A stretch of DNA of 64,000 nt. Source: Ecytonucleospora hepatopenaei. Its lineage: Eukaryota; Microsporidia; Enterocytozoonidae. Where the stretch lies: contig JAPMUG010000001.1 in NCBI GenBank assembly GCA_026692725.1, positions 124,001 through 188,000 on the forward strand. The letters run 5' to 3'. The position numbers and the translations under genes were made by a program. A model generated the notes under the pieces. The model had not been told where the DNA came from, searched no databases, and saw only the letters and a program-made list of their open reading frames with translations. Positions 1 through 64,000 of the stretch are shown in pieces. Numbering within the stretch: position 1 is the stretch's first letter; the number at the start of each line of letters is the position of its first letter.

Positions 1-66
1 TGGCGCAATGGCTAGCGCGTATGATTTCTAATCCTGAGGTTGTGGGTTCGAGTCCCACAAGAGGTG
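1..66 (+). tRNA. tRNA-Arg(UCU), 5' end cut by window edge
   Basis: The window begins at tRNA position 8, so the 5' acceptor strand is missing. Seen: D stem GCGC/GCGC (3-6, 15-18), anticodon stem 20-24/32-36 with loop TTTCTAA giving anticodon TCT, T arm GTGGG-TTCGAGT-CCCAC (42-58), 3' acceptor AAGAGGT and discriminator G at 66. A run of seven T (67-73) is a good RNA polymerase III terminator. One mismatch (T x C) lies in the anticodon stem. Confidence 0.88.
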
Positions 67-575
67 TTTTTTTAATCGTGTAAGTTGTATTTGTTTTATT
101 TTTCTGTTTTATTTTTTAATATATTTAAATGCAAACTTTTATTTAAATTATTTGAATTTTTATTTTTAACCTGATAATTTTTGTTTGAAGAATATTGTTT
201 ATATAAAAGTAACTCTTTTAAAAATTTCTTTTTTAAAAAAGATGTGTAATTTTAACGTTTATATAAAAGCAGCTGCACTATTAATATGTTGTTGTATTTT
301 TAGTTTTATATTAAATTTAAAAAATTTAATAATTGATTTGTATTTAATTAATAAACCATTGCAATAAATTCTATTGATAATTTATTTTGCTTATTTTATG
401 TTTATAATTTATGCTAATGTTATTTCAATATTAAATAATCTGTAAAATATGAAATTGTCACAATAAACTATAGTTAAAAATTATTAAAATAACTGATAAT
501 AAAACTACTAATAAATATTTCCAATCATACTAATCAAAAGTATTGCATGTTTGTAATGAAATAGTAAATATTATT
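67..575. other. AT-rich intergenic region, no gene seen
   Basis: Apart from the pol III terminator at 67-73, this spacer is low-complexity A/T. A short open frame at 187-367 begins with TTG, has no recognisable family and is not called. Confidence 0.6.
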
Positions 576-3500
576 TTAATAGTTTTCATTGCAAATGTTA
601 TCTATCATGCCTAAAACACTTTCAGAATCTTGGTTTACATCTTTGCGTATTAAATCTTGTTGTTTTTTATTCATAAATTGATATTCTAACAACACTTGTT
701 TGTATACAGCATCCTTTTCTTGTTCCATTTTAAGTTCATCCCCCATTAAAAAATTGTCTGGATTTAATCCAAGTGTATTTGTTAAACTATCACAAATTTT
801 ATTGTATAAACTGCTAAAGTTTTCATTAACTTTGATCATTTTTATTTCAAATTGATTGTTTTTCATAATAATTTTGTTATTTCTTTTTAAATAGGAAGTT
901 ACTGCATAACAACTTAATTGCGTGTTAATTTCTAATAACTTGGTGAGGTGTGTGTTTTTATTAGTTACCTCTAAAACTGGTGCAAAAGTATACACATAAA
1001 TTTTACCTTCTTTATTTGTAGAAATAAAAAACAAATTTTCTTCTTCAATTATTGCTGAAATGTTAGTTATTTCTTTAATTGGCATGGTATTTGCAATAAA
1101 TGTCAATTTTAATGGATTTTCTGGCCTTAAAAAATATAAATGCATACCATTAAAAAGATCACCAAAAATTATCATATTTCTTATCACCAACAATTTTTGT
1201 ATAGATAAACCTGCTTCTAATCTTCCTACGGCTCCAAATTCACCAGCAGAAACTTCATATGCCATCAATCTGGTATTTACTCCTGCTACTACCAAAACAT
1301 CATTTAATGTGTATGAATCTTTTTTTATTTGTTTGTAAAAAACATCAATTGTGGTAATTGCAAATTTTACATGCTCTTCACACAAAAACTTTAATTTTTT
1401 GCTTTGAATTTCATTTTTCTCGGCAACCACCGTTTGAACTGCAAAAAGCATTAGTTTGCTACTTGTGCAGATTTCTTCTGATTTTACACTTACAACGCTA
1501 ACAACAACATATTTTTCACAAATAATTTTAAAATCTGCAACATACTCATCCTCATTAAAAAATATACTATCAAAAACATTCAGATCCTGATCATATAAAA
1601 CCATTGAAAATCTTTTTGTAACTCCTAACAGGGCTGTTTTAAAATTGTCTTTGTGTGGCTCGATCCTTTCTGTCACTGCTTTGTTATCATCTGTTGTTCT
1701 GTGTACAACTGGAATAAAAGGTATGTGTCTAAAAGGCACATTTTTTGTTTTTATGCCTATGTTAAAATAAATGCTTTGCTTTAAGTCTATCTGTTCAACA
1801 TCTTCTTCTACGCCCTGCTCTATGTATACTTTGACATCATTTGTTTTTATGTTTAATTTATCCGTGTTTTTCTTTTCCTTTTCTTTTTTAATTTTGCATA
1901 AATTATTGCATAATTTTATTTTTGAAACAAACAAATTTTGATTTTTAAGGTTATTTTCAATTTTAATTTTGCCAAGTTCATTATTGCAAAGAACAAAAAC
2001 AGAATCCTCAATTTGGCACAAACTATCAAATTTAAATTTGGATTTTACAAAAACCAACGAATTTTCTAATAAAATAAAAAAAGGTCTGGTTGATTTTGTG
2101 TAAATAAAATCTTTTCCCTTGTATATGAAAAATTCTTTGTTTAATGAGCTTTCTTTTTGTTCCAAAGCATTTCTCTCTGTTTTAAACCAAACAAACTCAT
2201 TTAAAAAGATCTTTGTAAATCCAAATGTATTCTCCCCACTATAAAAAACAAAACTGTACGCGTGTAAAAGGTTGTTTGCCACAACAAACAAAAATACCTT
2301 AAAACCTATGTTTTTTATCAATACTTGTTGAATTTTATCACTATTTGATAGCATCATATCGTCAAAAGATTTTTTAAACAATATTTCATCATTATATAAA
2401 AATAAAAATTCGCTATTTTCATATTTACAAAGAAATTTTCCGCTTTGGTCATAAAAAAATTCATCATCTTTAAGTTCTTCATATTTTTTAGGATCTTTAA
2501 CATTATTTATATCATACCATATATAATCTTCACCTAAATAATAAACATCCTGATCAAATTTTCTTAACATTTTGCTATTACATCTTTGTATCATTTTAAA
2601 ATTTAATTTTGATGTGTTTTCTACAGAAAATACACTTGATTTGGCATTGTAGTTGGTTTTATACGGTTTTGTTGTTAAAGAATGAACTTTACCTAAATTT
2701 TCTAATTTGTTTGCCTCCAAAAAACAACTTTCAGTAAGCTTAACATAATTTTCTGTATTTTCTGGCTTATCTTCAACTTTCTTAAACAAAAAACTATTAA
2801 ATTCAGAACTTCCAATTAACAAATTTCCTTTACTAGAAGTAACAGAAATTGGTTTTTTAGATATTTTAGTTACAAAATCAATATTTGCCATAGATATTCT
2901 ATTTGCTTCTAATTTTATTGTAATTTTGTATAAATCTCCATTTCCATTCAACAAAAACATGCTATTGTCAAATTCAAAAACATGTGAGTCCTGAAAAACA
3001 TGCTCAATTTTTGTAAAATCAGCATGAAAATGTTCAATATCCTTTCCTTTGCTATGCTCTCCAATTAACTTAAGTTCTAACAATTTTCTTTCCTTATTTG
3101 TTTGTTCCTCCAAAATTTTGACTTTTCCTTCTGCGTTTTTATATAAAAAATTAGAAAAAGATAAAAGAATCTTATCGTTCTTGTAATGAATTTCTACAGC
3201 ATGTCGATAAACAACAAAAATACAATCTTTTAATGCATAAAAAGAGTCGCAAAAGTCTAACAAAGGGATGCTTCCTAAAACCGTAGAGTCCCCATCTAAA
3301 TTAATTTTGTTTAAATTTAATCCATTTTGTGCAATAATTGTGTTTGTAAATCCAGGAAGTCCACACGTTTTAGAACAAACAACTTCAGAATAACTTACAA
3401 AATTATCCTTAAGTCCAAAATATGCAACTGAAAAATTGTTGTGAATAAAAACCATGTTTTCACTACAAAAAATACACTTATAAGAGTATTTTAGTTCACG

Positions 3501-3743
3501 TTGCACCAAACAATTAAAATCAAAATCACACTGTACAATTTTGTCACCAAACAAAATAATGAGAGTATCCGAGCAAATACAAAAATCGGTGATTTTTTCG
3601 TAAAAATGTTTTTCATTTACAAGAACCCATTCCAAGGTGTAAATGGAAAAACTGTATGCAAATTGTCCTATAATAAGATTGTTATGTAAATATGTCTTTA
3701 CAAAAGAATTTCCAATATTTTTGTGGCTTACAAAAAAATTCAT
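576..3743 (-). CDS. CPSF160/Cft1-like cleavage and polyadenylation factor subunit
   Basis: 1055-residue protein of beta-propeller type with no membrane segment or signal peptide. The C-terminal third (about residues 700-1000) resembles the CPSF A-subunit domain shared by CPSF160/Cft1, SF3b3/Rse1 and DDB1: an interior stretch like 'LVVAGVNTRLMAYEV' followed by 'IIFGDLFNGMHLYFL' and 'NPLKLTFIA' matches the blade pattern of that domain. The wording fits Cft1 better than Rse1 or DDB1. In that role it would scaffold the nuclear pre-mRNA 3'-end processing complex and help recognise AAUAAA. Length is short of the usual 1300-1450 residues, as expected in a reduced genome. The ATG lies 79 bp from the divergent tRNA-Arg(UCG). 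Family membership is fairly sure; the choice of paralogue is inference. Confidence 0.62.
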   Translation of the reverse strand: MNFFVSHKNIGNSFVKTYLHNNLIIGQFAYSFSIYTLEWVLVNEKHFYEKITDFCICSDTLIILFGDKIVQCDFDFNCLVQRELKYSYKCIFCSENMVFIHNNFSVAYFGLKDNFVSYSEVVCSKTCGLPGFTNTIIAQNGLNLNKINLDGDSTVLGSIPLLDFCDSFYALKDCIFVVYRHAVEIHYKNDKILLSFSNFLYKNAEGKVKILEEQTNKERKLLELKLIGEHSKGKDIEHFHADFTKIEHVFQDSHVFEFDNSMFLLNGNGDLYKITIKLEANRISMANIDFVTKISKKPISVTSSKGNLLIGSSEFNSFLFKKVEDKPENTENYVKLTESCFLEANKLENLGKVHSLTTKPYKTNYNAKSSVFSVENTSKLNFKMIQRCNSKMLRKFDQDVYYLGEDYIWYDINNVKDPKKYEELKDDEFFYDQSGKFLCKYENSEFLFLYNDEILFKKSFDDMMLSNSDKIQQVLIKNIGFKVFLFVVANNLLHAYSFVFYSGENTFGFTKIFLNEFVWFKTERNALEQKESSLNKEFFIYKGKDFIYTKSTRPFFILLENSLVFVKSKFKFDSLCQIEDSVFVLCNNELGKIKIENNLKNQNLFVSKIKLCNNLCKIKKEKEKKNTDKLNIKTNDVKVYIEQGVEEDVEQIDLKQSIYFNIGIKTKNVPFRHIPFIPVVHRTTDDNKAVTERIEPHKDNFKTALLGVTKRFSMVLYDQDLNVFDSIFFNEDEYVADFKIICEKYVVVSVVSVKSEEICTSSKLMLFAVQTVVAEKNEIQSKKLKFLCEEHVKFAITTIDVFYKQIKKDSYTLNDVLVVAGVNTRLMAYEVSAGEFGAVGRLEAGLSIQKLLVIRNMIIFGDLFNGMHLYFLRPENPLKLTFIANTMPIKEITNISAIIEEENLFFISTNKEGKIYVYTFAPVLEVTNKNTHLTKLLEINTQLSCYAVTSYLKRNNKIIMKNNQFEIKMIKVNENFSSLYNKICDSLTNTLGLNPDNFLMGDELKMEQEKDAVYKQVLLEYQFMNKKQQDLIRKDVNQDSESVLGMIDNICNENY

Positions 3744-3822
3744 ACGTGGTGTGTGAGAAAGAGAAAAAAAGAAATATGCTTAAATAATAAATTATTCTAA
3801 AGCGTATATTTAAATAATTTTT

Positions 3823-3894
3823 GATCGCATAGCTCAATGGTAGAGCAGTGGTCTTCGGAACCAAAGGTTGTGGGTTCGAATCCCGTTGCGATTG
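3823..3894 (+). tRNA. tRNA-Arg(UCG)
   Basis: A 72-nt cloverleaf. Acceptor GATCGCA pairs with TGCGATT (one G-T pair), D stem GCTC/GAGC, anticodon stem GTGGT/ACCAA around loop CTTCGGA (anticodon TCG, reading CGA), T arm GTGGG-TTCGAAT-CCCGT with two wobble pairs, discriminator G. No intron. It lies between the divergent Cft1-like gene and the Vps45 gene, whose ATG begins 52 bp downstream. Confidence 0.93.
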
Positions 3895-3946
3895 TATGAT
3901 TTTTGACTTTTTCAGTAAAATACACATGAAACAGTAAACAAACATC

Positions 3947-5314
3947 ATGGATGTGCTTTATGCAGAGCAAATTGATTTTGTTTTAAATAATTTAAAAGAT
4001 GTGAAATGCATTCTTTTTGACTGTGATAAAACTAAACAAATGATAAACAACTCTTTTAATTACAAAAATTTGATTTCTTCAAATTATTTTTATTTTGACT
4101 ACTTAACAAACAAAAAAAGAAGCAAAATCAACATACACGCGGTCGTTATTCTTGACGGGTCAAATTTAAAGCTTTTGGTCAATGAACTTGTGGATCCATG
4201 TTACTCAAAATATACCATTTTGTTTAAAAATGCAATTGATCCATTTGCTATTGAAATTTTGGCCGGGGCAGACAGGGAAAACGTTGTCAAGGGTGTTTTT
4301 GAAATTAACATGAGCGCTATAAAACTTGATGATTTTTTCTATAAGGTTGATTTTTCTGAAATGGAGACTGTTTTTAATGCTTTGAATATTTCACCAAAAA
4401 TTAAAGTTTTTAAAAGCATAAAAGAAGAAGAAATTTTTAAAACAAATTTTATAAAGTCACAAATTGGCAGTGAAATGCTGGTTTTAGACCGATCATTTGA
4501 TTTGATAACGCCACTTTTGTGCAATTGGCACTATCAGTCTGCAATTTCACAATATTTTAAATATGAAAATTTTAACGTAGAAATAGCAAGAAAAGAATAT
4601 GCACTTAAGGATGATTTTTTTCTTAAAAATAAATTTAATGATATAGAGACAGTAGGTGAAAATTTGAAAGAGGAAGTCCAGGATTTGGAAAGAAAAAGAC
4701 ACAATATAAACAACTATCAATTTGATGATATAGAAGGTGTAACGACACTATCAAAGGTAGTTGACATAAATATGAACGTTTTTAAGCACGTGTTGGACGA
4801 AACCTTACGAAATCAAGAACTGGGAGAAGTTGAGATTAAAATCTTAAAGGGAAATAGTGAGGATTTGGTGCTATTTCAAAAAGACAGTAAAGAATATGTA
4901 AAATTACAGATAATTGAAAGTTTGTCAAAAAGAACTAGGAGCAGTGGATTGCAAAATAATATTTATGAAAATTGCATGAAAAAATATGTTCCTTCCACCT
5001 ATTCCTTTTCTTTTAACGATAAAAGCGACTTACTTTCTTATGAATCTCCTGTAAAGAAAATATTCAGGCATTTTGTAAAGAAAAAATTAAACCATGCTGA
5101 TTTTTATAAAATAAACCAAATACAAGGAAATTCTCAAACAGAAAATAAAATTTATTTGATTTATATGAGAAATGGTGCTACTTACAGGGAATATAAAGAT
5201 ATTATGGAACAGGCACAGTCCCTTGGTGTGATTGTCTATGTTTTTACTGACAAAATATTGACGGTAGAAAATACTCTTAAATCATTGCTGTGTGAAAATT
5301 CAAATAAAAAATAA
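3947..5314 (+). CDS. VPS45: Sec1/Munc18 family protein, Vps45-like
   Basis: 455-residue SM protein. The hallmark 'MLVLDRSFDLITPLL' followed by a tryptophan-tyrosine motif lies near residues 178-200 and is diagnostic of the Sec1/Munc18 fold. The N-terminal 130 residues (ILFD near 22, 'KYTILFKNAI' near 88, then a LA-AD-E-VV stretch) fit Vps45 better than Sec1, Sly1 or Vps33. SM proteins clasp SNARE bundles and Tlg2/Pep12-type syntaxins, so the expected job is endosome/trans-Golgi vesicle fusion. The start ATG is 52 bp after the tRNA; the stop is 11 bp before the next gene, Pcc1, so the two are very tightly packed. Length is somewhat short of the usual 550-580 residues. Confidence 0.82.
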   Translation: MDVLYAEQIDFVLNNLKDVKCILFDCDKTKQMINNSFNYKNLISSNYFYFDYLTNKKRSKINIHAVVILDGSNLKLLVNELVDPCYSKYTILFKNAIDPFAIEILAGADRENVVKGVFEINMSAIKLDDFFYKVDFSEMETVFNALNISPKIKVFKSIKEEEIFKTNFIKSQIGSEMLVLDRSFDLITPLLCNWHYQSAISQYFKYENFNVEIARKEYALKDDFFLKNKFNDIETVGENLKEEVQDLERKRHNINNYQFDDIEGVTTLSKVVDINMNVFKHVLDETLRNQELGEVEIKILKGNSEDLVLFQKDSKEYVKLQIIESLSKRTRSSGLQNNIYENCMKKYVPSTYSFSFNDKSDLLSYESPVKKIFRHFVKKKLNHADFYKINQIQGNSQTENKIYLIYMRNGATYREYKDIMEQAQSLGVIVYVFTDKILTVENTLKSLLCENSNKK

Positions 5315-5325
5315 ATTTTTTAACC

Positions 5326-5544
5326 ATGCCTACCGCTGTTTTTGAAATTGAATGTGAACATCCACAGGTTGTTTTAAATGCTGTAAATTTTGGTGAACGG
5401 GACAATGTCAAGTATAGTTTGAAGGACGGAAAAATCAGCCTCCATTTCGTTAGTGACAATGTTAGAAATTTGGTAAAATCAACATATTCTGTTTGTAATA
5501 AAATACAATTATCTATTGATACCATTGAAAAGTTTAAAAATTAA
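5326..5544 (+). CDS. PCC1: Pcc1-like KEOPS/EKC subunit
   Basis: 72-residue protein. The pattern of an N-terminal beta strand, a strand with 'KDGKISLHFVSDN', and a long helix 'VRNLVKSTYSVCNKIQLSI' matches the small Pcc1/CTAG family in size and order. Pcc1 dimerises the KEOPS complex, which makes the t6A37 modification on ANN-reading tRNAs and also has telomere and transcription links in yeast. It starts with ATG only 11 bp after the Vps45 stop on the same strand. A short family makes the assignment moderately sure. Confidence 0.66.
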   Translation: MPTAVFEIECEHPQVVLNAVNFGERDNVKYSLKDGKISLHFVSDNVRNLVKSTYSVCNKIQLSIDTIEKFKN

Positions 5545-5875
5545 AGGTATCTTGCAAAATCATTTTAAATTTAACTGTTAATTAAGTAAACTAACAATAA
5601 TTTTATTGGATTTTTGATTAAATATTTTAAAATACAAACAAAATTATAATTTTGTTTGTCTTTAACATAAAAACATAAAATTATGCATAAAATATTATTT
5701 TAAAAAATTAGAAATTAATTTCTAAATTAATATGATTAGTATTTCTTTTTTATAAAAAGATATTGTTAGGTTCTAATAGATTTTTATGTTCTTATTTCTG
5801 TTATAATGTATATTTATATGTTTTTATTTGATATTTACATGTTATTTTTAAAAATTGTTTTTTGTATTTTGCCCT
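5545..5875. other. AT-rich intergenic spacer
   Basis: Nothing gene-like seen. It includes a weak inverted stretch of AATTTTGTTTG type near 5637-5660 and ends in the CCC triplet described for the Cdc73 start. Confidence 0.5.
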
Positions 5876-5878
5876 ATG
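5872..5878 (+). promoter_or_regulatory. CCC start-proximal signal at the Cdc73 ATG
   Basis: The sequence GCCCTATG places a CCC one base before the ATG at 5876. CCC/GGG-like motifs immediately upstream of start codons are a known microsporidian transcription-start signal. It supports 5876, rather than an upstream TTG at 5855, as the real start. Confidence 0.5.
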
Positions 5879-6628
5879 TTAAAACTTTTAAGAGACATAC
5901 TTAACAGTAAAGAAATAGTAAAAGTAGAAGAAGACAAAATTTTAGTGAATGGCAATCCGATAGATGACAAAGAAATGGTGGAATTTAAACTGTGTGAACA
6001 AAAATATGCCTTGATTTCTGTTATTTTGTATATAATAGATAGAAAAGCAAAGCATATAGATTATATCAAGAAGTGTAAACCATTTAGTGTTACACCAATT
6101 AAATTAAATGACAAAGAAAATATAGTTGAGGAAATAAAAAGCTACAAAGAGGAAAAGCTCAAAGGTGAGTTTCTGAAAATGCAGTATGCAACCGGTCGTA
6201 AATATTACGTCCCACCCTTTGAGGACATAAATTATATATTGGTTGGTTACGACATAACCAAAAAGATAGGTCTCTCAAACGTAGAAGCACTTTTAAAAGA
6301 CAAAAAGGTGATTAAAAACACAGGTAGTGGTATAATTTCAGCATCAAAAGAGTTTGAGTGTGAAGGGTATAAGTTTAAAGTGTTTAATGATTTTAGTAAA
6401 TTTACAGAAGAGGAGTGGAATATGGTGAAAATAGTGTTTATAGATGGCATAGAAAAAGAGTTGAAAACCAAGTGTAAATTTTATGAGAAGGTAAAGGAAA
6501 ATGCAGTTTTTATAGCATTTGAAAAACCAGAGGATAAGAACATAAGCATATTTACACCAATAGTAAAAGAAGATACAATTATAAATTATAGTTTTATGTG
6601 GGATGATATAAAAAATATTATAAGTTAA
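5876..6628 (+). CDS. CDC73: Cdc73/parafibromin-like Paf1-complex subunit
   Basis: 250 residues from the ATG at 5876. The N-terminal part (LLRDILNSKEIVKVEED, then a segment ending in 'YIKKCKPFSV') follows the parafibromin N-terminus, and the C-terminal part contains 'FTEEEWNMVKIVFIDG', the signature of the Ras-like Cdc73 C-terminal domain ('L..EDWD.VVAVF..G'). Cdc73 is a subunit of the nuclear Paf1 complex, which travels with RNA polymerase II and promotes elongation, histone modification and 3'-end processing. The protein is much shorter than yeast Cdc73 (about 390) because the linker is reduced. Assignment is good; function is transferred from the family. Confidence 0.8.
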   Translation: MLKLLRDILNSKEIVKVEEDKILVNGNPIDDKEMVEFKLCEQKYALISVILYIIDRKAKHIDYIKKCKPFSVTPIKLNDKENIVEEIKSYKEEKLKGEFLKMQYATGRKYYVPPFEDINYILVGYDITKKIGLSNVEALLKDKKVIKNTGSGIISASKEFECEGYKFKVFNDFSKFTEEEWNMVKIVFIDGIEKELKTKCKFYEKVKENAVFIAFEKPEDKNISIFTPIVKEDTIINYSFMWDDIKNIIS

Positions 6629-6629
6629 T

Positions 6630-6710
6630 ATTAAATAATATACTAATATATTAAATATTAAATAATATACTGATATATTAAATATTAAATAATATACTGA
6701 TATATTATAT
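6630..6710. repeat. 27-bp tandem repeat, three copies
   Basis: Three head-to-tail copies of a 27-bp AT-only-plus-C unit (ATTAAATAATATACT-rATATATTAAAT type) directly after the Cdc73 stop. The copies differ at one or a few bases. Confidence 0.8.
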
Positions 6711-6826
6711 ATTAATTTATATAATTATTTATAATGTATTAATTTATACTGATATATTATATATTTAAATATAAAACACTTAATAATAAATAATAAATAT
6801 TTTATAATATTTTTATAAATATTTAT

Positions 6827-7390
6827 ATGCCTAACAATGTAAATAACAAAGGATATTTTGCATGTGTAAAACACCACATTTATTGCATGTGGTTGCTAAG
6901 ACCTGTCGACTTGAGTGAAACACCCATAAACATCTTGCATTTCCTGCTGCTGGCATTTTTAAACACGTGCCTTATTTTCTGTGCCCACCTAATACGCCTG
7001 ATATGTAGTGTAAATTTGTTTAAGCTGGCACTGAACATAGTTTCCCCTCTGTATATTTTATTTGGGTGTGTTTTTATGATAGTGCTTTCGATGGTAGGAG
7101 GGTGGGTGTATGGTATTTTCTTGGATGAAATGTCCCTGTCTAACTCCTACTTGGTAATGCTTAGCACAGGGTATATGCCCTATGTTATGCTTATAACCAT
7201 AATATTTGTAGATCTATCAGGGATAATAAGCATATGTGCAGGAATAGCAGCAGAATATTTTTTAAGGAGCAGTTTGTTGAAGCACAGGGCATTTGAGTCA
7301 AAAATAGATAAGATTTATTTTGTAGTGGTATCAATGTTACTGAATGTAGGAGCATATTGGTTTATATATCCATTGTTTTTTGTAAGTTAA
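6827..7390 (+). CDS. Multi-span membrane protein, possibly Yip1-like
   Basis: 187 residues starting with ATG. Four to five hydrophobic segments are visible, near residues 36-55, 66-92, 112-148 and 165-185; the first 35 residues are polar with several Cys and His. The spacing of a polar cytosolic N-terminus followed by packed hairpin helices, with a Gly-Tyr-Met-Pro motif near 120, recalls the Yip1/Yif1 family of ER-Golgi membrane proteins, but no diagnostic motif is certain. Its codon use is less AT-biased than its flanks. A 22-bp direct duplication lies at and after its stop (7389-7432). Function is unknown. Confidence 0.6.
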   Translation: MPNNVNNKGYFACVKHHIYCMWLLRPVDLSETPINILHFLLLAFLNTCLIFCAHLIRLICSVNLFKLALNIVSPLYILFGCVFMIVLSMVGGWVYGIFLDEMSLSNSYLVMLSTGYMPYVMLITIIFVDLSGIISICAGIAAEYFLRSSLLKHRAFESKIDKIYFVVVSMLLNVGAYWFIYPLFFVS

Positions 7391-7432
7391 TATGGTGTAA
7401 TAATTAATTTAATATGGTGTAATAATTAATTT
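7389..7432. repeat. 22-bp direct duplication
   Basis: Two adjacent copies of a 22-bp unit beginning AATATGGTGTAATAATTAAT; the first copy overlaps the stop codon of the membrane-protein gene. Confidence 0.75.
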
Positions 7433-7502
7433 AACATAATAATAATTATTTTAATATAATATGATTATTGTTATTAAATTAAATATTAAAATCAGATTAA
7501 AT

Positions 7503-8483
7503 TTAATTAATATTTTTTTCTCTTAAAATATTACGTAAATATAATGCTCTACCAACTGGCCATGACAAATATAAATCATCTACGTGTTTAAAACTGCGTA
7601 TTATTGTATTTTCATGGATTTTAGATGATTCTAAGAAACCTATCACAAAATTCATATCATCACAGTCTTGACATATTTTATTTTTGTCAGTAATGTTATT
7701 TATTATCTTATTGTCAGTAATATTTCTTAAGTGGCATTTTAATGCTTCCTTGCAAGCATCATTTTTAATCTGTTTGATTTCTCCTAATGTTTTTCCATTG
7801 AACTGTTCAAGAGAATCAGAAAAGGCAGAAAAAGCATGTAATTCTTTAATTAAATTATTAGAATTATCAGTAATATTAAAATTATATGAATTATCAGTAA
7901 TATTATGTTTATTATCAATAAATTCTACTTTACTATTTGCACTTTCTTCTTTAAATTTCTTTTTACTAGAAATTCCTGTTTCAATTACCTCAAATTTTTT
8001 ATTACCATTTTCCTTATAAACTATCTGGGTAGACTTGCCTCCCATATCCATTAAGAGGTAATTTTCTATTTCTGGAAAAAAGTACTCAAACGCATCCACT
8101 AGTCCTATTGCCTCTTCCTCTCCTGTAAGCAGCCTTATTTCCACCAGGTTGTAGTTAGACATGTGCTTTTCTACTATTTTTAATATTTCCTCACTGTATT
8201 TATCTTCCCGTAACCCGGCTGTAGCATAAAAAGAAACAGGAATGTCACTGGTAATGTTCTGAAGCAAGTTAGTTAGTGTTCTTTCAACAGTGTCAATACC
8301 CAGTGGCTCATAATGAAAAAAACATCCTTTTTTACACAATTTATCACCTACAAAACTATATATGTGTAATCTAGTGGAAGTGCTACCGGCATCAAAAAGA
8401 GAAATTAAATTGGACATGTTTAATGTTTTGTTAGATATAAAAAATAATTTTTTTAAAAACTTTTTTGCAATTTTTTTGATCAT
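7503..8483 (-). CDS. GDA1/CD39-family apyrase (NTPDase), copy 1
   Basis: 326 residues with the apyrase-conserved regions in order: ACR1 'LFDAGSTSTRLHIY' (about 29-42), ACR2 'ATAGLRED', ACR3-like 'TGEEEAIGLVDAFEYF' with the catalytic-type glutamate, ACR4 'LLMDMGGKSTQIVY', and a C-terminal 'LSWPVGRALYL' like the last conserved block. The family hydrolyses nucleoside tri- and diphosphates, usually in the Golgi/ER lumen or outside the cell. It is short for the family (usually 430-550). A second ATG at 8417 (Met23) would remove a lysine-rich N-terminus and give nearly the same start as the neighbour; either start is possible. It is the tandem paralogue of the next gene. Confidence 0.85.
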   Translation of the reverse strand: MIKKIAKKFLKKLFFISNKTLNMSNLISLFDAGSTSTRLHIYSFVGDKLCKKGCFFHYEPLGIDTVERTLTNLLQNITSDIPVSFYATAGLREDKYSEEILKIVEKHMSNYNLVEIRLLTGEEEAIGLVDAFEYFFPEIENYLLMDMGGKSTQIVYKENGNKKFEVIETGISSKKKFKEESANSKVEFIDNKHNITDNSYNFNITDNSNNLIKELHAFSAFSDSLEQFNGKTLGEIKQIKNDACKEALKCHLRNITDNKIINNITDKNKICQDCDDMNFVIGFLESSKIHENTIIRSFKHVDDLYLSWPVGRALYLRNILREKNIN

Positions 8484-8622
8484 TTGCTGATTTTAATTTT
8501 AATTAAAGATATGGTTGTATTTAGATGCTTAATTGAATAAAATTGAAAAAAAATCAAAATGTTTTGATCAGTAAAATTTTTAAAAAAAATATTTTATATA
8601 TTATGGTATATTATTTTATTAA

Positions 8623-9627
8623 TTAAATTATACTTCTGTATATTTGTAATGCTTTACCTATTGGCCATGATATGTATAAATCATCTGTATGATGAAATAT
8701 ATTGATGGTAGCATTTTTATTAATTTTCAAAATATCACTAATAAAGTAATTAATATAGTTTAAATCATTGCATGCATTATATTTGCTAATATCATTGTGT
8801 TTGTTGTATTCATTAGTGTTGCATTTATCATTTATTGATGCTTCTATGTCTTTATACGATTTACCATTAAATTCCTTAAGAGAATCAGCAAAAGAAGAAA
8901 ATGCGTATATATTACCATAAAGAGTATTTTTATTTTTATTAGTAATATTTTTTATATTTCTGTCATTTTTATTAGGCAATAAATTAACCTTGTTATTTAG
9001 TGTATTATCTAAAAAACTATTATTTAAATTATCGTCTAATAAACTATCAAATAATATTCTTTTCTTGGTTGTTATGCCTGTATTCCATAAGTCTATTTCT
9101 ATATTCCCATTTACTTTATAAACTATTTGTGTTGATTTACCACCCATATCCATTAGCATGTAATTGTCAGCTGAGGGATTGAAATATTCAAATGCATCTA
9201 CCAATCCCATCGCTTCTTCTTTGCCTGTCAATATTTTAACATCTGCAATGTATTGTTTATTGCTGTCATCGTGTATTGCATCATTTATATATGACTTTAC
9301 TTTATCCATTATTTGTGTTTTATTAGGATCTTCTCTTATACCTGCAGTAGCATAAAACCCTATAGGTATATTACAATTTAATTTATTTTTACAATTTTTA
9401 TTTAATTTAGTATTGTTTTTTAAATTAATAATATTCTCTAATAAATTTATCATTGTATTATCGACTGTATGTATATTAAGTGGTTCATTATGCTTATGAC
9501 AAGATACCTCTTTTAAATAATCATCTGTTATGTCATAAATATGCAATCTAGTAGATGTACTACCGGCATCAAATATAGCAATAAACATGCAGAAATAATA
9601 ATTGATGTATAAAAGTATATAAAACAT
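8623..9627 (-). CDS. GDA1/CD39-family apyrase (NTPDase), copy 2
   Basis: 334 residues; same conserved blocks as copy 1: 'IFDAGSTSTRLHIYD' (about 18-32), 'FYATAGIRED', 'TGKEEAMGLVDAFEYF', 'MLMDMGGKSTQIVY' and a C-terminal 'ISWPIGKALQI'. The N-terminus MFYILLYINYYFCMFIAIF is hydrophobic and could be a signal peptide or anchor; a second ATG at 9588 (Met14) would remove most of it. The middle of the protein carries Asn-rich insertions absent from copy 1, a feature shared with other proteins here. Same strand as copy 1, with a 139-bp spacer, so a tandem duplication that has diverged. Substrate and location are not shown by the sequence. Confidence 0.85.
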   Translation of the reverse strand: MFYILLYINYYFCMFIAIFDAGSTSTRLHIYDITDDYLKEVSCHKHNEPLNIHTVDNTMINLLENIINLKNNTKLNKNCKNKLNCNIPIGFYATAGIREDPNKTQIMDKVKSYINDAIHDDSNKQYIADVKILTGKEEAMGLVDAFEYFNPSADNYMLMDMGGKSTQIVYKVNGNIEIDLWNTGITTKKRILFDSLLDDNLNNSFLDNTLNNKVNLLPNKNDRNIKNITNKNKNTLYGNIYAFSSFADSLKEFNGKSYKDIEASINDKCNTNEYNKHNDISKYNACNDLNYINYFISDILKINKNATINIFHHTDDLYISWPIGKALQIYRSII

Positions 9628-9983
9628 TTAGTTTATAATTAATAAACTATATATAAAATGTATCGAAAAATATGTTATTATATGTTTTAGATTGTCTTGA
9701 AAATATAAATATTGTTGTAAATAATGTTAAAATATACAAAGGGAGAAAAAATGATTAAAATTTTAATTTTAACACTTATATTATTTTGTTAAGCAAAATT
9801 TGGAAATTAATCTAAAACCTTATTCGTTTTTGTTAGTTAATTATTGGGGCAAGTGCAGCAACTTATCTCTTGAAAAATCTCAGTGCTTGTTAGACATAAA
9901 TAATTTTATAGAATTTTACCCTTATATTTTATGTTTTTAAAATATGTTGTTGAGAATCTGTACTCTGCACCTGTTGAGACAAT
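9628..9983. other. AT-rich spacer before transposon relics
   Basis: No gene or RNA seen. It may hold the left end of the transposon relic that begins near 9984, but no terminal inverted repeat could be recognised by eye. Confidence 0.45.
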
Positions 9984-10840
9984 CATGGCGTTCTTTACTT
10001 TAGAGGAATGTTGAAGCGCACTGTCAACTGTTCATCTTGTGGCATGCAAATAAATACGGTTGAGTATAAGAGAAACAAAGATGGAATAGCGTTTAGGTGC
10101 GTCAATAAAAATTGTAGTGGATATTTGAATATCATTCTATACGCACTGAGTCATTACTGGCAAGTTTTACCATCTCCTTGGTGGATTTTTTAAAAATCAC
10201 ATGGAGATGGTTTAACAATTTTAAACAAAACCAGATATGCCTGAAAGCGGATGCTTCTAAAAGTTCTATAATAAAAGTTATAGATTTTTTAAGAAGTCCG
10301 TGCCACAAGCAAGTGGAAGAAAATCCAGTAAAACTTGGTGGTACTGACTGTGTTGTAGAAATTGACGAAAGTCTTTTTGTACACAAACAGAAGTACCACC
10401 GTTGAAGGCAGCCTAAAAGGGAATTTTGGGTTTTTGGTATGATAGATGGATCTGTAAAACCATGAAAGATTGTTTTAAAAACTGTTCCTGACCGTAAAGC
10501 AGAAACATTAATCCCGATTATTCGGAGTTCTGTAATGAAGGTACCATAATACATTCTGATTTGTGGAAAGCTTAATCGGGATTAAGCAGTAGCCTTCATT
10601 TTACCCATAAAACGGTTAATCATAGTGAAAACTTTGTTAATCCGACCAATGGTGTTCATACTCAAACAATTGAATCATTTTGGAATAGCTGCAAATATTT
10701 TGTAAAACAGCAAAAGGGTATTGTGGGCTTTAAAATAAATGTTTTTTGTCTGAAAGAATGTGGAAGCAAAATAAAGTGCTTCAGAAGGATTTGATGGGGT
10801 ATTTCATTTATTTAGATAAATTAAATTAGTTAGCTATATT
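9984..10840 (+). pseudogene. Broken ISXO2/IS1595-type (Merlin-like) transposase, relic 1
   Basis: Reading in several frames gives the order of an IS1595/ISXO2 transposase: an N-terminal zinc ribbon with 'VNCSSCGMQ' and 'FRCVNKNCSGY' (10008-10190), then after a frameshift 'CVVEIDESLFVHKQKYHRG' (first catalytic Asp, near 10350), 'FWVFGMIDGS', 'IIHSDLWKA' (second Asp, near 10550), '[20 protein letters not shown]' and '[15 protein letters not shown]' near 10610-10720. Several stops and at least two frame changes make it non-functional. Merlin DNA transposons carry this transposase type in eukaryotes and have been reported from microsporidia. The relic lies beside a second, more decayed copy. Confidence 0.82.
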
Positions 10841-11029
10841 ATAAAATTTTATGGAGAAGTTTTTGTATTTGTATGTAATAGGGGAAAATCTTTAGCTTTT
10901 ATCAAAATAGTTTTACAAATAACTTTTGTTATTTATTAATTCTATTGGTTTGTGTTCAATTTTAACTATAATGCCCTTTAGGTACAACATTTTAAATATT
11001 TTGTGTCGAAAATACTATTGTGTGTTTAT

Positions 11030-11400
11030 AGATACAAAAGGGTGTCAAAGTATTATAGTTGAAATTGATGAAAGTAAATTTTTAAAGCACAAATAAAAAG
11101 AGGGTACAAGGTAGAAATTGTCTCGGATATTGTAAAAAAGAACAGCAGATAGGATAATAATTTTTTACTAGTAAAGAACGTATTTCAAATACTTTAGAGG
11201 CCTTTATTAGGAAACATTCCGCTCCTGGTTCTATAATTTTTACTGATCAGTTAAAATGGTATAGTAATTTATCAAAATACTATACTCTCAGACAATAAAC
11301 CACTCAAAATTGTTTGTGAATCCTATAAATGATGTTTATATGAATACAAATGAAGGTTATTGAGCTCCAATTAAACAAAATATTTACTAAAAATGGAAAA
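11030..11400 (+). pseudogene. Broken ISXO2/IS1595-type (Merlin-like) transposase, relic 2
   Basis: Fragments of the same family in mixed frames: 'IIVEIDESKFLKHK' around 11060-11095 (first catalytic Asp, followed by a stop), then near 11290-11380 'NHSKLFVNPINDVYMNTNEG'. The rest of the catalytic core is scrambled by stops and frame changes, and no zinc ribbon is visible. It is not a simple duplicate of relic 1, because the wording differs at many positions, so it represents an older or separate insertion. Confidence 0.7.
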
Positions 11401-11628
11401 CTTAGGTAAAAATACGGTTCATGTTAGCTAAGTAAATGGCAAAAAATAGTTTTTAACAAAGTTTTTTTAAAAATAAACTGTTTTAAATAAAAAATGTTTG
11501 TAAAGCTTAAATATTCCATCTTTGGTTAAAATTTTTTGTTTATTAATTACGCAAATAAGGTGATTAAATTTATGCTCTTTTTAAAAGTCTTTTACTAAAA
11601 AACTAGTATAAAAATAAAATGATTTTAA

Positions 11629-12123
11629 TTAAAATTTATTCTTCTTAAAATTCTCATCTTTTTTCGTTATATAATTGTAACTTTGAAATTTGAAGTCATT
11701 AATATCGATTCCTTTGTTTGGGAAAAATTCTCTAGTATAGAGACTAAGAACTTCTTTAAAAATTTCAATGTCAGAAAAGGGTTTGCCTTCTCTGACTAAA
11801 ATTGCAGTTAAGCTATTTTCAAAAAGCTTTATTTTTGCCGCAAGATTGGTCCCTTCTGTTTTGACAAAGTGTTTATCGATTCTAGAATTCAAAAACCTAT
11901 CTTTAAGTTCTCTGGCTTTATCTATTCTAGAATCTTCACTAAGCTTCACTTCAGGTCTTAACCAATGTTTTCTATGCAAATGACTTTCAAGAGTATGTTT
12001 CTTGAAACTGGACGTAGCATAGTCGCAAAAAAGACATCTTGCTTTATCCTTATATTCAATAAAGAAATATAGGAACTCCCACTGTTTGTTGAATTTTCGT
12101 TGTTCTTTAGTTTTCTTTTCCAT
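11629..12123 (-). pseudogene. N-terminal fragment of a hAT-like (GTF2IRD2/ZBED type) transposon protein
   Basis: 164-residue open frame from an ATG. It begins with 'RKFNKQWEFLYFFIEYKDKA' and a CxxC...HxxxxH zinc finger ('RCLFCDYATSS' then 'HLHRKHW'), the arrangement of the BED/SPIN-DOC-like finger in animal GTF2IRD2-type hAT-derived proteins. A following piece 'ILVREGKPFSDIEIFKEVL' resembles the next conserved block of that group. The catalytic and dimerisation domains of a roughly 600-residue hAT transposase are absent, so it is a truncated remnant or a domesticated short protein. Resemblance to metazoan copies hints at horizontal transfer from an animal host; that is inference. Confidence 0.6.
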
Positions 12124-12739
12124 AAAATAATTATGGGTGTAAAAATTACAATACTTTTGAATGTTATACAGTTTAAATATTTTTTGTTTTTATTTTATTT
12201 ATTTAAAATGTCTTTTTTATATAAGATTTCATTTCTCAGTAATTATTATTTTATACTGTCAATAATTTTTAAATGTATAATAAAACAAAAAAATTATAAG
12301 ATTCTATGATAGAACATATAGTTTTAAATGATTTTATACATAAATATTTTCATACAAATCTAAAAAATTAAAAAATCATCCTTTTTATTTTAAATTTTTT
12401 AACAAGATTTAAGGTTTTTAAAAAATAAAATAAAATATTGTTTCTTTTTTTAAAAATGTATAAAAATATATAATATTGTTTATATACTTTTTAATGTATA
12501 TATTGTTTTTATTGTTTATTATGTATATAATAATATTAGTATTATTTATATTTATCCCCTAACTTATTTTATAATTATAAAATATTCTCCTTTATAATTT
12601 ATTTAAGTTTATTACAAATAACATAATATAATATTAAATTGATATAATATAACATTAGATTGAAACAATAATTTATAATATAATATTAGATTGATATAAT
12701 AATTTAATATAATATAAAACAGGATAATAATATAATAAT
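12124..12739. other. AT-rich intergenic region with short repeats
   Basis: Long A/T tracts; near 12620-12720 repeated units of the form AATATAATATTAgATTGATATAATA precede the formin start. No gene recognised. Confidence 0.5.
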
Positions 12740-15003
12740 ATGTCATTAGGTGAAAATGTTAAAAACTGTGAACTCAAAATCCAAACTACTGTTTCTTCTT
12801 TTACTGAACAAGATTGTATTGATAAAATGACTGGTATGTTTGAAGTGCTCTCAAAAAGAAGGTCACTCCTTAATTTGCTCTTTTTAAAGCATTCCATGAT
12901 GAAACTGGGAAGAGAAAAGTCGTTGGTTTTGTTCCAGGAAAAAGGCGCCTTTAAGATCCTGGAGCGCACATTCACCTCCACTAATGCAGAATACCTGAAC
13001 AACCTGATAGACATATTCATCTACCTGCGGAGCAGCAGACCCATCTGCATGAACGCCCTGGACAGTTTCGAAATAATAGAGAAGGAGAGGTTCTTTAGGT
13101 ACCTCCGCCACTCAGTAGGGCTATACGCCCTGTTCGAGCAGTGCAAAGAAGAGTGCACCTACCTCGACAAGATAATAAATTATGCGCTGCAGCAGGAAGA
13201 GATAGGAGAAGAGCTTGATTTCCTGCATAAATTGTCATATGATACGCATTTTGATGAGATAACATTGGACATAACAAAGTATAAAGAGAAGTTTAAAGAC
13301 ATGCAGACATATAAGAGACTAGAGAGGTTATTAATAAAAAATAAAGATACTACTGATACTAAAACTGATATATTAAATAATAGCACTAAACAGATATATT
13401 AAATAATAGCACTAAAACTGATATATTAAATAATAGCACTAAAACTGATATATTAAATAATAATACTGATAATAATACTAATAGTGATATTTATAAAAAT
13501 AATAAAGAAATAAAAAACTTTAATAGTATATTTAATAATGTAAATAACACTAATAATAAAATATATTCAGATAGTGTAATATTACATAATAAACATAATA
13601 TAATAAATAATACTAATGATAATAATTTATATAATAATAAATTAAATAATGATAATATTTTATATAAACAGAAATATGAAGAAATTGAAAAGAAATATAA
13701 TGAATTATATAAAAAATATAATGAAATATTAATAAGTAAGAATACTACTAATAATATAAAAAATGATATTAACACTACTAATACTAATATAAAGAATGAT
13801 ATTAAAATAAAGAATGATATTAAAATAAAAAATGATATTATCACCAATACTGATAAAAATACTGATATTAAAAATAATGTTATTTTGCCTAATAAACCTG
13901 CTGTTCCTAAGAAAAAGTTTTCATTTAAAAAGAAAGAAGACAATACTACTAATACTAATGTTATAAGTAATAATACAACAGGTAATACAGGTAATACTAC
14001 GGGTAAGAAAAAACTTTCCTTTAAAAAGGCTGCTCCTAAGTCTAAATTGGAAACCGCTAAGAAATACGTTGGAATTAGGTGGTCTAAGGTGCCTAAGGGG
14101 AAGAAGTCTATTTTTGTTGGGGTGGACATTCCTAAGGTTGAAGACAAATTCACGCTGGGGGACTTTGCTTCTTTTGAGAAGGGCGAGGAGGAAAAGAAGG
14201 ATGACAAAAAGAAGGTTACTGATGTAAAGAAGGACGCCAAAAAGGAAATGGCTTGTATTTTGGACGGTAAGAAGAGCATGTCTTTGGGCATTGCCTTGGG
14301 GAGGATCAAAATGCCTGACGAACAGCTGTACAGGGAAATTATTGAGAGGAAATTCACCAATGAGACTGTTATAAAGCAGCTGGTGCTTTACATGGCTGAC
14401 CCTGAGGAATACGCTGCCATACGCAAGGCAAATAAGGAGAAACTAAACAGGGCTGAGCTTTTTTTCTATGCGGTGGAGGACTACTCTAAGTTTGAAGGGG
14501 CCTTGGCTGCCATCCAGTTCCTCAACTTATACCAGGGAGATGACTACAAAGAGCAGATAGAAGAGGTGGTTGAAAAGTACAGCAGGATAATAAACTGTAA
14601 GGAACTGAAGGAACTGTTTGGGATTCTTCTGGTCCTGGGCAACCAGCTGAACCGTAACGGATTCGGAGGTAAAGCAGAAGGATTTTCATTTGACTCCATA
14701 GAAAAGTTCAAAACAAAGGAAATCAAGGCATTTCTAAAAAAACACTTTGATTTTTCCACTTTACAAAATAAGCTTAAAGACATAAAAATAGAGTTTAGCG
14801 TGGATGCCCTGGTATATAAATTTATGGAGGTAAAAGGGGCGTATAAGAAAGGAGTGGTAGATGACAAAGAGTATCAGCGCCTGGTAGGAGAGTACGACAA
14901 GATGTGCAGTCTTCAAAAAGAGATAGTAGGGTATTTCCTGGTAGAGTCAGATGAGAAACTAACAGAAAAGTTAGAGCAGTTTATAAAATACTTTGTTAAA
15001 TAA
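12740..15003 (+). CDS. Formin (FH2 domain), reading frame interrupted by a frameshift
   Basis: The ATG frame runs 12740-13402 (220 aa, helical, like the armadillo-type GBD/FH3 region) and then stops; the other frame is open from about 13403 and continues to 15003. That second part holds a FH2 domain: 'LDGKKSMSLGIALGRIK', a middle block with 'LNRAELFFYAVEDYSKFE', 'LFGILLVLGNQLNRNGFGG', 'AEGFSFDSIEKFKTKEIKAF'. FH2 dimers nucleate and elongate actin filaments. The usual proline-rich FH1 is not seen; an Asn-rich linker of about 160 codons takes its place, with KKKFSFKK-type repeats just before FH2. The frame break lies in a 27-bp tandem repeat whose second unit has 26 bases. It may be a real pseudogene, a length-variable allele or an assembly error. 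Confidence 0.8.
13364..13464 (+). repeat. 27-bp in-gene tandem repeat with one 26-bp unit
   Basis: Unit encodes TDILNNSTK. Units lie at 13364-13390, 13391-13416, 13417-13443 and a partial one from 13444. The second unit begins CAGATATATT instead of ACTGATATATT, one base short, which shifts the frame and creates the TAA at 13400-13402. Confidence 0.88.
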
Positions 15004-15235
15004 ATTATAGCATATAAAAATATATTTCTCCTCTTTATTTATAAATAAAATTATAAAATATTTAAATATAAAACCCCTCTATAAAAAATAACATAATATA
15101 AAGATAAATATAAATAAAAAATTATAAAGATAAATATAAAAATATAAAATTATAAATAACATAATATAAATATTATAAAAATAAAATTATAAATAACATA
15201 ATATAAAGATAAATATATTATACATAATAAACATA

Positions 15236-15589
15236 ATGACAGTAAATAATCAAATTATTAGTAAAAAATATAAAGAATTTTTAGAAAGCAATGGTAAGAC
15301 AACAGCAGAAAAGATGCTATCACTTGGATTTGTAATTAAAGAAAATGCCACTGACATAAAGACAGAGGAAGATTTCAGAAAGGCCGTGGAAGAGAGTGAC
15401 TACATGGATGAAAAGAAGCTTAAAATGTTTTACGGTGACTTTCTCTCTTATAAGGACGTACTGCAGATACTGAGGGTGGGAGAGCATGGACTGACGGATG
15501 GAGAAATAGCAGAGGCATTGAAGATAATACCAGTGACACCAAATTTACAGATAAGTGTGGAAGATTTTGTTAATATAATATATGAATAA
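15236..15589 (+). CDS. Degenerate EF-hand protein (calmodulin/myosin light-chain type)
   Basis: 117 residues from an ATG. The C-terminal half 'LSYKDVLQILRVGEHGLTDG' followed by 'EIAEALKIIPVTPNLQISVE' and 'DFVNIIYE' has the helix-loop-helix rhythm of the third and fourth EF hands of calmodulin, myosin essential light chains or Cdc4/Mlc1, but the loops lack the usual Asp/Glu ligands, so calcium binding is unlikely. It follows the formin on the same strand, so a light chain for an actomyosin system is a reasonable guess. The spacer before it (15004-15235) is a set of degenerate ATAACATAATATAAAGATAA-type repeats. Identity is tentative. Confidence 0.5.
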   Translation: MTVNNQIISKKYKEFLESNGKTTAEKMLSLGFVIKENATDIKTEEDFRKAVEESDYMDEKKLKMFYGDFLSYKDVLQILRVGEHGLTDGEIAEALKIIPVTPNLQISVEDFVNIIYE

Positions 15590-15773
15590 AATATAATATG
15601 AATATTTATTTTATTTTATTTACTGACGTGTTTAAGATTTATGTTTTTATTTTTAAAACTTTAAAAATATTCTTTTATTTATAAATTATAAATATATATT
15701 ATACTGTTTAAAATATATTAAAAAATATAAAATACTGTTTAAAATATATTGCTTTACTAACTAACTAATTTAA

Positions 15774-16073
15774 ATGGTAATGAACAATAAAAATAAAGAG
15801 GATTCTCTTTTTATGAATGAAAACACTTCTTTTATAAATAACACAGAAAATACTCATGATATTAATGAATCTGCTATTGCTAATGATATTTTTGAAAATA
15901 CTAAGAAGACAGGTGAAATTATAAAAATAAAGGCTGTGCATTACATCAGTAAAATTAAAGAACAAAATACTAAGGCGTATCAATACTTAAGTGAAAAAAT
16001 AATTTATTTATATAAAAAAATAAAAGGTCCATTTACTAATGAAACTGTTAGTAATGAAATTGTAGAGATATAA
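15774..16073 (+). CDS. Hypothetical small protein
   Basis: 99 residues starting with ATG (a second in-frame ATG is two codons later). The N-terminal half is polar and Asn/Glu-rich; the C-terminal half (about residues 45-90) is a basic amphipathic helix rich in Lys and Ile. No signal peptide, membrane span or known domain is visible. It is tail-to-tail with the broken gene at 16120-17119. It may be a real lineage-specific gene; support is only the open frame and its less repetitive composition. Confidence 0.4.
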   Translation: MVMNNKNKEDSLFMNENTSFINNTENTHDINESAIANDIFENTKKTGEIIKIKAVHYISKIKEQNTKAYQYLSEKIIYLYKKIKGPFTNETVSNEIVEI

Positions 16074-16119
16074 AATATATTAAAATTTAATTATTTTCAT
16101 TTTGTAATTAATAATATAA

Positions 16120-17119
16120 TTATGTTACATTTGTCATTTTTACCTTTTTGCTTGTTTCAAAGCTTTTTAAGACTGTTTTTAAGTCTTGAAACACATCTTG
16201 ATTTTCCATAAATAAGCTTAAATACTGCCTTGATATGAGGTTTGGTTTAGATTTGCCTGGTATTTTTACAAGAAGTTGCTCTAAGATATGAAAAAGAACT
16301 TCTACTAAATTTTCACATTTATCAAGGGGAAATATATCATTTTCTAAGCTTAAAAAACACTTTGCTTGTTTTTAAGCTTATTTTTAAACATGTAAAATAG
16401 AAGTTCATATATCACAAGCAGGGAGGAATGGGTTTTTGTGGGGTGACTTACGTGCCACCTTTGCTTTAGTTGCATGCTGTTGCACTCTAATGCAAATATA
16501 ATGTACCTTGCTTCATATAAATCATGATATTTTCCATATATTTCATTTTCATAAATAAGCTTAAATTCTTCCTTTATATTTCCTTCTTCATCGTATTTAT
16601 GATAGTCTACATATTGTATTACCCTGTCAAAATTATCAAGCATTTCAAAGTGGGAAGTGTCTGGATTGCTAAAATCCATGCAATTGCACGTAAAAACCTG
16701 TTAAATTTTTCTACTTCTTCTTTGCCTAAAAGAGCGTCAGAATAGTTTGAGGTAAAGAATCTTTTTAGTGAGAATCCTTCTGTGTAATAAGAATATTTTT
16801 TCATAATTTCCTTTTTAAAGTTTTCCTCAATAAATTGCATTGTTTCTTCCATGCATTCTCTAACAGACTCAGTAAAATCCAAAATAATTTCCTTGTTAAC
16901 TATTTTAAGGTTTAAAAATACACTTAAGGAATGTTTGTTGATGTGTTCTTTTACTTCCTTTTCTAACTTAAGTAGTTCAGGTTCAGGAATAAAAACAGTA
17001 AAATATCTGTTAAGATTTGGATAAGAAAACTCATTAATTGTATGTTTGTCATTTAAATGTGTTATTATATGTTTAGTTGATAAAATACAATTTAAAAATA
17101 AATAATTAAATATAAACAT
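16120..17119 (-). pseudogene. Secreted-type protein gene broken by two frameshifts
   Basis: Three consecutive reading frames join into one coding-like stretch of about 330 codons: 17119 to about 16690 (hydrophobic N-terminus MFIFNYLFLNCILS, then a helical region rich in Glu/Lys), about 16690-16350 ('CMDFSNPDTSHFEMLD', 'YHDLYEARYIIFALE'), and about 16350-16120 ('PLDKCENLVEVLFHILEQLL', 'RQYLSLFMENQDVFQDLK'). Both breaks coincide with runs of T on the coding strand (AGGTTTTTAC and GTGTTTTTTAAG); one extra T in each would continue the frame. The product would be a signal-peptide-bearing protein of unknown family. Sequencing homopolymer error and genuine decay are both possible. Confidence 0.62.
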
Positions 17120-17291
17120 ATATAAATATAATTAACTTAAATTAATTAACTTAATATAAATAAAATAAAAATATGTATAAATGTGTTAGGGTAAATAAAA
17201 TATTAATATAATTATTAATATAAAAATCAATTAAATATAATTAAAAATATAATTAAATTCATATGTTAAAAATGTTTTATTATATTTATTA

Positions 17292-18599
17292 TTATCCTGC
17301 CTGTACTATCTGTGCATACTCATCTTCTAACACTGCCATATCTTCCCTTGCCTCGCTAAATTCTCCCTCTTCCATTCCTTCTCCTACGTACCAGTGCACA
17401 AATGCTCTTTTTGCAAACATCAGGTCGAACTTTTGATTTAGCCTTGACCATGCCTCTGCTATTGCTGTGGTGTTGGAAAGCGCACAAACTGCCTTTGAAA
17501 CCTCTGTCATTGGTGAATTTGGCAAAACTGTAGGCTTTCTGTTGTTTATTCCTATTTTAAACCCAGTTGGACACCATTCCACAAATTGCGCTGCTTTTTT
17601 TGTTCTCACTTCTGCTGTTGCCTGATTTGCTTCCTTTGTTTTTACGTCTCCCCTAAATAAAATGCAACATGCTATGTATTTCCCTTTCTTTGTGTCACAT
17701 TTCACCATTTGTGTATTTGACTCAAAACAATTGTTGGTTAGTTCTTGAACATTTAGCCTTTCATGGGTTGCTTTTTTAGCTGAAATCATAGGGCTGTATG
17801 AAACAAGGGGAAAGTGAATTCTTGGGTAAGGAACCAAATTGGTTTGAAATTCAGTCAAATCAACATTTAACTCTCCATGGAACCTGAGAGACGCCGTAAT
17901 TGAAGAAACCACCTGTGCCACAATTCTGTTAATATCTGCATATTCTGGTCTTTCAATTCCAAGATTCTTGCACATGTCATAAATTGCCTCATTATCGACC
18001 ATAAAAGTACAATCTGAGTGTTCAAGAGTCGCATGGGCTGCGTGGATCGAATTGTAAGGTTCTACCACTGCTGATGCTATTTTTGGTGCTGGATAAACTG
18101 CAAACTGCAATTTGCTCTTTTTTCCGTACTCATTTGACAGAGCTTCCATAAGCAAAGAACCAAAACCTGCACCTGTTCCGCCTCCAAAAGAGTGAAAAAT
18201 CAAAAACCCTTGGAGACCGTTGCACTGATCCACAATCTTCCGAATTGCGTTCAAAGTTGGTTCTATGATTTCCTGTCCTGCTGTATAATGTCCTCTTGCA
18301 TAATTATTTGCGGCGTCTTCTTTCCCACAAATTAAGCTATCAGGGTGAAATAGCTGACTGTATTCTCCCTTCATTACTTCTGCAATTACACCCGGTTCCA
18401 AATCTACAAAAATACTCCTTGGAACAAATTTGTTGCTTGATGTTCTGTAGAAAAAACTTTGACAGCTTTCATCATCTACAAAACTGTCGGAAGGACTGCC
18501 ATCTGGGTTGATACCATGCTCCCTGCAGTATAGCTCCCAGCATGCATTTCCTATTTGAACTCCTGCTTGTCCAATGTGAATTGAAATAACTTCTCTCAT
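17292..18599 (-). CDS. TUB1: Alpha-tubulin
   Basis: 435 residues beginning [20 protein letters not shown], with the tubulin signature [12 protein letters not shown] near residue 142 and '[20 protein letters not shown]' near 395-414. It forms the alpha/beta heterodimer of spindle and cytoplasmic microtubules. The C-terminus ends '...[10 protein letters not shown]' and lacks the acidic tail with a final Tyr or Phe found in most alpha-tubulins, so detyrosination cannot occur; a short tail is a feature expected of microsporidian alpha-tubulins. The ATG is preceded by TTACCCCAC, a CCC-type start signal. It is divergent from the ribonucleotide reductase gene, with a 355-bp spacer. Confidence 0.97.
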
Positions 18600-18954
18600 G
18601 TGGGGTAAAAATTTAAGGTTTTTTCTTTGTTTGCATTAAAACTTAAAATTATTTTAAACTTTAAATTTGTTTGTGTGATGCATAAACTACAAATGAATTT
18701 TGGAGGGAAATTTTTTAATGACAGTTTTTACTTTATTATAAAAAACATTTGTTGATATCCTAAATAATCATTAAGAATGTTAAAAAGAATGAAAACAAGA
18801 TGAATTGAGTTCAATATTTTAATATTATTTCAAAATTTATTCAAATTTTACCCTTATATAACCTGTTAAATATTTTATAATTTTGTATTTTTTATTATAT
18901 ACTATTTTTAGAAAATACAGAATATTTTAAACAGTTTTATTACAGGCAATTTTC
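18600..18954. other. Shared upstream region of divergent alpha-tubulin and RNR1 genes
   Basis: 355 bp of A/T-rich sequence between two divergent start codons. On the tubulin side an ACCCC lies six bases before ATG; on the RNR side 'TTTTACCCTTATATAACC' (about 18846-18863) is a CCC plus TATA-like candidate about 95 bp before ATG. Promoter role is inferred from position. Confidence 0.4.
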
Positions 18955-21285
18955 ATGATATTAACAATTGAAAATTATAAACAAATTATAAGCTCATATG
19001 TTGAGGAAAAAGGAATTAAAGAAATAGATCTGAATGATTATTTTACAAAGGTAGACAGTGGACTTGCAAATGAAATGACTTCCTGTGAACTGGTAAGATA
19101 CTGTGGGGAAGTAGCTGCATCGATGATTACTGTTTCCAACGCATATAATGATTTGGCTGCAATAATTTTGATAAAAGACCACCACTCAAAAACATTTGAA
19201 TCTTTCAGTCAAAAAATACAATTTGTACAGGAATCAAAAAATACGCTGAATGATGAAATTTATGCGTGTATTATGCAAAATGCTAAGGTGTATGATAGCA
19301 TTGTGGATTATTCAAGAGACTATCATTTTGATTATTTTGGATTTATCAGCCTGTTAAAAAGCTATTTGATAAGGGTTGGTGAAAATATAGTTGAAAGACC
19401 ACAGGACATGTATATGAGGGTTGCAATAGAGTTGCATAAAGATAATTTTGAAAAAGTTGCAGAAACGTACAATTTGCTTTCTAATCAGATGTACACCCAC
19501 GCAACACCAACTCTGTACAACAGCTGCTTTAAGAAGAATCAGCTGGCAAGTTGTTTTTTACTTGCAATGAAGGATGACACAATTCCAGGTATTTTTGAGA
19601 CAATTAAGGAATCTGCGATATACAGTAAGCTATCTGGAGGTATAGGAATTCATTTGAGCAATTTAAGGTGCAACAACAGTCCGTTGGTAACAACAGGGGG
19701 AGTTTCCAAGGGAATTGTTCCAATTATAAAAATGATGAATGAAACCATGAAATACATAAACCAGGGAGGAGCACGAAGATGTTCGACAGGTGCGTTTTAC
19801 TTGGAGGTCTGGCATAAAGACATTTTTTCATTTTTGGATTTGAGAAAAAATACTGGTTCAGAGGAACTCAGGGCAAGAGAAATTTTTACTGCTCTTTTTG
19901 TGAATGACTTGTTTATGGAAAGAGTAGAGAAAAACGAAAATTGGACCCTTTTTGATCCTAACGTAGCTAAAAATTTGAATGAAGTTTGGGGAGAGAAATT
20001 CAACCAGCTGTATGTGCATTATGAAAATACAATCAGTGACAAAACAGTCATTCCAGCACAAAAACTGTGGAAGGAGATTATATGTGCACAGATTGAAACA
20101 GGAACACCATATATGCTATATAAGGACGCATGCAACAGAAATACAAACCATTCAAATTTTGGAACGGTAAAAAGCAGCAATTTGTGTGCTGAAATCATAC
20201 AGTACTCAGATGCAGAGACTACAGCAGTGTGCAGTCTTGCATCAATTTGTTTGCCAAAGTTTGTTGAAATTACTGAAGGTAAAAAACAAGTAAATTACAG
20301 TAACTTATGTGAGGTAACAAAGGTAGCGTGCAGAAATTTAAATGCCATGCTGGACACAGGAATAATGCCTACCCCAGAATCAGAAAAGGCCAGGAGAGAA
20401 GCAAGGGCACTGGGTATTGGGGTTCAAGGCCTGGCTGACATGTTTTTTAAGTTAGGGATTTCTTTTGATTCTGATGAGGCAAGGGTTATAAATAGGAATG
20501 TGTTTGAAACCATGTATTATGCAGCAATGGAAGCATCATGTGAAGAATCGGCGCAGTATGGTCCATATCCGTGTTACGAAGGATCAATGTACAGCAAGGG
20601 AATTTTCCACTTTGAAAAGTACTGGGATGGAAAGGGGGAGAAACAGTTGCTTTCAGGTATGTGGGACTGGGAAGGGCTGAGAAGTAAAATTCTAAAATTT
20701 GGCCTAAGAAACTCCCTTACCCTGGCATGCATGCCTACGGCATCTACAGCCCAGCTGTGTGGAAATAGCGAGTGTATTGAACCTGTGCAAAATAATATTT
20801 TTACACGCAGAACATTTGCAGGTGAATTCCAAATCGTTAACAAATATTTGATGGAGGATTTAAAGAAATTGGGACTTTGGTCCCATGAGATGAGGCAACT
20901 GATTATTGAGTATAACGGATCAATTCAAGACATTCCTGTGATTCCACCTCATATTAAACAAATTTATAAGACAGTGTGGGAAATGAAGATGAAGAGGGTA
21001 ATTGACATGGCGGATGACCGTCAGGCGTTTATTGACCAGTCTCAGTCTTTGAATTTGTTCATTAAACAGCCAACGTATAGCATTTTATCAAGTATGCACT
21101 TTTATGGGTGGAAGAAAGGACTTAAAACAGGAATGTATTACTTAAGGACAAATCCAATAGCAAAGCCTATTAAATTTACAGTGGATAAAGAATTAATTGC
21201 TAAAACATTGAGTTCTATGAATAATGGTAAGAAAGAAAATGAAGAAGAAGAAAACAATGGAGTTTGTGAGTCGTGTACTTGCTAA
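18955..21285 (+). CDS. RNR1: Ribonucleoside-diphosphate reductase large subunit
   Basis: 776 residues, close to the family's usual length. Seen in order: an N-terminal ATP-cone-like region (1-90), 'HATPTLYNSCFKKNQLASCF' (substrate-site region), 'GGIGIHLSNLR', 'NQGGARRCSTGAFYLEVWH', 'NLCAEIIQYSDAETTAVCSL' and 'MPTASTAQLCGNSECIEP' (radical-transfer and active-site blocks), and the C-terminal redox pair in 'VCESCTC'. The enzyme reduces ribonucleoside diphosphates to deoxyribonucleotides in the cytoplasm with a small subunit that is not in this window. Starts with ATG 355 bp from the divergent alpha-tubulin gene. Confidence 0.97.
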   Translation: MILTIENYKQIISSYVEEKGIKEIDLNDYFTKVDSGLANEMTSCELVRYCGEVAASMITVSNAYNDLAAIILIKDHHSKTFESFSQKIQFVQESKNTLNDEIYACIMQNAKVYDSIVDYSRDYHFDYFGFISLLKSYLIRVGENIVERPQDMYMRVAIELHKDNFEKVAETYNLLSNQMYTHATPTLYNSCFKKNQLASCFLLAMKDDTIPGIFETIKESAIYSKLSGGIGIHLSNLRCNNSPLVTTGGVSKGIVPIIKMMNETMKYINQGGARRCSTGAFYLEVWHKDIFSFLDLRKNTGSEELRAREIFTALFVNDLFMERVEKNENWTLFDPNVAKNLNEVWGEKFNQLYVHYENTISDKTVIPAQKLWKEIICAQIETGTPYMLYKDACNRNTNHSNFGTVKSSNLCAEIIQYSDAETTAVCSLASICLPKFVEITEGKKQVNYSNLCEVTKVACRNLNAMLDTGIMPTPESEKARREARALGIGVQGLADMFFKLGISFDSDEARVINRNVFETMYYAAMEASCEESAQYGPYPCYEGSMYSKGIFHFEKYWDGKGEKQLLSGMWDWEGLRSKILKFGLRNSLTLACMPTASTAQLCGNSECIEPVQNNIFTRRTFAGEFQIVNKYLMEDLKKLGLWSHEMRQLIIEYNGSIQDIPVIPPHIKQIYKTVWEMKMKRVIDMADDRQAFIDQSQSLNLFIKQPTYSILSSMHFYGWKKGLKTGMYYLRTNPIAKPIKFTVDKELIAKTLSSMNNGKKENEEEENNGVCESCTC

Positions 21286-21331
21286 TATCAGAATATTTTA
21301 TTAAATTTATTATTTTACTATATATTTATTT

Positions 21332-21572
21332 GGATAAATACAGCTACACCCTCAAAAAAATCTCAAAGCCCTCAAAAAAACCTCTAAACCAATAAATCAT
21401 TTAAACCAAATATTTACCTTGGTTAATTGAAAATAAAGCTTCTAATTTATGGGTCGAGATACATAATTTATGGGTTTAGAGATTAATTTAAGGGGCGTCG
21501 AACAGACTTTGTTGGTGAACAAATTTTTTTGAGGGCTTTGAGATTTTTTTGAGGGTCGAGAAATATCCACCC
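21332..21572 (-). mobile_element. 241-bp MITE-like element, copy 1
   Basis: Flanked by the 9-bp direct repeat TATTTATTT (21323-21331 and 21573-21581). It begins GGATAAATAC and ends ATATCCACCC. Inside each end, an inverted block of about 33 bp starts ACCCTCAAAAAAATCTC and continues AAAGCCCTCAAAAAAA. Same length and near-identical sequence to the copies at 27156 and 31574, in the opposite orientation. No open frame. Confidence 0.93.
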
Positions 21573-21851
21573 TATTTATTTTATAAATATAATTGTTATT
21601 TTATTAACTTTTTATTTTAAACAAATTAAAAATAAACTGTTTTTATGTATATATACAAATTTATTTACTACTATTTGTTTTACCACCGGTTCTTAAACTC
21701 TATTATCTGTCTAATATAATTCAAATTGCCAAAGATTCCTAAACTTCAATGTTTTCTGGCATCATTCTCCCTAACAGTATATAAACTACGCTCTTAGGAA
21801 ATTAAAAAATGCACCATGCGACTAAGACTACTGTTTTTTAACTTACAAAAA

Positions 21852-21946
21852 CACCCTACGGCTATCATCTTGCATTGGGATCACCATACACAAACTCACA
21901 TCAATCTATATAACATACATTAATGCCAAAGTGCTTCGGGCATAAG
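21852..21946 (-). repeat. Hairpin repeat family, diverged third copy
   Basis: On the minus strand this reads a CCGAAgcacTTTGG hairpin, CATTAATGTAT, then GTGAGTTTGTGTATGGTGAT and CCC followed by a diverged GATAGCCGTAGGG. It matches the copies at 25282 and 28091 but is shorter and more mutated. Confidence 0.65.
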
Positions 21947-22153
21947 AACAACTTAAAAATAAAATGTTTTTATGAAAGAAATATTTGGTTTTAAAAGTTA
22001 TAAGAGAAAAATAATAATTAAGAAATTATTTTTAAAAAGAAAAATTATAGAATTTTCTAATCTGTTGGTCGATTTCTTGATTAATTTGGTCTTATTGAAA
22101 AAAATGATTTTTTAAATTAAAAAATAAATGTTATGAATCAATGAGTTAACTTT

Positions 22154-22302
22154 ATATATATAAATTTATTGGATCAAGTGACAAATTTTCCCCCTACTAA
22201 TTTTATCAAGTGACAAATTTTCCCCCTACTAAACTCAAAACTCAAGTGACAATTTTTCCCCCGGGGGAAAAATTTGTCACTTGAGCCAATTTATTTACTA
22301 TA
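22154..22302. mobile_element. Palindrome-bearing MITE-like element
   Basis: Bounded by the 11-bp direct repeat GAGTTAACTTT (22143-22153 and 22303-22313). Its ends are inverted repeats of about 40 bp containing TCAAGTGACAAATTTTCCCC. Inside are three copies of that motif in direct order (22174, 22206, 22242) and one inverted, so that 22241-22285 forms a 45-bp near-perfect palindrome centred on CCCCCGGGGG with no loop. Confidence 0.7.
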
Positions 22303-23845
22303 GAGTTAACTTTTAATTAAAATTGTAGTTTAAAAGCGCTTTTGTTATATTCCGATCATTAAAAATTTTTAAAACTAAATAAAAATAAAAAACATTAGGT
22401 TATTTGGGAAAAAATTAAAAATCTGTTTAAGTAAAAAAAGACAAATTTTAAGATCATTTTCCATTAATTTAACCTTATAGTGACTTAAAAAAATGTGTGA
22501 AAACACAAAACAATTTTTGTTTTTAAAAAGACCAAATTAATTGGGAAAACGACCAACTAGATCTGAAAACTCTATATAATGCCAATATCTATATTTAATT
22601 TTTAAATATTAAATATAATTTTTATTTATCGACTTTAATCTATAGATTAAAAAATCAAAATTTTTAAAACAATTTTTTTGTTAAGAAAAAAATGTTATGA
22701 TAAAAAAATTAAATTAAAAAATTAATGTTAATTTAAAAAAACAATTAAAAATATTAAAGTAAAGTAAACATTTGCAATAAATTTAAAAATTTTTACAAAT
22801 TAATAAAAAAAATAGAGCACAAATGTGTATAAAAAACTTATATTTTAACATATTTATTAAATGAAATTTATTCAAAGACTGTAAAAAAACATAATCTTAT
22901 ATTTTTTGCAAACTCTTTATATGTTTTTGTTGATGTAAATTATTATAAAAATATTTTTTTAGATGAAAAAAAGATGCAAAAAATTTGTTTAAACAAATTT
23001 AAAAAAACATTTTTATCACATCCCAACACGTTGTTTTGTGATACAACTTTTACCTTAAATTTTAACAGATTTTTTTTATTTACAAAGTAAATATAATAAG
23101 TAAGAACTATGATTAAACTTTACATTATATACATCGGAACTGACATTAAAATAGTTTTGTCAGAAAATTAATTTAAAAAGTAATTTTGCCACTTAAAAGT
23201 TAAAAAAATAAACCAATCAGCATCATTCTTATTATTAATATATTGTTTTGATTTTTACTAAACTATTTTATTTATGAATTACCTTAGATGTGAAAATTTG
23301 TAATTTAAAAAATTTTTTGTTTAAAACTTACTTTTATAAGATGCAAACATAAAACAAAAGAAAAACGTTGTTAATATTTTAAAATTGTTGTTTATAGAAA
23401 GATTTAAACAAAAGTTTTAAAAAAATAAAATGTGTTTAAAAATTTAAAGAAAAAAAGTTTAAAAAATTAGCTTACTATCTTTAAAAAAATAAAAGTTAAC
23501 ATAACCTTGATTTTTTGAATATAAATAACAAAACTTTAAAAATAGTAAATATCAAAAAAACTTAAAAAAATTAAAACCATATCATTTTTAAAAAAACAAA
23601 AGAAATTTGTTAAGAAAACAAAAATTAAATAAAAACAAGGCATTTATAATAAAAAACATTTAAAACAATAATAAAAAACACAAAAAACTAATAAAAAAGT
23701 ACAGCCTGCATGAAATAAGTAAAAAATTATTTTAGATAAAAAATTTTAATAAAAACAAAAAAATAACGACAAATTTATAAAAGTATATTTTTGTTTTTTA
23801 ACATAGAACAGAAATATAAATTTTTTAAACTATTTTTAAATTCTT

Positions 23846-24045
23846 GATGGGTTGCAAATATTAAAACCAAAGCCCCAAAAAGTTTGAAGTTGACGGATGG
23901 CAAGATGGTCAGGTTTAAGTAGGGTAGGGCAAAGGCTAATAAAAAAGCACATCTAGTCTTAGGTATAAAAGAAAATACAAAAGTGTCAAGCGTTTTGATA
24001 TTTAATTTTTAAAAGTAGTAAATAAATTTTTAGTATAAAAAAACT
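23846..24045 (+). repeat. GC-patch repeat, copy 1 of 2
   Basis: Shares with 24508-24715 a core reading GACGGATGGCAA, GTCAGGTTT and TAGGGTAGGGCAAAG, and a 3' part reading AAATAAATTTTT. Such GC-rich conserved cores in a pure A/T background suggest a transcribed RNA or an old mobile element. No reading frame is conserved between the copies. Confidence 0.6.
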
Positions 24046-24507
24046 TTTAAATTAAAAAAATGTTTGATTTTGTTAAATACTTAGTTGTTTTTTAACAATA
24101 TTTTAAAAAGAGTTTTTATGTATTTTTTGAAAAATTTGTTTAAAAACAATAGTTTATAATGCAGTTTTTTAAAAAAATAAAAATAACACTTGTATGTATA
24201 ACAACACGCATTTGTTTTTTTGTATGAAAAAAATAAATTTATTTTTAAGTTGTAAAAACATGTACGTTGTTATAATTTTAAGACATCTTAAGAAAAATTT
24301 ATTATTTTTAAAGTTTAAGTAGTATTATGATTTTTACAACTAACGATTATTATTTTGTATAATTATATTTTAATAAATTAGTTTGTTACGTTTGTAAAAA
24401 AAAATCTGTTAAAGTTTCTTAAATAACATGGTAATTTTTTTGTCTTTTTATTTTTATAATTAACTTTTTTTTAAAAAATAGTAATTTGTTTAAATAAAAA
24501 ACCCTTA

Positions 24508-24715
24508 ATGGTGTTACAAAGACCGAAACCGAGGCCCCAGAAAAGTTTACACGAGACGGATGGCAAAGCTAGTCAGGTTTTAATAGGGTAGGGCAAAGAC
24601 ACATATATAAGCAAGGCTGGTTAAAGGACAAAGCAGTAAAGATAAAAAAAGTCTAGCGTGCAGTAAAATATTTATTTATAAGAAGTGGTAAATAAATTTT
24701 TGGTTGTAAAAATTT
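24508..24715 (+). repeat. GC-patch repeat, copy 2 of 2
   Basis: Second copy of the family at 23846, in the same orientation and about 660 bp away: GAGGCCCCAGAAAAGTTT, GACGGATGGCAA, GTCAGGTTTTAATAGGGTAG, then GTGGTAAATAAATTTTTGG. Confidence 0.6.
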
Positions 24716-25170
24716 TAAATATTTTTTATGCAACTTGTTTTTTTAATTGTTAGAAAACTTTTAAAATTTAATTTTGTTTGCAGTTATACAAATGTTATAT
24801 TTTTATACTTTGTTATAAAAAATTAGTGAAAAAAAACCTAAAAAAATCAAAAACAAATAAAAACATGCATTTTTTTAAAAATAAAAAATTAGCTCTAAAA
24901 AGAATAAAAACAAATTGCGAAAAAAAACCTTTTAAAGCAAAAAAACTTCCAATTTTATCCTTTTTAAAAATTAGATTACACAAATTTATATAGTAAAAAT
25001 AATATTTTAAAGTTTAATAAAAAGTTTGTATAATAAAATGTTGTTTATGGAACTTTTTATTATCTAAACGACAGCCCAAGACATAAAAAAATTTTGACTT
25101 TTCTTACTTTTTTATTTAATCTTTGTCTTTTGCATTATACTTTAATTACTTTTTTTTTAATTTCTAGTTA

Positions 25171-25259
25171 GGTACTTGTGAGGCATATTTTTAAAAACCT
25201 CTTAAGCAAGTACCCTTAAGGGGTGTTTGTTTAAATACACCCTATTTATCAAACAACCC
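25171..25259. repeat. Two adjacent hairpins
   Basis: GGTACTTGTGAGG (25171-25183) pairs with CCTC (25198-25201) and CAAGTACC (25207-25214). GGGTGT (221-226 of 25xxx) pairs with ACACCC (237-242), and a wider arm GGGGTGTTTG/CAAACAACCC (25220-25229/25250-25259) encloses it with one mismatch. They sit about 25 bp before a copy of the hairpin repeat family. Confidence 0.6.
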
Positions 25260-25281
25260 TTTACACATGGCTTGAAATTAA

Positions 25282-25463
25282 AGCTTTTGACCGAATCACT
25301 TCGGCATTATTGTATTTTATAAAATAGTGTGAGTTTGTGTATGGTGATCCCAAGGCGGGATGAAAGCCGCAGGTTTTTTTCTTGATTTTTTTATCATAAG
25401 GGCTTGTTTATTGCAAAAGTTAGAATGGTGTTTTTTATAGAATTTTCTGTGAGTAATTTAGTA
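25282..25463 (+). repeat. Hairpin repeat family, copy A
   Basis: About 182 bp, over 90 percent identical by eye to 28091-28272. It contains hairpin CCGAA-tcac-TTCGG, then GTGTGAGTTTGTGTATGGTG and a second hairpin ATCCC-aaggc-GGGAT, followed by TTTATTGCAAAAG and a 3' end AATTTTCTGTGAGTAATTTA. Confidence 0.8.
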
Positions 25464-27155
25464 ATGAATAAATTTGTATATTTATATTATAAAAAAACCT
25501 GATAAGTTTTGCCTTTTGTTTTTTTTGGATTTTTTGAAAGCCTTGGTTTTTAAAAAATAAACTTTTAATGCTTTTTTTAATTTTTTGTTAATTAAAACTT
25601 TGCACTAATTTCAAAATGTCAGTAGTTGTTTTTATAAACAATTTTTCTTGTATTTTTATTTATAGGCATGAGAAAAAATTATCGTGTTTAACCATGTAAC
25701 TTACTGCTTTATACAAAATTTTTTTACTTTAAATTAAAAACAAAAATTTATCTTTCCGTCATTACCATTTAAAATGTATCTGATTTTTTATGTTTTTAGC
25801 ACATTTTTTAGCTAATCAAGTCGTTTTTAAAATTTTTTTAAAAAAAATTTTTTAATAAAACTTTTTTTGGAATCAGTTTTTTTGTACAAATGTTTTTTTA
25901 GTTATATATTTAAAACTTTTTCAATAACTAAATAATTTTTAATATAACAAAAATGTATATTTCTTGAATACAGTACAGAAAAGTTTTCATTGGTGAAATT
26001 TATTGTTTTTTTACTATAAAACTTTTTGTTTCTTTTTAAAATAATTTTTTTTATTGCAATAATTGGTTAATTTTTTCAAAATAAAATATTTGCTTATAAA
26101 AAAAAGCATCAAAACCTTTTTTTGATTTAAATGCTTTTTATACTTAGCATCTAATCAAAAAAGTTTAAAAACTAAAAAAATTTATAAATTTTTTTTACAA
26201 GAAAATAATTTCTGCGCTTATAAATAAAATATAAAAATTTTTGCATTTAAATTAAGTTTTTAAAAAAAAGTTTGTAATATAAAAAGTATAAAAAATTTTT
26301 TTTAAATTGAACTGAAAAACTACAAATGTTTAAATTTCAAAACTCGTATTTTTCTAGAGAAAAAATAAATAATTTTTTATACGTTTATAAAAATAAAATT
26401 GTAAACAAAAACTTTTTGTAAACTTTCAAAAAGTTCTTTTATTTTATTTGATTTTTACTAATAAATTTTGTTTTTATATAATTGTTTAATGTAATATTTT
26501 TTTAAAAAATTGATTATTTTTAACTTGTCTTTAAAAAACGTTTTTAAAATAAAATTGAATTTAAAAAATGTATGAATACAGTAATAGTAAAAATATTTAG
26601 TTTTAAAAAATAAGCAATTTTTTATCTTTATTTGTTATGAAAAGAACTATGAAAACACAAATCTTATTTTATTTTAAAAAATTTATTAGAAAAAAGTTAA
26701 ATATAATATAAAAAAATTTAAAAACAAGAATTTGATAAATGTTTCCCTTCTAATCTTTTACCAATTTTTATATTAAATTTTTTAGTTTTTTTTCAAATTA
26801 AATTAAACTTAAAATCATTTTAAGTTTTAATTTTTGTAGAATTTTTTACAAAAAACAACTCATTTAAAATATACAATTGTCTTAAAAACAATAGCAAAAA
26901 TTGGTTAAACTGTCTTTTAAAGAAAGTATAAATTTTTAAAGGTTTTGTTTAAAAAAACTATCATTGTTTTTTTGAAAAAAACTTTATATTACCATACCAT
27001 AAAGATTCATGTTTTTTTAATGAAAATCATATGTTTTTTACATTTTTTCTAAAAGATAATTTAGCATTTAACATATAAAAATTCTTTTTTTTAGTTTTTT
27101 CATCTTATCTAATTTTTTTATATTTCAGCTTTTTTTCTTAAATACATTTTAACTT

Positions 27156-27396
27156 GGGTGGATATTTCTCGACCCTCAAAAAAATCTCAAAGCCCTCAAA
27201 AAAATTTGTTCACCAACAAAGTCTGTTCGACGCCCCTTAAATTAATCTCTAAACCCATAAATTATGTATCTCGACCCATAAATTAGAAGCTTTATTTTCA
27301 ATTAACCAAGGTAAATATTTGGTTTAAATGATTTAATGGTTTAGAGGTTTTTTTGAGGGCTTTGAGATTTTTTTGAGGGTGTAGCTGTATTTATCC
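27156..27396 (+). mobile_element. 241-bp MITE-like element, copy 2
   Basis: Starts GGGTGGATATTTCTCG and ends GTAGCTGTATTTATCC, flanked on both sides by the 9-bp direct repeat TTTTAACTT (27147-27155 and 27397-27405). Same 241-bp length and almost identical interior to copies at 21332 and 31574. Confidence 0.94.
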
Positions 27397-27782
27397 TTTT
27401 AACTTCAGTCTATATAATTTTTTAATTGAAACATTTGAATAAATTATTTTTTTAAGATCTCATTTTCGTATATTAAAAAGACAAAAAGCGTTTTTAGAAA
27501 TTCTTTATAAAGTTTAAAAACTAATAAAACAAAAAAATTGTTGATTACATCGAATTTTAACGTTTAAAAAGCAATAAAAAACGCAAAATCTTGTTATTAA
27601 TTTATCCAAAAATTTTTATAAAAGTTTATACATTTAGTGTTAAAAATAAAATTTAATTGATACACATATTATTTAAATTAAAAAAACTGTCTAACAATTA
27701 CACCAAATTTTAATACGATAATATCTACACTCTTCCAAAAGATATAAATTGTGTGTGCTGCGGCACCACTCAATATGAAAGC

Positions 27783-27861
27783 TTGGATCAAGTGCAAAAT
27801 TTTCCCCCTTGTAATTTTAACAAGTGACAAATTTCCCCCCTACTAAAACTCAAGTGACAAA
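27783..27861. repeat. Partial, diverged copy of the palindrome-bearing element
   Basis: Contains GGATCAAGTGCAAAATTTTC, then ACAAGTGACAAATTTCCCCC and CTCAAGTGACAAAT in the same order and spacing as the left part of the element at 22154, but the inverted right arm is missing. Confidence 0.65.
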
Positions 27862-28090
27862 TATTTATTAAATTAATATTCTACTCTATTGTTTCTTTAA
27901 TATTTTACATCTGTTTAGAGTACCTAGTTTATGAATAACATTAACAAGCTGTTTTTAAAATATTGTGTTTTTTTTTTGAATTTTTAAAAACAATAAATTT
28001 TAAGAAATTGATTTAGTAAAGTAAGGTTTTAAGACTCATAAGTATCATATTTTACATATAATTTAAAATTAAAGCATTTAATTTTAGTCT

Positions 28091-28272
28091 GAGCCTTTGA
28101 TCGAAGCCTTTCGGCATTATTGTATCGTATAGAATAGTGTGAGTTTGTGTATGGTGATCCCAAGGCGGGATGAAAGCCACAGGTTTTTTTCTTGATTTTT
28201 TTATCCTAAGGGCTTGTTTATTGCAAAAGCTAGAATGATGTTTTTTATAGAATTTTCTGTGAGTAATTTAGT
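28091..28272 (+). repeat. Hairpin repeat family, copy B
   Basis: Matches copy A at 25282 through the shared GTGTGAGTTTGTGTATGGTG block, the ATCCC-aaggc-GGGAT hairpin and the 3' end. The first hairpin reads CGAA-gcct-TTCG, keeping pairing although its sequence differs. Confidence 0.8.
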
Positions 28273-28682
28273 ATTGATTGATTGTGAATATATTTTAGTC
28301 TGTTTTTGTACAAGTTAATGTAAATTTGCATATTTTTATTCAATATGAAAAAACTATAAAATTTTAACATTAATTTAATATAAGGTGGCTTTTTATATAT
28401 TTTATGAACTTACATCTTGTATAACACTATTGTTTATGGTTTTTGTATCAAATTTTATTACAACGCTAATGTTTAATACAAAATTGTTTTTGTTTATATT
28501 GCATAAAATAACAACAAAATAAACAAAAATTAAAATTTTTTAAAAATGATTGTTATTGAATATTGTACAATATTTAGTCATCTTTTTTTATTACCTATTT
28601 GAGTATAATTTTTTAAAAAGACAAACAAAATTTAATTTTGTTTGTCACAAACATATAAACAAAAAAATTCATGCATAAACAA

Positions 28683-29069
28683 TGGTCCCCAATTGCCACA
28701 GGTCCCCGAAATCCAGGAGGCAATTCAGTAACACGCCTGGTACGCGTGGGGTCTTCTATATTTCTATGCAATTACGCGTCTTGTATAAAGCACTGTGTTG
28801 ACCCTCGCCTTTTTTGCGAGATCGGTTTTTATTATGAAGCGTGACATGAGGTTGGTTTTTCTGTAATGAGTGTTAGAGGTTGGTAGGAGTATATTTAGGG
28901 GGGATGGATGGGTTTTCGTGTAGTCGCATTTCTGTTGAATTAGGGGGGATGGATGGGTTTTCGTGTTTGGTCGCTTTTTCTGTTGGAATAGGGAGGATGG
29001 TTGGGTTGCGCGCGCTGTGAAAGGAATTTGGTAGGCCATGGTGCCGGTTAAACCAACCTCATGTCATGC
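28683..29069. other. GC-rich island with 20-bp inverted repeats and a small open frame
   Basis: Unlike its A/T-rich surroundings. Inverted arms GCGTGACATGAGGTTGGTTT (28839-28858) and its complement (29050-29069) match at 19 of 20 positions. Outside them, AATTGCC (28690) pairs with GGCAATT (28720), and CTCGC pairs with GCGAG around a T run near 28803-28820. Between the arms a 40-bp block with GGGGGGATGGATGGGTTTTC is duplicated. A 91-aa frame on the minus strand (29039-28764) with ATG repeats 'TKTHPSPL'; its reality is doubtful. The island could be a foreign fragment, a foldback element or a structured RNA. Confidence 0.5.
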
Positions 29070-29463
29070 ATTAGTAAGTTTTTCCTTTCTCAGAGTTTTT
29101 TTTTCTTTTTTAAATAAAAGTTTTTTTTTTCTTGTTTATTATATTTTTTCTATTTTATTGAAATTGGTAAAAAACAAACATTAGTAAACAAATGGAATAT
29201 TCTTTAATTTAAATAAATAACTTTAACACTATTATATATTATAAAACATTACAAAAGTGTTTAATTTTGTGCAAATTAAATCAAAAATGGATTAAAAACC
29301 TTTCTTAGTTTTTTATTTTCTTAAAGTTTATTTATTAAAGAAAATATGATTGAATTTTTTGAATATTCTTTACACGATTTAGTAACGAATAAATTTCAAT
29401 CAACAAAAAAACAACATTTTAGTTGTTAAAATAAAAAATAAAAAACATTGCACACTACATAAT

Positions 29464-30567
29464 TTAATTATAAAAAATTTCCACGTTATCATCATGTAAA
29501 TCTATTATTGCATAATAATTACGCCTACATTCAGGTAAATTTACAATTGTGGTATCATACACTTTCTTTACAAAAGGTTTTGTATCACACGCCAAAACAA
29601 CAAAATTAGGAGCATTTTTTAAGCTTAAATCTGTTTTTATGAAAGGATTTGCAGACATTTGAGAAATATACGTTTCCAAAAAAGAATCCAATGGTTTTTT
29701 ATTAAGAAAAACCCCTGTTCCCTTATATTTTATCCAGTCATGGTCTAAAAACACCAAGTTACGGCTGTTAAATTCGATTACACACGGATTAGTTGCTTTT
29801 ATAATGTTAGAGTCTATTTTTTCATCATCATTCATAACAGGAAATATATTTTCTATACTTTTTTTACACACCACCGTTGTAACAGGAGTGTTTGTCATTT
29901 TATTTAAGTCATCACAAGAAACCACAAATAACTCAGGCATATGAATTTTACAAATATCAAAAATATCCTTTCTGTTAAAATCAATGTTGTTAACCAAACA
30001 AATTTTTACTTTCTTTTTTTCTAAAAATTGATTTATATAATTTGTATAAAATGGCACAGGAAGGTGAACATTTTCCACTAAAAACTTCTTTTTTTCCTTA
30101 ACGCCTTCCAAACAAACAAAAATATTCTCATGCAAAAATGCATTGCTCTTGCAAATACTGAAATCAAGGGATATACACTCGTGTTCGTCTTCAAGCATGG
30201 GATTTCCAAACCTGTCGCTATAAAACATTCCAAATATCTTATACTTATATCCTTCCTGCAATAATGCTATTTGCTTTAAATCGTGTGCAAATTGTTTCTT
30301 TATGTTTTCCAAAATGTTTATATTTCTTTTATGCGCATGTTTAAAGTTTTTGACAGCAAAAAAGGTATTCTCGCTTTTTCGTGTCTGTAGAAGTTCGTCG
30401 ACCTGAGCAAGCTGCAGCGTGTCACCGTAGCATTTTGATTTATACGATGCCAAAAAATTGTTTATATCGTTTCTATCTGTAAATTTGTCAGCCATGTATT
30501 CAAGTGCATCCATGCTTATTTTAATTCCATTTTCCTGTGTTAAGACCTTATAGATGAGTTTTTTCAT
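29464..30567 (-). CDS. DPB2: DNA polymerase epsilon subunit B (Dpb2)-like
   Basis: 367 residues from ATG 30567, preceded by TTGCCC. The N-terminal 'KLIYKVLTQENGIKISMDAL' resembles the helical N-terminal domain of DNA polymerase epsilon subunit 2, and 'YKIFGMFYSDRFGNPMLED' with 'ECISLDFS' resembles its OB-fold region. The C-terminal 'PNFVVLACDTKPFVKKVYDT' and 'CRRNYYAIIDLHDDNVEIF' match the inactive calcineurin-like end of B-subunits. The B-subunit stabilises the leading-strand polymerase and links it to the CMG helicase. It is shorter than yeast Dpb2 (689). Alternative B-subunits (delta, alpha) are possible but fit less well. Confidence 0.66.
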   Translation of the reverse strand: MKKLIYKVLTQENGIKISMDALEYMADKFTDRNDINNFLASYKSKCYGDTLQLAQVDELLQTRKSENTFFAVKNFKHAHKRNINILENIKKQFAHDLKQIALLQEGYKYKIFGMFYSDRFGNPMLEDEHECISLDFSICKSNAFLHENIFVCLEGVKEKKKFLVENVHLPVPFYTNYINQFLEKKKVKICLVNNIDFNRKDIFDICKIHMPELFVVSCDDLNKMTNTPVTTVVCKKSIENIFPVMNDDEKIDSNIIKATNPCVIEFNSRNLVFLDHDWIKYKGTGVFLNKKPLDSFLETYISQMSANPFIKTDLSLKNAPNFVVLACDTKPFVKKVYDTTIVNLPECRRNYYAIIDLHDDNVEIFYN

Positions 30568-30766
30568 GGGCAATTTTTTAAAAAAGTTTTTGTCTTTCTT
30601 AGTTGTTATATATTTTTTATATAAACATCTTATCTTGTTTTTCTACATGTATATATTATAAAATAAAATTTTATGATCTTAAATACAATTCTTTTTTTAT
30701 AAAATATTATTCTATTTTTATAAAATACAATTTTATTTATTATATCAAATATAAAGTTTATTTAAA

Positions 30767-31414
30767 TCATTTGTTCTTCTTTGTTTCTTTAACAAACTTT
30801 GCAAGAAGTTCTTCATATTTGTCTTTTAAGCGTAAATATGCTTTTTTATTTTGGTCAATCTGAGAAATTTCTTCAATCTGTGTTTCTACCTTCTTACAAA
30901 GCTTTTTTATTTTATCCTCGAGTTGCTTGTTTTTCTCCTGTTCTGCATTGTATTTGTCAACCACACTTTTCAAAAAATCCTCTGCATTTTTATGCTGTTT
31001 AATGATGTACGTGTTATCTTTGGCACTTGAAAAATTCTTGTCCAATATGGTAACGAGTCTTCTCAGGTTAAAATACAAAAATATGGCAAATGCACACAAA
31101 TACATATTTCTTTGTGACTGGTATTCAAGCAACTTGCTCTCTGTAATGTTCATCTTGTATGCAGAATCAACCAACAAGACACCAATCATTACGTAGAAGA
31201 TGTTAAAAATGTGTCTTATTGTTTTAAATACCATGTTATAAGCATAAAATTGTATAAACCACCGTTTTACATTGTCAAACCAAGGAAAAAGCAAAATAAC
31301 ATTCATAAGTAAATTTATTCCTAACACTACGTGAATGACAGTAGTTTGAACTTCCATGGGTAAAAAAACATTAGTAAAAAAACTGTTATGAAACACATGT
31401 TTCTTCTTAAACAT
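30767..31414 (-). CDS. BAP31/Yet-family ER membrane protein
   Basis: Up to 215 residues. From the ATG at 31357 (Met20) the order is three hydrophobic spans, then 'QRNMYLCAFAIFLYFNLRRL' (a hallmark of BAP31/Yet1/Yet3), then a coiled coil (about 130-210) and a C-terminal KKNK, a KKxx dilysine signal for ER retrieval. The upstream ATG at 31414 would add a short basic segment before the usual BAP31-like start, and CCC sits directly before 31357 (ACCCATG), so 31357 is preferred. BAP31-type proteins act as chaperones/cargo receptors for ER membrane proteins. Convergent or tail relation with Dpb2-like gene on the same strand. Confidence 0.8.
   Translation of the reverse strand: MFKKKHVFHNSFFTNVFLPMEVQTTVIHVVLGINLLMNVILLFPWFDNVKRWFIQFYAYNMVFKTIRHIFNIFYVMIGVLLVDSAYKMNITESKLLEYQSQRNMYLCAFAIFLYFNLRRLVTILDKNFSSAKDNTYIIKQHKNAEDFLKSVVDKYNAEQEKNKQLEDKIKKLCKKVETQIEEISQIDQNKKAYLRLKDKYEELLAKFVKETKKNK
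31358..31361 (-). promoter_or_regulatory. CCC start-proximal signal at the BAP31-like ATG
   Basis: Minus-strand ACCCATG; supports Met at 31357 as the start. Confidence 0.4.
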
Positions 31415-31573
31415 TTAATTATTCTTATTTGAAAACATATATACAAATGAATAAACTACACAAATCCAATTCTAATCCTTCTCTAGTGAATCACTTCTAT
31501 CGTTATGGTAATCTTCCTGAGGATCACGACAAAAACATTAGTAAAAAAACATTAACCAGATATAATTTTAAAT
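31415..31573. other. Spacer with a GC-richer patch and a 19-bp direct repeat
   Basis: AAAAACATTAGTAAAAAAAC occurs at about 31364-31383 and again at about 31532-31551, so the 150 bp between them may be an insertion or a duplication. The patch 31474-31530 (TTCTCTAGTGAATCACTTCT and following) is less A/T-rich than usual and is unexplained. Confidence 0.4.
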
Positions 31574-31814
31574 GGGTGGATATTTCTCGACCCTCAAAAA
31601 AATCTTAAAGCCCTCAAAAAAATTTGTTCACCAACAAAGTCTGTTCGACGCCCCTTAAATTAATCTCTAAACCCATAAATTATGTATCTCGACCCATAAA
31701 TTAGAAGCTTTATTTTCAATTAACCAAGGTAAATATTTGGTTTAAATGATTTAATGGTTTAGAGGTTTTTTTGAGGGCTTTGAGATTTTTTTGAGGGTGT
31801 AGCTGTATTTATCA
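31574..31814 (+). mobile_element. 241-bp MITE-like element, copy 3
   Basis: Begins GGGTGGATATTTCTCG and ends GTAGCTGTATTTATCA, the last base differing from copies 1 and 2. Flanked by the perfect 9-bp direct repeat ATTTTAAAT (31565-31573 and 31815-31823). One internal difference (TCTTAAAG for TCTCAAAG) in the left inverted block. It lies between the BAP31-like and eRF1 genes, so the family also inserts among genes. Confidence 0.94.
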
Positions 31815-31909
31815 ATTTTAAATATTTAACCTTAGAGTTATCCAACTATACTTTTTTATTAACTAAAATAATTTAAATAATAAAATTATACTTTATATTA
31901 CTAAATTTA

Positions 31910-33085
31910 TTAAAATATATCATCTTCTTCTACAGACAAAGAACTCATGTCATTTTCATCATCATCAAATTCTGCCATCTCAATTTTATACCTGAGTATC
32001 CCTCCTATTCCTCCAAAACCTTCTAAAAACTGCGTGCCTTCTCCGCTTGTGTCGCTAACAAAAAACAATTCACACCCATATTCTTTATAGTGTTCTGCTA
32101 TCCAATCCACAAATTCTTCTTCCTCGTGCATTTTGTCGTAATTCTCATTAACAATTAACTTTTCAACTGCTCCACTTTCCAATGCGTCCATGGTTCCTTT
32201 AAATCCGTAACAATATTTCCCTGTGTCCATGTTTATTTCGTGGAAAAATTCCTGAAGCAACTTTTTTTCTTTTGCATACTTCACGTCTTTAAACAAATCC
32301 TCTGATAATTCTATTGCTTGATTCAGTCCGTTCTTACCTCCGTAATTGGTATCCACTGTTTTTAAAACGGTCAATCGGGCGTCCATTATGAGCTTAAGCT
32401 CGTTTTTAAAATCAGCCTGTCCTGCCAAAACTATTCCATCCACGTTGCTTTTGTTATTTGACAAAAATAAACTCGTGCATATTTCACTTACCTTCTTTAA
32501 ATACGCTTGTCTTTTTTCAACTCTCAGACGGGCAAAACGCACTGAAGACTGTCCTCCCCTTCCGTGCTTTTTTGGCAAATCCACTGAAATTGTTTGTAAA
32601 ATGGTGGGTGTGCTTCCCTGCAGCGTAGCAAAAAGAGTGCCGTGACCGTCCATAACAACAAATCCGTATTTTGCCTCATCTTCAAATAGCCCCAACAGAT
32701 CTTCCACGTGAAATCTACTGTCACACATGTACAAGCTTGTATTTACTGGTTTAAGCGGTTCTATTCCATAAGCAACTTTCTTAACTTTATTGTCGTCCTG
32801 TAATATTTCACCTACAAAAATACCAAGACCATTTGGAGGAGTCCTGGTGTATGTCCTTAGTTTTATTTGTGCGGAAGAAATTGCAGTCAGCACGCTAAGT
32901 CTGTTTACTTTGCTCTTTATGTTTGTGGCAGTTCCGTATTCATCCGTGAGCATTTTGGTGATTCGTGGAATTTGTTCCTTCGGAGGGAGTATCAGAGAAA
33001 TCATGCTGGTGCCATTTCCTCTGGCATCCCTAAGTTTTTTAAGAAGCTTTTTCATTTTGAAAATTTCAATGTCATCAAATGCCAT
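31910..33085 (-). CDS. SUP45: Eukaryotic peptide chain release factor eRF1
   Basis: 391 residues from ATG 33085; the frame is open further but the extra start would be TTG. Domain 1 holds NIKS (55-58) and YMCDSRF (119-125, the YxCxxxF stop-codon motif); domain 2 has GRGGQ with the GGQ at 177-179; domain 3 follows to the acidic C-terminus, which would bind eRF3. eRF1 recognises all three stop codons at the ribosomal A site and triggers peptide release in the cytoplasm. A GCCC lies four bases before the ATG. Slightly shorter than the usual 430-440 residues. Confidence 0.97.
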   Translation of the reverse strand: MAFDDIEIFKMKKLLKKLRDARGNGTSMISLILPPKEQIPRITKMLTDEYGTATNIKSKVNRLSVLTAISSAQIKLRTYTRTPPNGLGIFVGEILQDDNKVKKVAYGIEPLKPVNTSLYMCDSRFHVEDLLGLFEDEAKYGFVVMDGHGTLFATLQGSTPTILQTISVDLPKKHGRGGQSSVRFARLRVEKRQAYLKKVSEICTSLFLSNNKSNVDGIVLAGQADFKNELKLIMDARLTVLKTVDTNYGGKNGLNQAIELSEDLFKDVKYAKEKKLLQEFFHEINMDTGKYCYGFKGTMDALESGAVEKLIVNENYDKMHEEEEFVDWIAEHYKEYGCELFFVSDTSGEGTQFLEGFGGIGGILRYKIEMAEFDDDENDMSSLSVEEDDIF

Positions 33086-33408
33086 ATGGGCACATAAATT
33101 TTTACAATAATTTAAAAAACAATTTATTAACAATACAGTAAAATATTTAATATTATATGTTATATCCTAATCAGCTATCACCCTTTATAACTCCTTAATA
33201 AGTATATAAACAATTGAATAAATTACCCCTACACATTTAATGCCAGGGAACACAAAATTATCTTTACTTTCTTTTTATAGAACATATAAAGCTGTCCCTC
33301 ACGATCATGACATTATATAAATTATAATTTATATAAAAAAAATTTAAGGTTAAATTTTACTAATAAAATATAACAGTATAATATTATATAAAATATAACA
33401 GTATAATA
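33086..33408. other. Intergenic spacer with a GC-richer patch
   Basis: About 320 bp. The stretch 33225-33310 (ACCCCTACACATTTAATGCC, then ...GTCCCTCACGATCATGAC) is less A/T-rich than typical spacers; at its end two 24-bp copies ATATAACAGTATAATATTA occur. No RNA or gene could be assigned. Confidence 0.4.
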
Positions 33409-33996
33409 TTATTCTAATTCTTCTAATCTTTTTTTATAAAATTCAACCTCTTTACTCTCTTCTCCTATTATCTTTAAAATATTTTCCACACATTCCCTTG
33501 CCTTTCCCAATTCTCCTTTCAGCGCGTAACAGTCGCACATGTCCTCCAAAATCACCTGTGTATATTCATCACTATCACATAAATCATATGCTTTTTGATA
33601 TTCTTCCTCTGCCTTACCAAAATCATTGTTAAACACCAAAATATCTCCTATGTATTTATGTGCCTGTATCAGATACTTTTTATCCTGTAATTCTTCAAAA
33701 CACACTCTTGCATTTTCCATGCAATTCCACGCATGCTCCAGGTCTTCGTCTCCACTGCTTATTTTCTTTGCTTTCTTGGCAAATACCTCCACGTAGCTTT
33801 CTCCACATGCATCCATGGCACTTTCTAGCAAACACACGGCATATTCAAAAAGAAGGTATGGATAAGAATGACAGGTGTTATCCAAATCTTCAAGTATGTC
33901 CATGTAATAAGAGAGTGATTGATCATAATTTCCATGTATTTTAAGAATCCTTGCCAATCTAATATTTTCAAATTCATTTTCTAAATTTACAGTCAT
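33409..33996 (-). CDS. NASP/Hif1/Sim3-type histone chaperone (SHNi-TPR)
   Basis: 195 residues with ATG at 33996. TPR pairs are visible: residues 12-45 ('ARILKIHGNYDQSLSYYMDI'), then the 'YLLFEYAVCLLESAMDA' helix that, with the acidic insert, is the interrupted TPR of the SHNi group, then 'LEHAWNCMENARVCFEEL', a third TPR and a fourth near 150-190 with 'VILEDMCDCYALKGELGKA'. NASP, Hif1 and Sim3 bind histone H3-H4 (and Cse4/CENP-A) in nucleus and cytosol and deliver them to chromatin. Short for the family (300-450). Other TPR proteins remain possible. Confidence 0.7.
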   Translation of the reverse strand: MTVNLENEFENIRLARILKIHGNYDQSLSYYMDILEDLDNTCHSYPYLLFEYAVCLLESAMDACGESYVEVFAKKAKKISSGDEDLEHAWNCMENARVCFEELQDKKYLIQAHKYIGDILVFNNDFGKAEEEYQKAYDLCDSDEYTQVILEDMCDCYALKGELGKARECVENILKIIGEESKEVEFYKKRLEELE

Positions 33997-34153
33997 ACAA
34001 AATTATATGATAAAACACAATTATTTAATTTAATAATAGTTAATTATATTATAATACAATAATATATCAATATATTAAATTTTATTATAATACAATAATA
34101 TATTAAAGTATATTTATAAAATTGTTAAAATATTTTTATTTAAGGATTAAAAA

Positions 34154-34696
34154 ATGAATAAACAAGAAGAGAAAATTCAAATGGAAAACTATTCTGAATA
34201 TATGGGGAAAGCTATTCGTCTTTTGATGATAAATCACAGAAAAAGCAAATTAACTAATAAAAAAGAATTATCAGAATTTTTATGTGTAAAAGCAGCAGTC
34301 ATACCACACATTATAAAAATGGCAATGGAATTTGTGTGTGTTTTCAATTTGAAAATAGTGGAGGCAGATACACACGGACACAGTGGGGAATATTTTTTGG
34401 TGGCGGACGGACAGCCGAGGGAGGACAAGGAAATTGAACTTTTTAAAAAACAACTCTACACTGTTTTTGGGTGTATACAGGCAACAGGGAATAATTTTAC
34501 AAATACGATGATTTTGAAAGACTGCAATTTGTTTAGGGGATACGATGTAAATGAGGAAATGATGAAAATGAAGCAGTTTGGATATATTTCTAAGAAAATT
34601 ACAAAAACTGAAATTATTTGGTCATACGGGTGGAGGTTCTATTTAGAATATGGTCATTTTTATGATGTAATTTCACATTTTGAATGTAAAAAATAA
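34154..34696 (+). CDS. MAGE-homology protein, Nse3-like (Smc5/6 complex)
   Basis: 180 residues, ATG at 34154. The order of winged-helix elements fits a MAGE homology domain: 'AIRLLMINHRKSKLTNKKEL' (first helix and wing), 'VFNLKIVEADTHGHSGEYFL' (beta strands of WH-A), then 'LFKKQLYTVFGCIQATGNNF' and a C-terminal WH-B ending 'WRFYLEYGHFYDVI'. In fungi the single MAGE protein is Nse3 of the Smc5/6 complex, acting with Nse1 and Nse4 in DNA repair and replication stress. The family is divergent, so the call rests on order and length rather than a unique motif. Confidence 0.55.
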   Translation: MNKQEEKIQMENYSEYMGKAIRLLMINHRKSKLTNKKELSEFLCVKAAVIPHIIKMAMEFVCVFNLKIVEADTHGHSGEYFLVADGQPREDKEIELFKKQLYTVFGCIQATGNNFTNTMILKDCNLFRGYDVNEEMMKMKQFGYISKKITKTEIIWSYGWRFYLEYGHFYDVISHFECKK

Positions 34697-34976
34697 ATTA
34701 TTAGCAACATTTTATTAGATAATTGGTAAATAATTTATTAGTAAATTTTTTAAAGACTATTTTTAAGTTATTTTTTATTAATAAAAATATTTTATAGGTT
34801 AAATTTTATTAGCAAAAATATTTTTTAAAAAACCCTTCATATTTTCATAGAAATCTTTTAAACTAAGAATAACATATATTAGATTACTTATATTAACATT
34901 ATTTATAAAGATTATTTTAAATACATATATTAATTATTTTATTTAAAGATTATTTACAAAATACAAAAATATTTAA

Positions 34977-36068
34977 ATGGCAACACCACAGGATAAAATA
35001 AAAGAAATCGAGGCTGAAATGGCCAAAACTCAGAAAAACAAGGCCACTGAATTTCACTTGGGACTGCTTAAGGCTAAATTGGCAAAGCTGAGGAAAGAAG
35101 TCATGACTGCCCCTAAAAGTTCAGGAGGTAACCACGAAGGATTTGACGTTTCTAAAACAGGGGTTGCTCGTATTGGTTTTGTTGGATTTCCGAGTGTGGG
35201 AAAAAGCACCTTAATGTCAAAACTTACAGGTGTTGAGTCAGAGGTAGCTGCTTACGAGTTTACAACGCTGACTGCCATTCCTGGTGTAGTGCAATACAAT
35301 GGAGCAAAACTGCAAATTATCGACCTTCCCGGAATTATCGAAGGGGCAAAAGACGGAAGGGGAAGAGGAAGACAAGTCATAGCAGTAGCAAGATCTTGTA
35401 ATTTAATTATCATATGTCTTGATGTTACGAAGCCGCTCATGCACAAGGCGATCATCGAGAGGGAATTGGAAGGCGCAGGAATTCGCCTCAACAAAAAACC
35501 ACCGCAAATAAGCATAAAAAAGAGAGAAAGAGGAGGAATTCACATTACAGGGGGTAAATTCAGTCATGACTTGATAAAGAGCATTTTAGGAGAATTTAGA
35601 ATGCCAAATGCAGAGGTGACGATTCATGGGGATCCAACAATCGACGAGCTAATTGACGTTGTCAGTAATAACAGAAAATACATTCCATGTGTTTATGTTC
35701 TCAATAAAATTGACCAAATTTCAATTGAAGAGCTTGATATTTTAAGCAGAATACCCCATGCTGTTCCTATCAGCGCAGAACACGTTTGGAATTTTGACCT
35801 TTTCCTTAAGAAAGTTTGGGAAGATTTAAGCTTAATTAGAATTTATGCAAAACCCAAAGGAAAGCCTGTGGATTATGAGGAGCCTGTGATTCTGAAGAGC
35901 AAAAAAAGGACAGTTGCAGATTTTTGCAACAGCATACACAAAAGCATTCTCAGCAAGTTCAAATATGCGCTTGTGTGGGGAACTTCAGTCAAGCACCAAA
36001 AGCAAGTTGTGGGAAAAGACCACCAGCTAGAAGATTGTGATGTTGTGCAAATTGTTCAGACAGTTTAA
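34977..36068 (+). CDS. RBG1: DRG1-type developmentally regulated GTPase
   Basis: 363 residues with ATG at 34977. G1 'GFPSVGKST' (70-78), switch region '[13 protein letters not shown]', G3 'DLPGIIEGA', G4 'LNKIDQ' near residue 240 and a C-terminal TGS domain ('[20 protein letters not shown]', about 325-345). The N-terminal '[20 protein letters not shown]' is the DRG1 (Rbg1) signature; DRG2 differs there. DRG1/Rbg1 binds ribosomes with Dfrp1/Tma46 and helps translation through hard stretches. Length equals the usual 367. Very secure. Confidence 0.96.
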
Positions 36069-36213
36069 AAGTAAAAAAATAAATTTTACCCATTTTTATT
36101 CTGTTTTTTATTTTATAAAATATTTAAACGATTATATAATTTATAATATAAAATATTTATATTTATAATTATTATATACTTTATAATATAAAACACTACA
36201 CAATATTTTACAA

Positions 36214-36804
36214 ATGGAACAAAAACAAATTGAATGGAAATTTCTTCAGCACTCTGCAGATGATTCTAATGCTAATGTATCATGGGCCGAAAGCTTTAAA
36301 GAAGTTGGTGTTATCAAGACAGTGAATGAGCTTAATTTTGCTATTAACAAAATAAAAGAAATAAAGTTAAGCAGCCTTAACACCGTTTATTTTTTTAGGG
36401 AAGACATAAAGCCAATGTGGGAAGATAAGGTTAATGTTAATGGTGGTCGTCTGATAATCGAGGTAACTCTAAATAATCCTGCAAAAATAGAAGAGATATT
36501 CAACAAAACACTGATGTTTTCCTTTTTGAATGTTTTTCCATCAATTTTAGGTGCAGCATATAATGAAAAAGAAAACAATGCACGTATTTGCCTGTGGATT
36601 AGTGATGCAGAAGAAGAAAAGGAAATTGCAACAGCATGGAAAGCAGTATTAGCAGGCAAATTCGTAACCATCAATTTTATTTCCCACAACCGTAACAAAG
36701 ATAAAGGGGGATACAAAAAGAAAAGCAACCAAGGGATACCACCAGCCAAAGCATTCGATATGAGTAATGTTTCCAATGCGTTTGAAAAGAAAAATAACAG
36801 ATGA
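36214..36804 (+). CDS. CDC33: Translation initiation factor eIF4E, dorsal-site Trp replaced
   Basis: 196 residues. Cap-pocket residues are present: W24 (VSWAES, human W56), W69-E70 in 'PMWEDKVNVNGGRLII' (human W102/E103) and a Trp in 'ICLWISDAEEE' (human W166). The position of human W73 in 'DFW', which binds eIF4G and 4E-BP, is Asn in 'ELNFAIN', and W113 is replaced by Leu. So cap binding looks kept while the usual dorsal contact for eIF4G is altered. eIF4E binds the m7G cap of mRNA in the cytoplasm. Start ATG at 36214. Confidence 0.88.
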   Translation: MEQKQIEWKFLQHSADDSNANVSWAESFKEVGVIKTVNELNFAINKIKEIKLSSLNTVYFFREDIKPMWEDKVNVNGGRLIIEVTLNNPAKIEEIFNKTLMFSFLNVFPSILGAAYNEKENNARICLWISDAEEEKEIATAWKAVLAGKFVTINFISHNRNKDKGGYKKKSNQGIPPAKAFDMSNVSNAFEKKNNR

Positions 36805-36974
36805 ACTTTATAACTGTTTTTGAATACATTTTTATTAGCATCTTTTAGTAATTATTATTTAGTATGTTTTTAGTAATTATTTTTTTAATATTTTTATTTA
36901 TATGTTAGTATCTTTTTAAGTATCTTTTGTTTTGTAAAGTAATATTTTTATTTTAGTTAAAGCATACTGTTTTT

Positions 36975-38456
36975 TTAATCATCAACTGGTGTGTATTTAA
37001 TTATAATTGATCCATCACTAGCTCTAGTTATGTTATTAAAAGTATTATAACTATTTTGATCTGTATTATAAGGAATATTATGATTTTTAACAATCTTATC
37101 ATTTACTTGTGGATTAATATCATTCTTATAAATGTTATGATTATTATCTGTAATATTATTATTAGGTTTATTAGCTGTTAAGGTATTAGCAGAAGGATTA
37201 TTATCTGCAACATTATTGTTAACAGAAGGATTATTATCTGCAACATTATTGTTAACAGAAGGATTATCATTAACATTCATGCTATTTGGCGTATTATTGA
37301 TTTTGTAATTCCTCATATTTGTAAAAAATTGATTACACATTTCCATAATTTCTTCGTGGCTTTTAACTCTTTTAGGATCATTTCTAACATTATTAGAATT
37401 ATAATTATAGTTTGTAACATTATTTTGTATTTTATCATTTACCTTATTTTCTTGTAAAGTAGTGTTTATATTGCTGTCTAACTTAAACTCATTAAAAAAC
37501 TTTTCCTTATTTATCATACCATTCATTTCTTCAAATGTTTTTTGATCATTATTTAAATTATTTACAACATTTTTACATTTTGATTCTCCTTCCAAAATAA
37601 AATCATTTTGATCATAAAATACGTCATTTTTATTTTCATTTAAAAAAACATCACCTTCTTTTATAAACTCATCTTCTAAAATTGATATCGGGTCATTGTA
37701 ATTTTGACAATTTCCTGAATTTTTATTCTTTTTATTTTCTAAATTATGACTATTTCCATTATTACTAAAATTATTACCATCAAAACTGCTTGAAATTGTT
37801 TCTGTACTTTCTAATTTCTTATAATATTTCTTTTTATGAATATTTTTAGTATTTTTACATCTGATTTTCTTTCTGCCTTTTTTCTGTTTGTTTTTAATAT
37901 TTATCATGCTTTTCACACTTTCTTTATATGTACTTTCTAAATTATTTCCATTTTGTTTGTTGGTAATTCTACAATTCATTGTATAGATGGCATCATCTAC
38001 AACTGGTAATACAAATGAAGAAGTAGAACTGTCACAAACATATTTAATGGTTATTTCATTAGCATATACCTTAGTAATGAGGGTACAATTGTCTTTGTTA
38101 TTTTTATGTAAATTAAGCTTATTTTTATGCAAACATTCTTTTAAGTCTAAACGATTTCTTTTGAATTTCTTAGAATTTTTTCTTTTTAAATTTTTGTTTA
38201 TTTTTGATTTATAACACTCACAATCAGAATAATTACAATCATTTTCATCATTATGATCATAATCTTTATTATTATAAAATTCATCACTTCTTGCACTTAC
38301 AGGTGGTTCTTCCACATCTGAAGATTGCCTGAAAATATTACAGTTGGTAACCCGTTCTCTTTTTGCTTTTTCTTTGAATTTTATACTTAATTTCTCAGGT
38401 TCCATTTCAAATTGCATGAATGTAAAAGTGAAAAGAATATACAGTAAAATGTTCAT
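36975..38456 (-). CDS. Asn-rich secreted or ER-targeted protein, unknown family
   Basis: 493 residues. The N-terminus MNILLYILFTFTFMQF is a likely signal peptide. The rest is low-complexity, Asn/Lys-rich, without a recognised domain; near the C-terminal end two 11-residue repeats 'NPSVNNNVADN' follow each other, coded by a 33-bp duplication (about 37180-37262). It may be a secreted or spore-wall-type protein, as many fast-evolving microsporidian secreted proteins look like this, but no function can be given. Confidence 0.55.
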   Translation of the reverse strand: MNILLYILFTFTFMQFEMEPEKLSIKFKEKAKRERVTNCNIFRQSSDVEEPPVSARSDEFYNNKDYDHNDENDCNYSDCECYKSKINKNLKRKNSKKFKRNRLDLKECLHKNKLNLHKNNKDNCTLITKVYANEITIKYVCDSSTSSFVLPVVDDAIYTMNCRITNKQNGNNLESTYKESVKSMINIKNKQKKGRKKIRCKNTKNIHKKKYYKKLESTETISSSFDGNNFSNNGNSHNLENKKNKNSGNCQNYNDPISILEDEFIKEGDVFLNENKNDVFYDQNDFILEGESKCKNVVNNLNNDQKTFEEMNGMINKEKFFNEFKLDSNINTTLQENKVNDKIQNNVTNYNYNSNNVRNDPKRVKSHEEIMEMCNQFFTNMRNYKINNTPNSMNVNDNPSVNNNVADNNPSVNNNVADNNPSANTLTANKPNNNITDNNHNIYKNDINPQVNDKIVKNHNIPYNTDQNSYNTFNNITRASDGSIIIKYTPVDD

Positions 38457-38726
38457 TATGTATATAAAAATCTTTTTAAAATTAAAATATTATAATATTA
38501 ATACAAATATTAAAGTAATATTGATATAATATAAATATACACGTAATATTAATATAATGTAATATTAAGATAAATATTTAAGTAATATAATATTAAGATA
38601 ATGTAAAAAGATGGGTGAGCTTTTTATTTTCTTTTTAAGCTTAAATGCATAAAAGATGTGCATAAAATAAACAAAAAGTTTTTATTAATTTATTAACCTT
38701 TACTATCATTGGAATTAAAATCATTT

Positions 38727-39164
38727 TTAATTAGTATTGCTACTGTTAGAATTGTTATTGGAATTATTTGTGTTATTATTTTTTCTATTCTGTGCAGTAC
38801 TGACTGTATTTTTAGTAGCACCATTTCCTTTTCTTCCTCCACAGTTGTTGCAAAAATTCTCACCTGGTCCCATAGCATTGTGGCATTGTGAACATTCACT
38901 ATATCCCATTCCTGGAAAGGTATAGCTGCAATATGGACAAGATAGCTCTGGTGGTGACTGTCCACATTTACAGCAAGGACATGGAATAAAGCAACATGCG
39001 CAGTAAGTGTCTGCCTGAACGTAAACAGCATTTACCCTTCGGTTACAACACGGACAGAGAATGTTTTTAGGTGGTTCTGGATATCCCTCAGGTGTTTGAA
39101 TTTCCTTATGTACTTCCTCACATCCACATTCCCATGGATATAAACAGCAAAAACAATTAGCCAT
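38727..39164 (-). CDS. Cys-rich zinc-ribbon protein, unknown function
   Basis: 145 residues from ATG 39164. A Cys-rich start (CFCCLYPWECGC), two CxxC pairs ('LCPCCNRR', 'CPCCKCG'), a longer Cys cluster 'LSCPYCSYTF' and a final double zinc ribbon 'CSQCHNAMGPGENFCNNCGG' suggest at least two zinc sites; the tail is Asn/Ser-rich. Cys near the N-terminus may be palmitoylated. The arrangement is like LITAF-type or zinc-ribbon proteins but is not diagnostic. Confidence 0.55.
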   Translation of the reverse strand: MANCFCCLYPWECGCEEVHKEIQTPEGYPEPPKNILCPCCNRRVNAVYVQADTYCACCFIPCPCCKCGQSPPELSCPYCSYTFPGMGYSECSQCHNAMGPGENFCNNCGGRKGNGATKNTVSTAQNRKNNNTNNSNNNSNSSNTN

Positions 39165-39443
39165 AATAAAATATTTTTGTTAATAAAATATAATTATATT
39201 CCTTAATAAAATAAATGACAATAGATAAATCTAAATATAACAATAAATCTAAATATAACTATAATGTACTATAAATGGGTATAATTCTAATCATCATTTA
39301 TATAAATAAAGGAGATTTATTAAAATATATTTGATCAAATATTGTTTTATTATAAATATATGAATACTGTTAATTAAACATACTATAATATTAATCAAAT
39401 AATATATAATTATATACTATAATATAAATCAAATAATATATAA

Positions 39444-42400
39444 TTATATTTCCATATATTTATCCCATATTGTCTTAAACTTATTTTCAAATATATTTAA
39501 ATTATTTATATCTGATAACCACTGTGTATTATATGATAAAATATTTGTATTCTTTTCTTTTCCTGTTTTATAACATGTGATATCATTGGTTTCTATGTAT
39601 ATTTCCTTATTATTATACCAAATTAATTTATCACATGATTCCTTCTTTTTCTTTATAATTTCCTCACTCTTTGTAATTTCCTCACTCTTTATAATCTCAA
39701 CAATCTTTAACAAAACATCATTTTCAATTGTATTCTTTACATCATCTAATGTATTATTGGTATTCTTTACATCATCTAATGTATTATTGACATTTTCTAT
39801 AGCAATCTTTTCACTATTAGTGTAAATTATCTTTTCCCTACACAATTCCACCGTTATGTCGCTTTTGTTCTTCATTTCTTTGTTTTCCTCAGTATATGAA
39901 TTATTTGTGTTTATAACCAGTATTTCACCCATACTATCCATAGATGTGGATATTCTAAGAATATTCCCATTACTAACATATACCTTGTATGTAATACCAT
40001 TTATAACAATACTATATATAACATATATGATGTTATTATCAGTAATATTACCATTTATACCATTATTTATGTTAATTTTATTATCATTACTTATGTTATA
40101 TTCTAATTTGCTATTGCACAGTATATCATCACTCTTTATATCATTATTTATGTTATGCTTGCTATTGCTAATGTTTTTCTCAATTTCTTTTATTTTTATA
40201 TTGCTATGCACCACCCTATCATCCACCCCTGTAAAGTGTATTTTACCTACCTTCATCCTCAAGGTGTATAATATTCTATTTTTATATTGTTTTATAATCT
40301 GGTAGTTAGAAGGGGTGTACAGCAAGTTAAATATAAATTCCTTAATATCATCGTGGTAATAATCAAAATCACAGTAACCCTTATTTTTAAGAACAATCTG
40401 ATAAATGTTACCGTTACTACAATTATTATTATTACTGTTAGTTGTTTTACTCTTTTTTACATTATTTTCATCATAAATATTTATATTATTTATATTATTT
40501 ATATTATTTAATGTATTTATATTATTTATATTTTTACCAATAAATTCTATTTCATCCTCATTATCCAGCATACCATGCACTACTATTCCCACATCCTTAC
40601 GCACTCCTCCGTATTTTATCATTCCACCCTGTTTTAGCATCACTTCCTTGGTCATTCCTATTTTCTTGTGAATGCTCATGTCAATTCCCACCACAAAAGC
40701 AATCTTAAACAGAGCGTCATTAGCCATGCCAAAACACACATCCAAATAATTAAAATACTCAGTATAAAATACATTAGTTTTGTATGTATTATTACCATAT
40801 TTATTAGTATTATTAGTATTATTAGTATTATCATATTTATTAGTATTATATATATTATCATATTTATTAGTATTATATATATTACAACTATTTTTAATAT
40901 TACAACTATTTTTAATATTATTAGTATTATTAGTATTATTAGTGTTTATATTCATTTTTTCATTTATCATTAATAATACATTTATTATCTTATCCATTTC
41001 TGTTATACTGTGCATATTACTCAATAGCATCAAATTAAAGGTATCTTTAAACAATTTCATTCTTATTTCATTAGTGTTGTTGAATAAATATAACATTCTA
41101 TTATAATCAGCATATACTTTAATATATTGATTATCAATTATAGAATAATCATTAAAATAGTATTTGTTACTAACATTATTGTTATTTTTTAATATATCAT
41201 TTTTATTATCATTATTTAATTTATCATTATTAGTAGTATTATTAGTAGAATTATTTAATTTATCATTTTTAGTAGAATTATTTAATTTATCATTATTAGT
41301 ATCATTTTTAGTAGAATTATTTAAATTACTACTATTTAATTTATTATTTAATTTATCATTATTTAAATTACTATTACTATTTATGTTACTTTCCCTATGC
41401 TCTACATATATATTACTATTTAACTCACATACATTTAAATTATGACTTATTGGTAATGTTTTTTTATTTATACTTTTTCTTTTATCTTCTGTTATTTTAA
41501 CATATTTAATATGATTATTTAAATTACTATTATTTAAATTACTACTATTATATAAATTACTATTATTATTTAAATTACTATTGTGATTATGATTATTAAT
41601 TATTACACTATACATTCCTGTATCTTTTGTACACCTATATATATTTATATACTGTGATGCATTACGATATTTCCTTACTATACTTTTTAACTCTTTTACC
41701 AGGTCGCTATCTTTGGAAAGAAACAATTCTTCCTCTCTTTTTACTCCATACTTGTTCATAAGCATCCTCACATCCATTTTGTATTCCTGGATCAGAGGAT
41801 CAGACACATTTTTATCTGCTGGATATGCATATGCTCCACTGCCTCTCAGCACCACCTTGTTAACTGCTGTCATATCATCCAGTACCTCGTAGTAGCAGTT
41901 CATGCACTCACAGGTATTGCCGCTCTGTCTGAACTTGGAACGGCGGTACATGCACCCGAGCGCCTTGGTGGAGCGGTAGGCCGGAGCCACTTCCATAAAG
42001 TCCGGGTACTCGGTCGGGGTAAGATCTACGCTCATGGATGCATATGTTCCTGTCTTTACAAAGTCAATGCTGCGGTTGAAAAGTTCACTCAGCTTCAGAG
42101 TCGTAGGGGCGCACACCCCCTCCTTGTCGGCGTGTGCCTGGTGTGCTACAGCAATGAGTCCCAGCTGGTGCGTCTTCATGTGCTTGATGAAAAAGTTGAC
42201 CACATCCTTTCCCAGGACAGTCTCCTTGGTAAAGCTGTGTCCGCCTACGTAGTCGTAGGATTCAAAAGTCTTGTGAGGTATGAGCAGGTCGTTCCAGCTG
42301 ATGCTGTAAATATCGCCGTCCAAGTCGCTTCCCGAGCACTGGTTAAAAACAGGTCTCCTCCCCTTCTGGGAAAAGACCAGAACTTCCTTGAGGTAGTGGA

Positions 42401-45400
42401 GTTCAGGCCTGTCAACACACTTGACAATTCGTATGTCACCAGGGTGCATGCAAGGGTTCTTGGCAACAATAGCAATGCCAGTAGGAACAGCATATTCACC
42501 ATAAATGTTAATCTTTCTCTTATTATTACCATTATATAAATTACTGTATAAATTATTATTACTTACATTACTGTATAAATTAGTATTACTGTTATTTATA
42601 TTACTGTTTATATTACTGTTATTTACATTACTGTTTATATTACTGTTATGTATGTTATAACATATAAATACTTCATCCTCTTCTAATATTTTCATTTCAT
42701 CTGTTACACCCATAGCTGTCCTGCCATATGGTACAAATATTCTACTCTTTTGATTAACTTCTTCTAATAAATAATTTATAGTGGCATATAACATTTTATT
42801 ACAATAAATATTACTGTTATTATAATTATTGTTATTATAATTATAATTATATGTATTACTGCTATTATAATTATTTTCATTATATAATTTTATTATGCTA
42901 TGCTTATTTATAAATTTTATACTATCTGTTAATGCTTCTTTTAAAATAGATTGCAAATAATTATCTTGTAGCTTAGTAAATGTAGCTATAGGTATTCCCA
43001 TGGCTTCTAATAGCATAACAATCTGTCTATTTAAGTAAAAGTCATGTGACTTGGTATCAGTGCATACTTCAATAACATTATGAGAGGATTTGAATTTAAC
43101 CATACTTTTCCTAAGAATTATAATATTATCAAAAATATTACTGTTATTATTTATATTACTGCTATTTCTTAAATTATTATTTTTTAAATTATTATATATA
43201 TTACTGTTATTATTTAAATTATATATATTACTGTTATTTTTTATATTACTGTTATATTCTATTATATTCTTTTTATTACTTAATATATCTCTTATTACTT
43301 CATCTGGCTGTACTGTCACCACTCCCTTTGCCCCTCCAAATCGTATTTGAAATGCACTCGGTATTTTAGACAGCTTTAGAGCATTACTCACCCTGGCTGC
43401 CACCCTCCTGGATATAACGCCAGCACCATCAGTAAAGTTGTATCCGTTCCTCTCCATGTCCCTGATCACGTAACTGTGGTTTACAGAAACACTCTCCCTG
43501 GTGGCAGAAAAAGCCTGTCCAATCCTCACAGCATACTTTCCAATGCACCTGATGTCCTTGAAGTCGCCAATCCACTCCCTAACAGAGTCAGTGCCAATAA
43601 CCAGGGGTACTTCATGTTTGTTGTTTAAATGTAAATTAAGCTTAACATCACTAATATTGTTATTGTTATTACTGTTATTGTTATTATTACTGTTATATTC
43701 TATATTACTTATATTATTATATTCTATATTACTTATATTATTATATTCTATATTAGTATTATCACCATAATATTCTTCTGTTTCTTCAGAACAATATTCA
43801 TCACTAAGATTACTATTATCTGTAATATTACTATTACCTATATTACCATTATCTTTTATATGATTATTTACTATATATGTGCTAATAAACCATGCATTAT
43901 GTGATGTCATCTGACTGGTTGTCATCACCAAAAAGAAGTATTTCCTATCCCCTGCATATATTCCCTCCTGCATCACGTGCCTAAAGTAGTCATAGACTCT
44001 CTCCGAGTTCCTCACCATTTCGTTCTGGAACCTCTCGTCCTCTTCCTCCCTAAAGCCAACCCTAACAAACTTGTCTATGTCGAAGTGCCTCAACACCCTA
44101 TTGCCCTCATTGACCTGTTCGTAGTTATATATTATTTGTAAAGGAGTGATGGTAATGGATCTAATCTTACTATATTTGTTATTATATTTATTGTTATTAT
44201 ATTTATTGTTATTATATAAATTACTGTTATTATATTTATTATTATTATATAAATTACTGTTACTGTTATATTCCTTTATTATCTTATATATATCTATTTT
44301 ATCCAATCTATTAGTTAGTCTCTTCTCTATATATTTACTAAATGTATTCATCTTTACATTATCCCTAATATACTGTAAGTCACCAGTAGTAAAGATATCA
44401 GTCAAATACCTACCCTTCCTAGAGAGCAAGCACAGTAGGTTATAGTAGTCATCATATTCATTAGGAGAGTAAGCATTAGTAAAGAAATTATTAATATCAG
44501 TAATATTACATAATAATGTATTAGTATTATCTGTAATATTAGTATTATCTGTATTATTATCTGTAATATTATCATATATTTTTATATTACTATTTAAACT
44601 ATTACTGATATTACTATTATATATATTACTATTATATTCATATATTTCACTATATACTATCTGTGGATAATATCTATTTAATATTTGTATTATACTATCT
44701 ACTACTGCTTCTGGTGGGGCACCCTTCAGGTTCACGTCACTGGCTGCCTGCACTGGACAGGACTGCTCCATGGCAAATGACACCCTCATGTCGCTCCTCT
44801 GCTCGTACCACCCTATCTCTCGCTGGCTGCACCTGCTCCAGCACGCAGCAGCCAGCAGTGACACATCTGCGTATTTATAGCACGTACTGAGATACATATG
44901 GTCATCACACTGATATACCTTAGGAGGGTATTTAAGACACAGATAGGCATTGATGGTATTATCATTTATATTATTGTTTGTGTTATTATGTATATTATTA
45001 TTTAATATATTACTGTTATTATCATTTATATTGTTACTGTTATTATCATTTAATATATTACTATTTGTGTTACTGTTATGTATATTATTATAATTTACTA
45101 TTATATTTTCTATTATATTATTATGTATTATTATCATATATTTATTAAAATATATAGTAATATTTTTATTAGTAAAATATATAAGATAATTATTACATAA
45201 TATATTATTACTGTTATTTATATTATTATTAGTATTATCATATAATAAATTATTATTATTAGTATTATCATATAATATATTACTGTTATTTATATTACTG
45301 TTATTATCATATAATATATTAGTATTATTAGTAGTATATTCTACCTCTCTTATATATTTATAATAACTTACTACACTTCCTATGCTTACACTCTTACACT

Positions 45401-47333
45401 CCACCAGTCCCGTTTCATATGATGCACGGTGGGGGAACTCTATGGGCAGCTTGCTGTGCCTGTACACCTCCTGCACGCTGTACAGGGCTGGGGTGGTGGC
45501 CTCCACCCTGAAACCCAGCTCGGTCAGCTCTCCGCGCATGCCGTTGCTACTCAATTGCTGCTTCTTCTCTTCCACGTACAGGTAGAAGTCTCTCTTGGAC
45601 TGGTCGGTGTCAAAGTCTATGTTGTTGCTAAATCCATGCATGTCTACTATTTTACACTTATATGTTCTAATGGTATTATTAGTGATATAATAATTATCAA
45701 TAATAAAAGTATCATATTTAATAAGATTACATAGATTATTACTTATATTACTTAATATATTATTATTTAATATAGTATTATTTAATATATTATTATTACT
45801 ATTAGTATTACTGTTATGTAATATATATTGTACTCCCTTTGTTATAAATATTGTATCATGTGTTACCTCTGTATAACTTATTATCTTGCTGCTTTTACTC
45901 AGTAACTTACACTGCTTTATGTCTGACAGTATACACATATTCACTCTTGTCTCTGCGTATGACATGAACTTACCATTGCTGATGGTGTATGTTTCATTGC
46001 AAAAGTCACCTTCTATTCTGGCCTGTAGCACTTCCCACAGGACATCCTTCCACTCTTCATCTATATAAACATAAATAAAGTTACCATTTAGGTCTTTAAG
46101 GAAATTATAGAAGGTTAATAGCTTATTAGAGATATATGATTCACTAATCCAATCATTATTGTTATTATTGTTATTGATATTATTGTTGTTATTGTTATAT
46201 TTATTAGTATTATATAAATTATTATTTGTATTATATAAATTATCATATAAATTATTATTATTAGTATTAGTATTATTTTTTATTTTCTTATTTATCTTTA
46301 TATCCATATGTTTTGAATCAAATATTCCATTCTTTAAATATTTCTCACATAATGTTCTATATTTCTTAATTATGATTTTATTATTTAATATATTACTATT
46401 ATCATTTATATTGTTTTTTATATTATTATCATTATTTAATATATTATTATTAGTATTACTGTTATATTCTATTATAAATGTATCACTATCCTTTTCTCTC
46501 TTTATTTCTTCTTTTACATATTTTATGCTGTTAACCTTATTTTCATATTTTTTATATATGCTAGTACTATCAAATATAAATGGATATATATGATAATTAT
46601 TAGTATTATTAGTATTAGTATTCTCGATATTATTAGTATTAGTATTAGTATTAATATTAGTATTATTGATAATTCTATAATAGTAAAATATTGGATCAGA
46701 TGTAAGTATTGCCTTGGTTAGTGAGTTACTAAACATATCACCATATTCTATAAAAGTTGATTCATCAAAAATAACAGTGGCAATCCAATGGTTATTACCA
46801 ACATCATTAACAAAATAATCATTAAATATATTAGTGTTACATATATTACTGTTATTTATATTAATATCTTTTACTTGTTTATATAATTCTTCTGTTGTAT
46901 AATTATTAGTGTTATTTATATTAGTATTACTGCTATTTTCTATTTTGCTAAACTTCTCTTCTATGTAATTTATGTCTCTCTGTGTCACCCTCTTCATATG
47001 GATTATCCTGTTTTTGCGGTAGTCATCTACCTGGGTGCTGACTCTCTCCATTTCAAATGTGTGCTTGGTCACCAGCAGTATGTGTCCTTTATACTCTCCT
47101 TCGTAGAACTTGGCCAGGCTGTATGCTACGCTGCTAAGAAACTTTTTTGAACTGCTATATACTGCTATATTTCTTTGTAATATACTATCACAGCACATAT
47201 ATGTATTATTTTGTTTATTGGCTTTATTTATATTAGTGTTATTTATATTATTAGTATTTATATTATTTATATTACTTTTATATTGTGTAAATAATTCATA
47301 TTTATGTTGTAAAACATTTCTAGTTATTTTCAT
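39444..47333 (-). CDS. RNA-dependent RNA polymerase (RNAi type) with Asn-rich linkers and helicase-like N-terminus
   Basis: 2629 residues, over twice the usual 1000-1200. The cellular QDE1/RDR core is clear: 'YNFTDGAGVISRRVAARVSN' (about 1296), 'PSAFQIRFGGAKGVVTVQ', 'CMHPGDIRIVKCVDRP' and the catalytic 'CSGSDLDGDIYSISW' with DLDGD at about 1670-1674. It makes double-stranded RNA from single-stranded templates to feed Dicer. The first 550 residues look like a degenerate SF2 helicase: 'AVYSSSKKFLSSV' at the P-loop position, 'HILLVTKHTFEM' (Ia), 'VIFDEST' near 190 (II), 'AILTSDP' (III), then a helicase-C-like part near 390-490. Asn-rich NSNINN linkers, pure A/T DNA, separate GC-richer conserved islands. 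Confidence 0.93.
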   Translation of the reverse strand: MKITRNVLQHKYELFTQYKSNINNINTNNINNTNINKANKQNNTYMCCDSILQRNIAVYSSSKKFLSSVAYSLAKFYEGEYKGHILLVTKHTFEMERVSTQVDDYRKNRIIHMKRVTQRDINYIEEKFSKIENSSNTNINNTNNYTTEELYKQVKDININNSNICNTNIFNDYFVNDVGNNHWIATVIFDESTFIEYGDMFSNSLTKAILTSDPIFYYYRIINNTNINTNTNTNNIENTNTNNTNNYHIYPFIFDSTSIYKKYENKVNSIKYVKEEIKREKDSDTFIIEYNSNTNNNILNNDNNIKNNINDNSNILNNKIIIKKYRTLCEKYLKNGIFDSKHMDIKINKKIKNNTNTNNNNLYDNLYNTNNNLYNTNKYNNNNNNINNNNNNNDWISESYISNKLLTFYNFLKDLNGNFIYVYIDEEWKDVLWEVLQARIEGDFCNETYTISNGKFMSYAETRVNMCILSDIKQCKLLSKSSKIISYTEVTHDTIFITKGVQYILHNSNTNSNNNILNNTILNNNILSNISNNLCNLIKYDTFIIDNYYITNNTIRTYKCKIVDMHGFSNNIDFDTDQSKRDFYLYVEEKKQQLSSNGMRGELTELGFRVEATTPALYSVQEVYRHSKLPIEFPHRASYETGLVECKSVSIGSVVSYYKYIREVEYTTNNTNILYDNNSNINNSNILYDNTNNNNLLYDNTNNNINNSNNILCNNYLIYFTNKNITIYFNKYMIIIHNNIIENIIVNYNNIHNSNTNSNILNDNNSNNINDNNSNILNNNIHNNTNNNINDNTINAYLCLKYPPKVYQCDDHMYLSTCYKYADVSLLAAACWSRCSQREIGWYEQRSDMRVSFAMEQSCPVQAASDVNLKGAPPEAVVDSIIQILNRYYPQIVYSEIYEYNSNIYNSNISNSLNSNIKIYDNITDNNTDNTNITDNTNTLLCNITDINNFFTNAYSPNEYDDYYNLLCLLSRKGRYLTDIFTTGDLQYIRDNVKMNTFSKYIEKRLTNRLDKIDIYKIIKEYNSNSNLYNNNKYNNSNLYNNNKYNNNKYNNKYSKIRSITITPLQIIYNYEQVNEGNRVLRHFDIDKFVRVGFREEEDERFQNEMVRNSERVYDYFRHVMQEGIYAGDRKYFFLVMTTSQMTSHNAWFISTYIVNNHIKDNGNIGNSNITDNSNLSDEYCSEETEEYYGDNTNIEYNNISNIEYNNISNIEYNSNNNNNSNNNNNISDVKLNLHLNNKHEVPLVIGTDSVREWIGDFKDIRCIGKYAVRIGQAFSATRESVSVNHSYVIRDMERNGYNFTDGAGVISRRVAARVSNALKLSKIPSAFQIRFGGAKGVVTVQPDEVIRDILSNKKNIIEYNSNIKNNSNIYNLNNNSNIYNNLKNNNLRNSSNINNNSNIFDNIIILRKSMVKFKSSHNVIEVCTDTKSHDFYLNRQIVMLLEAMGIPIATFTKLQDNYLQSILKEALTDSIKFINKHSIIKLYNENNYNSSNTYNYNYNNNNYNNSNIYCNKMLYATINYLLEEVNQKSRIFVPYGRTAMGVTDEMKILEEDEVFICYNIHNSNINSNVNNSNINSNINNSNTNLYSNVSNNNLYSNLYNGNNKRKINIYGEYAVPTGIAIVAKNPCMHPGDIRIVKCVDRPELHYLKEVLVFSQKGRRPVFNQCSGSDLDGDIYSISWNDLLIPHKTFESYDYVGGHSFTKETVLGKDVVNFFIKHMKTHQLGLIAVAHQAHADKEGVCAPTTLKLSELFNRSIDFVKTGTYASMSVDLTPTEYPDFMEVAPAYRSTKALGCMYRRSKFRQSGNTCECMNCYYEVLDDMTAVNKVVLRGSGAYAYPADKNVSDPLIQEYKMDVRMLMNKYGVKREEELFLSKDSDLVKELKSIVRKYRNASQYINIYRCTKDTGMYSVIINNHNHNSNLNNNSNLYNSSNLNNSNLNNHIKYVKITEDKRKSINKKTLPISHNLNVCELNSNIYVEHRESNINSNSNLNNDKLNNKLNSSNLNNSTKNDTNNDKLNNSTKNDKLNNSTNNTTNNDKLNNDNKNDILKNNNNVSNKYYFNDYSIIDNQYIKVYADYNRMLYLFNNTNEIRMKLFKDTFNLMLLSNMHSITEMDKIINVLLMINEKMNINTNNTNNTNNIKNSCNIKNSCNIYNTNKYDNIYNTNKYDNTNNTNNTNKYGNNTYKTNVFYTEYFNYLDVCFGMANDALFKIAFVVGIDMSIHKKIGMTKEVMLKQGGMIKYGGVRKDVGIVVHGMLDNEDEIEFIGKNINNINTLNNINNINNINIYDENNVKKSKTTNSNNNNCSNGNIYQIVLKNKGYCDFDYYHDDIKEFIFNLLYTPSNYQIIKQYKNRILYTLRMKVGKIHFTGVDDRVVHSNIKIKEIEKNISNSKHNINNDIKSDDILCNSKLEYNISNDNKININNGINGNITDNNIIYVIYSIVINGITYKVYVSNGNILRISTSMDSMGEILVINTNNSYTEENKEMKNKSDITVELCREKIIYTNSEKIAIENVNNTLDDVKNTNNTLDDVKNTIENDVLLKIVEIIKSEEITKSEEIIKKKKESCDKLIWYNNKEIYIETNDITCYKTGKEKNTNILSYNTQWLSDINNLNIFENKFKTIWDKYMEI

Positions 47334-47704
47334 TATAATACAATATATAATATATTTATAATATAATTTTATAATAAAATATATAATATATTTATAATTA
47401 TAATATAATTTTATAATATATTTATAATATAATATATAATATATTTATACTTTATATGGTGGTATAAAAATTTTATAAAAGAAAATATAAAATATAGTAA
47501 ATTAATTTATTATTATATGTAGTATATAATAAATTATGTTAATATAAATATATTATATTTTATGTAATATAAACATATAATATAAATATATTATAAAAAT
47601 AGTATATTGTTTTATATTGTATTTGATAGGTTAAAATATTAAAAAACTAATTAAGAGTTATTATGGTAGTAAATATAATATAAAACTATTTATTACAAAA
47701 TATT
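47334..47704. other. AT-rich spacer, nothing recognised
   Basis: 371 bp of almost pure A/T with repeated TATAATATATTTATAATA-type units just upstream of the RdRP start codon. Confidence 0.5.
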
Positions 47705-47787
47705 AGTATGATGGCCGAGCGGTCCAAGGCGTCTGATTCAAGCTCAAATCCTCCATGAGGGCGGGGGTTCGAATCCCTCTCATACTA
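47705..47787 (+). tRNA. tRNA-Leu(CAA)
   Basis: 83-nt class II tRNA. Acceptor AGTATGA/TCATACT, D-arm GCC...GGC region with AGCGGTCCAAGGC, anticodon stem TCTGA/TCAAA (one C x A mismatch) with loop TTCAAGC giving CAA (reads UUG), long variable arm, T arm GGGGG-TTCGAAT-CCCTC, discriminator A. A T run follows at 47789. No intron seen. Confidence 0.93.
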
Positions 47788-47987
47788 CTTTTTTAAAAAA
47801 TTATTGATTTTAAAATATATTTATATAATTTTATTATTATAAAATCATGATTTTATCTTTAAATTACTTTATATTTTGTAATAATCATTTATTTATAAAT
47901 AATGAAAATTAATTAATAAATCAATATATCAATAATTTTTGATAATTAATTTTTAAGTTTATTTTTATTTTAATCCTTATATTTTTA

Positions 47988-48152
47988 ATAATAATAATAT
48001 AATAATATAATAATATAATAATATAATAATATAATAATATAATAATATAATAATATAATAATATAATAATATAATAATATAATAATATAATAATATAATA
48101 ATATAATAATATAATAATATAATAATATAATAATATAATAATATAATAATAT
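47988..48152. repeat. 8-bp microsatellite, about 20 copies
   Basis: Perfect or near-perfect tandem run of the 8-bp unit TAATAATA, about 165 bp, ending five bases before the ATG at 48157. Confidence 0.9.
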
Positions 48153-48156
48153 ACAT

Positions 48157-48558
48157 ATGTTTCAACTTAAAGGATATCAACCTAATTATTTATTAAATAG
48201 TACAATTAATAATAATAATGAAAATATATTAAATAGTACAATAAATAATACCAATGAAAATATATTAAATAATAATATAAATAATAATTTATTATTTGAT
48301 GATGATATAAAAAATAACATAACTAACAAAATACTTAAAACATGCTTTGACTAAAATAATAAAGAAGAAGCAGTAAAAATTAAGGTTAATTTAATGTTAT
48401 TTTTTTCATTAGTAGCCCTGATCCTTATGCTATCATTCTTACTATTTTATTTTATTAGAAAGATAAGAAGTATAAGAAATATAAGAAATAATGCTAGTAA
48501 TACTAGTAATACAGAGGAAGCAGTACCACTAACTACATTTAGTAGTACAACAGTATAA
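48157..48558 (+). pseudogene. Small Asn-rich membrane protein gene with one in-frame stop
   Basis: The frame starts with ATG 48157 and gives 65 residues of Asn-rich sequence to a TAA at 48352-48354. The same frame resumes and stays open from the stop to 48558, including ATG 48394, and that part is 'MLFFSLVALILMLSFLLFYF' (one membrane span) with a basic cytosolic segment and a Ser/Thr tail. Either the upstream piece is a mis-started region and the real gene is 48394-48558 (54 aa), or a single type I-like protein was interrupted by one stop. The 8-bp microsatellite ends at its 5' side. Confidence 0.5.
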
Positions 48559-48750
48559 TATATATCATTTATATTATAACAATAAATATATACAATATGT
48601 AAATAATAAATATTATAATTTTTATCCTTGTTTTTTATTTTATTATATTATTTATATAAATACAATATATAATTATAAATATATATAAATACAATATATA
48701 ATTATAAATTAAATATATTTTATTATATAAATATATATTAATTATTTAAT

Positions 48751-50169
48751 ATGTCTGATAACATTTCTATTAATAAGTATAATACCATATGCATACCCAG
48801 ATGGAGAGAATTGCGATTTGAAGTAAATGATACCCAAAAGTACAAGATCAAGCTGATAAAAGGACTGTGTGAGCACAAAGGAATGGAACTACTCCCTAAC
48901 AAATACTACCTATTTACAGATATGCGCAGTAGTATATTTACATATACAGGGTGTGAGGTAGAAGTAGAGGGTGAAAGTGAGTTATCATATATAAGTGAGT
49001 TATCAAGTTATCCAAAGTTATTTAACATATATAATAATATAAATAATATAAATAACACTAATATTACTAATAATATAAATAACAGTAATATTACTAATAT
49101 AAATAGCAGTAATATATGTAATATTACTAATAATATAAATAACAGTAATATCCTTCTTATTGGTAATGGTATTAGTACCACTGCTATAACTCTATGTAAT
49201 TATTTTATTAGGGATAATAAGAAGGTGCTTTTTACTGAGTTACATCCTGGTAAAGGTAATATATTTCCATGTACATTATCAACTATATATGTTAATAAGT
49301 TATCATTTAATACATTTGATATAACAAACAGTAATATAAATATAAACAGTAATATAAACAGTAATATAAATATAAATAACACCAATACTAATATTAATTT
49401 AATCAATCCTTATTGTATTTTTTATGGGTCTAAAGATATTGATAATTATGAATTATATGATGTACAGATCAATGCACTTTCTAAATATGTTGGTGATATC
49501 ACCACCAATAGTGACATACATAATGTTATTATTGCACCATATATTGATAATGACATATTAAATAAAACAATAGAAATATTTAATATAAATAGAGTAATAG
49601 TATGTGGAGATGAAAGATTATATAATAAATTAAAAAATATTAATATAAAAAATAATAGTAATTTAAATAATACTAATAATAAAATAAATAATAATACTAA
49701 TAATAATTTAAATAATGATATATTAAATAATAGTTACTTTCTTAGTATGGCTGATGGTTATATTCATAATGATAAAATCAATAAGAGCATTAGGAGATAT
49801 TTCCATGGGGAGGAACTGGTGGAAATCAACAATGTTTTCCAGCTTAAGGAAGTTTTCTCTCCTGCTAGGATCACCCTCAGTAACCCTGTTGTGGTTAAGG
49901 TGGGTGAAGATTACATTGCGCCTGACACTGCTTTGCCACTGGGGGCTAGCAGGAAGTTGGGAGTGGTGGGGGTAGAAGAGGTTGACTTGTCTGAGAACGC
50001 TGTTCTTGCTTTGTCTGAGTGCGGGGAAAAGGAAGATCTTGCTACTTTTCCTGTTTCTGCCTTTTTGGTTTGTACGGATGAAAAGAAGGGTAAAATGTTA
50101 TCAGTGCAACCTAAATTACCTAAAAATACATTTATTATACAGTCAAATATAAAATATACAACAACATAA
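48751..50169 (+). CDS. CLP1: Clp1-like polyadenylation factor, P-loop lysine missing
   Basis: 472 residues. N-terminal 'GLCEHKGMELLPNKYYLF' and 'SSIFTYTGCEVEVEG' match Clp1's N-terminal domain. The nucleotide region reads 'LLIGNGISTTAITLC' (about 136-150) where functional Clp1 has GxxxxGK(S/T); the Lys is gone. It is followed by 'TELHPGKGNIFPCTLSTIYV', the Clp1 walker-B/lid pattern (usually D-DPGQ-NI-PGT). Clp1 bridges cleavage factor IA and CPSF in mRNA 3'-end formation; fungal Clp1 is a pseudo-kinase, so this is in line. Asn-rich inserts interrupt the middle. Start ATG 48751; the C-terminal 49800-50080 is notably GC-richer. Confidence 0.85.
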   Translation: MSDNISINKYNTICIPRWRELRFEVNDTQKYKIKLIKGLCEHKGMELLPNKYYLFTDMRSSIFTYTGCEVEVEGESELSYISELSSYPKLFNIYNNINNINNTNITNNINNSNITNINSSNICNITNNINNSNILLIGNGISTTAITLCNYFIRDNKKVLFTELHPGKGNIFPCTLSTIYVNKLSFNTFDITNSNININSNINSNININNTNTNINLINPYCIFYGSKDIDNYELYDVQINALSKYVGDITTNSDIHNVIIAPYIDNDILNKTIEIFNINRVIVCGDERLYNKLKNINIKNNSNLNNTNNKINNNTNNNLNNDILNNSYFLSMADGYIHNDKINKSIRRYFHGEELVEINNVFQLKEVFSPARITLSNPVVVKVGEDYIAPDTALPLGASRKLGVVGVEEVDLSENAVLALSECGEKEDLATFPVSAFLVCTDEKKGKMLSVQPKLPKNTFIIQSNIKYTTT

Positions 50170-50291
50170 AGAAATAAATTATATTTACTATTTATATTAT
50201 ATGTTTATTTTTTATTTTTTATTTTTTATTTTTAAGTTTATTTTAATTTTTTATTTTTAAGTTTATTTTATTTTATTTTTAAGTTTATTTT

Positions 50292-50930
50292 TTATGTACT
50301 TTCTACTTTTAACATCTCTCTTCTCTTCTTTACTTTCAATCCCATTATCAACAATGTATATAATATTGCACATAGGATGGGGAGATATTTGCTTTTACCT
50401 CTTGTTACCTGGATTGTTAGCAGGTAACTAACTAACAGATGGTTTATGCTTTGCGTAAAATAATTTAAGCTTATTTTTAGGAAGAGCATGCCTGAAATAA
50501 ACAATATTATTATTTTTGTTAGCGATACTTCATATGCTACATATGCTATTTCACATACCAAAAATAGTGACATGGTTGCACACGCATATATGTATAATTT
50601 TGGCTTTAAAAGATATATGCATCCTCCTATTGCTATGCTAATAAATAAATACACTTGATCTACAAATATCATCTTTTTATAATCAAATATATTGCTTATA
50701 ATTCTGCTTTTATCAAATAATTTGTTAAATAAATAATCATTAAAAAATACCATAACCACCTTTGCATATAACATAAAAGAAAAATACTTAAAATTACTTG
50801 AGTTTCTTGATAGCTGTATAAGAATTTCAGTAGTGGATGAAAAAATACCAGCGAGTGTTGAAAATGAACCTATTCTTGCAACCCATATGGTATAAAGCAA
50901 ATATTTATAAAAAACATAAATAGCTTCCAT
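50292..50930 (-). CDS. Multi-span membrane protein, unknown
   Basis: 212 residues, ATG 50930. Five or six hydrophobic segments (about 5-35, 50-65, 90-135, 140-180, 185-200) and a basic C-terminus 'KVKKRREMLKVEST'. No family motif is recognised. It lies convergent to Clp1 and tandem with the Trf4-type gene. Confidence 0.55.
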   Translation of the reverse strand: MEAIYVFYKYLLYTIWVARIGSFSTLAGIFSSTTEILIQLSRNSSNFKYFSFMLYAKVVMVFFNDYLFNKLFDKSRIISNIFDYKKMIFVDQVYLFISIAIGGCIYLLKPKLYIYACATMSLFLVCEIAYVAYEVSLTKIIILFISGMLFLKISLNYFTQSINHLLVSYLLTIQVTRGKSKYLPILCAILYTLLIMGLKVKKRREMLKVEST

Positions 50931-51245
50931 AAATAAAATAATAAAGTATATAATATAAAGTATATATAATTTATAATATATAATGTAATATTGTTATATA
51001 ATAAAAAATTAATCAATTAAATAACATTAAAATGTTTTAACAAAAAAATAATTAGTGATCAAATATGAAACACATTTAAAACATATAATAAAATTATAGT
51101 ACGTATTAAATAAAATTTATAATAATTTTTTAGTAAAAATCAATTAAACAACATAATAATTTATAATAAAAATCAGATAGAATACTATAAATATTTTTGT
51201 AAAAATTTACTAATGTAAATTTAAAAGAGAATATTTAATAGTAAG
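50931..51245. other. AT-rich spacer
   Basis: 315 bp with no coding or RNA signal recognised. Confidence 0.5.
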
Positions 51246-52385
51246 CTATAATTTTCTTACCAACCTCTCTTTTTTCACTTCTTTTGTCTTCTTCTTTTTC
51301 ACTTTTGTCTCATCTTGCTTATTTTCAATGTATTTTTTTATATTTTGCTCTCTGTCATAAAGTTCTTTTGTATTGAATTTGAACCAGAGATGGCAAATGT
51401 CCTTGTTATGGATGGACATTGAAAGGGCTTTCGCCATAATTTTGTACGATGTCATAAAAATATTTTGAATTTTGTCAAACTGTGAACACTTTGCTGCCAC
51501 ATTTTTGAGACCATCCACCACTGGATCGTCGATAAACAACTCTCTTGATGTATTTACCTTGTATCTTATATTTTTTACATCCACAAGGGCGCACGAATAA
51601 TTAAATTCGCCATAAAATAGGAAAAAATCCATCAAATACGTTCCAATATTATCCTTAATATTCGCTGCATCTGATAGGGGATGTAGCTGAATAAAATTCA
51701 AAACAAGAAGAAATTGCGCATATGCACTTAAACCACCTGTGTAGCACATGCTTAAATTTCTTCTTTTTAAAAAATACTTGACTAAAATACACAAATATTT
51801 CAAATCTTTGTATTCCTGCAACTTTCTACAAACAAATTCACCTGAAGAAACACCTTCTGTCATTCCAACACTTATGTCAATTTTTATGTCGTATTCTTTT
51901 TCTATGCATTTTAAAATGGGAATTTTTGTTTTTTTAATGTGAACTATTTCACCTACGCACAGATCGTGTTTTAAAAGCATTTTAAAGCAATTTTTTAGAA
52001 CTTCATTTACGTCTGAATAAGAATAAGGTAAATATTTTCCCTCCTTTTCCTCTTCTTCAGTAACTTCTGGAAATAAAATGGTAATATCTATGTCAGATTG
52101 TCCTACCATAAGACCAGTCATAAAACTGCCATATTTGCCAACATTTACTTTTATGCGTAATTTTTCAAATTCCATTTCTATTGCTTTTTTAAACCTTTTG
52201 AAAATATCTTCTCTTAAATTACATTCCTCGTTTTTTAATGCTATTTTCTTGTAAACCTCTAATAAATCGTGGTTTAGTTTGCTTATGTTATTTTCATATC
52301 TAAGTTTATCTTTTAGATGTGGCAATTCATCAATAACAGATACGCATCTATACTTAAAGCGTTGTTTTCTACCATCATAAACCAT
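51246..52385 (-). CDS. Trf4/5-type non-canonical poly(A) polymerase
   Basis: 379 residues. The nucleotidyltransferase signature is complete: 'KYGSFMTGLMVGQSDIDITI' with GS (86-87) and DID (98-100), and the third carboxylate in 'IDIS' (D171). The PAP-associated part follows ('TGGLSAYAQFLLVLNFIQLH', about 215-235), then a lysine-rich tail (350-379). Trf4/5 proteins add short A tails in the nucleus as part of TRAMP to mark RNAs for exosome decay; no Air or Mtr4 gene is in this window. Start is ATG 52385. Confidence 0.87.
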   Translation of the reverse strand: MVYDGRKQRFKYRCVSVIDELPHLKDKLRYENNISKLNHDLLEVYKKIALKNEECNLREDIFKRFKKAIEMEFEKLRIKVNVGKYGSFMTGLMVGQSDIDITILFPEVTEEEEKEGKYLPYSYSDVNEVLKNCFKMLLKHDLCVGEIVHIKKTKIPILKCIEKEYDIKIDISVGMTEGVSSGEFVCRKLQEYKDLKYLCILVKYFLKRRNLSMCYTGGLSAYAQFLLVLNFIQLHPLSDAANIKDNIGTYLMDFFLFYGEFNYSCALVDVKNIRYKVNTSRELFIDDPVVDGLKNVAAKCSQFDKIQNIFMTSYKIMAKALSMSIHNKDICHLWFKFNTKELYDREQNIKKYIENKQDETKVKKKKTKEVKKERLVRKL

Positions 52386-52794
52386 TTTATTTTAAATTTT
52401 TAGGGTTATATCATAATTTAAAATTTTATTTTAAAAAACTTTATTTTTGTTTGTTAAATAAGCCTAAATATAATTTTTACATGTCTCAATATTTACAGAT
52501 ATTAACTCTTTTTTATAAAATAATTCCATTATTTAATGAAAAACCATATAATTTGTATATTTTTTAATAAAAACACAAAAAAGTATAATTTAACCCTAAA
52601 AAACTCAACATTTTCTCGTTGTAAATTATTCTTCTAACTAATTTGATAAAATTATTTAATATATATTAACATAATTAAACAAAATTTTAATAACCTTTCA
52701 AAAATAAATAATTTATTTAATACACCCATATTAAAAATTTTTAATTTTATATTAACGACTAATCAGCTATAAAAAAGATAACCTACTATTTTAT
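52386..52794. other. AT-rich spacer between divergent genes
   Basis: 409 bp. On the Trf4 side, ATATAACCCTAAAAATTTAA (minus strand, 52388-52413) contains a CCC. Nothing else recognised. Confidence 0.45.
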
Positions 52795-53979
52795 ATGCTT
52801 AATAACTTGATTATATGGATATTAAGTGTGGTGAGCCAAATTTTATCTCTCAACAAAAGCATAAAATGCGATAAAAATAATCCTAACATTACAAAATGTG
52901 CGATAGTAGACATAGATTTTAGAAAAAACATTCCAAGATTTTATGGCAAAGATTCTATTGACTTTATCAACTTGAAAACAAACAAAACGTTTCTTTGTAA
53001 AAAATGCTATCAAAACATAATCAAGGCTTTTTTAACCCAAAACATTTCTGTAATTGGCTTGTCCATAGCAGTAAATATTAAAAAATACAAAGAAAAGACA
53101 GAAAAACTTAATTTAATACCACTAATTAACAATCGCATGTTTTGCGACAAAACATTATCAAAAACATGCTTGCCATATGTGCTAAATTCCCATGGATTAA
53201 ATACACTGCAAGTAACAAAAAATAAAGACAAAGTTAAAAACAATCAAATTGTGCTGATTTTGAAGTGGATACACAAAAACAATGTAAGAATCACAGATCT
53301 TAAGAAACCAGAAAATGTGTTTTTTTGCGAGCTAACAGAGTTTTTTAACACAAAAAACATTAAAAACATTTCACTTTTACTTAGAAAAGAAGCAACCTTA
53401 TACATGCCAACAATTGATGATTTTGTTCAGAATTCCTTTGCATTTTTTATTCAGATTTATAAGTATGGAATAGTTCAGTGGGAAGATTTTTCTTTAACAG
53501 AAATAAACAGGCAATATTTTAAATTTTTTAATAATAAAACATTTTACAGAAAAATGGTGAAAAATATGGTGAAAAACTACAAAAAAATGACAGAAAACAT
53601 GCATGAGCTTCACATTTTTTATAAAATAAAAGAGCAAAAAATTAACCTTGCGGACATTTCTGAAGAAAATGTACTAAACAATTTAATTGCTGTTTTTGAC
53701 ATTAAGCTTAAAAAAGAAGAAGATATGGAAATAAATACAGACTTTTTGGATTTTACTGCAGAAGAAGGCGTTCTTTTAGACTTATTTAAGGAAGAAGAAG
53801 AAAAACAGAAAAAGGAAGAAAAAAACAAACAGCTTACAGATGACACAAAAAAAGAGGTAAAGAAAAATTTGTTAAAAAGCAGGGAGAGGATGTTTATTAT
53901 TACATTTTCAATCTTTATATCTGTATCAGGATTAATGTGCTTATTTTTAATTTTGAATTATTATTTAAGAAAAAGGTAA
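52795..53979 (+). CDS. Type I membrane protein, unknown family
   Basis: 394 residues. Hydrophobic N-terminus MLNNLIIWILSVVSQIL (signal peptide), a luminal/extracellular part with paired cysteines near residues 24, 36, 67-70 and 119-127, a Lys/Glu-rich charged region (325-362), one membrane span 'FIITFSIFISVSGLMCLFLI' (about 367-386) and a short basic tail. The tail ends YLRKR. Probably sorted to ER/plasma membrane or a spore structure; function unknown. Confidence 0.6.
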   Translation: MLNNLIIWILSVVSQILSLNKSIKCDKNNPNITKCAIVDIDFRKNIPRFYGKDSIDFINLKTNKTFLCKKCYQNIIKAFLTQNISVIGLSIAVNIKKYKEKTEKLNLIPLINNRMFCDKTLSKTCLPYVLNSHGLNTLQVTKNKDKVKNNQIVLILKWIHKNNVRITDLKKPENVFFCELTEFFNTKNIKNISLLLRKEATLYMPTIDDFVQNSFAFFIQIYKYGIVQWEDFSLTEINRQYFKFFNNKTFYRKMVKNMVKNYKKMTENMHELHIFYKIKEQKINLADISEENVLNNLIAVFDIKLKKEEDMEINTDFLDFTAEEGVLLDLFKEEEEKQKKEEKNKQLTDDTKKEVKKNLLKSRERMFIITFSIFISVSGLMCLFLILNYYLRKR

Positions 53980-54051
53980 GAAGTAAATAATCTGTAAATT
54001 TAAAAAACAAGATCACTTTTATCAATAAAATATGCTTATAGAAAATATAAT

Positions 54052-55260
54052 TTAAAAAGATTTATTTTGTAAAATATCACTTATTCTATCTAATGTCATT
54101 TCTATTACCCCACTTTCTTGGTTTTCTTCCTTTTTGCTAATTACAGAAGGTTTATTTTTTTCTGTAATTTTCTGCTTATTTTCTTCATGATTTTTTTCAT
54201 TTTTTATAAGAACAGTATTATGCTTATCCATGCGATGTAAAATAGGATTGACTGGATTTCCTATTATTTTAATATTTTTGGATTCTTCACATACTTGTCT
54301 TTTATTATTTATGTCATTGTTATGTTCTAAAGCTAAAAATGAATTTCCATCTCTGCTATCTTCCTCAAGAAAATCGACCTTATTTTTAAGCTTAAAAATT
54401 TGGTTGGTATTTAAGTCATCGCATGTTACCAAAATAAAAAAATCGTTAAAATATGTAAGACACTTTCCATCCCACGTCAAATTGAATGATTTATCATTAG
54501 AACTGGTCATCTTTATCTTTAAATCAAATACCTGTGAAGGAGATTCATTTGTATCTGATTCTATGGCATTTAGAAAATTATCTAATTTACTGTTTGTAGA
54601 GTAAGTTACAGAATATTTTGAAATATGCTTTTTATCTTCTTTTTTCTTTGATTTTTTATGTTTTTCTTCATGTGAGCTGCTACTGTCTTTTAAAAAACTG
54701 TCACTGCTTGACTGACTTTCTTTTATAATTTTTGGTTTCTTTTTGGAAATTGATTTTTTTGGTTTTTGTGGATGTTCTTTTGTTTTTTCGTATTTCTTCA
54801 TATCCTTTTTTAAATGTTCTTTGGTATTTTTGCTTTCTTCATTTTTATGCTTTTCTCCCTCCACAATTTTAAACTTGCCCTGAGGAATGTTAGAAGGATC
54901 TTCCCCTCTTTTTGTTTTACCAGGTTGTATTTTCATGTAATTTAAAGTATGAAACGGTTCCCCTTCATTTTCTGTCCCTTCACTATCTTCCCACGTATAA
55001 AATTCAACATCGTTATTTTTTGCTCTTTTAACTAGTTTTACAGTCATTCTGTCATTATCCAGCTGAAAAGTGTAAAAATCACCATCAATCATGTAATACA
55101 AAGACCTGTTTTTGATATAAACATTCATTTTTGACCTGTCACTTTTTAAGTTACTAAATTTCAGTTTGTTGCTGTCTAAGTAAAGTATTTTATTTTCATT
55201 AACGTGTGGCATGTACATAACACGCAGTGCTTGCACTAACAGTAAAAATTGCACCCACAT
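54052..55260 (-). CDS. Secreted Lys-rich protein with ricin-B-lectin-like motif
   Basis: 402 residues, ATG 55260. Signal peptide-like start 'MWVQFLLLVQALRVMYM'. The middle is Lys/Ser/Glu-rich (about 130-210). The segment 'GKCLTYFNDFFILVTCDD' with 'NQIFKLK' (about 264-290) has the Cys...F.L..C....Q.F pattern of beta-trefoil ricin-type lectin repeats, which is common among microsporidian secreted proteins. Only one repeat is evident, where the fold usually has three, though an N-terminal piece 'RSLYYMIDGDFYTFQL' could be another. Sugar binding is inference only. Confidence 0.55.
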   Translation of the reverse strand: MWVQFLLLVQALRVMYMPHVNENKILYLDSNKLKFSNLKSDRSKMNVYIKNRSLYYMIDGDFYTFQLDNDRMTVKLVKRAKNNDVEFYTWEDSEGTENEGEPFHTLNYMKIQPGKTKRGEDPSNIPQGKFKIVEGEKHKNEESKNTKEHLKKDMKKYEKTKEHPQKPKKSISKKKPKIIKESQSSSDSFLKDSSSSHEEKHKKSKKKEDKKHISKYSVTYSTNSKLDNFLNAIESDTNESPSQVFDLKIKMTSSNDKSFNLTWDGKCLTYFNDFFILVTCDDLNTNQIFKLKNKVDFLEEDSRDGNSFLALEHNNDINNKRQVCEESKNIKIIGNPVNPILHRMDKHNTVLIKNEKNHEENKQKITEKNKPSVISKKEENQESGVIEMTLDRISDILQNKSF

Positions 55261-55501
55261 AGCTAAATAAAATGTGCATTTCTTAACACAAAAAATAAAT
55301 AAATATGTTTTAAAATATTTTTAATATAAAAACAACATAAACTTTTATATTTATATAATTTTGTATTGATTAAATATTTTTATACAATTGTATTTATATA
55401 GTATTGTATTTTTAAACAATTATATTTTTAAGGTTAAAAACAAAATTTATTTCATAAAGAATATAATAAAAAATAACATAAAGAAAATAATTTTAATAAA
55501 A

Positions 55502-56461
55502 TCATAAAAATCTTCTAATGTCTGCTACCATCAACTCTGTCTTTAAACTTTGTGGCACAAATCCCTTTGACCAGTCATCTCCCAGTGCAAAAATCAACTG
55601 GTCTCCCTTCAGTACCATCGCTGTTACAGGACGGTCATACTTTGATGTTGCTATCTTAAAGCGTGTTGTTTTATCATTTAAAAAAACATTTCCATCTGAT
55701 CCACCCGTTATAAACAATTTCTCATTTACCATTATGCACTGATTTACTGCGTACAGCTTTTCATCTGCCCTGTGCAATCGCATGCTTACGCTTGTTTGGG
55801 TTTTTGCATTTATCACCTCTACTTTTCCCTCTACGCTTCCTACACATATTTCTACTCCATATCCACTAATATTTATAGAAATGCTTCTTATGGCATACTC
55901 AAATTTGGTATGGAGCTCTTGCATGTTGTTGGTGTTCAAATCCACGTAAAACACTTTTTTATTAGCCAGTCCGAGAGCCATGTGTCCTTCTTTTAGGTCC
56001 ATACAATATATTTTGCTATTTGTATTTTGACTGTGTACTTCTTTAAACGTATTGTCCCATACCTTATAAAATCCATCGAAAGACACTGTAATTACAAACG
56101 CATTGTTGTAAAAAAAGATTTTCTTTACAATTCCGTCGTGTGCTTTTATGCTTTTTTTATTCTGTGTATTGTTAACATCAAGAATGTGCAAGTTACCGTC
56201 TACCAGACCAGCTAATACCATACTATCATTTATTATGCATGTAGAAACAACAGGAGCACCTAAATTATCAAACAGAACCATTGGATTTAAATCAATTCCA
56301 TCTTTTCTATAAACACGCACAGAACCATCCCACGAAGAGACAGATACTAAATTATTTCCTGCACAAATATCGCTTATTGTGTCAACTGGAACATTGGGCA
56401 CGCTTTTTGCCTGTAAATCATCCTTAGGAATGCTACTTCCATACGATCTAAAAGAATGCAT
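55502..56461 (-). CDS. GLE2: Rae1/Gle2-like mRNA export WD40 protein
   Basis: 319 residues, ATG 56461. WD40 blades: 'VSVSSWDGSVRVY', 'MVLAGLVDGNLHILD', 'ITVSFDGFYKVWD', 'ICVGSVEGKVEVI', and 'LHRADEKLYAVNQCIM' with 'FITGGSDGNVFLND', ending 'FALGDDWSKG'. The last three features are characteristic of Rae1/Gle2 ('H.....YAVN', 'GSDG', '.YDWSKG'). Rae1/Gle2 binds the Nup98/Nup116 GLEBS motif at nuclear pores and aids mRNA export and spindle function. Bub3 is the main alternative; the wording of the middle blade (YAIRSISINISGYGVEICVG) favours Rae1. Confidence 0.85.
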   Translation of the reverse strand: MHSFRSYGSSIPKDDLQAKSVPNVPVDTISDICAGNNLVSVSSWDGSVRVYRKDGIDLNPMVLFDNLGAPVVSTCIINDSMVLAGLVDGNLHILDVNNTQNKKSIKAHDGIVKKIFFYNNAFVITVSFDGFYKVWDNTFKEVHSQNTNSKIYCMDLKEGHMALGLANKKVFYVDLNTNNMQELHTKFEYAIRSISINISGYGVEICVGSVEGKVEVINAKTQTSVSMRLHRADEKLYAVNQCIMVNEKLFITGGSDGNVFLNDKTTRFKIATSKYDRPVTAMVLKGDQLIFALGDDWSKGFVPQSLKTELMVADIRRFL

Positions 56462-56739
56462 AAACTACTAACTAACTTACAAACAAATATAATTTATAGA
56501 AATACGTAAATATATTTAAAAAATACAGAAAAATAAAATTTAAATATGTTTTTGTATTAGCCAAGTATTTCAATAAAAAATTAAATTATTATAGGGTAAA
56601 AATATTTTAGAATTTTTAAATAATAAAAATATTTTTATATTTTACTAAATATTTTATTACCGAATAAAATCTCACCTGAAATTAAGATAGCGTGTATTTT
56701 TATACTAAAATTAAACTGTTAATCTTTTATAACAATTTT

Positions 56740-57516
56740 TTATACTCTTTTTGTATAATTCATACTATTCAAACCTTGCATTTCTCCAAACCCAAACTCA
56801 TTTTTATTCTTCTCTTCTTTTACCTTTCTTTCTATGTTTATGCCACTTTCTTTGTTTGTAAAAACATATGAATAATATACGTAAAAGAAGTCAATGTATA
56901 ATCCAGTCTGAACAAGTGCAGTTATAATCATAAACATGTCTATTCCTCTTCTTTGCATACGAAGAATTACAAAATGTATCAAATAACATGCCCTGTACAA
57001 TCCAAGGGTAATTATGTAATGCCCTGTCATAGATTCACAGTCTTCTGTTTCCTGCGTCATTACCAGCTGCGGAAGAATTGCTACGCTTTCCAAAACCAGG
57101 GAAATGTTATAACAAAGTTCCTCATAGTAAGACCAAAAAGAAGCCCTGGTAACCAACAATCCTACAATTCCACCCACCGCCAAAAGCACAGTTATTGGAA
57201 AATTATCATATCTCTTGTTGTATGTCTTATTATATTTGTAAAAAATAAAAAATACCATCACTGTTTGGTAACCAATGAAAATGCTCTTTATAATGTTTGC
57301 ATAAATTATTCTCCAGCTGTACCTGAACCAGTGGCGCAGGTGCAGGTAGCGCAAGCAGTATGTGATCAGGTAAAGAAGGTTAGTCTTAAGACTCAGTCCG
57401 CTGACAGAGCGTGTCTTTATAACCTTTCTCAACATAATTACCCTGGCAGCAATAAGCAAGTATTCTGCAGCATTACAAAAAATTGAGCTGATTATGTTTA
57501 AAACTGTATTATTCAT
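56740..57516 (-). CDS. ERD2: ERD2/KDEL-receptor homologue, copy 1
   Basis: 258 residues, ATG 57516, seven hydrophobic segments. Family signatures: 'KTRSVSGLSLKTNLLYL', 'RYLHL' (56-60), 'LESVAILPQLVMTQETEDCE' (about 142-161) and 'LGLYRACYLIHF' (171-182). ERD2 retrieves HDEL/KDEL-tailed ER proteins from the Golgi. The ligand-site Arg in the GLYR motif is present. This is the first of three tandem paralogues on the minus strand. It is longer than the usual 210-220 residues because of a charged tail (225-258). Confidence 0.9.
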   Translation of the reverse strand: MNNTVLNIISSIFCNAAEYLLIAARVIMLRKVIKTRSVSGLSLKTNLLYLITYCLRYLHLRHWFRYSWRIIYANIIKSIFIGYQTVMVFFIFYKYNKTYNKRYDNFPITVLLAVGGIVGLLVTRASFWSYYEELCYNISLVLESVAILPQLVMTQETEDCESMTGHYIITLGLYRACYLIHFVILRMQRRGIDMFMIITALVQTGLYIDFFYVYYSYVFTNKESGINIERKVKEEKNKNEFGFGEMQGLNSMNYTKRV

Positions 57517-57897
57517 ATAAAATATGTTTAAAAAATATAATATTGTTAAATTATATAATTATATAATTATATTATAAATTTTAAATATTCTTATTAAAAT
57601 ATATATAAAATAACCTTAAATAAACTTTAAATATATAAAAATAAACTAACTGTATATCTATAAACAAACTAACTGTATATCTAAATAAATAAAAATATAT
57701 CTATAAATAAATTGTAAGGGGTTATAAAATTTTATATGTAAAAATAAAGGATATAAAAATGATTAGCTGTTAGAATCTTGAAATATTTTATTAAGTTTTC
57801 TTTAAAATATATTGTATATAAACATATAACAGTATGTTATACTACTTATCATATAAAACATATACTATTTTATAAATGACCAATAACATTTCATACA
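57517..57897. other. AT-rich spacer inside the ERD2 cluster
   Basis: 381 bp, with repeated 'AACTGTATATCTA(A)ATAAA' units near 57650-57700; nothing gene-like seen. Confidence 0.5.
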
Positions 57898-58185
57898 CTA
57901 ATAAATTACTGTAGGTTTATCATTATAATTATGGTATGATCGTTTGTTTGCTTCTTCTTGTTTTTTCTCTTCTCTTTCTATTTTAGATATTACCAGTCCT
58001 AAGATTATACCACCTAACAAAAAAAGAACCAAAAATACTAAAACACCTACAACTATAACAACACTAATTTTAGGCTTTTCAGTTACAGAAACAGAAAGAT
58101 TTTGAGCGGTGGCACCATTTGCAATATTCTTAAAAATATTTTCAAATGCGTTTTTTTCTTTCTTTGTTATAATTCCTTCGTCCAT
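57898..58185 (-). CDS. Small single-span membrane protein in the ERD2 cluster
   Basis: 95 residues, ATG 58185. Polar N-terminus, one strong membrane span 'VVIVVGVLVFLVLFLLGGII' (about 43-62), then a charged cytosolic tail rich in Glu/Lys ending 'YHNYNDKPTVIY'. No known family. It sits between ERD2 copies 1 and 2; a MSN-like preceding ACCC lies at its start (AACATAACCCAATG). Confidence 0.55.
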   Translation of the reverse strand: MDEGIITKKEKNAFENIFKNIANGATAQNLSVSVTEKPKISVVIVVGVLVFLVLFLLGGIILGLVISKIEREEKKQEEANKRSYHNYNDKPTVIY

Positions 58186-58353
58186 TGGGTTATGTTATTT
58201 ACTTTAATTTTTATATAATCAGAATATTATTATGCTTTATAAATATATTTAAGTGTATAATTTATGAATATAATTTATGAATATATTTTATGAGTATATT
58301 TATGAATATAATTTATAGGGGCTGCTGTGATTAAAAAACAAAAATGAAATAAT

Positions 58354-59124
58354 TTATTTTCTAAAATAATTTTTTACCTTTTCAACTTTTTCATTGATCT
58401 TTTTTACTTTTACATTCATCTTGCTTTCTATATTTACCATCATGCTTTTATAATATATAAGCATAAAATCCAAATTTATTATGAGAGTTACAACACCCAA
58501 AAATACATACATTAACCTATTTGATGTATAATAACATGCACATATATTATAAACAAGCATTAGGGCATTTCCTGTTCCTTGGAGAATTATTGACCGTCCG
58601 GTCGCTGCTTCGCAAGACCCACTTTCTTGGGTCATAACAAGCTGTGGAATTATAGAAAGGGCATTAAGGCAATGTCCGCTATTTTTTAAAATGGACCAAA
58701 AGCTATAAAAGTTTCTCTTCTTAAATTGATACCCACGTAAAACTGAAGTATAATATTTATGCGTTTTATGAGAGGTAAAAATGCCAAATAAAAGACTTAT
58801 GATAAAAATAAACCAAACACTGCATTTATCATCTCTTTTTTCATATGTCTTATAAAAACGATAGTAAATAAAGAGAAAAAGACCTATTTGGTATTCAACC
58901 ATTGCGACCTTAATAAGGTTATTGTAAACATTCCAGAAAGAAAGAGAATTCCAGTCCAAAGGATCTGTGTAAATGCACAGGTAGCTGAGCATCATCAGAA
59001 TGTTTGCTTTGAGACTTATACCACTAACAGTTCTCATTCTTTTCATTTTCTTAAAAACAATTATTTTTGATGCCAAAATACACAAATCAGCAGCAATTTT
59101 AAAGCAGCAATAAAAGTTATTCAT
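58354..59124 (-). CDS. ERD2/KDEL-receptor homologue, copy 2 (divergent)
   Basis: 256 residues, ATG 59124. It keeps 'MRTVSGISLKANILMML' and 'IIPQLVMTQESGSCE' (ERD2 family), but the normal 'LESVAILPQ' is 'LNALSIIPQ' and the 'LGLYR' block is 'QGTGNALMLV', so the conserved Glu and Arg of the ligand site are missing. It also has an inserted basic loop (about 125-145, 'YQFKKRNFYSFW'). It is probably unable to bind HDEL tails in the usual way and may do another job in the ER-Golgi cycle. Confidence 0.8.
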   Translation of the reverse strand: MNNFYCCFKIAADLCILASKIIVFKKMKRMRTVSGISLKANILMMLSYLCIYTDPLDWNSLSFWNVYNNLIKVAMVEYQIGLFLFIYYRFYKTYEKRDDKCSVWFIFIISLLFGIFTSHKTHKYYTSVLRGYQFKKRNFYSFWSILKNSGHCLNALSIIPQLVMTQESGSCEAATGRSIILQGTGNALMLVYNICACYYTSNRLMYVFLGVVTLIINLDFMLIYYKSMMVNIESKMNVKVKKINEKVEKVKNYFRK

Positions 59125-59363
59125 TTGTTTTTGTTAGTAAAAAATATAATAAGGGGAAAAATTAATATTTATATGCCTATGTTTTCTATGTTCTAAAAAA
59201 TTATTTTAAAAAGTAAAGTATAAAATGTTTCATATAAAATGTTATTAACATAAAACATTTGTGCAAATATATAAAATATTAATACATATAAGAATAAAAC
59301 AAATTTAATCTACATAAAATATTATATTTTAATTATCAATTTTTAAATTTACAATTTGATTTT

Positions 59364-60068
59364 TCACTGTTTAATGCTTCTTTTAAAACTACCTGATTTT
59401 GATAGCATATACTCATAATAAACCTTAAAAAAGTCTACATAAAGAACAGTTTGAATGAGGGCTGTAAAAACCATAAGCAGGTCAATTTTATACCCTTGTA
59501 ATTTTTGCAACAGGAAATAAACAAGGTAGTTAAGCCTGTAAAGTCCAAGTAAGAAAATATACTTGCTGGTCATTGACTCACAATCCTCACTTTCCTGCGT
59601 CATAACCAGCTGTGGTAATATCGCAACACTTTCCAATATTAAGCTTAAAGTGTATGCAAAATCAACCATAAAAAATGTTTTGTCACATAAAATTAAGCTT
59701 ATTCCTGCACAAAAAAGCAGCAAAACACTTAGGGGAAAATTATCATATCTTTTATAATATGATTTTCTAAATTTATACCCTATCAAATAACACATTAGCA
59801 TTTGGAATGTTATCAAAAACACTTTAAAGCAGGAATTGTAAATGTTAAGCCAATTTACGACTGTATTATATCGTATAGTTTTTGTATATTGCACCCAAAA
59901 CAAATCTACATATCTGCATAGATACACGATCAAATAAATAAAGTGTGTTTTTAGACTTAAACCACTGACTGATTTGCTTGTTTTTACTTTCTTAGCAAGC
60001 AAAATACGCGCAATAAACATCAAAGCATCCCCGGAAAATCTAAATATTTTTGTTGTTTGAGTACTCAT
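59364..60068 (-). CDS. ERD2: ERD2/KDEL-receptor homologue, copy 3
   Basis: 234 residues, ATG 60068, the third tandem copy. It has 'KTSKSVSGLSLKTHFIYL', 'RYVDLFW', 'LESVAILPQLVMTQESEDCE' and 'LLGLYRLNYLVYFLL', so it retains the ligand-site motif like copy 1, and its length is near the usual size. A basic tail 'FKRSIKQ' ends it. ATACCCC lies nine bases before the ATG, a CCC-type start signal. It is the most likely orthodox HDEL receptor of the three. Confidence 0.9.
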   Translation of the reverse strand: MSTQTTKIFRFSGDALMFIARILLAKKVKTSKSVSGLSLKTHFIYLIVYLCRYVDLFWVQYTKTIRYNTVVNWLNIYNSCFKVFLITFQMLMCYLIGYKFRKSYYKRYDNFPLSVLLLFCAGISLILCDKTFFMVDFAYTLSLILESVAILPQLVMTQESEDCESMTSKYIFLLGLYRLNYLVYFLLQKLQGYKIDLLMVFTALIQTVLYVDFFKVYYEYMLSKSGSFKRSIKQ

Positions 60069-60490
60069 ATTATAGGGGTATTTTATTTGTTATAAACAAA
60101 TTGCTAATAGTTTTTAATTAAAAAAATATATTTAGCTATCTTAATATATGTTTAGAATTATATTTTAATAAACTTACATAATTTAAGCTTAAAAGCATAA
60201 ATTTACAAAAACCTTATTTTATTAGTGATAAATATTACAACATTAATTTAAAATTTTTTAGTTAAATAAACTGATTTAAAACTGATATGATTCTTATAAT
60301 TGATTTTTCAATTTAATTTAAAAAGGGATTTATAAAAAAATAAATATTATAAAACAATATTATATATTTTAAACAAAGGAATAAAAGTAAAAAAATCTAA
60401 CTGTATTTTACTATAAAGAAATAATTTTATAGTAATATATTTTATAGTAAACAATTAACTTAAATACTGAAAAATTTATTAGCCCTAATT
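60069..60490. other. AT-rich spacer between divergent genes
   Basis: 422 bp with no gene. At the left edge lies ATACCCCTATAATATG (minus strand) for the ERD2 copy 3 start; at the right edge TTAGCCCTAATTATG precedes the PSP1-domain gene. Both hold a CCC shortly before ATG. Confidence 0.5.
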
Positions 60491-61684
60491 ATGAAAAATA
60501 TAAAGAAAAATGAAATACTGCTGAACAAGGATATATGTTACTGCGGAAGCAAAAACATATGGGATGACACCAATGAAATATGGGAAGAAAGGGAATATAG
60601 CAGCAATAGTTTAATAAACAATAGTGAGGCAATTGTATTTCATGACATATCCTGCACAAATTTTAATGAATTAAAAGAAAACATACAAAATAAAAATATA
60701 GAGAGTAAAGCAATAAAAAATAAATTTAACGACAACTTGTTTGACAATAATATAGATAATAAATTAAATAATAAAACACAAGACAATGAATTAATAGAAA
60801 ATAAAAACATAGAATATATGGATAGAAGTATGTTACAAAATAATTTAAATAACATAAAAAACACAAAAGAAACAGATTACACTCTTAATAAACATGAATT
60901 AAACCAAGACCTGTTTTTAAATATAAATACACTAAGAAATGAAAATGAATATGTTAAAAATGTGTTGGATAACAAAATAGTGAGAAAAGAAGAAATTTAC
61001 AGGTATCTTGTTGCATTTGAGTCAGGAAGGACGCTGATTGTTTTTTCAAAAAAAGAAGAACTTTCCATTAACACTTATGTGGTTGTGGATGCAGACAGGG
61101 GAGAAGATATAGGAAAAACAATTTGCGAGTTACCAGAGAACTTGTTTGAAGAAACTCCTGGGTTCGAATCCGATAGAAATCATTTTTATAAAGAGGGTAG
61201 TTTGTTATGCAACAATGTTTTAAACAATTTTAAAATAGACCACGAACATGCGAAGTTTAGCAATGCAGAGGTATTTGACATAAAAAGCCACATAACAAAC
61301 ATAGACAACAACATGCTAAGTATTCTTTATTCAAAAATAGACAGCTATAAAAATACAAGTACAAAAAATTATTTTCTAACAAATTTCTTGTTTTCCGAGC
61401 AAAAAAAGTTTCTCAGATATGCCACAGAAGAAGAAATCGCAACCCTCCTCCACGACCGCAAGGAGTCAGAAAGAAATTCACTCGTGTACCTGAACCACAT
61501 TAAAGACGTGTACTGCATAGACATGGAGATAACAAAGTGTGAGTACCAGTACGATTGCAAGCGAATAACTTTTTACTATAAAAGCACAAAAAGAATAGAT
61601 TTTAGAGAGTTGGTTAAGGAACTTTTTAAGCATTTTAAGATAAGAATATGGATGTGTTCAGAAAATAGGGAGTTTTATAGATAA
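60491..61684 (+). CDS. PSP1 C-terminal-domain protein
   Basis: 397 residues, ATG 60491. The first 165 residues are Asn/Lys-rich low-complexity. The C-terminal part has 'YATEEEIATLLHDRKESERN' and, near 365-390, 'CKRITFYYKSTKRIDFRELV', the PSP1 C-terminal (RKR/'DFRELVR') signature. PSP1 domains occur in yeast Psp1, trypanosomatid proteins and bacterial RicT (YaaT). In eukaryotes they are linked to RNA-protein or polymerase-suppressor functions. A GGGTTCGAATCC sequence at 61159 is part of the coding sequence, not a tRNA. Confidence 0.85.
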   Translation: MKNIKKNEILLNKDICYCGSKNIWDDTNEIWEEREYSSNSLINNSEAIVFHDISCTNFNELKENIQNKNIESKAIKNKFNDNLFDNNIDNKLNNKTQDNELIENKNIEYMDRSMLQNNLNNIKNTKETDYTLNKHELNQDLFLNINTLRNENEYVKNVLDNKIVRKEEIYRYLVAFESGRTLIVFSKKEELSINTYVVVDADRGEDIGKTICELPENLFEETPGFESDRNHFYKEGSLLCNNVLNNFKIDHEHAKFSNAEVFDIKSHITNIDNNMLSILYSKIDSYKNTSTKNYFLTNFLFSEQKKFLRYATEEEIATLLHDRKESERNSLVYLNHIKDVYCIDMEITKCEYQYDCKRITFYYKSTKRIDFRELVKELFKHFKIRIWMCSENREFYR

Positions 61685-61941
61685 ATAAAGTAAAAATCTT
61701 TTTTATTTTTATATATATTAATATTTCAATATCATATATAATTCCTAATTAAAATATTAATTAATAATCCTTATAAAAAACAAATTTTTATTCCCATATA
61801 ATTTAAAACATATTTGATTATTGTATTTTAAACAGTATTATAATAGTTCAATTATATTATAATATTCTTATAACATATCATAAATAATTTATAATCATAA
61901 TATTGCTTTATAATATTTTTATAATCATATTATTTTAAAAG

Positions 61942-62967
61942 ATGTCTAAAAAAATTGTAAAAACAAATAAAAATTCTTTGCTAATTAGAGGAACCACTTT
62001 AAATCTCAAAAAATTAAAACCACTCAAATTTATCACACACAGCGATTCTTTCCATGCAGACGAAATAATTGCGACTGCTTTTCTACTTGAAGTTTATAAT
62101 GACAGAGATGTTGAGTTAGTCAGGAGCAGGGACATGAATGTAATTGAAACAGGAGATATTGTTTATGACGTGGGATTTGTTTGTGACCCTAAGAAGAAAA
62201 GGTTTGACCACCACATGGCTACCTTTACTGAAACTTTCAATGACAAATATAATGTTAAATTAAGCAGTGCCGGTCTTATTTTCAAATATTATCATAAGGA
62301 ACTTTTTACTAAGAAATTTAACTTTAATTGTTATACTAAGGAAGTACAAGAATTTATTACGGATAAAATATACAGGGAATATTTTTTACCGGCGGATGCT
62401 CTGGACAATGGATATGACTTTCATTATGATCTGTTAGGAATTGAAAGTGCAAGACCAAGGTCCATACAGGACATGGTTGCTGCTTATAATGTACATTTTA
62501 TAGAAAGTGCAAAAAATTATGAAGCAGTGCAGCTTACTAATTTTTCACGTGCACTTGAAATGGTCAGGGAGGATTTAAAAAACTACCTTTCATTTATCTT
62601 TGAAAGCTATGCCTGTGAAATGGAAGAGGCAATGAGGGAAATCAAGGAAAATAAAAACAAAAACATATTTATTCCTAATAAAAATTATAATCGTAGTTTA
62701 TTGCAGGATTTACTGGATAATCATGATGAAGTTAAGTTTGTTATTTTTACAAAAGGAAAAAATTACAGAATATACGCAGTAAACAAGAAAGGAAAGCAAT
62801 TTGAAACAAGATGTCCACTGAAAAAAGAGTGGAGAGGAACCCGGGACGAGGAACTGCAGAAAATCAGTGGGATTTCAGAAATTACATTTGTGCATGCCAC
62901 AGGATTTACAGGTGGAGCAAGTACTTTGGAAGCAGCAATAAAAATGTGCGAAGAATCGATGAAATAA
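61942..62967 (+). CDS. MYG1: MYG1-like DHH-type hydrolase/exonuclease
   Basis: 341 residues, close to the family's usual 330-380. Catalytic/metal motifs: 'THSDSFHADEIIATAFLL' (H33, D35, H38, D40), 'DVGFVCDPKKKRFDHH' (D76-H91) and 'LSSAGLIFKYYHKEL'; a C-terminal 'FVHATGFTGGASTLEAAI'. MYG1 (UPF0160) is a manganese-dependent 3'-5' RNA exonuclease in nucleus and mitochondria of other eukaryotes; here only the cytosolic/nuclear role is likely as microsporidia lack respiring mitochondria. No targeting peptide is obvious. Very secure. Confidence 0.95.
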   Translation: MSKKIVKTNKNSLLIRGTTLNLKKLKPLKFITHSDSFHADEIIATAFLLEVYNDRDVELVRSRDMNVIETGDIVYDVGFVCDPKKKRFDHHMATFTETFNDKYNVKLSSAGLIFKYYHKELFTKKFNFNCYTKEVQEFITDKIYREYFLPADALDNGYDFHYDLLGIESARPRSIQDMVAAYNVHFIESAKNYEAVQLTNFSRALEMVREDLKNYLSFIFESYACEMEEAMREIKENKNKNIFIPNKNYNRSLLQDLLDNHDEVKFVIFTKGKNYRIYAVNKKGKQFETRCPLKKEWRGTRDEELQKISGISEITFVHATGFTGGASTLEAAIKMCEESMK

Positions 62968-63061
62968 ATTTTTTTATTAACTTATAAATATTTAATTTTT
63001 AATAAATCATCTATATCTAATAAATAATTTAATAGTTATTAATTTTTAGTTAACAAATAAT

Positions 63062-63838
63062 TTAATATCCATTATCTGGTTCTGGAGGATTAAAAGGTTG
63101 ATTATTCTGTTTTTGCTGTAATATTATATATGTTATACCACCTATAAGCAATAACATTTTAAACAATACTGCTGATATACACAAAATCATTACCATCTTT
63201 TTATACGTTTTGTCTTCTTTGCCACTTTCACCTGGAAACTGTGGAGGTTGAAGGTTTTTGTTAATCGTGTCAAAAACATCCATGTCATCAATTGCCCTAA
63301 AAATGTCATCTCCACCAAATCCAACAAGTCCTGATTTTCTGTATATGTCCTTTCCTTTATTCTTTAAAAATGATTTTAAATTTTCTAATAAATCTTTATA
63401 ATATTTCTTTCTCATCTCAAAAGTCTCTTTATTTTCCCTCTCAAATTCTTTCGTAAAGTTTTCATGTTGTTGCTGGCTAATGTTGCTTACAAACCATTCT
63501 TCTTTGTTTATTTTAAGTTTTTGTATCATTGCATCAATTTGCTTGTGTTTTTCCTCATACCTTCCTATTTCATTTCCAGCTATTTTGCACTGGTTTAAAA
63601 TTTCTTCTTTTATTTTTTCCTTTGGATTCTCCTTAAATGTTTGTTCATTTAGTTTATAAATGCATTCCATGTCATTTTGTAACGTTTTATTTTTCTTATC
63701 AATTTCATCATGGTAGCTTACTAATATTCCTATATGATTTTCCATTTCTGTTTTTTTATCTTTAATAATAATCTGTATGTTATCATATAATTTAGAAGGT
63801 ACACAAAGAATATTTATATACCACATATAGTTGAACAT
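63062..63838 (-). CDS. Coiled-coil membrane protein, unknown
   Basis: 258 residues, ATG 63838. Hydrophobic start MFNYMWYINILCV (possible signal peptide), long charged alpha-helical/coiled-coil segments (about 25-165), a loop with 'GLVGFGGDDIFRAID' (about 168-182), one membrane span 'MVMILCISAVLFKMLLLIGG' (about 216-237), and a Gln/Pro/Asn-rich cytosolic tail ending 'PEPDNGY'. No known family seen; likely a lineage-specific surface or organelle protein. Confidence 0.6.
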   Translation of the reverse strand: MFNYMWYINILCVPSKLYDNIQIIIKDKKTEMENHIGILVSYHDEIDKKNKTLQNDMECIYKLNEQTFKENPKEKIKEEILNQCKIAGNEIGRYEEKHKQIDAMIQKLKINKEEWFVSNISQQQHENFTKEFERENKETFEMRKKYYKDLLENLKSFLKNKGKDIYRKSGLVGFGGDDIFRAIDDMDVFDTINKNLQPPQFPGESGKEDKTYKKMVMILCISAVLFKMLLLIGGITYIILQQKQNNQPFNPPEPDNGY

Positions 63839-64000
63839 ATATCTAATAAAATATAAAGTATTATTTATTGTTAATAAAATATTAAGTATTAAATATTTTT
63901 ATAAAATACTATTATTAAATTTAAAGGGTATAAAATTAATTTATAATTTTATAATTTTTTATAAGGAAAGTTTAAACAGTAAATATAGTAAAAATCATTT

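Follow-up and report, generated by a model that had tools for sequence, protein, structure and literature searches.

A new orphan MITE family with iteron arms and 9-bp target duplications in the microsporidian Ecytonucleospora hepatopenaei

We found that a 241-bp inverted-repeat element, present three times in the 64,000-nucleotide stretch of Ecytonucleospora hepatopenaei DNA that was analysed (the window), is a new orphan MITE family, a known kind of element. Comparison of its copies showed a constant length, defined ends, exact 9-bp target duplications, iterons spaced 20–21 bp apart and two co-changed subfamilies, together with copies that are nearly identical and therefore recent. We consider it probable that the complete explanation holds, in which this family is a non-autonomous DNA transposon without coding capacity whose iterons would be served by a DDE transposase in trans. 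The element is short and non-coding (the longest stop-to-stop frames were 42 codons in L001 and 28 in L010, the two copies tested), carries inverted repeats and occurs in multiple copies with duplications of fixed length. Ends common to an autonomous element, a further feature of MITEs, were not found in the assembly. Orphan MITEs are frequent, and the lack of an autonomous partner weakens the superfamily assignment, not the MITE label.

Copies and target duplications

The three window copies are each 241 bp long and 99–100% identical. Copy 1 (locus L002) lies on the minus strand at 21332..21572 (genome C5:145332-145572), copy 2 (L001, the reference copy) on the plus strand at 27156..27396 (C5:151156-151396) and copy 3 (L003) on the plus strand at 31574..31814 (C5:155574-155814). 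One site differs between copies 1 and 2 and two between copies 2 and 3; the changes in copy 3 fall within the left 33-bp block (position 33) and at the last base, which is A rather than C. Exact 9-bp duplications, distinct for each copy, abut the element ends: TATTTATTT at 21323..21331 and 21573..21581 (low- and high-coordinate sides of copy 1), TTTTAACTT at 27147..27155 and 27397..27405 (left and right of copy 2) and ATTTTAAAT at 31565..31573 and 31815..31823 (left and right of copy 3). The near identity of the copies and their location within 10.5 kb would suit segmental duplication or gene conversion instead of separate insertions. However, the flanks differ and the three 9-bp duplications, each different, sit precisely at the element ends, which contradicts segmental duplication and leaves this reading very improbable. 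The first-pass annotation had described three nearly identical copies, each with its own perfect duplication, which we confirmed; its view that they are three independent recent insertions is likewise supported by the differing flanks and duplications.

A genome search and duplication tally, as that annotation had proposed, returned 20 distinct elements, whole or partial, in the 3.09-Mb assembly and showed that the 9-bp duplications recur outside the window. Sixteen elements are near full length, 14 of them at 240–241 bp, and L016 carries a deletion. Their termini are GG...CC except in L003 and L015. The 9-bp duplication was exact in 9 of the 16 and matched at 8/9 in one; in the six copies without a duplication, the flanking 9-mers matched at 3–5 of 9 positions. 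Exact end repeats of 5 bp occurred in one copy, and repeats of 6–8 bp or 10–13 bp in none of the 16. As a control for chance at 9 bp, flanks from different copies were paired, and an exact repeat was seen in 1 of 240 cross-pairs vs 9 of 16 true pairs. An additional copy on C6, split by another insertion, also has an exact 9-bp duplication, and the sites with such duplications are AT-rich.

Empty sites were sought by comparing the joined flanks of the 16 copies with the window and a set of extracted loci, and none was found there. Five matches spanned the junction (four for L002, one for L016). All fell at those copies' own places, with their first base at 181 or 184 of a left flank 200 bp long, and we read them as chance overlaps at the junction. 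Separately, some element flanks contain other dispersed repeats, and the right flank of L004 resembles stretches near and within the insertion of the split C6 copy, with identities of 91% across 214 bp and 88% across 101 bp. The simulated probability of three copies within 10.5 kb was 0.0032, 0.0179 or 0.0335 for 9, 16 or 20 copies, respectively. Because this clustering test was post hoc, and because another cluster of elements lies at C5:459-472 kb, local hopping is not claimed.

Iteron arms and subfamilies

The subterminal inverted blocks of about 33 bp that had been noted at first reading were recovered at element positions 17–49 and 193–225, which in copy 2 are 27172..27204 (plus) and 27348..27380 (minus), a perfect inverted repeat of one another. 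All 33 positions of the blocks pair in copies 1 and 2, and 32 of 33 in copy 3; among the near-full-length copies, pairing is complete in 5 of 16, 27–32 in ten and 18 in the deleted L016. The outermost 16 bp pair at only 8/16 in copies 1 and 2. Each arm carries an 8-bp core repeated every 20–21 bp, the left arm holding six cores and the right arm three. In copy 2 the left array occupies 27173..27282 on the plus strand, with cores at 18, 38, 58, 79, 99 and 120 (6 to 8 of 8 bases matching), and the right array occupies 27332..27379 on the minus strand, with cores at 18, 38 and 58 from the right end (8, 8 and 6 of 8). Autocorrelation in two copies gave z scores of 4.6 and 5.4 at lag 20 and 4.6 and 4.8 at lag 41, calculated, like the end-similarity scores below, against home-made shuffles that kept dinucleotide content only approximately. 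At the 6/8 threshold, off-phase cores were also present, at positions 29, 49, 50 and 57. Neither the iteron array nor the coordinated change of both arms had appeared in the first-pass annotation.

The family comprises two subfamilies, between which iterons and arms changed together. Between L001 and L010, one from each subfamily, every one of the 19 differences is located in an arm and the cores of the elements are identical, with the arm/core border for the binomial test of difference placement set post hoc, after the alignment was viewed; each of the six changes in the right arm has a mirrored counterpart in the left. Between L005 and L010, 7 of 26 differences fall in the core. An AT to TC change is common to iterons F1, F2, R1 and R2, and extends to F5 and F6 in L005–L007.

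As the best explanation of the coordinated change we favour conversion, both between the arms and among the iterons, which selection for binding sites that match may have maintained. A possible but rather unlikely alternative is a switch in what the transposase recognises, with selection in place of conversion between arms. The identical change in F1, F2, R1 and R2, with F5 and F6 following in some copies, and the identical L001 and L010 cores would fit such a switch. However, conversion alone yields the same pattern, and the mosaic copies L008 and L013 show exchange between the subfamilies. F4 and R3 are unswitched, F3 is altered differently (CCCAT to CCAAC), and F5 and F6 remain AT in L001–L004. 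More doubtful still is a bolder proposal, that the arms form a multi-site docking array whose four outer sites changed together (CCCATAAA to CCCTCAAA) following a change in enzyme specificity, possibly that of a transposase lineage absent from the assembly.

Candidate transposases

Longer elements bearing the MITE ends were sought across the assembly with up to 3 mismatches allowed, a limit that more diverged ends would escape, and none was found. The right-end pattern occurred at 66 places (48 for the reversed pattern used as a control): 20 with 0–1 mismatch, all at MITE copies, one with 2 and 45 with 3. The left-end pattern occurred at 20 places (control, 2), of which 17 belong to MITE copies and the remaining three have 3 mismatches. 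Of the right-end places with 2 or 3 mismatches, only the one with 2 was inspected, together with all three left-end places away from MITE copies. These four nearest non-MITE matches were rejected, the flanking 9-mer having no exact inner-side repeat in the fetched stretch; by manual placement, three lie inside open frames of 152–749 aa, and the fourth leads into a simple repeat. The exact arm pattern gave 0 matches in viral contigs.

Merlin-type transposase relics, placed about 11 kb away by the first-pass annotation, were indeed present 10.0–10.8 kb from copy 1. The stronger relic (DDE_Tnp_IS1595; 10522..10695, plus strand) narrowly passed the cut-off of 27 bits with a score of 27.6, and the second, weaker relic (11164..11301, plus strand) fell below it with 19.8 bits; each has one internal stop. 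Element ends could not be delimited for the stronger relic, which marks a candidate superfamily for the mover. PF12762 matched 18 places in the genome, 16 of them over the cut-off. Four resident Merlins (L062, L063, L064 and L071) were delimited by a search that required GG...CC ends, and all four have exact 9-bp duplications; in L064 the IS1595 domain lies in a frame of 271 aa that is free of interruptions. A fifth, poor candidate, L072, was dropped for one mismatch and a weak inverted repeat.

Merlin transposons, in the available portion of PMC8101967, have 8- or 9-bp duplications, 5'-GG ends and inverted repeats of 24–462 bp. The MITE resembles them in its 9-bp duplication and in the GG termini of 14 of the 16 near-full-length copies, and Merlins reside in its genome; unlike them, it has no transposase and its ends do not align with those of the four resident Merlins. 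The end comparison covered these four, the other 14 Merlin loci not being delimitable, and showed no likeness, 31 of 32 comparisons being below z 3 (best, 3.8); the ends of different Merlin families were mostly alike (four pairs, with z of 2.7, 5.4, 5.6 and 10.5). No 20-bp periodicity was seen in the four Merlins, each examined over 140 bp from one end. The ends argue against an origin of the MITE by simple deletion from one of the delimited resident Merlins. The 5'-GG ends and the resident Merlins making 9-bp duplications nevertheless favour Merlin over Mutator, and we give about an even chance to a Merlin-type mover, which may be a resident Merlin that tolerates other ends, or one that has diverged or been lost. 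Of the kinship with Merlin or Mutator suggested at first reading, the argument from length stands, 9 bp fitting both; the end comparison proposed there did not bear out membership of Merlin, and MULE-type models found nothing.

A Mutator-like (MULE, Foldback-type) transposase that was lost, is divergent or is missing from the assembly is an unlikely mover. According to passages of PMC5225508, MULE duplications span 8–10 bp, a range that includes the 9 bp of the MITE, and the Aedes aegypti MULE Muta1 has 8- or 9-bp duplications and many non-autonomous derivatives. Each 145-bp end of Muta1 combines a terminal motif of 10 bp with 9 copies of a 12-bp repeat, set apart by 3–4-bp spacers. The MITE, with its 16-bp terminal segment followed by cores every 20–21 bp, shares this architecture of terminal motif and subterminal tandem repeats, but its 8-bp core and spacing differ. 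PF10551, PF00872 and PF03108 had no match in the 3.09-Mb assembly, which may be incomplete; the controls that gave signal were prokaryotic genomes, so a eukaryotic MULE may have escaped these models. PF21056 (ZSWIM RNaseH-like) also had no match in the assembly, and its controls gave no signal either. Nosema bombycis has one Mutator-like MITE family with 10-bp duplications (PMC4405373, in part), but a term search of PMC4202319 turned up neither Mutator nor MULE.

We hold equally unlikely a mover outside both superfamilies, such as an unknown or transient transposase that arrived horizontally and was lost. The confinement of close end matches to MITE copies, the ends unlike those of the four resident Merlins and the profile searches, in which MULE, IS256-type and DDE_Tnp_1 models found nothing in the assembly, are consistent with it. 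However, the resident Merlins have the same duplication length and GG ends, so that no extra enzyme is needed, and the youngest copies differ at only 1–2 of 241 positions, which implies a mover active not long ago. Three hAT matches were found, two over the cut-off; since hAT makes 8-bp duplications and those here are 9 bp, it was set aside.

Proposed mechanism and significance

We propose that a DDE transposase acting in trans would bind the iteron arrays, whose sites, about two helical turns apart, would therefore lie on one face of the DNA. The enzyme would then pair both arms and cut at the 5'-GG ends, and the cut ends would be joined across a 9-bp stagger. Internally repetitive arms are also found in Galileo (P superfamily) and Foldback-like elements, and sites within the Galileo arm repeats bind the DNA-binding domain of its transposase, although in Galileo, which belongs to a different superfamily, the arms span roughly 300 bp to 1.2 kb (PMC3688188 and PMC3573991, as excerpted). 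The Merlin-like MITEs of Nosema bombycis are likewise short non-coding inverted-repeat elements of a microsporidian, with 8-bp duplications and 24–34-bp inverted repeats; they were placed in Merlin because of their ends and the length of their duplications. The present family is set apart from them, by description and not by sequence, by its 9-bp duplication, imperfect outer 16 bp and 20–21-bp iteron array (PMC4405373, in part).

The mover of a MITE is often deduced from the element's ends and the length of its target duplication. Because two candidate superfamilies share the length here and the ends oppose a simple Merlin deletion derivative, cross-mobilisation can be tested cleanly with this family. 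Its phase-locked iterons and mirrored arm changes provide two natural sets of candidate binding sites, which suit tests of co-evolution between MITE arms and transposase, and the recent copies could act as presence/absence markers among isolates of this shrimp parasite. An RdRP gene in the window suggests an RNAi pathway, which hairpin transcripts of the element might supply. If the docking-array proposal were true, the family would be a case of a non-autonomous element adapting to a shift in the enzyme that serves it.

Copies of the MITE in the genome

The three inverted-repeat copies that the first-pass annotation had described in the window, at 21332-21572 (minus strand; L002), 27156-27396 (plus strand; L001, the reference copy) and 31574-31814 (plus strand; L003), were borne out: each is 241 bp long, they are 99–100% identical, and they have three different exact 9-bp flanking repeats. 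A second repeat pair (25282-25481 and 28092-28291; 200 nt, 91% identity) lies in the same AT-rich stretch as L001, and a related piece of 63–66 bp is found inverted at 21848-21913.

A genome search and a tabulation of duplication lengths, both proposed in that annotation, extended the family well beyond the window. The assembly (3.09 Mb in 13 contigs, the window being C5:124001-188000) contained at least 41 pieces matching the MITE, which sort by place into at least 20 distinct elements, 16 of them near full length (L001–L016; 219–241 bp); these copy counts are lower bounds. The others are a copy split by an insertion of ∼440 bp (L017 and L020, C6:95576-96255) and three partial or decayed copies (L018, L019 and L022), and two divergent copies used as queries against the assembly revealed no additional places. 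The ends of the C6 insertion resemble another inverted-repeat element, and part of it is similar to sequence adjoining L004. Just beyond the window, a hAT dimerisation domain lies within a 467-aa open frame (C5:122385-122507, minus strand). A limited title-level literature search found no report on a MITE of E. hepatopenaei; one may exist in print.

An exact 9-bp duplication flanks 9 of the 16 near-full-length copies and also the split copy; L014 matches at 8 of 9 bases, as does L018 (read by eye). The flanking 9-mers of L004, L008, L009, L013, L015 and L016 agree at just 3–5 of 9 positions, as unrelated flanks would; for L015 and L016 the ends, placed by alignment, are less certain. Among the 16 copies, exact end repeats had length 9 in nine, length 5 in one, and lengths 6–8 or 10–13 in none, and pairing the left flank of each copy with the right flanks of the others as a control gave one exact 9-mer in 240 pairs. 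A+T makes up 97% of the ten exact duplications and 71–84% of the flanks around them. The Merlin-like MITEs of Nosema bombycis, in contrast, are described with 8-bp duplications (PMC4405373).

Iterons and concerted change in the arms

Over their outermost 16 bp, the two ends are identical at 8 of 16 positions in eight of nine copies checked and at 7 in L014. The next 33 bp inward are inverted repeats without a mismatch in 5 of the 16 near-full-length copies, match at 27–32 of 33 positions in ten, and match at 18 in L016, where a deletion is present. Counted from the left end, an 8-bp core (CCCATAAA or CCCTCAAA) occurs at 18, 38, 58, 79, 99 and 120 (iterons F1–F6); counted from the right end, on the opposite strand, it occurs at 18, 38 and 58 (R1–R3). 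In the three copies scored (L001, L005 and L010), the left cores match at 6–8 of 8 bases; for the third right core, L001 and L010 have 6 matching bases and L005 fewer than 6, and off-phase matches at 6 of 8 are also present at 29, 49, 50 and 57. In each of the two copies tested, autocorrelation over the first 140 bp was higher than in shuffled sequence at lags 20, 21 and 41. A strand of the MITE is predicted to fold as a long hairpin (z −9.5 as RNA, −8.3 as DNA), which is expected because the arms are inverted.

F1, F2, R1 and R2 read CCCTC in subfamily TC (L001–L007 and L009), R1 having one extra substitution in L004 and in L009, and read CCCAT or a one-base variant in L010–L012; in L014 and L015, F1 is intermediate (CCCTT) and the iterons are otherwise mostly of AT type. 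The 19 differences between L001 and L010 all fall within positions 1–80 or 193–241, with none in 81–192 (binomial P ∼7e-6, the arm/core border having been chosen after the alignment was inspected). L005 and L010 differ at 26 positions, seven of them in 81–192, so the arms-only pattern is not true for every pair; four of the seven come from F5 and F6 changing from AT to TC, as they also do in L006 and L007.

All six right-arm changes between L001 and L010 are matched by an exact complement at the mirror-image position of the left arm (P ∼3e-9 under a simple random-placement model), and first-iteron changes at 21, 22 and 29 recur in the second iteron at 41, 42 and 49. F4 and R3 are unswitched, F3 changed another way, and F5 and F6 remain AT in L001–L004, which argues against a uniform iteron switch. 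L008 and L013 are mosaics of AT and TC types, both L013 ends being of right-end type; that these mosaics lack a target duplication fits recombination. Arm-to-arm and iteron-to-iteron conversion best explains the concerted change, and selection for matching putative binding sites may have helped. The DNA-binding domain of the Galileo transposase is reported to bind to sites within the repeats of that element's arms (PMC3688188).

Resident Merlins and the candidate mover

Merlin elements are described with GG ends and duplications of 8 or 9 bp (PMC8101967). A search of the assembly with the Merlin transposase profile PF12762 found 18 places, 16 above the cut-off, and two proteins attributed to E. 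hepatopenaei (258 and 219 aa) are 100% identical over their full length to Merlin loci of the assembly, so that the DNA comes from this shrimp microsporidian or one very closely related to it. Four of the 18 loci could be delimited, all with exact 9-bp duplications (their GG...CC ends were a requirement of the search); a fifth candidate, L072, which had one mismatch and a weak inverted repeat, was dropped, and the other 13 yielded no delimited element. L063 and L064 belong to the same Merlin family (97% identical), and L064 has an open frame of 271 aa. These duplications and this frame point to resident machinery that cuts with the required stagger. Adjoining Merlin sequences are a long perfect 8-bp-period tandem array with more tandem repeats (L066, C2:113 kb region) and, at window 11629-12189 (minus strand) beside Merlin relics, a frame of 186 aa whose match to a zinc finger (PF18658) is weak and lies below the cut-off.

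The likeness between MITE and Merlin ends for which the first-pass annotation had wanted a comparison did not emerge: 31 of 32 comparisons with the four Merlins fell below z 3, and the best reached 3.8. Merlin ends, in contrast, mostly align from family to family (z 2.7, 5.4, 5.6 and 10.5 in four pairs tested); because one Merlin pair scores under the best MITE comparison, this contrast is strong but not absolute. The four Merlins also lack the 20-bp periodicity (140 bp tested, one end each). Given these end sequences, the MITE probably did not arise by simple deletion from any of the four delimited Merlins. The MULE Muta1 is described with a terminal motif, subterminal tandem repeats and 8- or 9-bp duplications (PMC5225508). 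MULE-type profiles (PF10551, PF00872 and PF03108) found nothing in the assembly, which is possibly incomplete, the controls giving signal being prokaryotes; PF21056, whose control gave no signal, also found nothing, and searching the assembly with the MITE end patterns returned no longer element sharing them. A Merlin-type transposase is the most likely mover, a choice to which we give roughly even confidence.

Genes in the window

L002 starts 47 bp past the end of a ribonucleotide reductase large-subunit frame, L001 lies within an AT-rich stretch without long frames, and L003 has a Bap31-like frame on one side and the end of the eRF1 frame on the other. Three adjacent, similar-looking frames (56740-57558, 58354-59133 and 59364-60089, minus strand), one of which matches the ER lumen protein retaining receptor (PF00810), are likely a tandem gene family. 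A 2666-aa frame with long asparagine-rich stretches (39447-47444, minus strand) contains an RNA-dependent RNA polymerase domain (PF05183, 462 bits).

This polymerase frame suggests an RNAi pathway, which could act on hairpin transcripts of the MITE. The 241-bp element itself represents a genuine orphan MITE family that was active recently and belongs to a known kind; its iteron architecture is unusually regular, and the concerted evolution of its arms is clearly recorded.
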